64,000 bases of DNA from Beroe forskalii (lineage: Eukaryota; Ctenophora; Nuda; Beroida; Beroidae): positions 1 to 64,000 of the forward strand of contig WFMF01000465.1 of NCBI GenBank assembly GCA_011033025.1, in the 5' to 3' direction. The translations under genes were made by a program, and so were the position numbers. Below are positions 1 through 64,000 of this stretch, one piece after another; the stretch's first letter is position 1, and every line of letters begins with the position of its first letter. Under the pieces are notes generated by a model. It did no database searches. It was not told the DNA's origin and saw only the letters and a list, made by a program, of their open reading frames with translations.

Positions 1-660
1 CAGGGGAAAACCCCCTGTTTTCCCCAACAGCGTTACGCTTCCCGTAACAGCTTTGGGGTTGCTTTTTGGGCAAAAAGCGTTACCCCGCTGTAACAGGGGG
101 TTACGTTGCTGTAAAAGCGTTACGCTGCTGTAACAGCGTTACGCCGCTGTAACAGCGTTTATTGCTGCTGTAACAGCGTTACGTTGTTGCAATAGCGTTA
201 CGCTGCTGTAACAGCGTTGCGCGTTTCTAAATGTTGTTACGCTGCCGTAACAGCGTTACGCTTCTGTAACAGTTGTTGCCGCTTCTGTAATGAAGCGTTG
301 CTGCCGTAACAGCGTTACGCTTCTGTAACAGCGTTATTGCTTGTAACAGCGTTACGCTTCGTAACAGCGTTACGTTGCTGCAACAGCGTTACTGCTGTAA
401 CAGCGTTACGCTTGTTGTTACAGCGTTATTGCTTGTTACAGCGTTACGCTGCTGTTACACAGCGTTACGCTGCTGTAACAGCGTTGGCGCCATGCTGTTA
501 CAGCGTTGCAGCACGCTGCTGCTGTAACAGCGTTACGCTGCTGTAACAGCGTTACGCTGCTGTAACAGCGTTACGCTGCTGTAACAGCGTTACGCTTCAG
601 TAACACTAACAGTGTTACGCTGCAGTAACAGTGTTACGCTGCTGTAACATCGTCACGCTG
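1..660. repeat. 19-bp palindromic minisatellite
   Basis: Degenerate tandem array whose commonest unit is about 19 bases (GCGTTACGCTGCTGTAACA). Each unit holds the inverted pair GTTAC / GTAAC around a GCTGCT core, so single strands could form a chain of small hairpins. Units vary by single-base changes and small indels, and the cleanest stretch is about 520-600. The array starts outside the window and ends about 120 bases before the 5S-like gene. No supportable coding sequence; the open frames through it are repeat translations. Confidence 0.9.
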
Positions 661-779
661 CTGAAAATTTATGCAACTTTGAAGTCAGGTGACCCCTGAT
701 CACGTGATTTCCATAAGAAACCCAGCAGTGTACTTAAATTTGCTTTTCATCGAAAATAAAATGTGCTAAATGAAAAAGG

Positions 780-900
780 ATACAGCACTGGGATTCCCAA
801 GTGGTCACCCATCCAAGTACTAACCCAGCCTGCGGTTGTTTAACTTCCGAGATCGATCATCGAACGAGATCGGGTGCATTCAACCGAGTATGGCCGTATC
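780..900 (-). rRNA. 5S ribosomal RNA gene (possibly a variant or pseudogene copy)
   Basis: Read on the minus strand this is a recognisable 5S rRNA. The first bases GATAC pair with the last GTATC to form helix I. The internal control region C box is conserved (GGTTAGTACTTGGATGGGTG). GGCCATAC near the 5' end and TTGGGAATCCC near the 3' end are also conserved. A run of five T on the minus strand (773-777) supplies the RNA polymerase III terminator. Two things are odd. Between CCCGATCTCGT and GATCTCGGAAG there are about 7 extra bases compared with the usual metazoan 5S. The A box is also divergent (AGTTAAACAACCGC). Either this is a lineage variant or a non-functional copy. No second copy was seen in the window. 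Confidence 0.82.
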
Positions 901-902
901 TT

Positions 903-3270
903 TTAGCAATTTATCATGGCCATATAAACAGTAAATGGCATAGTTGATCTGTAGTTCTGTTACTTGAAGTTGAGAAACAGCACTTATATATCAGCGGTGC
1001 AGTGCTCTACTTTAAAATGGGCGAGGAAGTTTGCAGATATTCTTGGAGAGGGGCGGTGACGTAATTACTGTGAATTTTTAGTGACGACGCCTATCTCCAA
1101 GTGTTTTGCCCGTGCCGTGATAAAAATGATCTTCTTATACTTCAGCTTCCTCCCCCGTGCGGGTTTTTATTCGGAATGCCACCCTAATGGGATTCATTTC
1201 CCGTCAAGTTCATTGCTCTATAATCTCAATCCGCTCAAAAATTTTAAATTAAAAAGTGATCCTCGATTATCAATACGTGATACGTCCATTTTCGATAATG
1301 GCGATCCGCGATACCAATACCGCAATTGTAAACGATGGATATTATCGACACATGTTTAGAAGTGAGGACAAGCCAAGTGATTAGGCCCAAGATCAAGGGG
1401 AGCCCGTGATTGGAGGGTCTGGATAAGGAACTCTGGTATGCTTAAGCTCGAGAAATGGGATCAGAGTGGATGTGAAGCTCACAAATGGCTGGCACTTTTA
1501 CCCGTACTTAAGGGGCCAACTAGGATTATTAAGTCTGCAAGGAAACTATGTCTGAATGGTTAATGCCAACTTCATTATTCATGCTATATCTGAATATAGA
1601 TTACTGGTACTAGTGCAGTAGTACCAGCTTGAAGTGCTGAAAGTGGTTGCATCAATAAATATAATATCAATAGATATAATGAAGTAAATTGAGTTCGGCC
1701 AGTAAAGGGCTCTGTCGGTATGAGATTGAGTACGGGGGCCCATGAAATGGGGCAGAACTCACTGTGGTACTGGAAGTACTCAATAGCTTTCTACGTCAAG
1801 CTAGCAGTCTCGAACCCGGGCCGAGACTGCTGTCCGATTCAACTTTCTTCGGGCCGATAACTCGATAAGGTACACGAATTATAGCATCATTAATTCTACA
1901 TCACACTAATTAATTCCCAATTAAACCATAGTTTTTGGCCGTATGCCACGTGTGTAGTTGTTATTAAGCTACTATTTCTATATCTGGTGACGTTTTCCTC
2001 CAAAATAGTGTGATAATTATGATGCTGTCACGAGACGCAGATTCTCCAATCTGAGTGGAAGGCGTATCCCCGTGACTGAGATTACCCAATCACGGAGCAG
2101 TTTACCAATCCCTAATAACCATTTCTCAAATACTACCGGCGTTATTTCCTCTCGCTCTGAGCTGGTTTTGTTTTACACCGCGTCATGTGAGGCGGTAACA
2201 TCCGGCACTCAGCTCCGGTGACTATGTCTATAGCACGTGACTGTGGTGTTCTGTGGAAATAACGCACGTGCACGTCAGGTGACATGTCACGTGGCGTGCA
2301 CGTGACGCGTGGCTTGGGTGCCTGTCTGCGGAAATGCAGGAGTCGACGCACTCTCGGCTCATTATCTGCTGCGTGTTTTGATACTTGTACAACTACAATG
2401 TGCGTTTGTCCGGCGTCACAATGGCACAGCCTCATAATTGTTTCTGTTTTCATTTGCATTATTAATTCGTGGACGTACCGAAGTGACTGAGGTCTGATTT
2501 TCAGACCTCAGCCCTCATGCCTCGTCGTTTTTGCTCATTGCAGATAATCAAAAATTCCCATATAATTGTCATAAACCAAAATTAGCAAATTTGGATGACG
2601 TCATCTTTCAGTTGCGCAAGCTCTAAATCATAATTATCGGATAATATCTTTATTTCTTCAAATACCTGACCCAAAAATTGGAAGCTTTAAACGTTAGCCG
2701 ACTTATTCCTTATCTTATAGATATTTGATGCTTAATTTCAAAACAAAATTACTAATATTGGAATTTTGAAATAGAAATCGATGTCGAAATGGGCGTACGA
2801 CAAGGATTAAAATTCTAAACAGCCTCAACAAAGCTTTTGATTTTTTTAACGTCGTATTGCAAATACTATGAATTATGACTTGTCATATGAAATATGTTTG
2901 AATGTGGTTCGTGAGTCTTAGTGGTATGAATTTGTGTGTGTGTGTGTGTGTGTGTGTGGCAGTGTGAACTTACTCCCAAATCCACCCAGTGACGCTGCTT
3001 TTCATCGACATAAGTTCACTAATTTACTAATTTAAACCGAGTGACATATACTGCATACACATGTTTAAAGATATGCGTACGTATAGATGTGTTAATTGAG
3101 TAGAAGGACACGAATACTTTAGCATTATCTAACTGGTTTTCCGGTCACAAAACTTTAGATTGAATATAATGCGAGATACGTTTAAATAACGCTTCTAAAT
3201 TATCAGCTGTAAGCAACAGATTCACTCATTATGCTGCTTAACTAAGAAGCTAAATCTTTGTCTTTTGATA
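903..3270. other. intergenic region without a supportable gene
   Basis: No exon with splice signals and a recognisable protein was found on either strand. Small structures present are a 10-base stem hairpin at 1803-1831 (AGCAGTCTCG / CGAGACTGCT) and a perfect 10-base stem with a 3-base loop at 2488-2510 (TGAGGTCTGA / TCAGACCTCA). A GT dinucleotide run lies near 2932-2958. The open frames here have poor composition and non-ATG starts and were left out. Confidence 0.6.
2932..2958. repeat. (GT)n microsatellite
   Basis: About 12 uninterrupted GT dinucleotides. It lies roughly 360 bases upstream of the first recognised exon of the LHFPL-like gene. Confidence 0.9.
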
Positions 3271-3320
3271 CCTATTGTTGTTATCTTGTCTAACGTCTCC
3301 CAGTGATATTCCCTGCAGTG

Positions 3321-6300
3321 ATGTACATGTACAAGGCAACAGCGAGTGTGTGGTGCACTCTCAGCTTCTTCATAGTGGCTGGCAGCTGCATAGCCTTCTT
3401 TATGCCGTACTGGCTGGTGGCACCCAACCCAGAGCTCTTATTGGTCCAGGTAGGATACTCGCTTTGTTTGGTTGCTTGTTTGTGATGATGCAATTGAAAC
3501 AGATATACATGTATCCTTCATGGGACAACACACCCACTCCTAAGGGGGGATTGGGCGGCCTCCCTAGTTTTTCTAAAATCTGTGTATTATGACCCGGTGC
3601 CCTTTTCACACCCCCTCCCCCGTTGCAGGATAAGAACTTCCCAGAATCAGGGGAGTTAAGGGTCGATGCCCCAGCAGCCTGCGGGATAATGAGCTACTGT
3701 GTCCCTTACACCAACTACCCTCTCAACACATCCGTCAGGTAAGTGGCCATTTCCAAATAATCAATCTGGTTGGAAAACCTCTCATTGTTTAATGAGTCAC
3801 ATTCTACGACTCTGCACAGCATTAAATTTAATCTAGATCTAATGATTCACAAGGAAGTAACTATCATGCTACCATACTGTTTTCAGCTTTGATGAAGACG
3901 CACATTTGCAGAGGTGTCCCCTGTACGACACGTTCTACAATATCCCAACTATATTCGGCAAGGCAAGTTTTTATACACAATCTCTACATCTTGATTTCTC
4001 ATCATCTGCAATGTTTGCGTCAGGGTTATTCATCTTTGGCTGAATTAACACCTTAATCAGCATGTGTCATCTGTATTCTGTAATGTTCGCAGCTGGGTGT
4101 TTCATCCCTTGTTAAACTAACATCCTAATCCTGCAGGTGTCATCTGTAATGTTTGCAGCAGGGTGTTTCATCCCTTGTTAAACTAACACCCTAATCCTGC
4201 AGGTGTCATCTGTAATGTTTGCAGCAGGGTGTTTCATCCCTTGTTAAACTAACATCCTAATCCTGCAGGTGTCATCTGTAATGTTTGCAGCAGGGTGTTT
4301 CATCCCTTGTTAAACTTACATCCTTATCCTGCAGGTGTCATCTGTAATGTTTGCAGCAGGGTGTTTCATCCCTTGTTAAACTAACATCCTAATCCTGCAG
4401 GTGTCATCTGTAATGTTTGCAGCAGGGTGTTTCATCCCTTGTTAAACTAACACCCTTATCCTGCAGGTGTCATCTGTAATGTTTGCAGCAGGGTGTTTCA
4501 TCCCTGTTAAACTAACACCCTAATCCTGCAGGTGTCATCTGTAATGTTTGCAGCAGGGTGTTTCATCCCTTGTTAAACTAACATCCTAATCCTGCAGGTG
4601 TCATCTGTAATGTTTGCAGCAGGGTGTTTCATCCCTTGTTAAACTAACATCCTAATCCTGCAGGTGTCATCTGTAATGTTTGCAGCAGGGTGTTACATCC
4701 TAAACTAACCTTGTTAAATGTTTAACATCCCCCTAATCCTGCAGGTGTCATCTGTAATGTTTGCAGCAGGGTGTTTCATCCCTTGTTAAACTAACATCCT
4801 AATCCTGCAGGTGTCATCTGTAATGTTTGCAGCAGGGTGTTTCATCCCTTGTTAAACTAACATCCTAATCCTGCAGGTGTCATCTGTAATGTTTGCAGCA
4901 GGGTGTTTCATCCCTTGTTAAACTAACATCCTAATCCTGCAGGTGTCATCTGTAATGTTTGCAGCAGGGTGTTTCATCCCTTGTTAAACTAACATCCTAA
5001 TCCTGCAGGTGTCATCTGTAATGTTTGCAGCAGGGTGTTTCATCCCTTGTTAAACTAACATCCTAATCCTGCAGGTGTCATCTGTAATGTTTGCAGCAGG
5101 GTGTTTCATCCCTTGTTGTTAACATCCTAATCCTGCAGGTGTCATCTAATGTTTGCAGGGTGTTTCATCCCTTGTTAAACTAACACTAATCCTGCAGGGT
5201 GTCATCTGTTTCATCCCTTGTTAAACTAACACCCTAATCCTGCAGGTGTCATCTGTAATGTTTGCAGCAGGGTGTTTCATCCCTTGTTAAACTAACATCC
5301 TAATCCTGCAGGTGTCATCTGTAATGTTTGCAGCAGGGTGTTTCATCCCTTGTTAAACTAACACCCTAATCCTGCAGGTGTCATCTGTAATGTTTGCAGC
5401 AGGGTGTTTCATCCCTTGTTAAACTAACATCCCTAATCCTGCAGGTGTCATCTGTAATGTTTGCAGCAGGGTGTTTCATCCCTTGTTAAACTAACATCCT
5501 AATCCTGCAGGTGTCATCTGTAATGTTTGCAGCAGGGTGTTTCATCCCTTGTTAAACTAACACCCTAATCCTGCAGGTGTCATCTGTAATGTTTGCAGCA
5601 GGGTGTTTCATCCCTTGTTAAACTAACATCCTAATCCTGCAGGTGTCATCTGTAATGTTTGCAGCAGGGTGTTTCATCCCTTGTTAAACTAACATCCTAA
5701 TCCTGCAGGTGTCATCTGTAATGTTTGCAGCAGGGTGTTTCATCCCTTGTTAAACTAACATCCTAATCCTGCAGGTGTCATCTGTAATGTTTGCAGCAGG
5801 GTGTTTCATCCCTTGTTAAACTAACACCCTAATCCTGCAGGTGTCATCTGTAATGTTTGCAGCAGGGTGTTTCATCCCTTGTTAAACTAACATCCTAATC
5901 CTGCAGGTGTCATCTGTAATGTTTGCAGCAGGGTGTTTCATCATCTGTTATCCTTGTTAAACTAACATCCTAATCCTGCAGGTGTCATCTGTAATGTTTG
6001 CAGCAGGGTGTTTCATCCCTTGTTAAACTAACATCCTAATCCTGCAGGTGTCATCTGTAATGTTTGCAGCAGGGTGTTTCATCCCTTGTTAAACTAACAT
6101 CCTAATCCTGCAGGTGTCATCTGTAATGTTTGCAGCAGGGTGTTTCATCCCTTGTTAAACTAACATCCTAATCCTGCAGGTGTCATCTGTAATGTTTGCA
6201 GCAGGGTGTTTCATCCCTTGTTAAACTAACATCCCTAATCCTGCAGGTGTCATCTGTAATGTTTGCAGCAGGGTGTTTCATCCCTTGTTAAACTAACATC

Positions 6301-8481
6301 CCTAATCCTGCAGGTGTCATCTGTAATGTTTGCAGCAGGGTGTTTCATCCCTTGTTAAACTAACATCCTAATCCTGCAGGTGTCATCTGTAATGTTTGTA
6401 ATGTTTCATTTGCAGCAGGTGTCATCTGTAAGGGTGTTTCATCCCTTGTTAAACTAACATCCTAATCCTGCAGGTGTCATCTGTAATGTTTGCAGCAGGG
6501 TGTTTCATCCCTTGTTAAACTAACATCCTAATCCTGCAGGTGTCATCTGTAATGTTTGCAGCAGGGTGTTTCATCCCTTGTTAAACTAACATCCTAATCC
6601 TGCAGGTGTCATCTGTAATGTTTGCAGCAGGGTGTTTCATCCCTTAAACTAACATCCTAATCCTGCAATAATGTTTGCAGCAGGTGTTTCATCCCTTGTT
6701 AAATTAACACCCTAATCCTGCAGGTGTCATCTGTAATGTTTGCAGCAGGGTGTTTCATCCCTTGTTAAACTAACATCCTAATCCTGCAGGTGTCATCTGT
6801 AATGTTTGCAGCAGGGTGATTCATCCCTTGTTAAACTAACATCCTAATCCTGCAGGTGTCATCTGTAATGTTTGCAGCAGGGTGTTTCATCCCTTGTTAA
6901 ATTAACACCCTAATCCTGCAGGTGTCATCTGTAATTTTTGCAGCAGGGTGTTTCATCCCTTGTTAAACTAATATCCTAATCCTGCAGGTGTCATCTGTAA
7001 TGTTTGCAGCAGGGTGTTTCATCCCTTGCTAAACTAACTCCCTAATCCTGCAGGTGTCATCTGTAATGTTTGCAGCAGGGTGATTCATCCCTTGTTAAAC
7101 TAACATCCTAATCCTGCAGGTGTCATCTGTAATGTTTGCAGCAGGGTGTTTCATCCCTTTTTAAACTAACATCCTAATCCTGCAGGTGTCATCTGTAATG
7201 TTTGCAGCAGGGTGTTTCATCCCTTGTTAAACTAACACCCTAATCCTGCAGGTCATCTGTAATGTTTGGCAGGGTGTTTCATCCCTTGTTAAACTAACAT
7301 CCTAATCCTGCAGGTGTCATCTGTAATGTTTGCAGCAGGGTGTTTCATCCCTTGTTAAACTAACATCCTAATCCTGCAGGTGTCATCTGTAATGTTTGCA
7401 GCAGGGTGTTTCATCCCTTGTTAAACTAACACCCTAATCATGCAGGTGTCATCTGTAATGTTTGCAGCAGGGTGTTTCATCCCTTGTTAAACTAACATCC
7501 TAATCCTGCAGGTGTCATCTGTAATGTTTGCAGCAGGGTGTTTCATCCCTTATTAAACTAACATGCTAATCCTGCAGGTGTCATCTGTAATGTTTGCAGC
7601 AGGGTGTTTCATCCCTTGTTAAACTAACATCCTAATCCTGCAGGTGTCATCTGTAATGTTTGCAGTAGGGTGTTTCATCTCTTGTTAAACTAACACCCTA
7701 ATCCTGCAGGTGTCATCTGTACTGTTTGCAGCAGGGTGTTTCATCCCTTGTTAAACTAACACCCTAATCCTGCAGGTGTCATCTGTAATGTTTGCAGCAG
7801 GGTGTTTCATCCCTTGTTAAACTAACACCCTAATCCTGCAGGTGTCATCTGTAATGTTTGCAGCAGGGTGTTTCATCCCTTGTTAAACTAACACCTAATC
7901 CTGCAGGTGTCATCTGTAATGTTTGCAGCAGGGTGTTTCATCCTGCTCCTGTCCTGGGCGTGCAGTGCTATTTCACTGTGCTACGGTTACCTCTGTGACG
8001 TCAGTACCTACCTTCTCATATCAGTCATACAGCTCTTCTGCAGTGAGTTAACTCATTAACGTTAACTATAGCTATTCAAGAATTGAGTATAATCGCTTCA
8101 TTCAAAGTATAATATAACTTCTATGCATTGTGCATCTGAAGCTGTGTATGAATTAGTGTTACCATGAATCTGTGTACCCACAACACATCACAGGGTTATT
8201 ACGTCAGACAACACATCCAAGGGTTATGAAGTTTAACCATCCCTCCCATTTCAGTGGTGATTAACGGAATAGCCATTCTCCTGTGGACCCTAAGCTGGGA
8301 GAAGGACACCTTCACCTGCTCTGGAGAGGGTTACTGCGGTGACCTGGAGAGGTTTGACATGGGCACCTGCCAACTCGGCTGGGCCTTCCTCCTCGCCATG
8401 GCCTCTACTGGCACTATCATCCTTGCCGTGTTCTTTGGTTGCTTGTCCTTCATGTTACAGAAGAAAAAGGAAGAAAGTTAG
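3321..8481 (+). CDS. LHFPL-type tetraspan membrane protein, five exons, complete
   Basis: Exons 3321-3449, 3629-3738, 3887-3962, 7907-8042 and 8255-8481 join with matching phases to give 225 residues, the normal size of LHFPL (lipoma HMGIC fusion partner-like) proteins. Residues about 9-32 form the first membrane helix, ending in the family-typical PYWL. An extracellular loop with cysteines follows (CGIMSYC, RCPLYD). Three more helices lie at about 107-127, 134-154 and 191-212. The second loop has the family hallmark of cysteines followed by GTCQLGWA before helix 4. The tail is short and lysine-rich. LHFPL proteins act as auxiliary or scaffolding membrane subunits, for example with stereocilia or GABA-A receptor complexes in vertebrates; the partner here is unknown. 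The ATG at 3321 lies just before helix 1; an upstream exon cannot be excluded. Intron 3 starts with a GC donor (AAG/GCAAGT) and is filled by the 66-bp array. Confidence 0.85.
4000..7906 (+). repeat. 66-bp tandem array made from the intron's own 3' splice site and the start of the next exon
   Basis: About 57 copies of a 66-bp unit fill intron 3 of the LHFPL-like gene, most copies nearly identical. Each unit is 37 bases identical to the start of exon 4 (GTGTCATCTGTAATGTTTGC and the following 17 bases), then 29 intronic bases ending in TAATCCTGCAG. Every unit boundary therefore carries a copy of the real 3' splice site. The last copy, at 7907, continues into the true exon. In the exon frame each truncated copy reads about 14 codons and then meets TAA. 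The first units (about 4000-4130) are degenerate. A few units carry small deletions or rearrangements (for example 5110-5215 and 6395-6435). Confidence 0.93.
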
Positions 8482-9229
8482 ATCAATACAAAGTATTGTA
8501 TACTATGCATCGGATCATGATTGTGGTGAATGTTGAAAAGATCAAAAATCATGGAGATACATTGCGTTCTTTGGTAAGAGAGAGGGTTCTTGTGTTCTTT
8601 AAGACATGAAGGTTACGAAGCCATCAACAACTTTTTCTACAAACGATAATCTCTGGGAGACGGGAGTAAGAAGACTTGTTTCAGTACCTTTATCTCGGAT
8701 TTAGTGTTGCAAGCATGGAGTATGCAAAAATTGTAAAAAAAAACATTTGTAAAACCTTTTTTACACATTGTTTCGTGCAGCCTTACTCTTTTAATTTTAT
8801 GTATACTATGATACTTGTAGCTGTGTACGGACGGAATTTTGATTTATTTTGAAGCCTAGCGTTTTGATTCCAAATAACGTGAGAATTGAGAAGATAACCA
8901 AACCATTTTGCGTATTAACTTCAATGGAATACCATTACCATATAAACATATTACACGAAATGACAACAATGATAACAATTATTGTGGGACTGGTTCCTGA
9001 TTTTTAAGCAGCGAAATACACTATTGAATAATTGACACTGTTTACCTGCGGCTGCAGCTAGAGCAAGTTAGAACTCTAGAAACTTAAAGTGTCACTTTCT
9101 TTAAACCCTAGTACTCTTGTAGGGTTAAAAGTCTGGTCAACCTAAAATTGACAACTTAAAAATGTTTAGTTCAAATAGTTTAACAGGAAGAGCTTGAGTT
9201 CAAGTCCGGCAGCCCCCCTACCTCGGATT
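8482..9229. other. convergent intergenic/3' UTR region
   Basis: Lies between the stop of the plus-strand LHFPL-like gene and the stop of the minus-strand ATG101-like gene, so it should hold both 3' untranslated regions. No canonical AATAAA site stands out next to either stop. No further gene seen. Confidence 0.5.
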
Positions 9230-9713
9230 TCAGGTGTAATTGAGAAGTTTCTTGACGCTGGTGCTCACTGACTGAGGGTCGGGGTTGCTGGTCAGGCAGT
9301 GCTTGGTCCTGAACAGGAAGGGGTGGATGTCTGGATACTTCGTCATGTAAACGTTCCCTATGTCTGCAGGGACGTCTGGTGTCTTCGGTACGTAGTCCTG
9401 AAGGGAAACGTGTAAAGTTACGGGTCGGACATGATAAGGAATACCAGCCCTTTTAGACGATATAACGCCTCAATAGGCAGACGAGGGTTTCTCACTGACG
9501 ATAATTAGGAATTTCCTGTCATTTCAATTCATAGGTTAATGTGAACTAAATAATTATATGGACTCCATAATACGAGTCACAACGTACCGTTTTATTTATC
9601 ATTTGGGTGATGTAAAACACCTTCTCTCCCAGCTCGGAGCCTATTATTTCTTGGCGTCTATGTTGCTCTGCAGTACTTGTAGCTGATACTAGCTCCACCT
9701 TCACATCCCATTT
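9230..9713 (-). CDS. ATG101: ATG101-like autophagy protein, last two coding exons only
   Basis: Two minus-strand exons, 9588-9713 (42 codons) and 9230-9397 (55 codons plus TGA), are joined in phase 0 by good GT-AG signals. Together they give the C-terminal half of ATG101, the small HORMA-fold subunit of the ULK1/ATG1 autophagy-initiation complex. Matching landmarks in order are WDVKVELV, an ATSTAEQ motif, GSELGEKVFYI, NKTDYVPKTPD, then YPDIHPFLF and a final SVSTSVKKLL helix. This is the family's order and spacing. The N-terminal half (about 110-120 residues) should lie upstream, above position 9713. I could not find its exons among the repeats at 9.7-22 kb. So either a large intron separates them or this is a detached gene fragment. 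Both exons are free of stops and frameshifts. Confidence 0.8.
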
Positions 9714-10561
9714 CTGAGGGAATTAAAACCACCCATCAATCAAAAGCACCGATAGCTACCTTACTAATTGTGCGAAAACCAGGGCTCTGGTTAGGGCAAC
9801 TGATCAGATAATTATTTTTTTTAATAAAAGGTGGGAATTCCCGCCCTGGCCAGGGCGGTAACCCCCCGCGGTAATAAAAAAGACTGGCCAGGGGTATAAG
9901 TTAGAGATTTGAGTGTCACAGGGTGATATAATAATATATAATAATATATAAGAAGATAGATCATGATAATTGGGAGCAAATTTGGAAAGCCGAGATGTCA
10001 AGAACGGGAAATGGTAGAGCCATGATCGAGGTCAGGTTTTGTTTATCTAAGATGGGAAAATGTTATAGGCTATAAGAGAAGTTCTGGTGACGTCATTTTC
10101 ACGTCACTATGACGTCATCAACTTAGCGAAATTTTATTGCTTTTTTAGCGAGAATAGGCCATCTTTATGCGCATTTTTCACCAAGAAGGAATGGAGATAG
10201 CTCAAAAAGGTTGGAAAATCGTTAGTTGGAAATTTAAAGAGCTTTCAGAAAATCATACGGATCATTGGGCTATCTCGATTTTTCATCGAGATATACGCGA
10301 TTTTCTAAGGTACGGTGAAAAATCAATTTCAAAATTTTAGGAGAAAAACTTAAACGAGTGATATGTCAAGAACTGCAGCTTATCTTGAGATGAGACCGGT
10401 CAAAGTATGTTGTACTAAGGCGGAATTGTCTTATAGGCTATATGGGAAGTTGGTTTGAGCTTATTTGGGTGCTGTGATGACGTCATCAAAATCGCGTAAA
10501 ACCACTAAAATAGCGTATTTTGTGATAGAACGCTATTTTTCGCTACTTTTACATCTCTAAC
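9714..10561. other. non-coding repeat-like sequence upstream of the ATG101-like exons
   Basis: No exon recognised. The stretches 9990-10130 and 10360-10500 resemble each other imperfectly: both have GTCAAGAAC, then a TTATAGGCTAT motif and a GACGTCATCA motif. This suggests an old duplicated or transposon-derived sequence. A short GC-rich inverted stretch (CCGCCCTGGCCAGGGCGG) lies near 9842. Confidence 0.5.
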
Positions 10562-10790
10562 TCAGAGAGTTTTCATCGGATTATGTGGGTCAGAATAACG
10601 TGGGTCAGAATAACGGGGGTCCGAATAACGGGGTCGAATATCGGGGTCGAATAACGGGGTCCGAGTAACGGGGGTCCGAATAATGGGGTCCGAATAATGG
10701 GGTCCGAATAACTTGGGGGTCAGAATATGGGGGTCCGAGTAACGGGGGTCCGAATAACGGGGGTCCGAATAACGGGGAAATATACGATGG
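10562..10790. repeat. short G-rich minisatellite
   Basis: Degenerate tandem repeats built around GGGGTCCGAATAACG, unit about 15-18 bases. The open frame on the minus strand is only a translation of the repeat (RYSDP units). Confidence 0.85.
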
Positions 10791-10799
10791 ACTAGTGAA

Positions 10800-11140
10800 G
10801 CACGTGAGTTCACGCGGACGTTTTGTAGAAATTAGGGGATTTGAAGAAATTGATATTTACGCAGGATTTTCGACTTGATTATGTTGAAATGAGTTTAAAT
10901 ACGACTAATGCACATGAAATTAGATCTAATTTTTTATATATTTTAGCACGTGAAAGTACACACGGACGTTTTGTAGAAATTAGGGGATTTGAAGAAATTG
11001 ATATTTACACGGGATTTTCGACTTGGTTACGTTGAAATGAGTTCAAATACGACTAATGCACGTGAAATTAGATCTGGTTGCTATATTTAAGCACGTGAGT
11101 ACACACGGACGTTTTGTAGAAATTAAGACATATATCAATT
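10800..11140. repeat. about 146-bp tandem repeat, 2.3 copies
   Basis: The sequence beginning CACGTGAG...GGACGTTTTGTAGAAATTA recurs at about 10800, 10948 and 11092. The first two copies are nearly complete and the third is truncated. No coding potential supported. Confidence 0.8.
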
Positions 11141-11174
11141 CTAGTAATTTCAAGTTAGAATAACTTAGTGTTGG

Positions 11175-11300
11175 ACTTCGTCAGGGTGATTAATGTGGGT
11201 TAGACTTGCGTGTGGGCTAGTAACGAGGGTTCGAACTACGTGAGGGCAAGTTACGTGGGTCGAAACTGCCTTTGGGCAAGTAACATGGGTTCAAACTACA
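11175..11300. repeat. degenerate ~33-bp tandem repeat
   Basis: Four diverged copies of a unit like GTGGGTTCGAACTACGTGAG followed by GGCAAGTTAC. It is non-coding in appearance. Confidence 0.6.
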
Positions 11301-11318
11301 TACATCTGTCAAGATATC

Positions 11319-11462
11319 ACCACCAAAACCGTTGGACGGTTGGTCTAGTAACCCCCCCGCGGGTTTGGATGTGACAACAGAACCTGAAAAGAGACAAAAT
11401 GGGTTGATCACATCCAAACCAGCGGGGGGTTACTAGACCAACCGTCCAACGGTTTTGGTGGT
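11319..11462. mobile_element. 144-bp foldback MITE-like element
   Basis: Two arms of about 55 bases are nearly perfect inverted copies (11319-11374 and 11408-11462) around a 33-base centre. The arms start ACCACCAAAACCGTTGG and contain an inner palindrome AACCGTTGGACGGTT. The left and right arms differ by only a few bases near the C-run. No convincing target duplication was seen, so the superfamily is unknown. Confidence 0.8.
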
Positions 11463-11667
11463 TTTATATGATTGTACACTATTATATATTATCATCCTTA
11501 ATTTCCAATTTTCCAAAAACCATTAAGGATTTTGTTCTGATGATCCGCGGTGGTTTGATAAGGCGTTCTTTACTGATATGAGAAGAACGCGACGGTTTAA
11601 ACTGCTGCAACGTCACATCAAAGTATATAACATTCACGCAACAAAAGATCCCATTCTTCAGACAAAT

Positions 11668-11905
11668 TATCGCAGTTTTATCGCATCAAACAAGAATTGT
11701 GTCTGCTGGTTATGAGTTACGCAACCAGAACAGTATGATTATTAATGATTGCACCCGCCATCATTTATGCACGTGCAACTACATAGCATTCATAGTTTAG
11801 TTACGCGCGAATAAAGTCCATATTTCCACCAAAACGACATCGTAAGAAATGACGCGTCTGTGCTTCAAAATTCTTGCACGTGCATTTTTCCCTTTTCGTT
11901 GCGCA
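11668..11905 (+). repeat. dispersed repeat family A, copy 1
   Basis: Resembles 17545-17770 in the same orientation. Shared landmarks in the same order are TTTTATCGCATCAAA, ATTATTAATGAT, a CATGCACGT-like motif, CATAGTTACGCGCG and CGTAAGAAATGACGC. No open frame is shared by both copies, so it is probably a non-coding element. Confidence 0.65.
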
Positions 11906-12107
11906 TTCTAATAGGACGTGACGTACAGAAAACACGGAAGGCGATGCTACGCAGCACCTCGTTTGCGAATTTTAAACAATACAATTCAAATTGGGCATAC
12001 CTACAAGTGCGCACATAACAATCCATTTTCCACGTATTATTACCCTGCAGTGTAATTACTTTTCGAATTTTTGAGCAATATTAATCATGTAATATCACCG
12101 TACCCAG

Positions 12108-12216
12108 CAGTTGAATTACTGTCAAGTAGTAATTACTATACCTCAACTGTTGAATTACTATTCAAGTGTTGAATTACTATTCCCAGCTGTTGAATTACTA
12201 CTGTTGAATTACTACC
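12108..12216. repeat. short tandem repeat around TGTTGAATTACTA
   Basis: Five or six diverged units of roughly 20 bases. It sits about 130 bases left of the foldback element. Confidence 0.6.
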
Positions 12217-12344
12217 AATTTTCTGAAACGGCCATTCGCACGATTCTAACCTATTTGCTATCTCTGTGCGGATGTAAATGGGAGAATAATAAGCTCCCAT
12301 GATATCTGTTATCGCGCTTTTCATATTAAAAACGACTCGATATA

Positions 12345-12986
12345 ATCTTTTCGGTAAATTGAGCGATCCGTCGAGGCCAGTATCACGCCAGTATCGCGCC
12401 AGTATCAGGCCAGTACCACGCCAGTATCACGCCAGTATCGCGCCAGTATCAGGCCTACCTCACGCCGTTATCGCGCCAGTATCACGCCAGTATCGCGCCA
12501 GTATCACGCCAGTAGCGCGCCAATAGCACGCCAGTAGCTCGCCAGTAGCACGCCAGTATCGCGCCAGTATCACGCCAGTACCGCGCCAGTAGCACGCCAG
12601 TATCACGCCAGTATCACGCCAGTCGACACTAACTTAAAGCCAGGACGCCAGTAGCACGCCAGTATCAGATCATATACTGGCGTGTTACTGGCGTCCTGGC
12701 TTTCGTGCTAAGATACTGGCGTGATACTGGCGTGCTACTGGCGTGCTACGCGCGGTACTGGCGTGATACTGGCGCGATACTGGCGTGCTACTGCGTGCTA
12801 CTGGCGCGCTACTGGCGCTATTGGCGCACTACTGGCGATACTGGCGTGATACTGGCGCGCGATAACGGCGTGGTAGGCCTGATACTGGCGTGATACTGGC
12901 GTGATACTGGCGTGGTACTGGCCTGATACTGGCGCGATACTGGCGTGATACTGGCCTCGACGGATCGCTCAATTTACCATCTTTTC
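12345..12986. mobile_element. foldback transposon with 11-bp satellite arms and perfect 8-bp target duplication
   Basis: The element spans 12353-12978 and is flanked by the perfect direct repeat ATCTTTTC (12345-12352 and 12979-12986). It begins GGTAAATTGAGCGATCCGTC and ends with the reverse complement of this. Each arm then consists of tandem 11-base units (CGCCAGTATCA and variants CGCCAGTATCG, CGCCAGTAGCA). The left arm is inverted relative to the right around a centre near 12650-12680. An 8-bp duplication points to the hAT or P superfamilies, and the arm structure resembles Drosophila foldback elements. No transposase is encoded, so it is non-autonomous. Confidence 0.9.
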
Positions 12987-13044
12987 TTAACCGTATATAT
13001 ACTGTAAAACAAGATAAAATAGCGATAAGGAGCACAAAATGTTC

Positions 13045-13800
13045 TGTACGATATATGTTATATTCTTAGTGGCACATTCGGTAGCACAAGATAAAGTAAA
13101 TCTAAATGGCGCCACCCAGACGGGCTTGATAACTCCATCCGTGTTTCAATGTTTATTTATCTAGTCTTAGAGATATAACGCAGACTTATGGCGCCATATA
13201 TATGGTGTATTGCTCCGTTTTATCAAATTCAACTTCATCATTTCTGTGCGCCGTCGTTTCTATCTGTCAGTGTTGGTTACTTATTTTAGATCGGGATCAA
13301 GATAATGATTATGGCACAAAACTTATTGTTCAACTGAAGAGTACATACATACATTTTGATGCACTCTAAAGATTGAGCTGACTACATTCACATGTGATCG
13401 TGTTTTTCTTTAAGGGCAGATTCTATATGAGATCCGCAAAAGATTGTTAGTCTCGAGTCAGTTGTTGTGTGGATTGTTTTGTTTTCGATTGAGTACTTTT
13501 TATGGCAATGAAAGATCAAAACAAAATTTTTGTGAAGTACATATACATACACTACGTCATACACTAACAGTATGTATCAATGCTGGGCGCTGGTTAAGTT
13601 GTATCATTTGGACTTTTGAACTTATTCGCTGAATTGACCCCGATACGATGATGATGTGATTCTGACTTTTACAAATCACTGGCAAATTTGTCCAAAATTC
13701 TCGCCTGTTTCAATTATGAAATAGTGTACCCATTATTCACATTGAGTTCGAATACTTAAGTTTCAAACCGTCTACTTTGATTGATGCGTATGGCGGGGTA
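13045..13800. other. non-coding stretch, nothing recognised
   Basis: AT-rich sequence without exon-like open frames supported by splice sites, and without obvious repeats. Confidence 0.5.
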
Positions 13801-13804
13801 ATAA

Positions 13805-13887
13805 TACAGTAAATACACAGTTGGGTGTGTAAATTACCATCGTGGAATTAATGTGGTAATTACACACCCAAGTGTGTATTTACCGTA
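13805..13887. mobile_element. 83-bp palindromic MITE
   Basis: Inverted arms of about 34 bases (TACAGTAAATACACAGTTGG on the left, its complement on the right) surround a 14-base centre. The same terminal sequence occurs once at 22241-22310 and, inverted, at 32335-32405 on either side of the LINE. Confidence 0.8.
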
Positions 13888-13889
13888 TA

Positions 13890-15050
13890 TAACAGGGTGG
13901 CATGTAAATGATTGGAGTTGATTGAGCACTTCAGATGCTGAAAACATCACGACAATCACAAGATTTTCGAAAGCTTATGATTACAATTCTCAGATGTATC
14001 AGATATATTGTTTAAACTCGCATCTCTTGAGATACGACAACTGCACACATAGTGCAGCACAGCCCAGTCAGAATCTAAACAAAATTACAACAAACGGCAA
14101 TTGCGCCCAAAAACAGGGCGTGGCCCAATATTCCAATATTATTAAAATATGATGACCTCTTAGCTTAGAACCGGCCCGAAGGGACAATTATAATTATTTT
14201 CTATTGTCTGGGCTCAACTTCTTTGGCACCTATTCCTTGTTAAAAAAGGATGAATGTAAAACAAAGGATGAATAATTCCAGGAATTTTTTTTAATAGTAA
14301 TTGCAAAATATAATAAGCTCTAAGCTTAATAATTTTTGCAAAATATTACTCAGAGACTTAATGGGTCCAGTTCATGGGGAGTTGTAAATAATTTGATTTA
14401 TGTTTGTATTGTTGAATTTCGGACACCCTTCTAAAGAAAATAAAAGTGATATATTGACAATTCACAGTATATACACAATGATGCTATCATGTCAATTATT
14501 GAGCTCGGATGTGCGCAGTTGTTCGGCAGCCTCAAATTGATTCAATATTTTGACGTCTTTCTTTACTTTAATTTGACGTTTTCTTTACTTCAAATTCAAG
14601 ATCTCAAGACGGAGAAAGGACATAACTTGAATAACGGAGGATATTCCAGATGGATTGATGTCATAAAACTTTGGCAGAGGTTGGTCGACAATCAAAGCTT
14701 AGTCGGTGATACCTGTAGTTATGAAATTGACCCTTAAAGCATTTCAAGGTTTACAAAAGTGTATAATTTTATCGAGTCGAATATAGGTGTAGCGGATTAC
14801 AGAGACAGTTCCTCGCCTGGATCAATGAAAAAAAACTAAAGTTGTCCAATGTCAATATGATGATAATTTGTCAGAATTGAAATCATCTTGCAATCAAAAC
14901 GGACCAAACCTAAGATGGTTTAGCACGACTGAAATTAACCGAAGGACTACTTTTCACTCTGCTCCTTCAAAAAATTTAATATTTGATTTCGTTGCTCATA
15001 ACTTTTGATCTGATTGGAATTTTTGATACGGTTAAAAGTATCCTATCACT
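13890..15050. other. non-coding stretch, nothing recognised
   Basis: Open frames at 13922-14152 and 14489-14737 exist, but the first lacks an ATG, neither has a recognisable domain, and both are flanked by AT-rich sequence. No gene is called. Confidence 0.5.
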
Positions 15051-15057
15051 TTGAATG

Positions 15058-15450
15058 GTAGTGTTTAAAATATTCGAAAGACTAAGAGGTGCTGTGTAGC
15101 AGCGCCAAGTGAGATGTGTGGTTCCAGACCCAATGCCCCAACGGGCCTTCTACCTTAGGAGGTGTATTTATTTGGGATAAAATTTCGGTGTTTCAAATTT
15201 TGGTAAGTTGAAAATATGGGGATTTTTCAAGTCATTACTCTTGTTAACATATGATAATGACGTCATTTCGAACTTTCATGGTGGGTGAAAAAATGGGGAT
15301 TTTTCTGAAAAATCCCCAAATTATAACCTTTATAAATAAACCTCCTAAGGCAGTTTGAATTATAATAGTGTTTAAAATATGCGAAAGAGGTGCTGTGTAG
15401 TAGCACCGAGTGAGCTGTGTATGTAAATGTTGCTGGCCCAACGGGCCTGC
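15058..15450. repeat. direct repeat pair enclosing a MITE-like inverted repeat
   Basis: A block starting TAGTGTTTAAAATAT and running through GGTGCTGTGTAGCAG to CAACGGGCC occurs at 15058-15150 and again at 15365-15445. Between them lie inverted ends CTTAGGAGGT...ATTTATTT (15153) and the complement (to 15351). This is consistent with a roughly 200-bp MITE that itself contains an inner GGGGATTTTTC inverted pair. Confidence 0.65.
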
Positions 15451-16336
15451 TTGTCTTATAGAAGACACGTGTCCCCATTGTCAAACGCAAGGAAACATTA
15501 TCTCCAGAAGAAAACTATACATCATTTGTCCTATATTGATGAGTAATTTATAATTGATTTAGGTATTGTCTTTTGACTCAATGGTACAGGTACAAATCTA
15601 AACGATGTGGTTCTTTAATGATAATCAATTTCGTCGTTCTACGACATCTTCAAGTCTAAAATTTGATTGAATAAAGTAGTGTTGTAAGGTTTAAAACATT
15701 TGTCCTATAGAAATAGTTAGATAGTTGTCAGATGGCTATAAGACCCCAGCTGTGTTACGTTCCTAGCTCAGCGAACACAGCTGTATATAGGGCCGATTTT
15801 TGTCCATTTGGTTAAAAAAGGTCCGGTTATAACGACCAAAAAGGCAAATTACCATGCCTTTCCAACTGACGGTAGGTCCAATTGACGGCTTTTCTCGTAT
15901 ACTTATGTGGAGAATGACCCAGATCAGGACTGCGTGGAGCAATCTGAGGGTCATAGGAGTTTGTCGAGCACCACGTATCTTCGTTTTCCCCGGATTATGT
16001 TTCATAGTTCCTCACGTTCCCCTAGGGGTTTAGTTGCCTGTTATGTTGTTATTGTTATTTTAGCATCCGTCTGACCGCCACAAGGTGCGCGCTCATACGG
16101 CTAATTGGTTTCCTACTTTATCCTCTTAGCACTGACGTGTACCCTTTCAAGGCTTATTCATGTTATCATAACGCGATTATATGGGGATTATGACGTCATT
16201 GTTTTATACCTTTATATATCCCGATCTCAATAGGATCGGGGCCCTTTTACTTGGTCTGGATGTTGCTATACCATTTGTTTTACTTAGTGTTACCGCTCGG
16301 TACTTAACCCTCAGAACCCTTAGAGGGATTTTAACA

Positions 16337-16627
16337 TTATATCGTTTTAAACAAGAATCAGCAGCTGTTGATCAGACTATCAGATTCTTGAAGTTCCATC
16401 ACCGTCTTAATAAGAGTAATTTTTGTGAGTCTGTGGAAGCATTTACAGTTTTTGAGGAAACGTCCTACTTTTGACAGGGCGCTTAGCTTTTTACAAAGCT
16501 TACAAAGCCCACCTTTGCCCTGGTTTTTGGCATTACACTGGCATTATATTTAAGCAACAACTGCCTCTCATTGCGTATACCTGCATTCTACCGGCCTCCA
16601 ATCCTGCATTAAACGTATTGATTATTT
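16337..16627 (+). repeat. dispersed repeat family B, copy 1
   Basis: About 85-90% identical by eye to 21961-22236 in the same orientation (shared GTTGATCAGACTATCA, TTCCATCACCGTCTTAATAA, ACGTCCTACTTTTGACAGGG, CCGGCCTCCAATCCTGCATT). The copies differ by single bases and short indels that break every reading frame, so it is probably a transposon fragment. I could not assign a family. Confidence 0.75.
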
Positions 16628-17544
16628 TTCCCAAAACCAAAAAGGATTTGGTTGTGTTGGTCCGCAGCAGTTTTATCGTTCTTTACTCTAAAACCTTTGA
16701 TATTCGGGATTATGGCCTAAAATATTTTTAATTGTAGGCCTACAATATCTTTTATAGTAACCTTTCATTGAATTTGGTTTCAGTTCGGGATGGATACAGT
16801 GCAGTGTGCTCACTGACTGTGTCCATGGCTCCCGGGGTTGTAGGTTTCTTGGGCTAGGGAGCTGAAAACCCGTGTGCGGTACATTTTGTGCCTCATAATC
16901 ACCCTTGCCCAACTGATGACCCCTTGTTAGCCCAGAGCACTTGTTGGTTTATGAGCATGATTTTGAATCACTCCTTTCTTTATTATTATTATTATTTGCC
17001 TACTAACTATGAAGACATGGACTGATCAGGGTTCAGCAATTCTGTACTCTGGTTAGTAGATAAACATATACCAAAAGATGAGGGCCAGGGATGCCCCCGT
17101 CTTATCAATACTCGGTACATCGTTTTGCATTTTTCTTTCGCAATTTTCGGTTTTTAAAGTGATTCAATTAATGTCAATTGTCTCAATGATTACAGGAATT
17201 GGAAAATCATTGATGAAGATTTAAAAAAATGCGGGTTGGTACATTTTTAGAAGGCATTGAAAAAGTAGTGCAGACAAAACTTCAGCTCCTTATGTCAAAA
17301 AGGTATCGCCGTGGGATTTTTGAAGGTGCCAAAGGCACAAGTGCATCAAATACCAAAATGATGTGGTCCTCTTGGTAGCGTATATCGGGCTTTTATTTCT
17401 ACAAGTTGGTTTGCCCCAAACAGGAACCTGGTATTCGCACACCTTTGGAAGTTTAGGGTGACGACTGAAATTATACAAAACTTGTAGGCCCGTCGGACCT
17501 GCAAATACACAGCTCACTCATTCATCTGACGAAAAATAGTAATT

Positions 17545-17770
17545 TTTATCGCATCAAAAAATGCCGATCTGAACGTGTATTTAACACAGTATAATTATTA
17601 ATGATCGCGCGCGATCAGTCATGCACGTTCAACAGCATAGCAACCATAGTTACGCGCGCATATACCGGAAATTGAGGAGAAATGAGCACCGTAATCAAAA
17701 CAACTTCGTAAGAAATGACGCACGTGCTTCAAAAACGTGCACTTGTCCATATGCGCGGGCGTTGTCAATC
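17545..17770 (+). repeat. dispersed repeat family A, copy 2
   Basis: Diverged direct copy of 11668-11905. Its right end runs directly into dispersed repeat family C at about 17765, so the two may belong to one longer element. Confidence 0.6.
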
Positions 17771-17951
17771 TTCAAGAATTTGAAGAGGCGAGTCTGATCT
17801 ATCTGCTCATATACTATCTATTAAGTTATCAACTCGCGTATTCTGCAGTTTGCCATATAACCAGGGGGCATGCCCCCTCAGCAATCAGCATACGCCCACA
17901 TCCTCAGCGGTCTCTTTCTGGCGACAAATGTCTGTTATTCGAGAGGTTTAA
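17765..17951 (+). repeat. dispersed repeat family C, copy 1, left part (interrupted)
   Basis: Matches 32530-32750 (AATTTGAAGAGG, TTTGCCATATAACCAGGGGG, CATACGCCCACATCCTCAGC, TTCGAGAGGTTTAA). It is cut at TTAA (17948-17951) by the element at 17952-20280 and resumes at 20281. Confidence 0.8.
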
Positions 17952-20280
17952 AGGGGTTGGCAACTACAGAAAAAGTACCATATTTTATTATCTAATTTAC
18001 CTATAAATACTGTGAAAACAAAATGTGTGAAATCCCCATGTTTTAAGCCTCCAATCGTGAGATATCGCACCTTTATGTTACCGCGCGATTGCGTCACAGT
18101 GGCAGTTCACCACAACCCAGCGCTATGATCACTAGGTTAATGCTGTATTTTATTAGTATTTGACAGCATTGAGATGCATATTAGTGCATATTAGACGAGG
18201 CGTAGCCGAGTTTCATATGAACAATATGCATTGTAATGATGGCGAATACTAATATTAGTAGCTTAGTAGGTCAGCAGAAAGATAGTAATGCATAAGCATG
18301 TATAATATGCATGTGAAAAGTGAGGGAACCTACTATAATTTAGTATAATATATTGCTCCACCATAACATAGCGTCGAGTTAGTTTGAGGGCCGAGTTGTA
18401 TGGAGGCCCGAGTTTGTGGGTGAGCCCGAGTTTAAACTCAGGCTCACCCCAAACTGAGTTAACTGGTGGGCTATGTTGAACTATGGCTCCCTTATAACTC
18501 CCCTGCCAACCAGGGGCTGCAATACTAACTCGGGCTCCCCATACTAACCTGAGCTCCCCATACTAACAGGTTCCCCATTTCTAACCTTGGCTCCCCATAC
18601 TAACTCGGTCTCCCCCATACTAACTCGGGCTCTCCCATACTAACCTGGGCTCCCCATACTAACTTGGGCTCCCCCATACTAACTCGGTCTCCCCCATACT
18701 AACTCGGTCTCCCCCATACTAACTCGGGCTCCCCCATACTAACCTTGGCTCCCCCAAACTAACTCGGTCTCCCCCGTACTGCACCTCAACAATTGTTGAG
18801 GTGCACAAATAATCAAATAGTATAGGGGAGCCCAGCTTTGCATGGGTGATGGGGGAGCCCTGGAAGTTAGTATGGGGAGCCTAAATAGTATGGGGAGCCT
18901 GATATACAATGGGGAGACCGAGTTAGTTTGGGGAGCCAAGTGGGGGAGCCAAGGTTAGTATGGGGGAGCCTGTTAGTATGGGGAGACTGAGTTAGTATGG
19001 GGGAGACCGAGTTAGTATGGGGGAGCCCAAGTTAGTATGGGAGAGCCCGAGTTAGTATGGGAGAGCCCGAGTTAGTATGGGGGAGACCGAGTTAGTATGG
19101 GGAGCCAAGGTTAGAATGGGGGAACCCAAGTTAGTATGGGGGAGCTCAGGTTAGTATGGGGGAGCCCGAGTTAGTATTGGGTAGCCCCGGTTGGCAGGGG
19201 AGTGCGAGTAAGTGTGGGGGAGCCCAAGCTATGGTGAAGCCCAGGATAAGGTGGAGCCTAGGATAAGGTGGAGCCAGGTATGGTGAAGCCCAAGGTAAGG
19301 GCGAGCCTCGTTTGGGTGATCCAATATTTCAGAGTTAGTCCAAAATATCAGTAAGGCCCAGGATAAGGTGCCAAGGTGGAGCCTGTTATGGTGAAGCCCG
19401 GCAATGAGGTGAGTCTGGTTAGGGTGACACCGAGTATAGAGGTGAGCCCCGGAAAATCAGGTGAGCCCTAGATTCAGGGGAGTGGTGTATAGGTGAGCCC
19501 GTGATTAGAGGTGATCCCGTGTGAAGGGGAAGCCTGGGTACGGGTGTCGCTGCTATGTGCGATTTCAGGCATAGGGGGAACATTAATGCCTCCCCTTATT
19601 CCCGGGCTCCCATACTTGCCAACCCCATTGTCACTGCATATGACCCGATACATTATTCTTTCCTGTATTGTACGGCTTGCTAGATAATTTTCTGACGAGT
19701 ACACAGTCTTGAAAGCTGGGCATGGATCTGTTATATCGCACATGCATTTTTGACCCATCATAAATTTCAATTTTTCAAAGCAGGCCTTGGCTTCTTAAAT
19801 TTAAAACTTCAAAAACCTATTCGTCTTGATTAGCGTATTTTCATGGCTAAGAAGTCATGAGCAAATATAAAAGGGGTTTCACGCACAGTAAGTAATGTGT
19901 CTACTCAGATCCCCTGACCACCAGTTATGAATAATATAGATAACGTATGTGTTATGACTGAAGACTGAGAAAACTACGACAAACGGAGATGATCAAAACT
20001 TCAAGGGATCAAATAAATAAATAAAAAATCTGGTTAAATCGTAAAGGAATTAGCACCTAAAACACGATACAGCCGTTTTACCAGTAATGTAACGCAGCGC
20101 AATAACATGTAACTGCCACAGTGACGTCATCGCGCTAAAATCTTTAAACCGCAATAACTCGCGGAATAATTAAGATAGAGAGGTGAGATTTTCTCCATTG
20201 TGTAAAATGCTAGGTGAGAATTGATAAAAACAAAATTATTTTCACGTTCCTGCTAGTCAATTCTATAGTTGCCAACCCCT
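17952..20280. mobile_element. 2.3-kb TTAA-flanked element with inverted satellite arms
   Basis: The terminal inverted repeat AGGGGTTGGCAACTAYAGAA is present at both ends, with one mismatch. It is flanked by TTAA on both sides (17948-17951 and 20281-20284). The uninterrupted target is seen in the sister repeat near 32745, which has a single TTTAA. TTAA target duplication is typical of piggyBac and Kolobok transposons. Inside is a large inverted array of about 20-bp units. Units CCCCATACTAACTCGGGCTC lie at about 18530-18780 and their complements at about 18930-19200. The arms meet at the perfect 26-base palindrome 18780-18805. No transposase frame was found, so it is non-autonomous. Confidence 0.85.
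18500..19260. repeat. inverted array of ~20-bp GAGCCCGAGTTAGTATGG units
   Basis: Core of the TTAA element. Roughly twelve units on the left read as CTCCCCCATACTAACTCGGG, and a similar number on the right are inverted. A related but more diverged, single-orientation array lies at 34240-35045. Confidence 0.85.
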
Positions 20281-20800
20281 TTAAGATGTAAGGTTTAATA
20301 AGCCAAGCAAGCGTCATCTCATCTTGATAGACGTTGCCTTTGGCGGACGCGCGCGCCCGCCGAAGGCGAGGGCGTCAGACAACGTCTGAGCTGAAAACAA
20401 ATGTCTGTTATTCGAGAGGTTTAAAATGAAAGCTTTGATGAGCCAAATAAGCGTCGTCTCCCTCTCTGCCTCTCATATGGATTGCACACAAACGACGCAG
20501 ACACAAACCCCCCCACGTACCCTACACATGGAAATTACTTGTTCGAAATAAACTTTGATGTTTAACTTTAATGTTTCTCTAGATTTCCATGCGGTGGAAA
20601 ATAAGAGGCTCCAATGGCAATTGGAGTTTCTTTTGAAAGTTTCTTTGGAAAGGAAAGCACATGCTAATTTATTATCACCATAATATAAGAATATATGCAG
20701 ATTATAGAGAGACATCATTTCATGAGGATTTAGCCGGCTTCGAGAACAAGTTACCTTCGAGAACAAGCACCTAGGGCTAAAGGTCGACCTTAAACGGTTG
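20281..20800 (+). repeat. dispersed repeat family C, copy 1, right part
   Basis: Continues the copy split at 17951. It shares with 32745-33320 the blocks TAAGGTTTAATAAGCCA, CCTACACATGGAAATTACTT, GATTCCATGCGGTG-like and AGAGAGACATC. An inserted GC-rich block near 20330-20395 (AGACGTTG...CAACGTCT inverted ends) is followed by a second AACAAATGTCTGTTATTCGA, so part of the element is duplicated. The minus-strand frame 20473-20766 is not considered a gene. Confidence 0.7.
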
Positions 20801-21323
20801 TGTAATCCGGCACTTAGTATTTAGTAACTGTGCTTATTAATTGATACGGTGGCAGTTTTGTGTGCGTGTGTAAGTTTGCACGGTGTAAGATAGCGTCCAC
20901 CGTCCCACACCGTCCGGTAACCATATTCTCGTTTCTCATATTAGAAAAAAAAGAAGAGAAAATACCATTGTGTCTGTGTTCGAAAACAGTAATCACATGG
21001 GTAATTGTAACGTTCTGTTTTTTGTTATTGTGTACCTCTCATTCGAAAATGCCGAGAAAATCACACATCTTGTTACTTTTAGCGAGCTGACCATGGGAAT
21101 ATACGCCCCCCTCAAGAAAAATCTCAGGGGGGACTTTGGCCCTACCTAGAATTTTCTTAAAATTAGGAACATTCAAATGCTAGTTAAAATGAAGTTCAGT
21201 TAGACAGAAATTTTCTTGAAATTTACCTTTTCTAGAGTTAAATCAATCAGTAAAACATGATATTGTATATTTATTATGTTGCATATTTAGTTGTATATTT
21301 ATTCAAAATAGTGAGCCACCTTA

Positions 21324-21742
21324 TTGGCCTTTATTCAGCCGGCCTTTTTTAAACCGGCCCTTTTTTAACCGGCCTTATGGGCAAAAATCGAATCATTTTT
21401 AACCGTTTAGCTGGCTCTATGGACATATTTCTTATAGTGGTCGCCAGATTAAGAATTCTATGCTCTATAATGGCCATTAAAACCCGTTCATACTTAATAA
21501 ATTGCACCAAGATACCCAAATCCCGGTCTGATTTGATGCTTTACTGCTTTAGATGTTTTATAATGCCATTCAAGAGAAATTAACACTGCATAAGGCTTGT
21601 CATAAAAGTTGCATTTGACCTAAATTAACCGGCCTATAATTTGACCGGCCGCACTCTAACCGGCCTTTTTTTAACAGGCCCTTTGGACAAAAATCTCAAA
21701 GTCATTTTTGTCTTTAAGGGCCGGTTAAATAAAGGCCAGTTA
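21324..21742. mobile_element. ~420-bp MITE rich in TTTAACCGGCC
   Basis: Ends are inverted: GGCCTTTATTCAGCCGGCC on the left and, reversed, GGCCTTTATTTAACCGGCCC on the right. Short copies of TTTAACCGGCC repeat inside both ends. No coding capacity. Confidence 0.7.
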
Positions 21743-21960
21743 GGTATTAGAGCTATGGAAAATTAAGTTGCTTCAGTAAATTTTGCCCCCCTCCCAGTTT
21801 TCAAAACGCCACCCCCCCTAGAAAACATCTAGGGGGGCATTGGCCCCCACTAGTTCGGAAAAGTGTGTAATGGCATGGAGCTGATGCAATAATATATTTG
21901 TTGATATTCTATAAAAATATGTAATATTTTTTTTATAATCGTCTTATATCGTTTCATGTA

Positions 21961-22236
21961 AGAATCAGCAACCGTTGATCAGACTATCAAATTTTTGAAG
22001 TTCCATCACCGTCTTAATAAGAGTAATTTTTGTGAGTTTGTGGAAGCATTTACAGTTTTTGACAAAACGTCCTACTTTTGACAGGGCGCCCAGTTTTTAC
22101 AAAGCCTACAAAGCCCACTTTTACCCTGGTGGTTGGCGTTACACTGGCACTACGTCATGTAACCAACAACTGTCTTTTATTGCGTATACCTGCATTCGAC
22201 CGGCCTCCAATCCTGCATTAAACGTATTGATTATAT
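21961..22236 (+). repeat. dispersed repeat family B, copy 2
   Basis: Direct copy of 16337-16627. It ends immediately left of the MITE half that precedes the LINE. Confidence 0.75.
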
Positions 22237-22240
22237 ACGG

Positions 22241-22310
22241 TAAATACACATTTGGGCGTGGAGTTATCGCATTAATCCCACAAGCTTGCGAGTGGGATTC
22301 ATGCAATAAA
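22241..22310 (+). mobile_element. MITE end (left of the LINE)
   Basis: TACGGTAAATACACATTTGG followed by AGCTTGCGAGTG matches, in inverted orientation, the sequence at 32335-32405. It also shares its first 15 bases with the 83-bp MITE at 13805. Confidence 0.65.
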
Positions 22311-22425
22311 TGCACGAGCTTGCTAGTCGCCGAGTCCATTTATTGGGAAGCAATAGCGCGCGGTTGTTACGTTTGACTTTGTCCGCTCCAACTGCTGACT
22401 GTATTCTTGACACTTTCTACTACCG

Positions 22426-25400
22426 ATGACACACTTTATCCTACCTGGAAAGATGACTAGGAGGAGAGGAAGACCGCCGAACGCTCCTACTCATCCCCTC
22501 TCTTGTCAAGCTAAGTACACATCTTCTTATATGCCCGACCGAAGTGGGTCATTCCCAATGTCTGCATGGATTGAACTCGACTTGGATAGGCCTGACGCCT
22601 CTGTTCCCACCTTCAGGACGGATGACAGTCCAGACACCTTCTCACTGGAAGCCAGCACCTCCACTCAGCCAGAACATCACGCTGTTGCTGCTCCTTTTCC
22701 AGCTAAGTTAACTGTCTGCATGTATATGTCCGCCCGAAGTCGACCTTTCTTTCACTCCACCGACTTGGACCCCGTAGAAGCTATGCCACCTCCATTCTCC
22801 AGGCACCAGTTCCAGTCTGACATGCCACGGGAACAAGTCGAAGAGAGATCAGTGGGCTACGGACGGACCCCGATCCCCCCATCAGATGCCCTCGGAACTA
22901 CAGCTAAGCAATCACAAATTTCTACTCCCAACGTAGCAAACTACAAACAATTTACAGCAACTAACCACGATACTGCTGAATGTACTTTCCCCAACCACAG
23001 GGCCGCCAATTACCTAAATAAACACTATGTGTCAAGTTACACCCAGTTAACTCGCTACACACAAGGTAACGAGCCCTGTGGCAATGAGATCCTGGTAACA
23101 CTGGACTCCAGATCTCGTGAAAACACTACGGGTGTAGAGATTACCATCGCCCAGAGGGTGAAGAACTGTTCCTTCTCAGCTGTAACCCTCCCCATTTGTC
23201 ACGCTCCTCCACTCAGGTTTCTCCTTAGACGAGAGCAGACTTCTGTCACTGGGAACGGCAGAGCCTCGAAACACCGACCTCCTCCACCACCAACCTCTTC
23301 ACCCAAAGCTGTCAGCACGTGTGGGCCATTTCCAAGGGCTCAGAAAACATCGCCGCTTTGGGAGCCCTCGTCAAATTTTCCATTTTCCAAAAATGACGGC
23401 ATCCAAAACCCCCTACCACGTCTGCCGAGGGGTATGCATGCCCCATTCGAGCTGTGCAGCGCGGCGTATACCACTGCGCCACGGCCCCAGGCACAAATCT
23501 TGTTTCGCATTGCATGCAGATCATCACCTGAGCACCTTATTCCCTCTAGCACAAATCATGAGACAGTGGCTTCGGATTCGAAACACTCCAAATCTGAGTC
23601 CACCACTAGTGCTAACAACAGCTCCCTCAACACCACACACGGTAGAAACAGGTCGACAGGTGGCAGAAGACCCCTGCATCAAACCAATCATACCCTCAGG
23701 AACAGTCGAGACGATGATGACGGTGAGAGACGAAATGGTGAAAGCACAGGCAGGACGAAAACTCGCTGTGAGGAAGACTGTGAGAGTGTTAACGATCCCG
23801 GCGATCCCGCCTCAACCGCATCTCCAAATGAAGCACCACGTCTTCCGTACAACTCCACCCAGCTAGACATCTTCTCTGACACTCCGACACAGTCCATGTC
23901 ATCAGGGATAAATGAAATGTCCATACTGGGAGGCATTTCTAGAATTCTGGACGCTGCCAAAAATATCACTCTTTTTGGCGCCACCTTAAACCCCAAGTCC
24001 CCTAATAGTCTTAACACAATGAACATTGACTCCCCAAAATTTGATTTTTCAGTATCGCTGTCAAATCACAATGACACTTGCATAAACATTGCTACGCAAC
24101 AGCTCAGTGAGGAAATCTTCGAGAATGAGCCATTCTTCACACCCCTTCGAGCACGCACACCAACACAGAATAATCGGACCCCTCTGGACATTGCTGCTAC
24201 ATCCAAGTACCTACACTCCTCTTCTAAATCAAGAAGACCGAGATCCCTATCTGGAAGCAGTGCAGGGAAGCCGTATAGGGTTCCTCCAGGTAATCTCCTG
24301 CGACAGCGTCTCGTGGAGAGGCTACACGAGCCCCCTCTTACAAGAAGAAGGTACTCATCAGAGTCCATTGCAGCTGAAATTGCAGCAGCTGAAGTCTCCG
24401 ACCTCTCTGACATGGCACTCTCCAAGAACACCTCAGAGACCAAATCTTGCAACCAGCTGAGTTACAGCTGCATTCAAGTCAACAGGGAGGGTACTCACGA
24501 CTGCAGCCAGGGCAGTGGACGTCTCATAAGAGTTGATGATGATATTCTTCATCAAGAAAATTATCCTGTGCTCCCCGCGATGACTGAACGAGCTATTGTA
24601 TCTGCTATTGACCGGAGCATATCAGGAAACGTGTCAGCGAGCCCCATAACCATAAGCCCTCTGAATCACTCCCTGGAACTTGCATGGGACCCGAAGCTCA
24701 TAGGTCAAGGTAAGACCGATGATCCCCTTCCTGATTCACCACGAGGCCTTCTTCAAGCCCTCCTGTGCCTCATGAACCACCATGCTTCATTAGTGACTGG
24801 GATAAAGACATGTTACAATGCTCTGAGGATAAAGAGCATTCCCGACAGGTCTCACAGGCTTGAAATATCCCCAAGTGACCCAGAAATGCCACTGATGATC
24901 CTTCATTTGGGGCAAGAGCGCTCTATAGACATGATACCCATCAAACGAGACTTGCAGTTCCGTGATGTTTTTGACATCAAACTCAGAAACTTCTCAGTGC
25001 TCACCGTCTTCCCCCTGACACACGCAAAAATGAAGATTATTCTTCCCAGCGAAAGAGTTTATGAGGGTGACGAATGTGATTACCATATCATCATTGTACC
25101 ATTTCATTCGGCAGATTGGGATGTGCAGGTTGGCCAACATACGCAGTGTCATGTCAAATCTGCACATCAGGTGGCAGTGGTAAGCGAGGAGGCTCCTCTC
25201 CGGTCAGAGAACAGCCCAGGAGATCATGTGGCAGTGGTAAGCGAGGAGGCTCCTCTCCGGTCAGAGAACAGCCCACGAGATCAGGTGGCAGTGGTAAGCG
25301 AGGAGGCTCCTCTCCGGTCAGAGAACAGCCCAGGAGATCAGGTGGCAGTGGTAAGCGAGGAGGCTCCTCTCCGGTCAGAGAACAGCCCAGGAGATCATGT

Positions 25401-28308
25401 GGCAGTGGTAAGCGAGGAGGCTCCTCTCCGGTCAGAGAACAGCCCAGGAGATCATGTGGCAGTGGTAAGCGAGGAGGCTCCTCTCCGGTCAGAGAACAGC
25501 CCAGGAGATCATGTGGCAGTGGTAAGCGAGGAGGCTCCTCTCCGGTCAGAGAACAGCCCAGGAGATCAGGTGGCAGTGGTAAGCAGGGAGGCTCCTCTCC
25601 GGTCAGAGAACAGCCCAGGAGATCATGTGGCAGTGGTAAGCGAGGAGGCTCCTCTCCGGTCAGAGAACAGCCCAGGAGATCATGTGGCAGTGGTAAGCGA
25701 GGAGGCTCCTCTCCGGTCAGAGAACAGCCCAGGAGATCATGTGGCAGTGGTAAGCGAGGAGGCTCCTCTCCGGTCAGAGAACAGCCCAGGAGATCATGTG
25801 GCAGTGGTAAGCGAGGAGGCTCCTCTCCGGTCAGAGAACAGCTCAGGAGATCATGTGGCAGTGGTAAGCGAGGAACGACGAAGTAAGACCCAGGAGCCCA
25901 TGTCACCAATTCAAGAAGTCGAAACAGAAAATGACAGCCTCACTCCAACCAATCCAAACGACACAAAGACCTCTCACGAGCTTACATTCACAGAAGGAGA
26001 AACTCAACTGGACGATTCCAACTTCCTATGTATCGATCTTTGCATAGGCATCATTAACTCTGTCGGCTCAGTCAACTATCTAGCCACTTGGCTGGATGAT
26101 TGCAAGGAGACACACAGCGAAGATCCTTACATAAACAGAGGGCTGCTTCTCAATCTTGTTCAGACAATATTGGAGAAGAAGATAAAGCCCCCAGAGCCAC
26201 TGGTAACAGCTTTCATTGATCAGCTCAAGGCATCAGCAATAGACAAAGAGCTAATTCGCCTCAAAGTGGCTACTGGCAAGAAGAAAATGTCTGTCTCGGA
26301 GAAGAAGGCTCTCCTTAAAAACAGGATTCTCTCTGCTACACCAGCAAAACCATCAAGAGCCCATTCAGCGGAGCTCGAGAAGCAAGCCACCGAAATACCA
26401 CTATTGCTCCATAGCTGTTCTGATAATAGCCATACAGAATCAGATACTCAAATTGGAGGGTCTTCAACCTCTGAATATGAACCTTGCGAAAAAACAAACA
26501 AGCAACGGTCAAGAGAGAATGCAGCTCTACCACCCCATAACCTTGCACTGCCAAAACAGCCGCAACCAAATGCTGGAAAATTGGGCATTGCTAAGTCAAA
26601 AAAGAAGAAGAAAAAGAAAAGCAAAAAGGATAACAACACGACTTGTGAAGATAAAGTCAAAGCTCCTAGTGAAAAGCTCAAGGAGGCGAAAGAAGTGGCG
26701 AACTCAGAGATGACAGGCAGCATTAGTGGCTTTACAAACATCAAAGTAATTCAAGAAAAGCTCATTCAGATGGAAGAAGAACAGCGCCAAAGAAACCATG
26801 CCATCAATGACGAACTTAAAAGACAAAGCAGCTGCCTCGATTTAATCCTAAAAGAGGGGGAGGGGAAAAAGAAGATTCCAGCAAACAGCCACACTGACAA
26901 CCCAGAACTCACAAAAAAGATGTCCTTGCTGGAGCAGAAGATCAAAATATTTGATGAACATCTGGAGATTCAACAAGAGAAAGTCAACCAATTAATTATG
27001 AAATATAATGTGGTTAAGAATCTAGAGAAGAACATGGAGCTAAGATTTCAAGAGACGAATAAGGACATAAAAGACATTTGTGACACTCTTTCAGAATTCA
27101 GCAACAAAGTCTGGACCTCCGAGTCTACACAGTATAACAAATTAGGCCCAGTCAAGTCCAGTGAAAATCAGACGCCAAGAGGGTCAACCACAGATACCAC
27201 GGCTTCAAAGATGTTAGTGACCCAGGGGACCCAGACTGATGACCTGCAAAGCGTCTGGTTAGACAATGTGACACACAAATGTAACTGCAAGCCACCTACA
27301 CAAGCTGTCACATTAGAAACCGACACCTGTGGTACTGAAAACGTCAGAGTGACAGGTACATTAAACAAGGCAAGCACTGATAAGGATGACGTGATCAAAG
27401 GTAATATCCCAGTGAAATTTAGTTTCATGAAAAATCCAACAAGACAGGCAGATTCTAGGGAGAATGGGGACCAGCCCCCAGCAGAAAGTAGCAGTACAGG
27501 CACTGGTCCGAAGCTCACAACCTTGAGTAGTGATCCCTCAACAGACGCAGAGCATGAGACTCATGGGAGCAATAAAGAAAACCCCTGGATTCACTCTAGT
27601 AGGGAAAAGAAGACGGAGAGTAACAATCCTGACATGGCCAGCAAGAATGTCTCCCATAATCCTAGCGATACAGACAAGCCAGCATCACAGCATGCTAGGG
27701 ATACTTACAGAAGGAAGAGGTGTCTACTTATCCATGATGGCACGTTCAGAGGATTTGATCAAGGAAAATTCTCCCGCCAGCTTGAAGTGAGTAAGTACTT
27801 TAGCAGCTCGATATCAAACCTGTCATCTGATGCTAAACTCAAACTGATGCTGTCACAGAAAAGCTTTGACTGTGTCTTTATCCACATTGGCTCAAAAGAT
27901 GCTAAGTCACCATGTAACCCGACTAAGACCAAAAGGGAGTTAGAGTCCACAATGTACTACCTGCTAGAGAATACCAAATCTAATATCTGCTTTTCCACTG
28001 TCATACCCACAGCAAATAATGACAGATACAACAAGAATGCATCAGAGATTAACCAAATCATCATGGAGACAGTGTCCCATGCAAGGAACATCAATGCGAA
28101 TAATAGACCGTGTTTATTCTCATATAACAACAACTCTATGAAGGACTTCTGTAGACTCGAATCAAATGAAGTTGTGCTATCTGAATTTGGGAGACTCACT
28201 ATGTGGAAACGCCTTGACGATGGACTCCGCAAAACGATGAGAATGACCAGAAGGAAAATGAGCAAGACTGAAAACAAAGGCAACAAAAGGACACGTTATA
28301 ATGAGTAA
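22426..28308 (+). CDS. LINE ORF1 protein with internal 19-residue repeats and C-terminal SGNH/esterase-like domain
   Basis: 1960 residues from the ATG at 22426, far longer than typical LINE ORF1 (about 300-700). The N-terminal 900 residues are low-complexity, rich in serine, proline and threonine. Residues about 916-1150 are a dozen perfect-to-near-perfect 19-residue repeats (VAVVSEEAPLRSENSPGDH). A lysine-rich patch follows near residue 1391 and a coiled-coil-like segment at about 1440-1560. Residues about 1765-1945 resemble the SGNH hydrolase/esterase domain found in ORF1 of CR1 and L2 elements: CLLIHDGT for block I and VFIHIGSKDA for block III. The catalytic serine position reads HDGT rather than GDS, so activity is doubtful. 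ORF1 proteins bind element RNA. The stop codon lies inside ATGAGTAA, which also starts ORF2. Confidence 0.8.
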   Translation: MTHFILPGKMTRRRGRPPNAPTHPLSCQAKYTSSYMPDRSGSFPMSAWIELDLDRPDASVPTFRTDDSPDTFSLEASTSTQPEHHAVAAPFPAKLTVCMYMSARSRPFFHSTDLDPVEAMPPPFSRHQFQSDMPREQVEERSVGYGRTPIPPSDALGTTAKQSQISTPNVANYKQFTATNHDTAECTFPNHRAANYLNKHYVSSYTQLTRYTQGNEPCGNEILVTLDSRSRENTTGVEITIAQRVKNCSFSAVTLPICHAPPLRFLLRREQTSVTGNGRASKHRPPPPPTSSPKAVSTCGPFPRAQKTSPLWEPSSNFPFSKNDGIQNPLPRLPRGMHAPFELCSAAYTTAPRPQAQILFRIACRSSPEHLIPSSTNHETVASDSKHSKSESTTSANNSSLNTTHGRNRSTGGRRPLHQTNHTLRNSRDDDDGERRNGESTGRTKTRCEEDCESVNDPGDPASTASPNEAPRLPYNSTQLDIFSDTPTQSMSSGINEMSILGGISRILDAAKNITLFGATLNPKSPNSLNTMNIDSPKFDFSVSLSNHNDTCINIATQQLSEEIFENEPFFTPLRARTPTQNNRTPLDIAATSKYLHSSSKSRRPRSLSGSSAGKPYRVPPGNLLRQRLVERLHEPPLTRRRYSSESIAAEIAAAEVSDLSDMALSKNTSETKSCNQLSYSCIQVNREGTHDCSQGSGRLIRVDDDILHQENYPVLPAMTERAIVSAIDRSISGNVSASPITISPLNHSLELAWDPKLIGQGKTDDPLPDSPRGLLQALLCLMNHHASLVTGIKTCYNALRIKSIPDRSHRLEISPSDPEMPLMILHLGQERSIDMIPIKRDLQFRDVFDIKLRNFSVLTVFPLTHAKMKIILPSERVYEGDECDYHIIIVPFHSADWDVQVGQHTQCHVKSAHQVAVVSEEAPLRSENSPGDHVAVVSEEAPLRSENSPRDQVAVVSEEAPLRSENSPGDQVAVVSEEAPLRSENSPGDHVAVVSEEAPLRSENSPGDHVAVVSEEAPLRSENSPGDHVAVVSEEAPLRSENSPGDQVAVVSREAPLRSENSPGDHVAVVSEEAPLRSENSPGDHVAVVSEEAPLRSENSPGDHVAVVSEEAPLRSENSPGDHVAVVSEEAPLRSENSSGDHVAVVSEERRSKTQEPMSPIQEVETENDSLTPTNPNDTKTSHELTFTEGETQLDDSNFLCIDLCIGIINSVGSVNYLATWLDDCKETHSEDPYINRGLLLNLVQTILEKKIKPPEPLVTAFIDQLKASAIDKELIRLKVATGKKKMSVSEKKALLKNRILSATPAKPSRAHSAELEKQATEIPLLLHSCSDNSHTESDTQIGGSSTSEYEPCEKTNKQRSRENAALPPHNLALPKQPQPNAGKLGIAKSKKKKKKKSKKDNNTTCEDKVKAPSEKLKEAKEVANSEMTGSISGFTNIKVIQEKLIQMEEEQRQRNHAINDELKRQSSCLDLILKEGEGKKKIPANSHTDNPELTKKMSLLEQKIKIFDEHLEIQQEKVNQLIMKYNVVKNLEKNMELRFQETNKDIKDICDTLSEFSNKVWTSESTQYNKLGPVKSSENQTPRGSTTDTTASKMLVTQGTQTDDLQSVWLDNVTHKCNCKPPTQAVTLETDTCGTENVRVTGTLNKASTDKDDVIKGNIPVKFSFMKNPTRQADSRENGDQPPAESSSTGTGPKLTTLSSDPSTDAEHETHGSNKENPWIHSSREKKTESNNPDMASKNVSHNPSDTDKPASQHARDTYRRKRCLLIHDGTFRGFDQGKFSRQLEVSKYFSSSISNLSSDAKLKLMLSQKSFDCVFIHIGSKDAKSPCNPTKTKRELESTMYYLLENTKSNICFSTVIPTANNDRYNKNASEINQIIMETVSHARNINANNRPCLFSYNNNSMKDFCRLESNEVVLSEFGRLTMWKRLDDGLRKTMRMTRRKMSKTENKGNKRTRYNE
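25171..25873 (+). repeat. 57-bp in-frame minisatellite inside LINE ORF1
   Basis: About 12 copies of a 57-base unit beginning GTGGCAGTGGTAAGCGAGG. The unit is a multiple of three, so ORF1 stays open, and long spurious frames also stay open in another plus frame and on the minus strand. Copies differ at only a few positions, which indicates recent expansion or homogenisation. Confidence 0.95.
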
Positions 28309-31300
28309 AAATGCAGGAAGCTCCACTAAATACTATTTCAATGGAACACTGGTCATAACCTCCTGGAACATTCATGACTCCTCAGATAGTGTCTTGGGCA
28401 CAAAGACTTCCCAGAGTTGCTTCACCGACACAGTCACACAGAGTGATATTTTCTGTTTGCAAGAAACCAAGGGAAGTATCAAAATCCCAGGTTACAAATG
28501 CTATAACTCTGAGAGACCAGACAGTCGGTCAGGTGGTATCTGCATAGGGGTACGACATGAGATCTCTCCCTTCATCAGCCACATAAAAACCATCAGGTCT
28601 CGAGACATCCAAGCGACTGTCATTTCCCGCAAGCTAACCAACTTACCCAAAGATGTCCTTCTAATAAACATCTATGATTCACCTGAAAATTCCTCGTACA
28701 AGCTGAAGCAGATTGCCAATGGGTGCTATGAAGAAACCCTCGAAGTCCTGAACAACATTATAACATCCAAAAGTCATGATCGCCTTCTGATCATCTGTGG
28801 TGACTTTAATGCAAGGACAGGGTGCACAAACAGCGCTTCAGGAACGGATGACCAGGTAATTGAAGGCCTTATAGCTGGCTCCTTTACCAATACAAGCCAC
28901 CCTACAACAACTAGTCAACGCTCCAGTAGGGATATGAAGCTGAACCAAAGAGGCAAAAAGTTGATTGACCTGGCAACAGCACATAACCTCAGAATTCTAA
29001 ATGGTGCGACTATTGGTGATGCAACTGGAGAGTTCACTTGCGTCACATACAATGGACTTAGTGTCGTGGACTACTTCCTTGCTTCAAATGAAATTGCCAA
29101 CAATATTAAGTCCCTATCAGTGAAGGAGTTCACTAACATATCTGACCACAGACCAATTTCTTGCAAGCTACGAGCTGACTCACCACCATCCTTTCCCTCC
29201 CTAGAAAGAGCACTGAACTTCAATGATAAACCTTTGGGTTATAGATGGGACAAAAGCCCTACAGGAGGATCAAAAGAAAAGTTTACAGTGCTTCAAAATA
29301 CCCCCCTTATGGAAACCAAAATCAAAGAAATATGTCGCAAAGAGTGCACTGATCCTGAAGATGTGAAAAGGCTGAATGAAACCCTAGTGACAACCCTCCA
29401 TGAAATTGCCACAGGGTCACTTGAAAAGAAAAAGAAGCCCAAAAATAAGGGTCACAACAAAAATAAATGGTTTGACTCCGATTGTCGGAAAGAGAAGAGG
29501 AAGACTAGCAAGCTAGGTAAGCAATACTGCAAGACGCCCACTATCATCAACAGAGACAGATGCTACAAGCAGAAGAAGTCATATCGTCAGATTCTAAAAA
29601 GGAAAAAGCGATCCTTTTTTGCCAAGCTAAGCAAAAAGATTATCGGTGAAAAAACTATCAATTGGAGTGGCTTCAAATCACTGAAGTCCTTTAACACCAA
29701 GCCAAACCCAATGGATCTGTACGATTTGGCCAACTTTTATAAATTCTTCAAGGATTTGTACTCCAAAAAAACACTGCCTGAAGGTACAATCCTAGAAATG
29801 AAGGAGGCCTACACATCATCCAACTCCACTAATGAAGAAGCCCTGGATTCCTTAACAGGAGTGTTGAATGCTGACATTACAGAACCCGAGCTAGAGGCAG
29901 TAATCAAGAAACTAAAGAACGGCAAAGCCACGTCAGAGGACTGTGTTCTGAATGAGTTCTTAAGGAATGCTTCACCCCCTCTTAAACAAGGTATTCTCAA
30001 GCTGTTCAACGAGTGCCTCGAACATAGTGTATATCCATGGAACACTGCGCTCATAACACCACTCTACAAGAAAGGGGACAAGTATGACCCAAACAACTAC
30101 AGAGCTATAGCTGTGAACAGCAACATTGGGAAGCTTTTCTCAGGTATCTTGCTAGAGAGGCTAGTCAACTTCAGGGACTTGTTCTGTCCAGACCCCACTA
30201 ATCAACTGGGTTTCTGTAAGGGGGCCCAAACATCCGACCACATCTTCACACTAGACACCTGTATCCAGAAACACCTCAAAAAGAAGGAGTATCTCTACGC
30301 ATGCTTCATCGACTTCCAGAAAGCCTTCGACACAGTGTGCAGGGAGGCACTGCTGTTTAAGCTCTACAACCTTGGAATCAATGGGAGGTTTTTTGACTGC
30401 CTCAGTAACATGTACAGTAATTCCAAGGCCAAAGTCAAATTATTGGATAAGGTATCAGATTCCATTGAAGTCCTCATTGGCACTGAACAGGGCCACCCCA
30501 TGAGTCCTGAGCTTTTCAAATGCTTCCTCCTGGAACTGTCGGACATCCTGGACAGGACTGAAGGTGTGGAAGCCCCAGAGCTCGACAACAATAAAATCAC
30601 ACACTTACTTTGGGCTGACGACCTAGTTCTTCTAGCACTAAACAAAGAATCACTCCAAGCACTCCTAAATCAGGTTTACAAGTATTGCGAAACCTGGGGT
30701 CTGACAGTTAACCTGGAGAAAACGGCAATCCTTGTGTTCAACAAATCAGGGAGACGTCTGAAAGGGAGTTTTGGGTTCAAATACGGGCAACATAGGGTCG
30801 ATTCAGCAAAGAGTTATTGTTATCTTGGAATAACATTCAACCTGAGTGGCAGTATGAAGGCAGCACAGAACGAATTAAGACTCAAAGGACTGAAGGCTTA
30901 CTTTGCTATGAAACGCAGCATAGACATATCAAGTCTCAACACCAAGTCACTATTCCGGCTATTTGACTCACTGATATCCCCTGTGTTTACCTATGGCTGC
31001 CCAGTTTGGTTTCATGAAAGTAGCTATGTGAAGCTTTTAACATCAGAAGAACTGATGAAGGACCCCAGATTGTCAATCACCAAGATTGCAAGAGATCAAT
31101 CAGAACAAATCCATATCAAATTTCTGAAATGGACGCTGGGCCTATCAAACAAAGCTTCTAACATGGTTTGTTGGGGGGACACCGACAGAACACCTATGGC
31201 AATCCGGACTATAAAACAGGCCCTTGACTACGCTGGCAGACTGGAGCTGTTGAACGCCACTGCAATCCAACCGAAGTCCCTTGCAGTGTGTGCCTACAGA

Positions 31301-31996
31301 GAACAGGTGAAAATGAAACTGCCATGGTACAATGCTGTGACTGGGGTAAGACAGGCTCTTCAGCAAGACACACCTCATACCAGTGTCGCCAAAAGTGCTA
31401 TGGAAAACATGTTCCGTGATGTTTGGAAAGCTGCATTGAGAGAATACCCAAAACTTTCATTTTACAATACTGTCAAACGAGACATGTCCTACGAGCCCTA
31501 CCTTGACCTTTTGAATCACTGTGAGAAAAGATGCATTGCCAAGATTAGGGCAAGCAACCATCGGCTCAACTGTGAAACAGGAAGGTACCTCCCCAGCAAG
31601 AACTCTTCCTCCTACAATAGTGAAAAGGAAAACATGACTTGGAGGAAAAGCTGCAAAGTATGCTGTGCTCCAGAGGCCAAAGACCTAGCGCAACTGCCTT
31701 TCCATATCCCAATCATTGAGGATGAACAGCACGTCCTCGTCACATGCCCAGCCTACCACCACCTGAGGCTAGACCTTAGAGATGACGTTAAGTCCCTGGT
31801 CGTTGCTTGGGACGCTGAAGAGCTGTGCCATCTCTTCGATGAAGGCAACATCAGGCACTTTGCCAAATTCGTCAAGAAAGTCCTTGATGTGCGGTTCCCC
31901 AAAGAAGAAGGTGCGGGTTCAATGGATCAGGAACACTCAGATTCAGACACAACGGATCCTCGGCATCATAGCATCAGGAACAGCTCGGCATCATAG
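28301..31996 (+). CDS. LINE ORF2: endonuclease and reverse transcriptase
   Basis: 1231 residues. Residues about 15-295 form an apurinic/apyrimidinic endonuclease with its key motifs: SWNIHD, the catalytic QETKG, GDFNAR and the final SDHRPI. Residues about 575-850 are the reverse transcriptase. It has LYKKGD...NYRAI, motif A FIDFQKAFDTV near 669, motif B EQGHPMSP near 730 (usually QGCPLSP) and the catalytic WADDLVLL near 771. A cysteine/histidine cluster (CKVCC...H...C) lies near 1118-1150. It nicks target DNA and copies the element RNA there. The start ATG overlaps the ORF1 stop by eight bases, which suggests translation by termination and re-initiation. No stop or frameshift interrupts it. 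Confidence 0.92.
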   Translation: MSKNAGSSTKYYFNGTLVITSWNIHDSSDSVLGTKTSQSCFTDTVTQSDIFCLQETKGSIKIPGYKCYNSERPDSRSGGICIGVRHEISPFISHIKTIRSRDIQATVISRKLTNLPKDVLLINIYDSPENSSYKLKQIANGCYEETLEVLNNIITSKSHDRLLIICGDFNARTGCTNSASGTDDQVIEGLIAGSFTNTSHPTTTSQRSSRDMKLNQRGKKLIDLATAHNLRILNGATIGDATGEFTCVTYNGLSVVDYFLASNEIANNIKSLSVKEFTNISDHRPISCKLRADSPPSFPSLERALNFNDKPLGYRWDKSPTGGSKEKFTVLQNTPLMETKIKEICRKECTDPEDVKRLNETLVTTLHEIATGSLEKKKKPKNKGHNKNKWFDSDCRKEKRKTSKLGKQYCKTPTIINRDRCYKQKKSYRQILKRKKRSFFAKLSKKIIGEKTINWSGFKSLKSFNTKPNPMDLYDLANFYKFFKDLYSKKTLPEGTILEMKEAYTSSNSTNEEALDSLTGVLNADITEPELEAVIKKLKNGKATSEDCVLNEFLRNASPPLKQGILKLFNECLEHSVYPWNTALITPLYKKGDKYDPNNYRAIAVNSNIGKLFSGILLERLVNFRDLFCPDPTNQLGFCKGAQTSDHIFTLDTCIQKHLKKKEYLYACFIDFQKAFDTVCREALLFKLYNLGINGRFFDCLSNMYSNSKAKVKLLDKVSDSIEVLIGTEQGHPMSPELFKCFLLELSDILDRTEGVEAPELDNNKITHLLWADDLVLLALNKESLQALLNQVYKYCETWGLTVNLEKTAILVFNKSGRRLKGSFGFKYGQHRVDSAKSYCYLGITFNLSGSMKAAQNELRLKGLKAYFAMKRSIDISSLNTKSLFRLFDSLISPVFTYGCPVWFHESSYVKLLTSEELMKDPRLSITKIARDQSEQIHIKFLKWTLGLSNKASNMVCWGDTDRTPMAIRTIKQALDYAGRLELLNATAIQPKSLAVCAYREQVKMKLPWYNAVTGVRQALQQDTPHTSVAKSAMENMFRDVWKAALREYPKLSFYNTVKRDMSYEPYLDLLNHCEKRCIAKIRASNHRLNCETGRYLPSKNSSSYNSEKENMTWRKSCKVCCAPEAKDLAQLPFHIPIIEDEQHVLVTCPAYHHLRLDLRDDVKSLVVAWDAEELCHLFDEGNIRHFAKFVKKVLDVRFPKEEGAGSMDQEHSDSDTTDPRHHSIRNSSAS

Positions 31997-32332
31997 CACC
32001 AGGACCAGCTCCTCATTATTTGGCAAGGAAATTGAAGCATACAATTTTAGAATGTACCATTTGGCAGATTTTTCTATTTTTGGGACTATTTTATTTAATT
32101 TCTCATGCATAATTATGTTAATTTATTATCTTAAATTATTGTGTTGATTTATTGTCCTTAGTTATTACCTTTTTTTTACTATCTTTGTGTCTTTGGTTCT
32201 AACATTTAACTGGTTCTAACATTTAACTATTTCTTCATTAAATTATTATATCCTATATGGTTTTTATGAGTATATGTCTGACATTGCAGAAGTGCGATTT
32301 GGCATTGTATGTTTATTTCTATTTCTATTTCT
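31997..32332 (+). other. LINE 3' untranslated region and ATTTCT-repeat tail
   Basis: AT-rich, with no polyA tail; it ends in about two and a half units of TATTTC. Nearly the same 330 bases occur inverted at 49167-49496. Confidence 0.8.
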
Positions 32333-32334
32333 TG

Positions 32335-32405
32335 GAGTAATTTTACGAGCTTGCGAGTGCAATTACGATGGTAATTCTAACGCCCAAGTGTGTATTTACT
32401 GTATC
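32335..32405 (-). mobile_element. MITE end (right of the LINE)
   Basis: Inverted relative to 22241-22310 (reading inward: ACAGTAAATACACACTTGGG, then CACTCGCAAGCT). The LINE appears to have inserted into, or next to, a member of this MITE family. Confidence 0.6.
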
Positions 32406-32529
32406 ATGAATTAGAACCCTTACTGTCATCAACGCATCAACAAAAAGAACTGATGACAAAAATTCAGCTTAAAAGGAGCGCGCAGTGCCAGAGCGCGCGT
32501 TGCCAGAAGAAGCTATTTCATAAGAGGTA

Positions 32530-33320
32530 CAAGCTCAATCTGCATGAATTTGAAGAGGTACTAGGAACTCCGAAATGGGCTCAAGTGAGTTTGATTTATC
32601 TACTAATCTACTATCTATCAAGTTGTCAACTCATATTCTCTGCAGTTTGCCATATAACCAGGGGGCACCCCCCCAGTAGTCAGCATACGCCCACATCCTC
32701 AGCGGTCTCTTTCTGACAACAAATGTCTGTTTTTCGAGAGGTTTAAAATGTAAGGTTTAATAAGCCACGCAGGCGTCATCACATATTGATATGCTCCCAA
32801 ATGACACTCACACACCCACGCCCAGCCAGTACACACACGGTCAGTACGCCACACACGTACACACAACCCCCCAGGGGCGTAGCCAGGATGGAGGCGATAC
32901 AGGCGGCTGCCTCCCCATTTTTGGGCAGGTGATATGAAAATCAGAAAATTTTGTTCTTTTTGATGAAATTAGAGCTTTGAGCCAACAAAATAAAACATTA
33001 AACGGGTTTTGAATGTAACACGCCGCCAACTTTTCAGAAATCTGGCTACGCCCCTGCAACCCCCCACGTGGCACGTATCCTACACATGGAAATTACTTGT
33101 TCGAATTCAACTTCTCGGCGCTTATAGATTCCCATGCGGTGAGCGGGTTGGAATTAAAGGGCTCAAACGGCGATATATTAATAATAATAAAATAATATGG
33201 AGTCTCTTATGAAAGGAATCTGGGGTTGTGTTGAGAAACACACTTCTGTATGAGAAGCATATGCGAATTTATCATCACCATGATATATTTAGATTAAAGA
33301 GAGACATCGGCCCGTTTGCA
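32530..33320 (+). repeat. dispersed repeat family C, copy 2
   Basis: Second copy of the element split at 17765-17951/20281-20800. Here it is interrupted at CAACCCCC by the hAT MITE 32872-33056. It has no shared open frame and contains AC-rich runs near 32800-32870. SINE-like in size, but I found no polymerase III promoter boxes. Confidence 0.75.
32872..33056. mobile_element. 185-bp hAT MITE with perfect 8-bp target duplication
   Basis: The terminal inverted repeat CAGGGGCGTAGCCAG is present at both ends (right end CTGGCTACGCCCCTG). It is flanked by the 8-base duplication CAACCCCC (32864-32871 and 33057-33064). The CAGGGGCGTAGCC terminus is typical of hAT-family MITEs. The empty site is seen in the sister repeat at about 20510. 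Confidence 0.92.
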
Positions 33321-33945
33321 ATACAATAAGAATAAGAATATTAATTTACAGTCTTGTCACTTAAAAACTTACATATAGCAACGTCAGACCAAACAAAAAT
33401 ATCAAAAAGTGTCTATGGAAGGAAAAGAAACGTTTATAAAAAGCCCTTAAAAACCCAAATGATCAAATGTATGCAATGTTGAAAAAGAAAAAAGCGTTAA
33501 AAAGATAAGCTAAAACCGATCAAGGCCAAAGGATAAATTGATTTAGTTGCTGTAAAAATTATATAATGATCCCTTGGAAACCTAAGAAAGATCTCTAAGA
33601 AAAACTAGAATGTCCATGCTAATATGAGGAACCGGAATAATGCTGGTGCTTATTGGGTGGTGTTGAGGAGTGCTTATGTTGCCTAGGGCTGAAAAATGCT
33701 GATGCCAAGATCCAGGGAAATCTGCAGTCGAAATCAAGTTACTCAGTAATAACTCTGTAAAAACAATTTTAAGGGGGCAGGAGGGTCTTTGGGGTGTCGA
33801 GGGCCGAAATGGAGTTGTTGGCTAGAAATGATAGAGGAGAATCGTAGCTACCAGAAAAACTTAACGGAATGAAGAAAATCTTGTTCCTAGCCTGCGATTT
33901 TGAAAATCGGAATTTGCCTGTAATTACAGTACGCACGCGAACTTC
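33320..33945. other. non-coding stretch upstream of the palindromic MITE
   Basis: AT-rich, with no exon recognised on either strand. The missing 5' exons of the dynein gene are not evident here. Confidence 0.5.
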
Positions 33946-33949
33946 AATC

Positions 33950-34228
33950 GCGATTTGCCGAAAATGATCTTAAAAATCTGTCTCCTCCTAAATTTTTTGG
34001 AAAATCGTCCTGAAAAATATTCGATTTTGAATTTTTGCGACCGGAAAAAATCATCAGAAATTTGAAAATTCAAAATCGAATATTTTCGGTTCTGAGGCCT
34101 AAATCAAAAATCCGTTGGACAAATCTCTTCATTTAAATCCTTAGAACATATCTGGAAAGTTTCAGGACGATATTCCAAAAAATGTAGAAGGAGATAGATT
34201 TTCAAGATAATTTTGGCAAATCGCAATG
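33950..34228. mobile_element. ~280-bp palindromic MITE
   Basis: Outer arms of about 70 bases are inverted copies (33950-34020, starting CGCGATTTGCCGAAAATGAT, and 34158-34228). An inner pair AATATTCGATTTTGAATTTT and its complement sit near 34015 and 34070. Almost the whole element can fold on itself. Confidence 0.8.
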
Positions 34229-34239
34229 GGGGTGGCAAG

Positions 34240-35045
34240 TTTGGTATACCGGACAATGGGGGAGCCAAAATGCCTCCCCTTAATCTTGGTATACATCATA
34301 ACAGAGTTAACCATACCCAGGCTCGCCCTACACTTAAGCTAACCTCTAAACACGGGCTCCCCTATACACCGCTCCCCTTAATCTTGGCTTACCCACTTCC
34401 CTTGGTCTCACCCCTAAACAAGGGATCGCCCATACCAGACTCGCCCTTATCCTGGGCTATACCGCATATGGCTCCACCCCTACCTTTGGGCTTGGAATGC
34501 CTTGGGCTAACCCCCAAACACGGGATCCACCATACCAGACCAACCCTGTATCCTGGGCTATACCGCATATGGCTCCACCCTACCTTGGCCCCTCGCTTTA
34601 AATATGAGCTCCCCTCCGTTATATTGGGCCACCCCATTCACTCACCCCATGCCCTTCCCCTAGTTTGGGCTCCCATGATCAAAACCCGGACTACCCCCGT
34701 ATTATCTCGGCCTCATGATAACTCGGGCTACCCCCCATACTAACTCGGGCTACCCCTATACTAACTCCCCCCTCCCCAGTATTGACTCGGCCTCAATATT
34801 AACTGGGCCTCCATGATAACTTGGGCCCCCTTGATAACTCGGGGCCTCCCCACATTATTACTGGCTCCCCATGTTATCTCGGCCCCCATACCAACTTGGG
34901 CTCCCCACACCAACTTGGGCTCCACTGCACTATCCGCCCCCCATACCAACTTGGGCCCCTGGTCCCCTGTACCATCAGGGGCCCCTGTTAACTTGGGCCC
35001 CTGTACTATCTGGGCCCCCGTACTAACTTGGGCCCTGCACTGACC
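34240..35045. repeat. diverged satellite of CTCCCC-ATACTAACTCGGG type
   Basis: Loose tandem array of about 20-30-base units (for example CCCATACTAACTCGGGCTAC), related to the arms of the TTAA element at 18500-19260 but more diverged. The long frames on both strands are repeat translations. Confidence 0.75.
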
Positions 35046-35316
35046 TTCTTTTAATAAATGTCCGACGTGCCATGAAAACAAGTTTTTACATAGTTACATC
35101 TCAAAGTCAGAACTAAAGTGCTTACGTGCGATAATATTATGATTTTAATGCTACCTGTTCCACACATAAAACAAACATTAACAGCAATTGAAGACGATAA
35201 TCACATGATTTTCGAAGGTCCTGATTTTAAAACTCATCGCATCATTTTTAAACGTTTTCAACTTACTCCCTAAACCACTTGTTCTGCCCATAAAAACAAA
35301 CATCAACTCTTCTCAG

Positions 35317-38300
35317 ATGGAGTAATCTCCGAGCTAAGGTGGTGTTAGCAAAACAGAGAATAGCGCCCAAGATGCAGCTTAGAGCTGAACAGATATCTCA
35401 TGTAAGAAGATGTTGTCATTTATTAAAGTAAAAGATGGAACTACGAAATAACTTGATCTAGCGAAAAGTGATACCAGTGAAAAGTGATACCAGTGAAATA
35501 GCTAGGTATTTAACAATAATTGACTGCAACAGTGATCTCAAATGCACCATGAAAATACTGTGAATTTAATTTTGATTTTATTGCAGGATTTACGGGAGTT
35601 TGCCCAGCAATGTCAGAAATCCCGCGAGGAATTCGCGGGCTGCGAAGCATTCCTGCGCACGTGCAGCTACGCCAAAGCCCAGGAAGTCATCAAGAGCTTC
35701 AAGGAGAAAGTATCGGCGCTAGAGGACCAAAGCCGGAACCTTGTGGAACTCCAGGAATTGCTGGAGGCGCACATCGTCGATTTTACGTGTATTTCAGAGT
35801 TTAGGGGTGACATCGAGACACTGGAAAAGGTTAGTAATATTTCACAATCTTCTCTTCTCTCAGTTTTTTTCTTGAATGATTATCTCTTTGATTCCGTATA
35901 ATTTCACGGATAAAAACATCGGTCTACATTCCAGGTCTGGAACACCTCTAACGGAATGAAGGCACATCACTCGCTATGGAGGAACGGCCAGTGGAAAGCC
36001 CTGAATCTCATCTCTATTTCACACGAAACGGAATGTCAGATTCTGGAGCTCAAGTCACTTCCAGAAAACGCCCATTCGTGGGACGTGTACTGCGGTCTGA
36101 TGGAGAACATCCAGCAGATTATTGTAAGTTTTATTGGATCGGAGCCAATAATCAAGGTGTTCAATTTTGTGTATATCCTAACAGTAGGAGGATGCCTAAA
36201 AACCTCTATTTTGGTGGTAGAATTTTATGCTGATAGGTTACAATATTTAAATCAATTCCAGGCTTGTGTTCCCCTCATCAAAAGTCTGTCTAACTCCTCG
36301 ATGAGACCTCGGCATTGGAAGATGTTGGTTCGAACGCTCAACGCCCAGCATTGCATAGTTCCTGACAAATTCCAAGAGGCTTCGCTCAAGGAACTCATTG
36401 ACATGGGAATGCTAAGTAAGTTTTTATTGAGGGGCCAATTGTTTTGGACCTTTTTAAGGGTGAAGTGGGTTTCAAGTTCCAATGTTTCTTCGGGACTTGG
36501 TAACCGAAAGAGGTACGTCCTATATAGGTTGAGGGTTGCCATAGAAACGTGCCTAATTTCAATCCAAAGGACCCTTTTTCAGCGCAAACGAGCGTATTAA
36601 TTGCGCGCACTGTAGTTCTCAACACAAATAAATGTGCTTAACCGCGGAATTCGAATTTTGTTTGACTGACAATGATCTGATAAGAATTTGAAATGTAATT
36701 GAAAATGAAATCGGTTGAATGATCTGGAACACTTTCTTAAAACTTTTTCTTCTATTTTTGGCGAGCTGTTACTCATTCATAGGTGATTTAATAAACTGGA
36801 TCGCACATTTCAGATTGCAAGGATGAAATAATCGCCATCTGTCACCGAGCTGAAACCGATGTTCAGATGGAGTTCTCTCTGCAAAACTGCGAGGAAGTCT
36901 GGATCAGCAAAGTGTTTGATTTGAAGCCGGTCATGAGGAAGCGATTGAACGTGAGAATAAAATGCAGATTTGCATTAAAAATATCAAAATGAGATCAGAA
37001 TTTTCTAATTTGCGAACTCGTTTAGTGAAACAAGGAGTTTATAACTCCTTGTTTCACTAAACGAGTTAATGAAATTTCAATCATGGCTAACTAATAACTG
37101 AGAGTCCATAATAAATTTCACTTATAACTAGATCCCAGTAACTTATAAGTATGTGTCTAAGTCCGACGTCCGTATTTAAGTCTTTCTAATCGTGCTATAG
37201 ATATTAACCCAGGGTGAATATGATTCCAATGCCCGTATTGAACTGGCTAAGTCAACGCGAGAATCTCAAGTGGTCGGGTCATTCTCCGAGGGGAAATCCA
37301 GAGCATTCTCTATAACCAGCAGAGACAGCAAACTCACCGATCAGAATAGTTACAAGGTTTGTTAGGGTCCCCGGGACTCTTTTGCGAAAAATAGGTTTAC
37401 GGTATTTGAATATGCTTCGTTTGAATTGTGATTGAAATTTATTTAAGCATTTTAGTGCTATGATTCTCAGATGAAATTGATACCAAAATACCCAAGGATT
37501 GATAAAATCCACCTTCTCTCACCCCAGGAATCCGAGCCAGTCTCCGTCCTGACAGAGACAGACTCCGTGTTCGAGTGTCTCTGGCACCACGAGATGATCC
37601 TAGACAGCATCATGACGCCCGGGTCTGCCTTCAGTGACGATATCTGCAAGTGGCAGAAGAAGCTGCAAACCGTGGAGCAGGCCCTCAAAACATGGGTCTC
37701 AGTTCAGGTAAAGAACATTTTATTCAGGTAAACAAAATTTAATTCAAGTAAACAAAATTTAATTCAGGTAACGAAATCTAATTCACTAATTCAGGTAACA
37801 AAATTTAATTCAATTTATTTGCAATGTACAATCAATAGAATAAAAATATTTTATATCAGATGGCAAATATTATCTAAATATAGTGCTGCCCTGATAACAA
37901 TTTAATTGAAAACCAATAATTGATGCTTAATTCAGACGAAGTGGCTGGAGATGGAAGAGATGTTTTCTCTGATGGCGGTCATTGTGGCACTCAATAACCA
38001 CGCCAGGGTGTATGCTCATATTGATCTGGAGTTTACTCAACTGATGAAGAGTGTGGCAGAGAACCCTAACATTGTGCAGCAGTGTTGTAAACCGGGTTAG
38101 TGGTCTGGAAAAGTAGGTGGTTTTCAGTGGCAATAAAGTCTTGCAAGCCGGGTAAGTGTTTTGTGAACGAGGCACCAATAGATAACAGTTTCAGATAGAA
38201 AGTTTCGAGGAATGGGGTGTTTTATGATTTCGATGGCTTTCAGTTGCCATATTTTGATTTGTCAGTAGTTTAATATTCAATAGTGTATTGATAAATTCAG

Positions 38301-40256
38301 TTTATTGTAGGTTAAAATGGTCCCTCTCTTTTCCTCAGGAATCCTGGCCTCGCTGAAAGGGATGCTAGAGAAGCTGGTGAACTGTGAGCGGGCCCTGATT
38401 GAGTTCACACACAGACAGTGCAACAGGTTCCCTCGTTTCTACTTCCTGTCAGCCAAGGACGTGTTCCACCTCATCTGTCATGGTGGGTGAAAATATGACT
38501 ATTTCTCATCATATTAAATGATCCATTTTGACAAAAAGAACTCGGCTTTTGTTGTGTCGTGAGTTCCCCTCGTTTTTATGTTGATTTCTCTGAAATTCTC
38601 TATCTTTCTTCAAACATCTCCCTAATTTACTTCTCCCTACAGGGCATGACATGCCAGCCATGTCCTCCTACATCAGTAGACTGCTCCCTGCGGTATCAGC
38701 AATACAAATTGACGAGGATAGTGTCTCTCAAGCTATTGTAGCCGTCAGATCTGACATGGGAGAGGCTCTGAACTTACAAGAGGTAAGTAGAAGTCCCAAG
38801 TGAGGAGTGCTATTGGAAAGATACAGCCCAAACTCCCAAAACGTTTGATAATGTGATATGTTTGCAACGACGTTTCCTCGTTTATATTTCAATTCAAAGT
38901 CACTTGAAGTTTGACAACCATGAATTAAGCATTATTTCACTACGACGCCTTCTTTTACCACTCTTCCTTCCCCCGCCAGCCTGTACCCACTGACGTTGAG
39001 ATATTTGAATGGCTTGCCTCCCTCATTGACACTATGAAGGTCTCCGTTACTGCCGATTTGGCGGAAACCGTGAAAAGTGCCGTGTTTGAGTTTGAGAACA
39101 TGACGGAAGACCATTGGATATTCCACTCAACTACAGGTATTATTTGGCTGATTAAAATTAAGTGATTCTGAGGTATGCTTCCTGATAGAAAAATTAATGA
39201 GGCTGGGTCGAATAATTATTTTTCATCTAAATCACAATAATCATTAAAAGCAATCTATGGTTTGATTTCAGAAAGTGTTCTGCTGTCAGTACAAGTCCTG
39301 CTCGGACAGAAGCTGAGAGATGCCTACAAGTCCGCTAATGATGGAAACAAGGAGGCTCTCAACTTCCTAAACCATGACATAAACCTCATGATAAGTAAGA
39401 GAAGGTTATACGTGATTTTTCTTCCTACTGCCCCGATTCCTTAAATTTCTGCTTCTTATGTCGAAATGACGATGGTGGGCTGGGACCCAGTGGATGGAAG
39501 CAGCCAATAAACCCACTCGTCATAACTTTGTAAAATTTACAAGCCTATCGCCCTATCTGGACCATTTCCGGCTTCTTCCCGAGGAATTTAGCGGGTTTAC
39601 AGTTTAGACCTGTTATAAACGTGTAACCCATTCTCCCGCGCAGGTTACCTGCAACAGTTTATGCGGGTGGCGGGCGAGGAACTCACTAACCTGTTTCCCG
39701 CTTAGACCCGCTATAAACCTACCTTTACAGGTTACTTGCAGCAGTCTATGCGGGTGGCGGGCGAGGAGCTCCGACCTCGTCTCGTCGCGGAGGAAGACGT
39801 TCCTCCGTCGGATGACGATCTGCCCGCGTCAGTTTCACAGAACCAGATTATAGACAGGAAGTCTACTAGTAGTCCTGCTGCTGCTGCCAAGTCAGGGGAG
39901 GGCAAGGATCCCGTCACTAGTGAGGGGCGGAGAGAGTGAGTTAGCTAATTGTGTTTTCTGTGACCTTTGTCTCTCTCATACCCTCTCTCAATAAATTCAC
40001 CTTTCTTCCTTATTTCTCTCTTCTTCCTTTTTCCCATCTCTCTCATCCCACCCCTCTCCCAAGGTATGGCGCTGGTTCCCCACCAACTTGAGAAGGTCCG
40101 TAACATGATCCTGTCCCTACTGGAACTCCGGAACCTTATAGAAACCCTCCAAGCGGAACCTATCTCCCCTAACTCCTTCACCCTGAAGAGTCAACTCTCC
40201 TACTCCTACTCGGAAACTGGGGCTCTCAGTGTGTCCGTTATTGAGAAGTCCTTCGA
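35317..40256 (+). CDS. dynein heavy chain: tail end and linker exons
   Basis: Exons 35317-35401, 35587-35829, 35935-36123, 36262-36415, 36814-36950, 37201-37356, 37528-37707, 37936-38095, 38339-38482, 38643-38782, 38980-39136, 39272-39394, 39731-39919 and 40064-40256. Together they match the dynein linker (DHC_N2). Landmarks are a heptad-like first part, [10 protein letters not shown], the highly conserved FPRFYFLS near 38430 and the final segment running into FEYGYEY. The linker normally swings over the AAA ring. A low-complexity acidic/serine insert ([14 protein letters not shown]) sits in the exon at 39731. That exon's donor is taken as GTGAGG at 39920 because the stronger-looking GTGAGT at 39936 breaks the frame. 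Confidence 0.82.
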
Positions 40257-43200
40257 GTGAGTTGTCAAGAGATGCTCTTAATTTTAATCCTGATATTTTC
40301 ACCTCTCCAGAAGATTTCTCATAGCATTTCGAATCATAGCATTTCAAATCATAGATCCGTCTTCAAGATGAAACCTAGTAGAAAAGACACCTAGTAGAAG
40401 ATACCTTGGAGAAGGTATCTCCAGTATATAAATGTGCCCATATAACATCATGACATATTCTGCCCCCGTTAGGTATGGATACGAGTACCAAGGCACGTAT
40501 CAGAAGATAGTATCGACCCCCAGTACTGACCGAGCCAGACTTGCTCTATTCTCAGCATGTCACGCTTATAATGGGGCTGTGTTGCTCAGTCACCGGGTGA
40601 GAGAGGGGGTTGATTAGAGTGGCTATTTTCAACGTTTTTTTATTCAACACGACTTTTATCAATTGGAGGGACGCTTTTATTTCGATTTGACAGCGCCGTC
40701 TGTGCCATTTCCCTGAACCCAAAAGGACTATCACGAGATCGGGTGAGTATATATTTTCATGTGCCTTGGTTTAGCAGGATATCATTTAAAGTCTGTACAT
40801 TCAATTAAAGTCGAGTGTCGCTTTTCCCAGTCTGCTTCACTTTAGTTTGATATCCCCCAGGGGCAAGGTAAGACGGAGTCAGTGCGAGACATCAGCAGGT
40901 GTCTAGGAGAGACGCTCTACATGTTCAGTGTTACAGCAGCTACCAGTCTCGAGTCTGTCAAGGATATATGCCTCGGAATGGCGACCTCAGGTGAGTGTGA
41001 AATTGTTGATGCTGTTTGATGAATCATGAGCTTTGTAAAAGGGATATAACTGTTAGGGTTAGCGTCTCAGAAACGCTTCCAAAAATGGGCCGGGACAACA
41101 GCTGATTTTTATACCGTGAAGTGTTTCCTAGTGGGAACATCACTGATATCAAATCCCCGAAACAAGCTCCCTCCACAAATCCCTCCCTTCTTGCAGGGTG
41201 TCACGTGTGTTTGGAAGGGATGCCCTCGCTGATCCCTGGGGTCCTATCCCTTCTTGTAGTTGCAGTGAGGGATATCATGACAGCTATTTCACAGGGGACA
41301 ACTTCTACTAAAGTACTGGTACGTACATTGGGAAGGATTAAGAGATGTCTTGCTTTGCACATTAATTCTTGCTAAAAATGTCCTTTTTCGGCTAAAATTC
41401 TCTCGAAAACGCACTGGTATCCTACCAAAAACATGACCAGTTACCTGCACTTCAAATAGCACTTAACCACTTCTTCCCTGCTCCGTTAACCGCCTCCCCC
41501 CCACTTCTTCCCTGCTCAGTTAACCGCCTCCCCCCCCACTTCTTCCCTGCTCAGTTAACCGCCTCCTCCTCCCCACACTTTCATGTTGTTAACCTCCTCC
41601 ATCCTCAGGAGCAAGACATTGTGCTGAAGCCGAATGGTCGGTGTTTTGGAACGTGTTCCCTGTCCGGGTTCTCTAACCTGCCTGACTCAATTCAGGGAGT
41701 GTTCCGAACTATTACTATTAACCTGCCGGAGGAAAGGACGATCTACGAGGTAGGAACTGCTTTAGAAAATGCTGGGTTTTCATTAACTTTGTGTTGAGCA
41801 CATTTTGCTATTTTGTTATATGGGTTTTAAAAGATTTTGCTACCTTCCACAAAATATTTTCTCTGTTGTTGTAAAAGGCTGCGCTACCCACCCATGCTAT
41901 CCACTCATGCTATCCACCCATTGCTATCCACCCATTGCTACCCACCCATCCTATCGTGTGTGCTATCTTTGCTGCTATTTACGAGGCTCTGCTACTAGCC
42001 CACGGCTTCAAGTTTGCCGGGCAGCTTTCCTCCAAGCTGGTTTCTTTGCTATCTTCCTTCAAAGCACTGGTTCACTCCTCGGTCTACTCTATGAACAACG
42101 TTAAAGCTTGGTTCATTGACGCCGCCGAGCGAAGGTGAGACTAATCCTTCCAGCAAATAATCAAGTCGCTTACGACAGTTTCAGTTGTCCGAAGTCCTTT
42201 AAGAGCTTTAGAGCTATCATGATGTTAAGTTTTAGTCAAATCATGATTGATTTCATCTCTGTGGGGATTATCTTTGTTCTTGGAATGCATCCAACTTTCC
42301 TTTGGGATTGCTAAACCACCATTCGTTTAGGGAGTACGTGGTTCGTGACGAGGTAACCATAGAAACTGAGGAGGAAGTCCTACTGCTCGCTATACGAGAC
42401 ATTCTCATGCCTCGACTCACGGAGAAACACGTTACTTTGCTGCAGCAACTCTTCAAATCTCACTACCCTAACGTCAACTTCAACCGGTTAACTTGCTATC
42501 TATACGCTGTAGATCATGTTGATAAGATGGATTTTGATGGAAATCCACCATTGGGGGATCTCAAAGATAAAATAGAGTGCCATTTGAGATCTCTCTCAAA
42601 AGTCAGTACCTATTCTTTCTTTACAATTTGAGTCGTAAACCCACTTTTTCTTCTAATTTCACCCTGTATAAACGCGGAAACCCCAGTTATTCCAGGACCA
42701 TTGAAGAAGACATGACGATGACCGAATCCAGACTCCAAGTAGCCCTCCAATCCACCAGTGACTTGGTGGGACTGGGCAAGTCAGAACCAGCCATTATTGT
42801 AGACCCCAACCAAGCTCTAGTGTCTGTCCTGAAAGACAGTGGGATCGCACCTTCTGTACCGCTTATTGCAAGACTGTCTCAACTTGCTCTGCTACTGTCC
42901 ACGCAGAAAATTGTGAGTAATTACGAATTACGATTAAACAGTGTTGTTTGGTTTTCTTTTCGAGATTCAGGCTCGTTCTAGATTCATCAGTCTGTCATTC
43001 TAAATGTATTGTGGCAAACCCTCACTACGAAGGTTTTGAAACTTTGACACACCTCAATCAATTTCCGCACATGTAATGATTTCATTTTAAATTATAAACC
43101 CTACGGCCTACCTATGACATCTCCGATTCCAGGTGATAGTGGCAGGTGAAGCAGGTGTGGGTAAAACCAGTTACCTCAACGCCGTAAGTCAAGCCCACCG

Positions 43201-46200
43201 TTCCATGGGGACGCAGGTCAATGTTGAGAACATTGTGACTCAAGCCCTCAAAACAGCAGATCTATTCGGCTCCTACTCAAACGAGTCTAGGTTTGGGGAA
43301 TCTTGATGTGATCCTGGTTAATATTCCATTGGAATGAGGGCTAGAGAGCGCATCTTTTTCTCATCTTTTTCTCATCTTCCTCAATCTTCACTTAAGAATA
43401 AAAGACGTCTGTTTTCTTCTTAAGTTCGCTCCTTGGTTCCCTCATCTCACTACCCTCTCATTGCAGCCTTTGGGAGGACGGAATCTTCACTCTGACGCTC
43501 AAGCAGTTCAGTTCTCTGTCCGAGAGCGAAGGTTTCAGTTGGATAGTGCTAGACGGACCTGTGTCAAAAGGTTAGAACACTGTTTTTGTCGGAGACATGC
43601 TTCATCAATGCAAAAAGCATTTGGTGTTGACGAAGCAACATGGAAGACGCGCCGCGCACACGTGAAAATCAGTAAATTGGATATTTGCGCCGAGTCTTTC
43701 TAAAAAAGTCACCGCGCGTTCCGCTATCTAACATGAAATTTGTGACCAACTGGCAAGTGCGACCCAATCTTTCTTTTCAACAAAACCTTTCCGGCTTTCC
43801 TAACAGCTTGAGTCTTGACACCACTTCGCCTCAGGTCAACTCGACACCCTGGCTACCATCCTCCACTCTGACAACACTCTCCTGTTACCAAACGCAGCTA
43901 GGGTTAAAGCAGCTCAGAATGTCAGAATCATTTGGGAGGTAAGGGTGCACCCTTTTTCAAAGTTGTTTTCTGGTAGCTGTCGATGAGCTGATCACGAATA
44001 TATCAAGTTTTTTGAAATTGGATAATGCTTCCCTTGTCCGCAGGGCCTTTTTGTGTTTCGTTACGTCATGTCACGTGTCAGGTCATGTGACCCGTGTGCT
44101 AGTACTTTGCGCGCGGATCGCTCTCTGCGCGCGCATTTTATTTACTGTGCGCGTACGCGGAATCTGTAAGTAATAAGATTGGTAGAGTCAAATTCTCTAA
44201 TGCAAAGTCCTATCTGTAAAAGTGTATGAATATACTACAAACATATCAAAGCACTGCATCCCAATTTTATACTTCAAGGAATAAACTGTGAATCATCAGC
44301 GGTTACCTTACAGATGTAAGGTTCTCCCTCGTCAACTGCAATGTGAATGTCTACATCAGCAGGTGGCAAGAAAGAACGGAGAGGTTTCGGCCCACCGTAC
44401 CTCACACAGCAAACAACTGCGAAACTGAGCCACCCAGAAATCTGGAATTCCAAGCATCACAGTTTAGAGAGGATGGGAAGGAAGGACAGTTACGTCACTG
44501 TAGCGTTTATCGATAACAACGGTTGCTCTAAACCTAAAATTTTACTGATATGGAGGGGGTTACCACCCTGGCCAGAGCAGTTTATATTTGACAGTTCTTG
44601 GAAATATTTTCAATAGAGAAGGGGGGGTAAATATATAAACTTTTATCGTTTAGATTTTTAGAATTCACAATTGAAGATCATTAAATCTGTGTACTTTGTG
44701 TATGGACACTCAGATGTTTTTCTCCGAATGTACCTTTAAGAGTAATTTCACTAAAAAGAGTGCTATGTATTCAATCACCACCAGGACAACTGGAATGGAC
44801 CTATACTACAAATATCCTAAATTATCATATGTTGGGTGTGGTAAAATTAAAAGATACTCGAAAGTAAAATTAAAATGAATTTTCCCCATCGATTAAGATG
44901 ACACAAAGAGAATTGTAACTGAGGTGTCGTCACTTTTGAGGTTGGTATCTGAAATTTCCACATGACACCCATTTGTATGTATGTGTTCCTGATTTAAAAG
45001 TATATCCACGTATGAACATGGCGGCGCGCAATCAAAATTTCAAAAACAGTCTGTTGTAAAATTAGCTGATTCGGGCACACCAACTCCACATGTGACATTT
45101 CTGAACGTGAAAATGTAATCTTGTGAAACAAATCTTTACACTGAAGGGTAGCCTATCATTAATATTCATAAATATATTTGATATGATTTGATTGTAAAGT
45201 GCCGAAAAATTTATTAAACGTTGTTTCTCTATTAAACGTTGTTTCTCAGAATGATTCCTATCTCTCGAGGCCAAGACACCTGTGTAAGTCATCCGATCTT
45301 TTTATTATCAGCAGTTTTTTGATAAAATACTTATAATTTGAAGCCATACAAAGGACATGATGATTTTCTAAGAAATCTTTTATTCCTTTGGAAGACGGAA
45401 GACGGAAAGTGAAGAACAAAAGCCCATTTCAATCAGTGAGAATTAGAGTTGCTAAAATGATCACTATCGCAAAGGGACTTTTGTTCTTAACGTTCCAACT
45501 TCCAAAAGAAGAAAGGCTTTCTAAAGTTGTTAGTCCACGCTTTTTGTATCCAAAAATAGCCCTTTTGTGAGCTATTGCGGTGTATGTGATTATAAAGATA
45601 AGATATAGATTCTTCGGCTTAACATAAAAGTAACAAGGATTTCGATAATGCAAGTTATTTTTATTTTCCCAGTACAAGTCATATTTATCTACGCTCTCAG
45701 ATAGGCAAATAGTACGAATTTAGGCTATTTGATCCTTCTGTATAACATTAAAAGATTAAAGTCTTTGCATTGACAAGTTTCAGCCATCATGCGTTGCGTT
45801 GTCCTTCTGGTCTTCCTTGCTACATTTGCCTCCCTGGCTGTGAAAAGTCAAGATAGCAGCTGCTCAGTGGAAGGAGAACCTTTAATGACCTTCCAAAAAG
45901 GCGAAGCCTGCAAGCCGTGCAGAAAAGCTTGGAAGTCTATCAGAAATAAATGCATTGGAAAAGGCTACTGTATTGAAGACGAGGTAGCCGCAACCAGCAA
46001 AACGTGGAAGAGAGCTTCAGCAAAGTGTTCTGCGAAGACAGCAGATCTATACCATGAATGTGACATCAATCTCTTGGCTCCAGGGGGCGTTACAGTTACA
46101 GACCGTGACGGGTATGAGTGCACTGTGGATCAGAGCAAGATTGACGGTTCGGAATTCAACAGTCATTGGGGCAGCTGGAGCGTGGATTGGACAGAGTGCT

Positions 46201-49200
46201 CAGAGCCATGTGGAGGCGGTGTCCAAACAAAGAGTCGGGAATGCATCTTCAACAAATTAGATGACCCATGTCTGCCAGGAGATGTAAAGAATTCTGACGG
46301 AGTCGTGATAGAGACCGGTGTCTCTTCCACCCTGACCCAGGAGTGCAACACGCAGGATTGCCAATGTGTCGGGGATGATTGCCCAGAGGACGGGTATTGG
46401 GGCGAGTGGAGCGCCTGGAGCGAGTGTTCCACCACCTGTGGAGTAGGGGCAATCACCAGGAACAGGGCCTGTGTTCCTCCACAGAACGATGGGGTGGATC
46501 TGTGTGCGGAAGGAGATGCTGCTCAGGCGGCCTCTTGTGTCAGGGAGAAGTGCCCTGAAATCATTGTATACTCAGAGGCTCAATACTTAGGAAATTCTCT
46601 GAGTATCTTTGATTCAGTTCCTAGCCTAATGGAATATTCTTCAATTTGGAATAACAACATCGAGAGTCTCAAGGTGGCAAACGGAAATTGGTATTTGTAT
46701 CAAAATGATGATTACATAGGCACTCGATACGTTTTTGATGGCGCTTCTTCAAACTTTGCGTTTGACCTTGGGTTTCGGGCCAACACATTCTCATCATTGA
46801 AGCTTAATAATGGTGGCAGTAGCTGTAGCTTTGATTCCTGTATCAGGTACCGATTCAGAACACCAAGTTCAAGTGACCGCAGCCCTCCAAATATGGTGCT
46901 AAAGGTTGGCAATGTGGAAGGCGGCTTCAACTACTTGGCCATGGTAGAAAATCCAAAATCTTCCGGCGATAGCCCCGTTGGTAGCGACGGAAGAACAGCA
47001 CAGTACGTAAATGGTGACGAGATCACCTCTCTACCGTATGATGATATCAAATTCATTGTACCACAGGTAGGCTACAAATGGGCACTTTCAGAGTCCAACT
47101 GGCCAGTCAGTCGCGAGCAGGGCGGCATAAGGGGGATGGGTCCTGATCGTTACTATGCGTATCCCGTAGTATGTCACACTGAACATGGAGATATACCCGG
47201 AAGTGCACATCAGGTCAAAAGTAGGGGGGCTGCCTACACATATGAGGGAGAAGTGCACACCACCACTGACTACAGCTATGTTGTAATTGTTCCAACATCG
47301 GAGTGCAGTAGTGATGATGAAATTGCAGACGACACCTGCATACGGGATAACTTCTTCTACTATCCCAGTTTGGGACAGGCTCCACCAGACCCCATGTTCA
47401 AGGTTGGAACAGTGGCTGAAGATCACCAGCATCTCGTCATGATCGGCTTACCAAACGGAAATATCTGTCCTGGCAAAGGAAGTACTGAAAAGGCCGTGCT
47501 TTCTCAGGAGAGCGGTGACCTTGAAACTACAGACTACAGGTTCCTGATTGCCCACAAGGGATACAAAGTGGAGCTCTGGGGAGGCAGTGATCCACCAACA
47601 GTTGCAGAGGGAGCTATCAAGGGCAATGACCTGGATGGAGAGGAGAGATGGGGTGCAGTCTGTCATACTGAAGCCGGGGACGTTCCTGGGAAGGCAAGTG
47701 CTGAGGGAGCCTGGTGTAGTGTAAACGGGGCTGAAACACCAACCACTGACTTCTCTTATGTTGTGGTAGTGTCAAATAGCTACAAGGAAAATGGAGAGTC
47801 TTACAACGGATTAGTGAGCACAACTAGCAGTGGAGAAACATGCCAAAACTGGAGAGAAATTGAAAACTTCAGCAGTGTTGGCAATCACAACTACTGCCGG
47901 AATCCCAACGGGGATGTCATGCCTTGGTGCGTCACAGCTGACGGAAACACAGAATACTGCGATATACCAACCTTTGGAAGTATCCGGTACTTCACCGAGC
48001 CGAACATTGGCCAGAAAGCACCTGATGGTCTCTTTACAATAGGAACATTCAGAATCGGCTCGGCCTGTTTCGCCACAGCGATGGTGAATGTAGATGGCGT
48101 GAAGCTTCCTGCAACAGTCAACATCAATACTGCAACGAAAGTTGCATACTATACTCATGAAGACGTGGCATATGAGACGTATGACTTTGATTACATGGTC
48201 ACCAACACTGGCTACATTGTTGATATCTGGCTTGGAAACACACCACCAACAGAAGCAGAGGGGGCAATCATTGCAACTGATCTCACTGGGAGACCAAGTA
48301 TGGGCTGCAGTCTGTCACACAGAAGCAGGTTAGTGCTTTGGAGTAGATTATAAATCGAGTCTCAATCTATGATAAGAGTCAGGACAGATTGGTGAGCTCA
48401 CATTGAAAAATCGAACAAACAGAATTCGTGAAGTTATACGTAATTCCTTAATTCCATTTGAATCTAGTATGAGAAATTTCGGGACTTTGAAGTTACGGCT
48501 GTTTTATGGCTTTCGATCATTGAAGGATCGGAACTCAGCAGCTATGAAACAGGGGTAATACAAAATTCCTAAGATTTAAGAAATTATGTTGACTACAGTA
48601 CGGAAAGTGGGAAGTGATAGCAGCCAAAACGCCAACATACCCTGTTTCCAGAGATGACCATTGCCAAGCAAATAAATTATGCAACATAACTAATTAACTA
48701 AAGCATAGGCAATTAATAGCCACAATATTGATCAAAGGTGGTATTGAATGCTTGAATTAGGATCATTGACCACATTGTTTAATATATTAACAGCATGTTT
48801 CTCCAGGTGACATTCCGGGAAAAGCCACCATAGACACTGCCTGGTGTCTCGGTAACCAGAACGGGAACCTCAGAACACTTACAGTGCTGACCACTGACGA
48901 TTTCTCCTACGTTGTGGTAGTACCCAGGAATGGAGAAGATGAGGATGAAGATGAGGATGATGAATGAGGATGAAGATGCGAATGAAGAATGAGGATGAAG
49001 AATGAGGATGAAGATTAAGATGAGAATGAATAATGATTTTGAGATGGAGCAAGAGACTGATTAGATAGACTATAATTTAGTATTTACATGCATGTATTAA
49101 AGCTGTGTGAACTAAATATCATATCAGGGGCAGTATGGATGCTGATTTGGATTTTGAAATTTTGACAGAAATAGAAATAGAAATAAACATACAATGCCAA

Positions 49201-52200
49201 ATCGCACTTCTGCAATGTCAGACATATACTCATAAAAACCATATAGGATATAATAATTTAATGAAGAAATAGTTAAATGTTAGAACCAAAGATACAAAGA
49301 TAGTAAAAAAAGGTAATAACTAAGGACAATTAATCAACACAATAATTTAAGATAATAAATTAACATAATTATGCATGAGAAATTAAATAAAATAGTCCCA
49401 AAAATAGAAAAATCTGCCAAATGGTACATTCTAAAATTGTATGCTTCAATTTCCTTGCCAAATAATGAGGAGCTGGTCCGATCCTGGTGCTATGACAGTG
49501 ATTAGTGTGTAATTGGTGTTAGAATTGAATTATCGGTGTTAATTATTGATCTTCAGTGAGTTCTATTATATGTTTGACATTCAAAGAATGTATCATTTCT
49601 CTAACTTGATTTTGTCTGGTGATTGGGTTTTCAAGGTCTGAAAATTTAAAATGGCCACAGCGACGCCAGGTAACACATGACTTTATTTTCGCCAATTTTT
49701 TTACTAACTGTAAAGACTAATAATGAGTAAAGTTACGTAAAATAGTAAAATTTCCGTGCGGAAGCGTGATAATTTCTGCATAATTTCAAAATTCGATTTT
49801 TTCAGCAGAAGAACACATGGTGATCACGTGATGAGTTTCATAACTTTTCAACAAATTGAAAATAACATATGTTGGGGTGTGGCAAAACTAAAAGTTACTT
49901 GAAAGTAAAAACTGAAAGAAAAATTATTTTCTCTTTGTGATCAGGACACAAAGAGAATTGCATTTCATCATTTCCTTTGTTCAATTTATTATAAGTATTT
50001 TGTCGAGAATTACTTATAATTTGAAGCTAAACAAAGGACATGAGAACTTATTTACTAATTAAAAATCTTTTATTCCTTTGGAGGACGGAAGTTGGAACGT
50101 AAAGAAAAAAGTCCATTTAAATCATTGAGGATTAGATTTGCTAAAGTGATCACTTTAGCAAAGGGGCTTTTGTTCTTTACGTTCCAACTTCCAAAGGAAT
50201 AAAAGATTTCTAAAGTTGTTAGTCCACGATGGTTTAAATTCCAAAATAACCCTTTTGTGCTTTCTTCGGCATAACTAAAAAGTAAATGAGACTCTTTGTG
50301 ACAAAGGATATCTTTGTATTTGTTTTATATAAAGAGATAAAGCATATTTGATAACAGAACAACGGACAACAAGAATTGACCGGCAGGTGCAATTCTTGTA
50401 GATTGTTAAAAACCTCTCATTCTGAAACTCTACCAGTTTTATAATTCACAAATTCCGCGTACACGCAGAGTAAAACAATCGCGTGCGGAGAGCAATCCGC
50501 GCAATAAGTACTAGACACGTGATATGACGTCACGAAACAGAAAAAGCCCGCGCAGACAAGGAAGGCATTGTCTAATTTCGAAATACTCAGTAGATTCGTG
50601 ATCAGCTCATCGAGATCTACCAGAAAACAATTGTGCTCAAAACATTGAAAAAGGGCGTACATGGGATATGGAAGGTTATACAGATGTTTCTGTCCTATTG
50701 TTATCACTATTTCTCACAACATAATCTATTTCAAATGACAAGGAATGATATCAAATAATCGTGATAATTCCAAAACAGCTAATTAATTAAATTCCCCTTT
50801 CATCAGATGAACGACCTATCGACCCTCTCCCCAACTACATGCGCCACTGCCGGTGTCTTTGTCCTTGGACACGACCCAACGCTTTGGGAGAAAGTACTGG
50901 ACACCGAACTGGCTAAACACGAGAGTGAGACTCTCCTGGCCACTGCTAAAGATGTCCTGGGTCAAATGAAGGAGTTCGTTGCCGCTCATAAGATCGAGTT
51001 TGTAGTTCAGATCACAATGGAGAGCGTGGTTAAGACCTTCGCTGCGTTAGTACAGAGCGTGTTACAGCACCATTCGCTGGAGACTGCTCAGATCAGCTCG
51101 CTGGTGCTCTATGCTGCTGCCTGGGCCTATGGGGGTGTCTTGCAGGACGATTCCAGGGTCAAGTTCAATGAGTTTGTGTTGTCGAAGTGGCCCTTCCCTC
51201 AAGGTCGCAATACTTCCACCGTGAGTTCTAATTTTCTTACATTTTGTCAATATTAAATATTTTTGCGGCGGAACAACCACAAATTTCGTGAAATTTGATG
51301 TTTTACAGTTTTAGCGTTAGGTCTTACTTAGAACTTACATGTCGATATTTTCTACACTTTGACAACTTCTTCATTTCCATCCATATTGCTCTTTTACAGA
51401 TCTGGGATGTAATCCTGGCTGAGAACTGTCACTTGATGCCAGAGAACCCCTCCTCTCCCAACTCAGGACTTTCTAACGAGGCTAGCACGGGAATACCGTT
51501 CCTACACACCCACTCGATGAAGGTACTGTTTCAGTGAGAGACGCTCCTTGTTGCAATCAATTGTTTGAAAAATCAGTGCATCATTGGAACAATCAATAGC
51601 CGACCGAACCATTGATTTATCATCTAATCCGATTCTAGATGTGTTTCCTCTCCCTCACAGCGTCAAATCGCAGTAATGAACTAGTGCACCAACGCACAGC
51701 GCCCTGTCCTCTAAGGGTTCTTATTTACCACTAATCCCACTCCCTATCCCTCTTCCACTCCTTTATCCCTCTAATTCCCTAATCCTTCTAACTCCCTAAT
51801 CTCACTTATTCCTTAGTTCCTTAATCTCACTTATTCCCTAATCTCACTAATTCCCTAACTCAAGCTCCCCATTGCAGCGTCAGATCGCAGTAATGAACCA
51901 GTGCACCAACGCACAGCGCCCTGTCCTGTTACTTGGTGAGCTGGGGGTGGGTAAGACGCTCCTGCTCAGAGAGAAACTGAGGAACACTCAGGCCCTGGAG
52001 GGACTCCAAGTTACTCTCAACTGCGACAAGTACGTGGGAAGTTGGGGGAATTTCGCAGTTAATTTAAGGGCGATTCATTGTGAGTGAAGGAGTCTGAAAA
52101 TAAAACTCTCACTAATATAATCTTGCGTATTCGCCGTGGTTCAAGATTATATCTGGCTATTTTGACATGATTTAGGATCTGAAACTCCCTGTCAAATTCC

Positions 52201-55200
52201 TCCTAAATTCACTCCCAACCCCCCTGTCTCTTCTCTTTACTCCTCTTTCTCCCAGCTTCACAGACGGGTACGTGCTGAGTGACAGACTACACGAACATAC
52301 GGAATGGAAGGCAGCCAACTACTACGATCCTAAGAGCTCAAAGTACCTCATCTGCTTCATTGACAACATCAACATGGCCAAGGTATGGAATTGTTCGTAT
52401 AACTGCGTAGTGCGTACGAGCCAGGATAGTGCAGTGCTCTGTGCTTGGACTTGATTATGTGCCTAGTGCCCACTCCATGAAAACATGGATATCATGACAA
52501 ATAGATTACAGTACTCTAATTCTTTACAGCCAGCCACTCATCACTTATTTACCCTCTCATCATCCTAGGTTGAGCCTGAAGGTCAGATGACGCTATCCGA
52601 GACAATCCGACAACACATCGACCACACCTTCATCTTCAACAAGTCCCAAATGTCTCTTAACCATCTGAGAAACACTGTGTACAATGTGACTTGTGGGCTC
52701 AATCACAAGCTGTCCAGCAGATTCATAAGACACTTTGCAACGTTCGCTCTGCATTACCCCAAGTAAGTAGTGCTGCATTAATCATTGCCATTTATCAGAC
52801 AGATAGAAAATCCATAAGTCCAGCCTCCCTTCAACTTCTTTGTATTCCAAACTTCTATAATAAGTGCACATTATTCACAAAGTTTGCTGATAAAAGTCAG
52901 TTCTTTTAGTACTTAGAAAAGTCAAAACTTTGACAATTGAACAGCTTTACAAACACTCTCCCTCAGTAAATCCACGCTACAATCCATCTTCTCTGCCGTC
53001 TCCAAGACCAAACTCTCCTCTTGCACCATCAATCCGAGCAAGTTATCCGAGATGTCAGAGGACAGGTTATCTCAGGAGGAAATCACCCCGGAACTGGTCG
53101 ATAACATCATCAGGATCACCATAGATATCCAGGATAGGTGCGTGAAATGCGGTAAAAACTGTGGTGAAAAAACTGCTTGGTTCGAGATGAACATCTAGGA
53201 TTATTAGTTAGAACTTTGAGATAATTAATTTGAAATCGAACCATCTTTTTGGTGGATAATGAACTCAATGCATGTTTTCGAACTCAATGACCAAACTAAA
53301 ACCTTTCCCAGGCTGAGAACGATGTACCTTCCCACCAAAGAGCGATGTCACTATCTCTTCACCTTCCGAACCATCGCCAACATCTTCAGAAACCTCCTCG
53401 TCTCCCTCAAACCTAAGGTTCGATTGGAGTAAAAAGCATTCTTTTTCGAGATGTAATTTGACAAAATATGGTGAACTTCAGTCTGTTCTTTAATAAGAGT
53501 TTTAGTGGGATTAAATCCGAAAGTTGTTTGTTTGTTTGTTTGTAAGTTTGAATATCATTCGTGATTTCCTATAATTTCATTAACTCCATGATTTGCTTCA
53601 TGATTCAAAGTTTTAACCTTCAATAACTTCGACAACCATCCCAGGACAACACCGCCAAAGACCTGTTGCTCCTTTGGACCCACGAGATGACAGCTGGTTA
53701 CAGCTACCGGATGATAAACACTGTGGACAAAGAGAGGTTCCAGCAAACCTTCGCCATGTCCGCCAAGAAACACTTCGGAAAGGACGACTATGTGAGTAGG
53801 AGATGTTAGCATTTTACTATCACACAGAGTTGTCACAGTTGTCAGGATCTACAAAAATTGTTGTTGTGCAACATATTCTTCAATCTCTATTTCTCGATGC
53901 TTTCTATCTCAAAATTTGCGCGTCATGTTTTTTAGAGGTTTTATACAATTTGTCTGAGAAAGTAAAATAATAACATGCTTCCTTCCAGGTATCACTCTGT
54001 ATAAACCAAGATCAGCCACTATTCAGCAGCCTTGTCAGCAGTGACTCCTACCAAACTTACGAAGGTTCAACTTACACATGATTCTTCTCAAACGTTTCTT
54101 GGATATATTTCATCAGCCCTTGACGAAACATCGAACTTATCCCTTTTGACTCGTTGCTTTACATTTCCTTTATCCCATATCTTCTTTGCTCGACCTTACT
54201 CCATACATTTCAATCATTACTTCCCCATTCACCCCCACTCCCAATGCTCCCCTCCATTCTCCAATCCACTCCCAATGTTCTCTGCTCCCCTCCACTCCCA
54301 ATGTTCAATTCCACTCCCAATGTTCTCTGCTCCCCTCCACTCCCAATGTTCAATTCCACTCCCAATGTTCTCTGCTCCCCTCCACTCCCAATGTTCAATT
54401 CCAGTCCCAATGTTCTCTGCTCCCCTCCACTCCCAATGTTCAATTCCACTCCCAATGTTCTCTGCTCCCCTCCACTCCCAATGTTCAATTCCACTCCCAA
54501 TGTTCTCTGCTCCCCTCCACTCCCAATGCTCCCCTCCACTCCCAATGTTCTCTGCTCCCCTCCACTCCCAATGCTCCACTCTACTCCCAATGCTCCCCTC
54601 CACTCCCAATGCTCCACTTAACCCCCAATACTCAACTCCCAATGCTCCCCTCCATTCACCCCCTCTCCCAATGTTCTCTGCTCCCCTTCACTCCCAATGT
54701 TTTCAGGGAGTGATGGCACGCTGAGAGAGTACCGTGCCATGCCAGACCCCTCTGGGGTCATAGACAGGATGCAACACAACATCTCAGAGTTCAACAAGCA
54801 GATGGGGAACCTTGACATTCACCTCTACGATGTGAGTTTATAGTTTGGAAAGAGTTTTTGATGTTTCTCTCGTCTAAACACGAAATTTGCAGCGTTTCCA
54901 GCAAAATAATTCTTCTCTTATATTCTGAATTTAATTTTGAAAATCAGTAACTCAAGAACAATTGAACAAGTACCTCCAAGTATTGATAATCATCTCTCAT
55001 CTGCAGTGCACGATATCCCTGCTGTCACGTGTTGTGCACGTGCTTAATAATCCCCACGACATTGGTCACGTGCTACTTGTGGCTGACGGGTGCTGTGATA
55101 TTGCTAACAAGATAGCTTGTCTTACTGCCAGCATACTCGGTGAGCAGGATATTTAGATACTCCTCGTTTCGTTTGTTTTACTGCTGAAACGCCAATTATG

Positions 55201-58200
55201 AAACACTTTGTCACAAATGTGCCAAAGAAATCTCCCATTAAAGCATTTAGACGATCAACTCTTCCCAATTTCGCTCGGTCAGTTGCTCACCACTAACTCC
55301 TTGAACTCACTCTTTCAGGAGCTACAGTGGTGTCCCCGACCTACTCCCCAGAGAACCCATCCAACTACCTTCTGGCTGACTTCTGCGCAGACTTCACTAG
55401 TGCCATAGTCGAGGCTGGAGTCAAGGTAGATTTTCAAATACTAATGGATTGCATGGATCAGGACTTAGACAAATTTTAGTTAATAATATTCTCGAAGCCA
55501 AAAACAGTAAAAGCAGGATCCTTGACACTCATTTGATAAACACTTCCCAATAAAACTCTCCGAAAAAACACTTTAAACTTAACACTTGCAGGGTAAGAAG
55601 ATAGTGTTCCTGCTGCAAGAGCACGAGGCGACTGACCCAGCATTCCTCGTGCATGTCTCAGAGTACGTGTCTTCCTGCTCTGTGGCAGGCCTCTTCTCTG
55701 CTGAGGAGCAGATTAACATCGGTAACTCCCTCCGATCCGACCTCACTCAGGCAGGCATCAGCTTCAACCACGACATCGCTTTCCAGTTCTTCCTCAAGTT
55801 AGTTGTTCAAACTCTTAAACCCAATAAATAAGAACTGTTCAAACCCACATTCTCTTTTGGATATCCTTAGTTTGAAATTCTCCAAAGTTTTAAACTGTTT
55901 TTCTTTCAAGGCCATATTCTTACTCCCCTCAGGAATGTGCAAGACAACCTGCGTGTTGTCATGACAACCTCCACCTCCAATCCCCAACTCTGGGAGTGGT
56001 CTACGAGGTACCCCTCCATGCTGAACTGTATTAACGTGATGTGGCTACCTCACTGGGATAACAACCAACTCATACACGTCTCAAAGTACCATCTCCAAGG
56101 TAAAGTGGAAGGATCTAACAATTATTATGGGGAAATGTTGAGAAATTGTTTTTGTGTCCTGAAATGATAAGTTCGTTTCAAGATCCTTTGAAATGGTCCT
56201 AATTGTGGCAGTTTCAGCTCATTTTACCCAGAAATACTCCTATATTTGTCCACCTTTGTAACACTTAACATTTCAGGTATCGGTGATATGCCTCCAAAAG
56301 ATATTGACAATCTCGGACACCTCCTCACCAACATCCACAGGACATCTGCCGCTGACGGGCGATTCCATAACTCAGACTTTGAGAACTTTGTCAAGAAGTT
56401 AGTATGAAACAATAATATACATATTCTTTAATCTGTAACTTCTTTCCACAGCCTGCATGATAGTCATGATTCAACGAGTAGTCCAAGTTTTTACATGTTT
56501 ATTTTATTTTTACTTTCTATAGTTCTATAGAAACCCATTTGATAAAATTCGTAACTTTGAACTTCTGAGAGCTCACGATCTTCATCCCCCTACAGGTTCG
56601 TTGACATCTACACTGCACAGTTTGTAGTGATCAAGGAGAAAAGAGAACACCTGGAGAAGAGTTTGTCTTGCATTAGGAAAGTTTCCTCTCATGCTGGTAC
56701 GTGATATATGAATTCTTTCAAGTGTTACTGAGTTATCTTTCAACAATTCAACCTTTCACCAAAATTGGAAATATTCCAATATTTTCTCTAAATCTCCATT
56801 TCCAGTTTCCTAAAAATTTCCAGGTTCCTTCAAAACCATCAATTCCTATAAATTGGTGTTGATTCTTCTCAGCCAGTATTTATTAAAAACCTATCCGAAC
56901 CTATCACAATCTCCCTTTCTCCCAGATGTTCTAGAAGCTAGATTAGCCCGTGAAGCTACGGTCCTGACAGAGAAGGATGAGGGAGTTAACAATATCCTGA
57001 TGCAGTTTGGAAGGGACACTGCCATCATTGAGGCTCACAAGTTCATGATGAACCAGCAGCAGTACAAAGTGGCTCAGATCCAACAGGTGCGAAAGAAAGA
57101 ATCCATAATGAATGCAACTTTTCATACATTTTGGAATTCAGTCCGAGCAAATATTTCATTAATTCATTCCTTCACGCCAGGAATTTTCCTGATGAAGCTC
57201 TCTTATCCTCATTTACTACATACCTCCCCTCAGGCACTCCCACAACTAGAAATACAACGCAAGCGGTTTGAAGCGGACTCTAAGAACATCAAGATGACCA
57301 TCAAAGATACTCTCAACCAGCTAACCAGTAACAGTCTGACCGAGCTGAGATCAATCAACAAGCCGGATTCAAATATTGAGGATATCATTGTAGCTGTTAT
57401 AATGCTATGTAAGTGTAGCAAAAATTTCCAATCTGCTATATATAGCGTAAATCAGGTGCTTGTGCCAAAAGTTCAAACCCTTCTGGGTATTAGGTGAATT
57501 TTTAGGCAATCCCTATACTTCTAAATCATATCATTTCGTTAAATTGCCTCTCCAACTAAATTAAACTTCTCACTTAACCCCACTTCCTCCCTCTCAGTAA
57601 AATCGCCCATGGCTGACTTGACTTGGAACAAGGGAGGTAAGCGCCTGCTAGCCGGGATAGACCGTCTGATAGAACTCCTGCACCTCTTCGATGAGACTCC
57701 CCTGCCGGATAAGGCTCTGGAAAGTGTTACCCAACTCCTGGGAAGTCAAGCATTCTCTGCAGAGTTCCAGGAGAAGGATCATGCCATTAGTTGCGTGCCC
57801 ATACTCAGCCTCTGGGTCGTGGGGGTCGTCAAGTGAGTTGCTCTGTTTCTCTTGAATCTTTCACTTTTCTTCATAACCATCTGACAATTATCAGGGTTTG
57901 AAATAAGGCTCAAACATTTTTGAATCGATTCATCAGGATGACACTGTTTATCTAAACTCGACATACTTTTCTCCGATATGCTGACAAATCTCTGTTTGCA
58001 GGTATCATGTTCAGTTGCTGAACAAGGTTCAGCCGGCCATTTTGAGGGTTGAAAAAGCCACACAAGCACTTGATATTGCTAAGCAGAAACTCACTGTAAT
58101 GGAATCGAAGATCAGTGTAAGTTCCAAGACCATCCCACTTTAATTGTCGGTACTGAAGTCATTCTATTGTCTTTGTTTTCAAAATTACCGACAGTTTTCT

Positions 58201-61200
58201 CATATTGTTTTTTTTATTTCCTAGAAACATACCTTCTTCAAATCTAAACTCTATCACCGTATTTTCTCCTCAGATCTTGCAAGAGCGGTTGGACGGTCTG
58301 CAGGGCTCATACGAACAAGCCACCATTGACAAGGACAGTCAGAACAGCCAAACAGTGAACATGAGACACAGTCTGGCTGCAGCCACTTCCTTCACTGAGG
58401 CTCTACAGCACAGGGAACAGACGTGGAGTAGGGAACTAGAGGCTATCCCTCATGTAAAAGTGTGAGTGCCAATTGTGAGCCAAAATTACTGCGAAATAAC
58501 TTACCATATGTCATTTTACATTTTTACAATTTGGCAATTGGCATTTTACCAAATCTAACCTTTCTAGTTTCAACTACGATTTTCAATCATCCTTAGCTGT
58601 TCTTAGGAATTGAATACTCCCTTATCAAATTTTCAAACTTACTCCCCAGTTTCCTTACAAAGTTATTGGCACTTCTTTTACCTCTCAACATCTCCCCCAG
58701 GTTCCTGGAAGGGAGTGCGGCTATAGCAGCTGCCTGTACTGTCTACATGGGATGTTACTCCTACCGGGAACAGATGAAACTCCCGACTGAGAAGTGGCTG
58801 CCATGTCTCTCCGAGCATTCCATTCCCGTGGAGCTGAACCTGGATCAGGATCTCACTTCTACCATCGTATCCATGATACCCGGATTCGTGGGTTAGTACT
58901 AAGTGAAGATGATGGTCGATGGGTTTGACCCACCAGCACCTTCCCCGTCCTTAGCTCCATTTGCTCAGTACTTACTTGTATTTTCTTGCACGCCAACTAG
59001 AGTGGCTCCACTCAAAACAGAAACTTAAAATTAACCCAGACACCACCCTACACAGGCAAAGAACAACTCCCAGAGAACACGATCTCTCTGAGCAGTATCT
59101 TCACTCTGATCACTTAACTCCCCACCCCCCCAGAGAACACGATCAGGCAAGGAACAACTCCCAGAGAACACAACTCCAGAACACGATCTCACTGAGCAGT
59201 ATCTTCACCCTGATCACTTAACTCCACCCCACTCAGGCAAAAACAACTCCCAGAGAACACGATCTCTCTGAGCAGTATCTTCACGCTGTAACTCCCAGAG
59301 AACGATCTCGCAGGCAGTATCTTTACTCTGACCACTTAACCCCCTCAGGCAAGGAACAACTCCCAGAGAACACGATCTCACTGAGCAGTATCTTCACCCT
59401 GATCACTTAACTCCACACATCACTCAGGCAAAGAACAACTCCCAGAGAACACGATCTCTCTGAGCAGTATCTTCACCCTGATTAGTCACTTAACTCCTAC
59501 CCCACTCAGCAGGCTCCCAGAACGATCTCTCTGAGCAACTTCACTCCCAGAAGAACACTCCCAGATCACGATCTCTCTGGCAGTATCTTCACTCTGATCA
59601 CTTAACTCCCCACCCACTCAGGCAAGGAACTAAGAGACTCCCTGAGCAGATCTTCCTCTGATCACGAACTCCCCACCCCTCTGAGGCAGAACAACTCTCT
59701 CTGAGCAGTATCTTCACCCACTTAACTCCCCACTCAAGGAGCAACTCCCAGGCACTGAGCAGTATCTTCAACTCCCCACCCCAGAACACCTCCGATCTCT
59801 CTGAGCAGTATCTTCACCCTGATCGCTTAACTCCCCACTCAGGCAAGGAGCAACTCCCAGAGAACACCATCTCTCTGAGCAGTATCTTCACTCTGGTCAC
59901 TTAACTCCCCACCTCAGGCAGAGAACACGATCTCTCTGAGCAGTATCTTCACCCTGATCACTTAACTCCCCACTCAGGCAAGGAGCAACTCCCAGAGAAC
60001 ACGATATCTCTGAGCAGTATCTTCACTCTGATCACTTAACTCCCCACCCCACTCAGGCAAGGAACAACTCCCAGAGAACACCATCTCTCTGAGCAGTATC
60101 TTCACCCTGATCACTCTAACTCCCCACCCTACTCAGGCAAGGAGCAACTCCCAGAGAACACGATCTCCCTGAGCAGTATCTTCACTCTGATCACTTAACT
60201 TTCCACCCCACTCAGGCAAGGAACAACTCCCAGAGAACACGATCTCTCTGAGCAGTATCTTCACTCTGATCACTTAACTTTCCACCCCACTCAGGCAAGG
60301 AACAACTCCCAGAGAACACGATCTCTCTGAGCAGTATCTTCACTCTGATCACTTAACTTTCCACCCCACTCAGGCAAGGAACAACTCCCAGAGAACACGA
60401 TCTCTCTGAGCAGTATCTTCACTCTGATCACTTAACTCCCCACCCCACTCAGGCAAGGAACAACTCCCAGAGAACACGATCTCTCTGAGCAGTATCTTCA
60501 CTCTGATCACTTAACTCCCCACTCAGGCAAGGAACAACTCCCAGAGAACACCATCTCTCTGAGCAGTATCTTCACCCTGATCACTTAACTCCCCACCCCA
60601 CTCAGGCAAGGAACAACTCCCAGAGAACACGATCTCTCTGAGCAGTATCTTCACCCTGAGCACTTAACTCCCCACCCCACTCAGGCAAGGAACAACTCCC
60701 AGAGAACACCATCTCCCTGAGCAGTATCTTCACCCTGATCACTTAACTCCCCACCCCACTCAGGCAAAGAACAACTCCCAGAGAACACGATATCTCTGAG
60801 CAGTATCTTCACTCTGATCACTTAACTCCCCACCCCACTCAGGCAAGGAGCAACTCCCAGAGAACACGATCTCTCTGAGCAGTATCTTCACTCTGATCAC
60901 TTAACTCCCCACCCCACTCAGGCAAGGAGCAACTCCCAGAGAACACCATCTCCCTGAGCAGTATCTTCACCCTGATCACTTAACTACCCACTCCACTCAG
61001 GCAAGGAACAACTCCCAGAGAACACGATCTCTCTGAGCAGCATCTTCACTCCTAACCCCCAACTCCTTTTAGGCAAGGAGCAGTTGCCAGAGAACACCAT
61101 CTCTCTGAGCAGTATCTTCACTCTGATCGCCAAGGACCACGACCTCTTGAGGTGGAACACGAAACACGGCCCCACCCAGGCTCACCTCCTGGGGATACTC

Positions 61201-63788
61201 TCCTCTCAGTTCGTACACGGACAGGTTAGAAGCTTAGGCTTATTAACAAGTCAATATTTGGTGGGTTATTAAAGCTCGTTATTAAAGGAAACATCGCTTT
61301 TAATCTCCATGAAATAAAGTCATCAAATTTCAAACCTAATTTCAATTTCTAACTGAACTCCCTCTTGGTGTAAAGTAACCAAGCCCCCACTCTGTTCAGG
61401 AGTACAGGCCCAAGTTCCCGCTAATCATAGACCCTGACGGAGTCGGGTGTCAGAGGCTTCAGGAACTGGAGTCTGACCACAAAGTCTGCTACAAACTCGT
61501 TACCATCGACCTCGCCAACAGGTTCGGAACTTTTAGTCATCCGAGTACTGAAAATACACGTTTTCCTCGCAGGTTCTGTTTTTCTCGTCATGATATTGAT
61601 AAATGACTGCTTGGTAGACTTTCCTCTCCGATCCACTGCTTCCTTCATCCTAACACAACCCCTATTCCAGTGAATCTCGCGCTGTGGCCTCTCTTGGTCG
61701 CTCCATATCCCTGGGACTCCCGACCCTCCTTTTGAACGTGGGAACTGACATTGCACCAGTCATCTACCATCTGTTCGAGCAAAGGAGACACGTTGATGGA
61801 GACTGTGAGTTGAGACGCAGGAAGACGAAATCATTGATCGTTAACTTTTTCAAGATATGGATCTGTTACATGAATCGAGACTCTTTAAACTTTTAAAAAC
61901 CCTAAAACTATTTTTGAAGATCTATCCATGATCCTTTTTCGAGATCTAGGACTCCGATATTCTGATAACCTAAGAACCTCTAAAATACATAGACACGCGC
62001 CTATCGGGTCCATTTTGGGATACTGCCCGAGGGCGTAAGCCCGAGGGATGTATCCGGTTTTGGCCCGAGCCCGTAGGGCGAGGGTCTAAATCAATATGGA
62101 CCCGATCAGGCAAGTGTCTATATATTATAGACCCGCATGAAAACGTCAGAGGGTTCTATAGTTGAATAGATTTAATTAAGAGTTATTTCTTGGTCTCGAA
62201 ACTACCAAATCTATCCCCTCGGCAGTGGAGACGATAAAGATGGGCGGTCAGAAGTTCCAGTACAACCGGCAGTTCCGACTGTACCTGGCTACCACGGAAC
62301 CTGAGGAGAAGATCAGCAAGACACTGAGAAGCTATACTCCCGTCATTGACTTCACACTTAACCCTGCACTGGTGAAGGAGCTGCTGCAGAGCGCACTGCT
62401 CGCTATAGTGAGTACTGCACTTGGATGCTTTTTCCTACTTATTACGTAAGTAGGAAAAATCATCATAGCGCGGGGTATGACGTCGCGCCGTCGAAAAAAT
62501 TGACGACGTCACGGCGAATTAGCTTACTCACAGGTCCCTTTAGCATCGACCAATAAGCGAGCAAGTTGAATGTTAACTTACACGCTGATTGGTCAATGTC
62601 ACAATGATTTCGGGATCCTAATACGCCGCCGACATTATGAAAAGGAAATTAAACTGGGCGTTAATGTTGAAGAAAAAAGAGAGTAGTTGTTTATGTTATC
62701 AATTTAAACTTCATCATAATCTGAACTCTTTCTCCTCTCAGTTGTTCCCTGCTGTGGGTTGGGTGGAGGCTGTGGTCCCTCAGAAGATAGCTGGTGTCTC
62801 TGCTGAGCTGGAACAAGCCTCTAAACAGCTGACAGAGAAACTGGATCAGGAGGTGGAAACAGACATTCAGGGGCTCAATAACCTCCTGCTACAACAGGAC
62901 GAGGTAAGGTTTAATGGATTTAAAGGATTTAGAGGATTTGGAGTGCTCTATGTCGTCTAGGTCGGTAGGCCTGTCGCTGTACAAGATCTGGGGTGATCAC
63001 ATCCCTGATGGGCTCTTGTTTCTTCCGATTTTGTTTTTCTAACTTCATCCCTGTTTCGATAGCGCTACATTATTTTGATCCATGATCATAAGCGCATTAG
63101 ACTCTAACTCTGGCCTTCTCGGCTGAACCCAACTCCCCCAGCTGAACCTGACTCTGACGAACCTGCTGCTTTGTAAAGAGAAATGTGCCCTGATCGCAGA
63201 CTCCCTGGCCCCCATCATCAAACGCTGCTCCATCCTCCACTCTGCCATCCAATCACTGACTCACCTCAATGGGAAATACGTGATTCCCTTCAAGACTCTC
63301 AAATCATGGATCACGGAGGCTGTACAGACCACCCAGGCTGCACAAGTTCTGCAGGTAATGCAATTATGGTTACAGAGAACAGGGAATGTCTGGTATAATC
63401 TAAGATTTGAAAATATGGGTAGTCAGAGGTTGAACCATAACACCAGGCAAAAAATGAGAAGGAGGAAAGAAAAATTTTCATCATCCATTATTAATTTTGT
63501 TACGTAAAACTGTAAAGTGAGTTAAACAGCCAGATCAGTCTAGCCACGTTCCAATCTAATCGTCCCCTAACTCTTTCCATAAACCATCCTAAGATCCTAA
63601 GACCCAGGAGACCTAGCCCTGTCACCTCTGCCATTTCCCAGGTGAAGCAGGGAGATGTTGCTGAGATGAGTGAGACAGCCCTTGTTGAGTTACTAGACAG
63701 TCTGAAGCTTCCTGAGCAGAGCATGATAGACAGCATGTTACAGACAGTGACCTCTGCTGTATGGGATAGGGTCTCCATGGGAGTTTAG
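35317..63788 (+). CDS. divergent, probably non-motor dynein heavy chain (DNHD1-like), 53 exons in window, both ends incomplete
   Basis: Fifty-three exons with matching phases (one doubtful junction) encode about 2800 residues in dynein heavy-chain order: linker, AAA1, AAA2, AAA3, AAA4, stalk with microtubule-binding domain, then AAA5. The modules are listed separately with their exons. The N-terminal tail exons should lie left of 35317 but were not found. The AAA6 and C-terminal part is missing at the right edge. AAA1, normally the main ATPase, keeps GKT but has lost its Walker B acidic pair. AAA4 has no P-loop. AAA2 and AAA3 keep GxxGxGKT. This pattern and the overall divergence suggest DNHD1 (dynein heavy chain domain-containing 1, linked to sperm flagella in mammals) rather than an axonemal or cytoplasmic motor. 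The name is inference. Introns contain arrays, duplicated exon starts, MITEs and a nested gene. Confidence 0.85.
37015..37067. repeat. perfect 25-bp inverted repeat with 3-base loop
   Basis: AACTCGTTTAGTGAAACAAG continuing to GGAGTT is followed after TAT by its exact reverse complement. It lies in the intron between exons 36814-36950 and 37201-37356. The RNA would form a near-perfect 25-bp hairpin. Confidence 0.95.
37702..37805 (+). repeat. tandem copies of the 5' splice site
   Basis: The exon end TTCAG/GTAAAG at 37707 is followed by several units of about 22 bases with ATTCAGGTAAACAAAATTTA or close variants (near 37728, 37750, 37766 and 37792). All but one repeat a CAG/GTAA donor; one reads AAGTAAAC. 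Confidence 0.85.
39644..39705 (+). pseudogene. truncated duplicate of the exon start at 39731 (decoy exon)
   Basis: CAG/GTTACCTGCAACAGTTTATG repeats the first about 41 bases of the next real exon and its acceptor, 87 bases upstream. Read in the exon's frame it gives [14 protein letters not shown] and then reaches TAG at 39703-39705, so its use would truncate the protein. Confidence 0.8.
40473..42601 (+). CDS. dynein heavy chain: AAA1 exons (degenerate ATPase site)
   Basis: Exons 40473-40596, 40861-40990, 41197-41318, 41609-41749, 41986-42134 and 42331-42601. The AAA1 entry [23 protein letters not shown] (here STPSTD) leads into the P-loop. The usual GPAGTGKTET reads SHRGQGKTES, so the first glycine is lost but GKT is kept; an intron splits it after SHR. 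The Walker B segment, normally CFDEFNRI, reads CLEGMPSL: the aspartate-glutamate pair needed for hydrolysis is gone. Sensor-type features downstream ([20 protein letters not shown] replacing the TMNPGYAGR region) are also altered. I infer that AAA1 may bind but not hydrolyse nucleotide. The acceptor at 41986 follows a pyrimidine-rich tandem repeat. Confidence 0.83.
41465..41608 (+). repeat. pyrimidine-rich tandem repeat upstream of an acceptor
   Basis: Three copies of about 37 bases with CACTTCTTCCCTGCTCAGTT and the following CAACCGCCTCC-like run. They end just before the real acceptor at 41608. Two copies contain CTGCTCAG, a plausible competing 3' splice site. Confidence 0.75.
42687..51220 (+). 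CDS. dynein heavy chain: AAA2 exons
   Basis: Exons 42687-42912 (start uncertain, 42696 also possible), 43133-43290, 43467-43570, 43835-43938 and 50807-51220. AAA2 keeps an intact P-loop GEAGVGKTS, the SLWEDGIFT strand, Walker B WIVLDGPV (family: WIVFDGPVD) and the [12 protein letters not shown] segment matching the conserved ASPATVSRCG. The join from the exon ending at 42601 to the first exon here does not preserve frame with any obvious acceptor. Either an unusual donor (GTGCCA at 42577) is used or a base is wrong or missing. The last intron (43939-50806) is 6.9 kb and holds a nested gene inside an inverted-repeat segment. Confidence 0.82.
43947..44205 (+). repeat. left long inverted repeat of the AAA2 intron insertion
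   Basis: About 250 bases that recur inverted at 50410-50662 at roughly 80% identity. Shared landmarks are CCCTTTTTCAA, TTGTTTTCTGGTAG, GATGAGCTGATCACGAAT, TTTCGTTACGTCAT and GTACGCGGAAT. It starts only eight bases after the donor of the exon ending at 43938. Confidence 0.8.
44826..45570 (+). repeat. direct repeat left of the nested gene (upstream copy)
   Basis: Two blocks (44826-44920 and 45320-45570) match 49867-49980 and 50000-50263 in the same orientation at about 80-85% identity. They contain a MITE-like inverted pair (CTTTTATTCCTTTGGAAGAC / reverse near 45490). The copy ends about 220 bases before the nested gene's ATG, so it may include its promoter region. Confidence 0.72.
45789..48967 (+). 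CDS. secreted TSP1, beta/gamma-crystallin, DM9-like, kringle protein (nested, frameshifted)
   Basis: Exon 1 is 45789-48328 and exon 2 is 48807-48967. A signal peptide (residues 1-20, ending VKSQ) precedes a cysteine-rich N-terminus. Two thrombospondin type-1 repeats lie near 126-190 ([18 protein letters not shown]) and 203-257 ([12 protein letters not shown]). A two-motif beta/gamma-crystallin-like region covers about 258-345 ([17 protein letters not shown]). Three repeats of about 130 residues end in [13 protein letters not shown] and YVVVV; they resemble DM9 units. A kringle-like module ([32 protein letters not shown]) sits near 668-723. The third repeat switches frame near 48285: a one-base shift is needed to read [12 protein letters not shown] and splice into exon 2 (GDIPGKA, acidic tail). 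Unshifted, the protein stops at 48353. An acceptor-like TTTCAG lies five bases before the ATG. Extracellular; binding partner unknown. Confidence 0.8.
48930..49030 (+). repeat. GATGAG/GATGAA simple repeat at the gene's 3' end
   Basis: Encodes the glutamate/aspartate tail of the nested gene and continues past its stop codon. Confidence 0.85.
49167..49496 (-). mobile_element. 5'-truncated LINE copy (3' end only)
   Basis: Minus-strand copy of the last about 330 bases of the LINE at 31997-32332, close to identical, including the ATTTCT-repeat tail. TGACAG occurs at both borders (49164-49169 and about 49493-49498) and could be a short target duplication. This is a typical truncated insertion. Confidence 0.88.
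49867..50263 (+). repeat. direct repeat right of the nested gene (downstream copy)
   Basis: Partner of 44826-45570. A palindromic MITE lies inside (TTTTATTCCTTTGGAGGACG and its complement near 50195). Confidence 0.72.
50410..50662 (-). repeat. right long inverted repeat of the AAA2 intron insertion
   Basis: Inverted partner of 43947-44205. It ends about 145 bases before the acceptor of the exon at 50807. Confidence 0.8.
51400..54064 (+). CDS. dynein heavy chain: AAA3 exons
   Basis: Exons 51400-51522, 51878-52029, 52256-52382, 52569-52762, 52967-53137, 53312-53417, 53645-53791 and 53989-54064. AAA3 has an intact P-loop [10 protein letters not shown]. Its Walker B region [13 protein letters not shown] matches the family's VVFVDDLNMPAK, but with N in place of the second acidic residue. 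The helix ending [11 protein letters not shown] matches PRFLRHFNV. The later exons form the AAA3 lid and the link to AAA4. Nucleotide binding is likely; hydrolysis is doubtful. The donor at 54065 (GTTCAA) is weak. Confidence 0.82.
51661..51710 (+). pseudogene. truncated duplicate of the exon start at 51878 (decoy exon)
   Basis: CTCCCTCACAG/CGTCAAATCG and the next 40 bases copy the start of the AAA3 P-loop exon 217 bases downstream, with two mismatches. The second mismatch turns a glutamine codon into TAG (51682-51684), so use of this acceptor would truncate the protein after seven codons. Confidence 0.82.
54232..54706 (+). repeat. pyrimidine-rich array built from the intron's 3' end
   Basis: About ten units of CACTCCCAATGTTCTCTGCT with alternating spacers (TCCCCTC, CAATTC), average period about 45. 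They run up to the real acceptor, which itself reads CACTCCCAATGTTTTCAG. The amplified part is the polypyrimidine tract, and the array copies lack the terminal CAG. Long frames on both strands are repeat translations. Confidence 0.88.
54707..56397 (+). CDS. dynein heavy chain: AAA4 exons (P-loop lost)
   Basis: Exons 54707-54831, 55007-55139, 55319-55425, 55592-55797, 55933-56099 and 56277-56397. The AAA4 entry matches well ([18 protein letters not shown] helix, then [15 protein letters not shown]). The P-loop, normally GVGGSGKQ, reads [10 protein letters not shown] with no glycine-lysine pair. The Walker B region [14 protein letters not shown] keeps the hydrophobic strand but not the usual DS/D pattern (family FLFTDTQI). 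Later, [22 protein letters not shown] and [16 protein letters not shown] match the conserved VRKNLHIVLCMSP and FPSLVNCCTIDWF. AAA4 therefore probably does not bind ATP. Confidence 0.82.
56596..58891 (+). CDS. dynein heavy chain: stalk coiled coil and microtubule-binding domain
   Basis: Exons 56596-56696, 56926-57086, 57234-57408, 57598-57832, 58002-58116, 58274-58461 and 58701-58891. The first two encode coiled-coil strand CC1. The exon from 57234 ([19 protein letters not shown]...[24 protein letters not shown]) matches the conserved junction into the microtubule-binding domain. The exon at 57598 covers that domain, ending in [20 protein letters not shown], the counterpart of LCKWVLAIYKYD...VEP. 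CC2 and the start of AAA5 follow ([20 protein letters not shown]). The globular domain is normal in length, so microtubule contact is plausible despite the weak ATPase sites. Confidence 0.83.
58961..61066 (+). repeat. ~79-bp tandem array made from a 3' splice site and the start of the following exon
   Basis: About 27 copies (several shortened or scrambled around 59280-59760) fill the intron before the exon at 61073. Each full unit reads CACTCAG/GCAAGGAACAACTCCC and continues through GAGCAGTATCTTCACTCTGA, matching the first about 57 bases of that exon. It then has CACTTAACTCCCCACCC of intronic origin. In the exon frame each copy meets TAA right after the duplicated exon part (ATC ACT TAA). The real exon differs from the units by several substitutions. 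Confidence 0.93.
61073..63788 (+). CDS. dynein heavy chain: AAA5 exons and link towards AAA6 (3' end unresolved)
   Basis: Exons 61073-61224, 61400-61521, 61671-61804, 62226-62407, 62742-62903, 63142-63354 and 63642-63788. Matches include [15 protein letters not shown] (family WPLMIDPQGQA), [15 protein letters not shown] (GTPVLLENVGEELDP), [18 protein letters not shown] (YNPNFRFYMTTKLPNP) and [16 protein letters not shown] (LINFTVTLEGLEDQLL). AAA5 is the usual site without a P-loop, so that is not unusual here. The last exon runs in frame to TAG at 63786-63788 in a segment resembling the helix before AAA6. Whether it is truly terminal or has a missed donor (for example GTATGG near 63759) cannot be decided. 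No AAA6 sequence is present before the window ends. Confidence 0.8.
61989..62122. mobile_element. 134-bp MITE in an AAA5 intron
   Basis: The ends ATAGACACGCGCCTATCGGG and, reversed, ATAGACACTTGCCTGATCGG are inverted copies with small differences. The middle has GC-rich GCCCGAGGGCGTAAGCCCGAG repeats. It lies between the exons ending at 61804 and starting at 62226. Confidence 0.78.
62440..62741. other. intronic sequence with short inverted pairs
   Basis: Contains GTCGCGCCGTCG / CGACGTCACGGCG-like and ACCAATAAGCG / GCTGATTGGT near-inverted pairs around 62490-62610, possibly a small degenerate MITE. No exon seen. Confidence 0.4.
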
Positions 63789-64000
63789 CCCGTCCATTAT
63801 TTCATCGTTCGTTTCGACTTTTCGATAATCGATTTGTGACATTAAGATTTTATTCGTTCCCTTGAATCGATATTTTGTCAAGATTATTTTCATTATTTTG
63901 TGCTCATCATATTCGTTTTATTCCTGAATATGAGTTGTCAATCTAAATCCCAAAAAGTTTTCTTCACAAAAAATCAAATATTCCCATGGGAGTTTTCAAG
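63789..64000. other. sequence after the last dynein frame
   Basis: AT-rich with no recognised exon. The final bases CCCATGGGAGTTTTCAAG resemble CTCCATGGGAGTTTAG at the end of the last called exon (63774-63788), hinting at another local duplication of exon sequence. Confidence 0.4.

Follow-up and report, generated by a model that had tools for sequence, protein, structure and literature searches.

The class of repeat closest to the one described here is the 'mirage' minisatellite of amphioxus, the original account of which is said to be that of Canestro et al. in 2002. Such arrays are known from Adh3, BflGb6 and BflGb9, that of BflGb6 having 6 units in one haplotype and 3 in the other, and the part of the published account available to us reports that RT-PCR suggested normal splicing to be undisturbed (PMC3087553). 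The present locus, an intron of an LHFPL-like gene in the ctenophore Beroe forskalii, lies in a window of 64 kb (that is, the whole stretch of DNA that was analysed, 64,000 nt), and all features given below are on its forward strand. Very probably it too holds a mirage minisatellite, one that came from duplication across a splice junction and that is tolerated thanks to an intact last junction, the last acceptor being the one chosen.

The LHFPL-like gene and the array in its intron 3

Five exons of the gene were identified, at 3327–3449 (the first coding exon found, which begins at an ATG and may be preceded by an earlier exon), 3629–3738, 3887–3962, 7907–8042 and 8255–8481 (including the stop codon); translation of the joined exons gives an unbroken frame of 223 amino acids. 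The resulting protein matches the Pfam family of LHFPL (lipoma HMGIC fusion partner-like) proteins, PF10242, over residues 7–213 (E 6e-18, 66.2 bits as against a cut-off of 25.2), the score falling from 66.2 to 52.9 bits when the 12 residues encoded by the shared part of exon 4 are left out, while a search of solved structures gave no match at E 0.001. One further, weak LHFPL-like exon, under the curated cut-off, turned up in the family search (on C514). Intron 3 (3963–7906) is 3,944 nt long and the remaining introns are 179, 148 and 212 nt; it opens with a GC-type 5' splice site, AAG/GCAAGT, at 3963–3968, just as an initial annotation of this DNA had it.

Nearly all of intron 3 is a tandem array. 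Parsing of positions 4077–7906 yields 58 segments of a 66-bp unit, made up of the 37 nt with which exon 4 starts and 29 nt of intron tail, and these supply 57 decoy acceptors plus the authentic acceptor at 7906, whose 3' splice site (7887–7906, placed from the parse and the joined exons) is of the same sequence type as the decoys. TRF reports a span of 4077–7943, which is unbroken at periods of 132 and 198 and falls into three pieces at a period of 66. Segment length is exactly 66 bp in 43 of the 58, of which 25 are identical to the consensus; some units carry private variants and indels, which follow no periodic order. Exact copies of the 37-mer at the start of exon 4 number 46 within the window (the real exon included), and identity between exon 4 and the unit ceases after precisely 37 nt. 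Judged by eye, the intron tail in the unit comprises a branch-point-like CTAAC, pyrimidines and a CAG, and an AG is present at 56 of the 57 decoy acceptors, the single exception reading CAA. Beyond the homogeneous interior, the 5' edge is marked by a degenerate outermost copy at approximately 4001–4070 (in alignment with the unit, 54 of 70 columns match), so that the array proper begins at 4077 and what lies upstream is a remnant. The statements of the initial annotation on the anatomy, namely some 57 copies of a 66-bp unit composed of 37 and 29 nt, derivation of that unit from the intron/exon junction (as seen from the shared exon start and intron tail), and near-identical acceptors each bearing the tail of the real site, are borne out by the parse.

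All 57 decoys lead to an in-frame stop, which falls at the 15th codon in 47 cases and by the 26th codon in every case, so that a stop after about 14 codons, as originally proposed, is true of most. A coding frame of at least 110 amino acids was found on neither strand inside the array, and on that ground a coding array was ruled out. Among the 43 units of exactly 66 bp there are 23 substitutions in the intron part as against 6 in the exon part (Fisher p 1e-4); however, the difference hinges on a single polymorphic site, with p = 0.086 once this is removed, and therefore no selection on the decoys is claimed.

Junction duplications elsewhere in the genome

The adjoining dynein-like region of the window contains four further acceptor-side junction duplications. 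Among them is a second junction minisatellite, with a unit of about 79 bp, at 59056–61072 in a dynein heavy-chain-like context, where 25 AG/GC sites were taken as decoy acceptors; it precedes a dynein-like exon at 61073–61224 (assigned by its frame and by the exons downstream), the opening 56 nt of which are repeated in the array. From 24 of the 25 putative decoys a stop is reached, while the site at 61001 is open and in frame, and hence a stop does not follow from every decoy. Between this exon and the consensus of the array there are 5 nucleotide differences, spread over 4 codons and all synonymous, as would be expected if only the real exon were under coding constraint. Simpler cases are a lone decoy at 51661–51710, which copies the start of a dynein-like exon and carries a CAG of its own (51658–51710 and 51875–51927 are 96% identical), for which the real exon, with an AAA_7 match and an end read by eye, is at 51878–52029, and another at 39644–39684 (39641–39684 and 39728–39771 are 91% identical), the real exon of which, at 39731–39935, is called dynein-like by position and open frame only, its end again being read by eye. 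Repeats that merely lie near exons (41467–41609 and 54230–54705 in the window, and L026) were left out of the count.

Outside this contig, a repeat crossing the exon edge was found for 7 of 49 Pfam-anchored exon matches, one of the 7 being doubtful; by family these were 5 of 37 matches for dynein, 1 of 11 for iGluR and 1 of 1 for an LHFPL paralogue. Both acceptor and donor sides are represented in the genome, and outside the LHFPL-like gene the same anatomy ranges from 1 decoy to 25. Random intervals of 180 nt served as a control, and 631 of 4000 draws were hit by a local direct repeat, a figure to be read in the knowledge that 64 of the 134 kb sampled were the window, which had been selected on account of its repeats (locally repeated over 16.8%), the other seven stretches being 0 to 31.1% locally repeated, with 8,938 of their 70,000 bases repeated in total. 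Since random intervals are affected as often as exon edges, no mechanism targeted at splice sites is needed, and general local duplication suffices. That the array is something peculiar to this one intron is consequently not supported, other junction duplications being present in the genome at about the rate for random intervals and the class being known already from amphioxus.

Some observations on the assembly may be recorded here. An amphioxus host, suggested by the origin of the mirage literature, was ruled out on the mitochondrial contig together with searches for photoprotein and iGluR sequences, the host being a ctenophore, probably one like Beroe. With genetic code 4, COX1 on the mitochondrial contig reaches 333.7 bits, compared with 311.4 (code 5), 309.6 (code 13) and 315.2 (code 9), and for cytochrome b the figure is 125.3 bits, compared with 117.2 (code 5) and 116.8 (code 13); the presumed ND5 frame favours no code (78.7 with code 4, 79.4 with code 5, 78.3 with code 13). 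A search for the GFP family carried no information, as the control genomes gave no match either. A search with a retrotransposon against the phage collection gave no match.

Acceptor choice and competing readings

We infer a neutral origin for the array. A tandem duplication across the 3' junction of intron 3 would have copied the intron tail together with the opening 37 nt of exon 4; growth to 58 copies may then have come about through successive rounds of slippage or unequal exchange. Duplications of this kind would be tolerated because one intact junction remains: the mRNA should be unaltered provided that splicing from exon 3 goes to the last acceptor, whose copy continues into the intact exon 4. 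Judging by the spacing of the sites, the right acceptor is most likely picked by exon definition, the last acceptor lying closest to the donor of exon 4, at 136 nt; a transcript spliced to a decoy would meet an early stop and probably be removed by nonsense-mediated decay. Exon definition is no clean separator, the nearest decoys being 201 and 267 nt from the same donor. Intron definition, for its part, would speak against choice of the last acceptor, as it would favour the first decoys; use of the first decoy acceptor, at 4136, would make the intron 174 nt long, which is normal for this gene, as against 3,944 nt for the real one.

That normal-sized first decoy intron could also be taken to favour a functional role, in which the decoys compete with the authentic acceptor and the length of the array governs how much of the LHFPL mRNA is productive, as could the presence of 57 near-identical acceptor sites with the tail of the real one and the fact that every one of them terminates. 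However, background duplication accounts for the rate of junction duplication, and the RT-PCR results from amphioxus, in the part of the account available, suggested no interference (PMC3087553), so that such a rheostat seems unlikely. Improbable to a like degree is the broader proposition that ctenophore junction arrays form a standing, genome-wide source of decoys, whose copy number tunes productive splicing and from which new introns and exons arise, with the array described here as an extreme natural allele. Recursive splice sites are zero-length exons, and it had been proposed at the outset that the unit borders might act as such; the CAG/GTGTCA junctions would then regenerate a 5' splice site, the intron being removed stepwise and wrong choices repaired. 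The AG/GT on which this depends is indeed present at almost all borders, and by a crude duplex energy the pairing of the regenerated AAG/GTGTCA with U1 (-5.2 kcal/mol) is nearly equal to that of the GC donor (-5.9), with -5.7 for the exon 4 donor; it is nonetheless weak, the gene's best donor reaching -13.2. The consensus 5' splice site has A4 and G5, which this site lacks, and a GT start is not general in the class, being seen at just 3 of 9 acceptor-side junctions with the LHFPL-like one included (a count that omits a tenth, on C822, where there is a GT start but no AG before it). In addition, the authentic acceptor would recreate the same donor, exposing exon 4 to skipping; altogether, recursive splicing is very unlikely.

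It might be asked whether the array is far shorter in the animal, or absent from it. Tandem arrays are error-prone in assemblies, and when a second haplotype or close paralogue was looked for at the protein level, the matches listed held only the locus itself; against this, the variants and indels private to several units are non-periodic and there are clear two-copy junction duplications close by, so that an assembly artefact has a very low probability. Lower still is that of a dispersed element, introner or satellite inserted into the intron, an idea that the intron-like 66-bp units with their GT and AG bounds might invite. When a 42-base junction pattern was sought in the 216 Mb of this genome, exact matches only being counted, 46 were obtained, and all 46 lie in the array or at the authentic junction, where an introner-like element would have dispersed copies in many genes; the exact pattern being confined to this locus, the array is taken not to be a dispersed element. 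Moreover, the unit includes coding sequence of the LHFPL-like gene itself.

Comparison with known systems

The array is a natural experiment on how the spliceosome singles out the authentic acceptor when the same intron offers 57 decoys nearly identical to it. With recursive splice sites it shares the AG/GT junction, but it differs from them in the weak donor half and in that the feature is missing at 6 of the 9 acceptor-side junctions. Within the parts of the sources available, the potato RdRp case (PMC4974935; see also the review PMC3443670) is similar in that a duplicated segment supplies a branch site, a pyrimidine tract and a 3' splice site, and in having AG/GT at the unit ends; in contrast, the ctenophore copies remain within an existing intron, with no sign of a new intron or exon. 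Given that this one genome displays stages from 1 decoy to 57, the idea that junction duplication leads on to the gain of introns could be tested across ctenophore species. A search of the literature, in which subscription papers were scarcely covered, yielded among the papers listed no report of junction arrays in any ctenophore, and as far as that search extends the phylum is what is new.

The likeness to the amphioxus mirages, as far as the available part of the source describes them (PMC3087553), is much closer: tandem units that span exon and intron, an intronic location, an authentic junction at one end, both acceptor- and donor-side cases, AG/GT signals in the units, and boundary units that escape homogenisation (here the degenerate 5' copy). 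Intron 3 itself has junction-spanning units, a terminal authentic junction, splice signals in 56 of 57 decoys and an unhomogenised boundary unit. It differs in that the host is a ctenophore and not a cephalochordate, which widens the range of mirage minisatellites beyond the cephalochordates to the Ctenophora, a group close to the base of the animal tree, and in that its 57 decoys compare with the 6 and 3 units of BflGb6, a copy number above the one count published in the part of that source available.

An acceptor array in intron 3 of the LHFPL-like gene

The LHFPL-like gene (3327-8481; five exons) yields an intact frame of 223 aa once the exons are joined, and the resulting protein matches Pfam PF10242 with E 6e-18. 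Its intron 3 (3963-7906; 3,944 nt) is a tandem array almost throughout and begins with the GC donor that the initial annotation had described (AAG/GCAAGT at 3963); the remaining three introns are of 179, 148 and 212 nt. If exon 4 is deprived of the 12 residues coded by the part it shares with the array, the Pfam score falls from 66.2 to 52.9 bits, which supports a start of this exon at 7907.

Within 4077-7906, 58 segments were parsed, 43 of them exactly 66 bp long and 25 of those 43 having the consensus sequence, namely the 37 nt of the exon start followed by CTTGTTAAACTAACATCCTAATCCTGCAG. Intronic copies of an exon-intron junction are here termed decoys, as distinct from the authentic acceptor at 7906; 57 decoy acceptors were parsed, in agreement with the earlier estimate of about 57 copies of a 66-bp unit (37 nt of exon start plus 29 intronic), and AG is present at 56 of them. 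It had also been proposed that every copy leads to a stop after about 14 codons: the stop is indeed found for all 57 in the gene's frame, and the distance holds for most, 47 of the 57 stopping at codon 15. Counting the real exon, the exact 37-mer of the exon 4 start occurs 46 times, and a 42-base junction pattern is matched 46 times in the 216-Mb assembly (exact matches only), always at this locus. The 5' edge is a degenerate unit copy (identity 54/70 columns), and no frame of at least 110 aa was found inside the array.

Each unit carries the acceptor tail of the real site, including what by eye are branch-point-like motifs, and an early stop comes next. The real acceptor at 7906 is probably picked through exon definition, which would favour it because no other acceptor is as close to the donor of exon 4 (136 nt, as against 201 and 267 nt for the two closest decoys), and products spliced to decoys would presumably be degraded. 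Against this, intron definition would favour the first decoys, since splicing to the first of them would give an intron of 174 nt, a usual size in this gene. AG/GT, needed for recursive splicing, is present at the array junctions; across the nine acceptor-side junctions compared in this genome the exon starts with GT at only three, and in a crude calculation of U1 pairing the regenerated site gave -5.2 kcal/mol, the best donor of the gene -13.2 and the GC donor -5.9. Leaders are trans-spliced in ctenophores, according to the relevant part of PMC8527503, so that partnerless acceptors could in principle take a leader.

Junction duplications elsewhere in the genome

Downstream lies a dynein heavy-chain-like region with weak Pfam pieces, AAA_7 (26.5 bits) and AAA_8 (26.1 bits) each being barely above cut-off and AAA_9 (27.2 bits) and AAA_6 (20.2 bits) both below it. 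It contains a second junction array (59056-61072) of roughly 79-bp units, some partial, in which the exon that begins at 61073 is represented by its opening 56 nt. This exon lies outside the AAA_9 stretch, its dynein assignment coming from its frame and the exons after it; it differs from the array consensus by 5 nt spread over 4 codons, with no change in the encoded residues. Of 25 sites taken as decoy acceptors, located by the motif [CT]AG/GC[AT], 24 terminate, the exception being the last (61001), which is open and in frame. Use of that decoy (61001-61072) would add 24 residues repeating the exon start. Single decoys, each terminating, are present at 51661 (real exon 51878, in the dynein-like region), at 39644 (real exon 39731) and, some 8.7 kb past the window, at 8705 of stretch L017 (real exon 8839), the latter two exons being placed from position and open frame only.

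Exons for a wider survey were picked by protein family, independently of repeats, and the test was for a direct-repeat copy of the exon edge outside the Pfam match. The set comprised 37 of the 38 AAA_9 matches (those outside contig C542; 8 of the 37 have the whole domain in a single open frame), 11 iGluR matches and one other LHFPL match, a paralogue on C514 scoring under the curated cut-off. An edge-crossing repeat was found for 5/37, 1/11 and 1/1 respectively (7/49 together), the positives being read by eye and their decoys then counted: on the acceptor side 9 on contig C163, 7 on C277 (with only about 8 nt of exon in common), 2 for the iGluR exon on C264 and 7 for the LHFPL paralogue. The remaining positives are all on C822, namely two donor-side arrays and an acceptor-side copy that is doubtful, there being no AG ahead of the real exon. 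At that copy (L067 2436-2668) the dynein exon copy VLNRELRRTGGRVLITIGDQD (start 2632) is directly preceded by CAC, not CAG, reflecting either a lost acceptor of that exon or an assembly error; the decoy 196 nt upstream has its CAG intact but reads into a stop. A donor-side array on C822 (L067 1660-2165) repeats the final 36 or so nt of an exon three more times; GTGAGT follows each copy and a CAG stands shortly upstream of each, so that the copies could resemble small cassette exons. A probable donor-side array with a 44-bp unit, in stretch L038, adjoins an open frame. Across nine acceptor-side loci (C822 excluded) decoys terminate in 109/110 cases, which is about what would be expected from reading into introns and is not, alone, evidence of design; AG is present at 25 of the 28 decoys of the seven smaller loci.

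As to whether duplication is targeted to junctions or a matter of background, random 180-nt intervals overlap local direct repeats in 631/4000 draws from 134 kb of the same genome (64 kb of this being the window, itself a chosen stretch), a rate close to that for exons (7/49); locally repeated bases make up 16.8% of the window and 8,938/70,000 of seven other stretches. The simplest reading of the junction arrays is general local duplication together with selection: local tandem duplication would be common in the genome, selection would remove copies within exons, and junction-crossing copies would survive because one intact junction remains. The LHFPL array is probably neutral.

Other features of the window and assembly

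The window also holds a 5S rRNA gene (777-901, minus strand; Rfam RF00001, 98.9 bits), paired minisatellites with 11-bp and roughly 20-bp units that are approximately mutual reverse complements across short spacers (12376-12955 and 18522-19300), and a single frame of 859 aa (45774-48353) whose domains are thrombospondin-1, beta/gamma-crystallin and kringle. A non-LTR retrotransposon (22411-31996) has two long frames (1965 and 1244 aa) with endonuclease, reverse transcriptase and a weak GDSL-lipase match, the first frame containing a 57-bp repeat in 12 copies (25166-25874). On contig C441, sets of dynein AAA_9 matches lie inverted a few kb apart (9520-11283, plus; 16286-17918, minus).

Contig C1134 (13,339 bp, 17% GC) is a mitochondrial genome. 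Translated with code 4, COX1 reaches 333.7 bits, as against 311.4 (code 5), 309.6 (13) and 315.2 (9); cytochrome b agrees (125.3 bits with code 4 against 117.2 and 116.8), and the putative ND5 frame is uninformative as to code. AGA/AGG occur in COX1 at positions of conserved arginines, and AGA/AGG as arginine is not known from a bilaterian mitochondrial code. Beyond the ND5-like frame are two long unassigned frames, resembling the Beroe forskalii order as described in part of PMC6991124 (a likeness by description, without alignment). Contig C254 has five photoprotein matches in a row (149759-154035), their frames uninterrupted; one of these frames differs from berovin at 13/207 residues (counted on the alignment; E 3e-133) and from mnemiopsin at 20/204 (E 1e-126), obelin being far behind both. 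An iGluR frame best matches a structure labelled ML032222a iGluR (E 5.5e-65), presumably a Mnemiopsis receptor. The mitochondrial code, the photoproteins and the iGluR match identify the genome as that of a ctenophore, probably Beroe or a close relation, and not of amphioxus, whose mirages the array resembles.

Relation to known junction duplications

The LHFPL array is real and striking, of a kind already known, with a high copy number and in a phylum for which no report of such arrays was found in the literature searched, ctenophore-directed queries included. Its value lies in the test of splicing it offers; the ease with which junction duplications are found in this genome is also of interest. 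Minisatellite-like duplications of exon-intron boundaries, termed mirages, are described for amphioxus globin genes in sections of PMC3087553, which cite earlier work for the like in Adh3; they lie on either side of an exon, two haplotypes had 6 and 3 units, many units carry AG/GT, RT-PCR suggested no interference, and a model is given there of mirages as a source of introns. In potato, as outlined in PMC4974935, a new intron acquired its branch site, pyrimidine tract and acceptor by tandem duplication, and intron origin by this route is covered in part of a review (PMC3443670).
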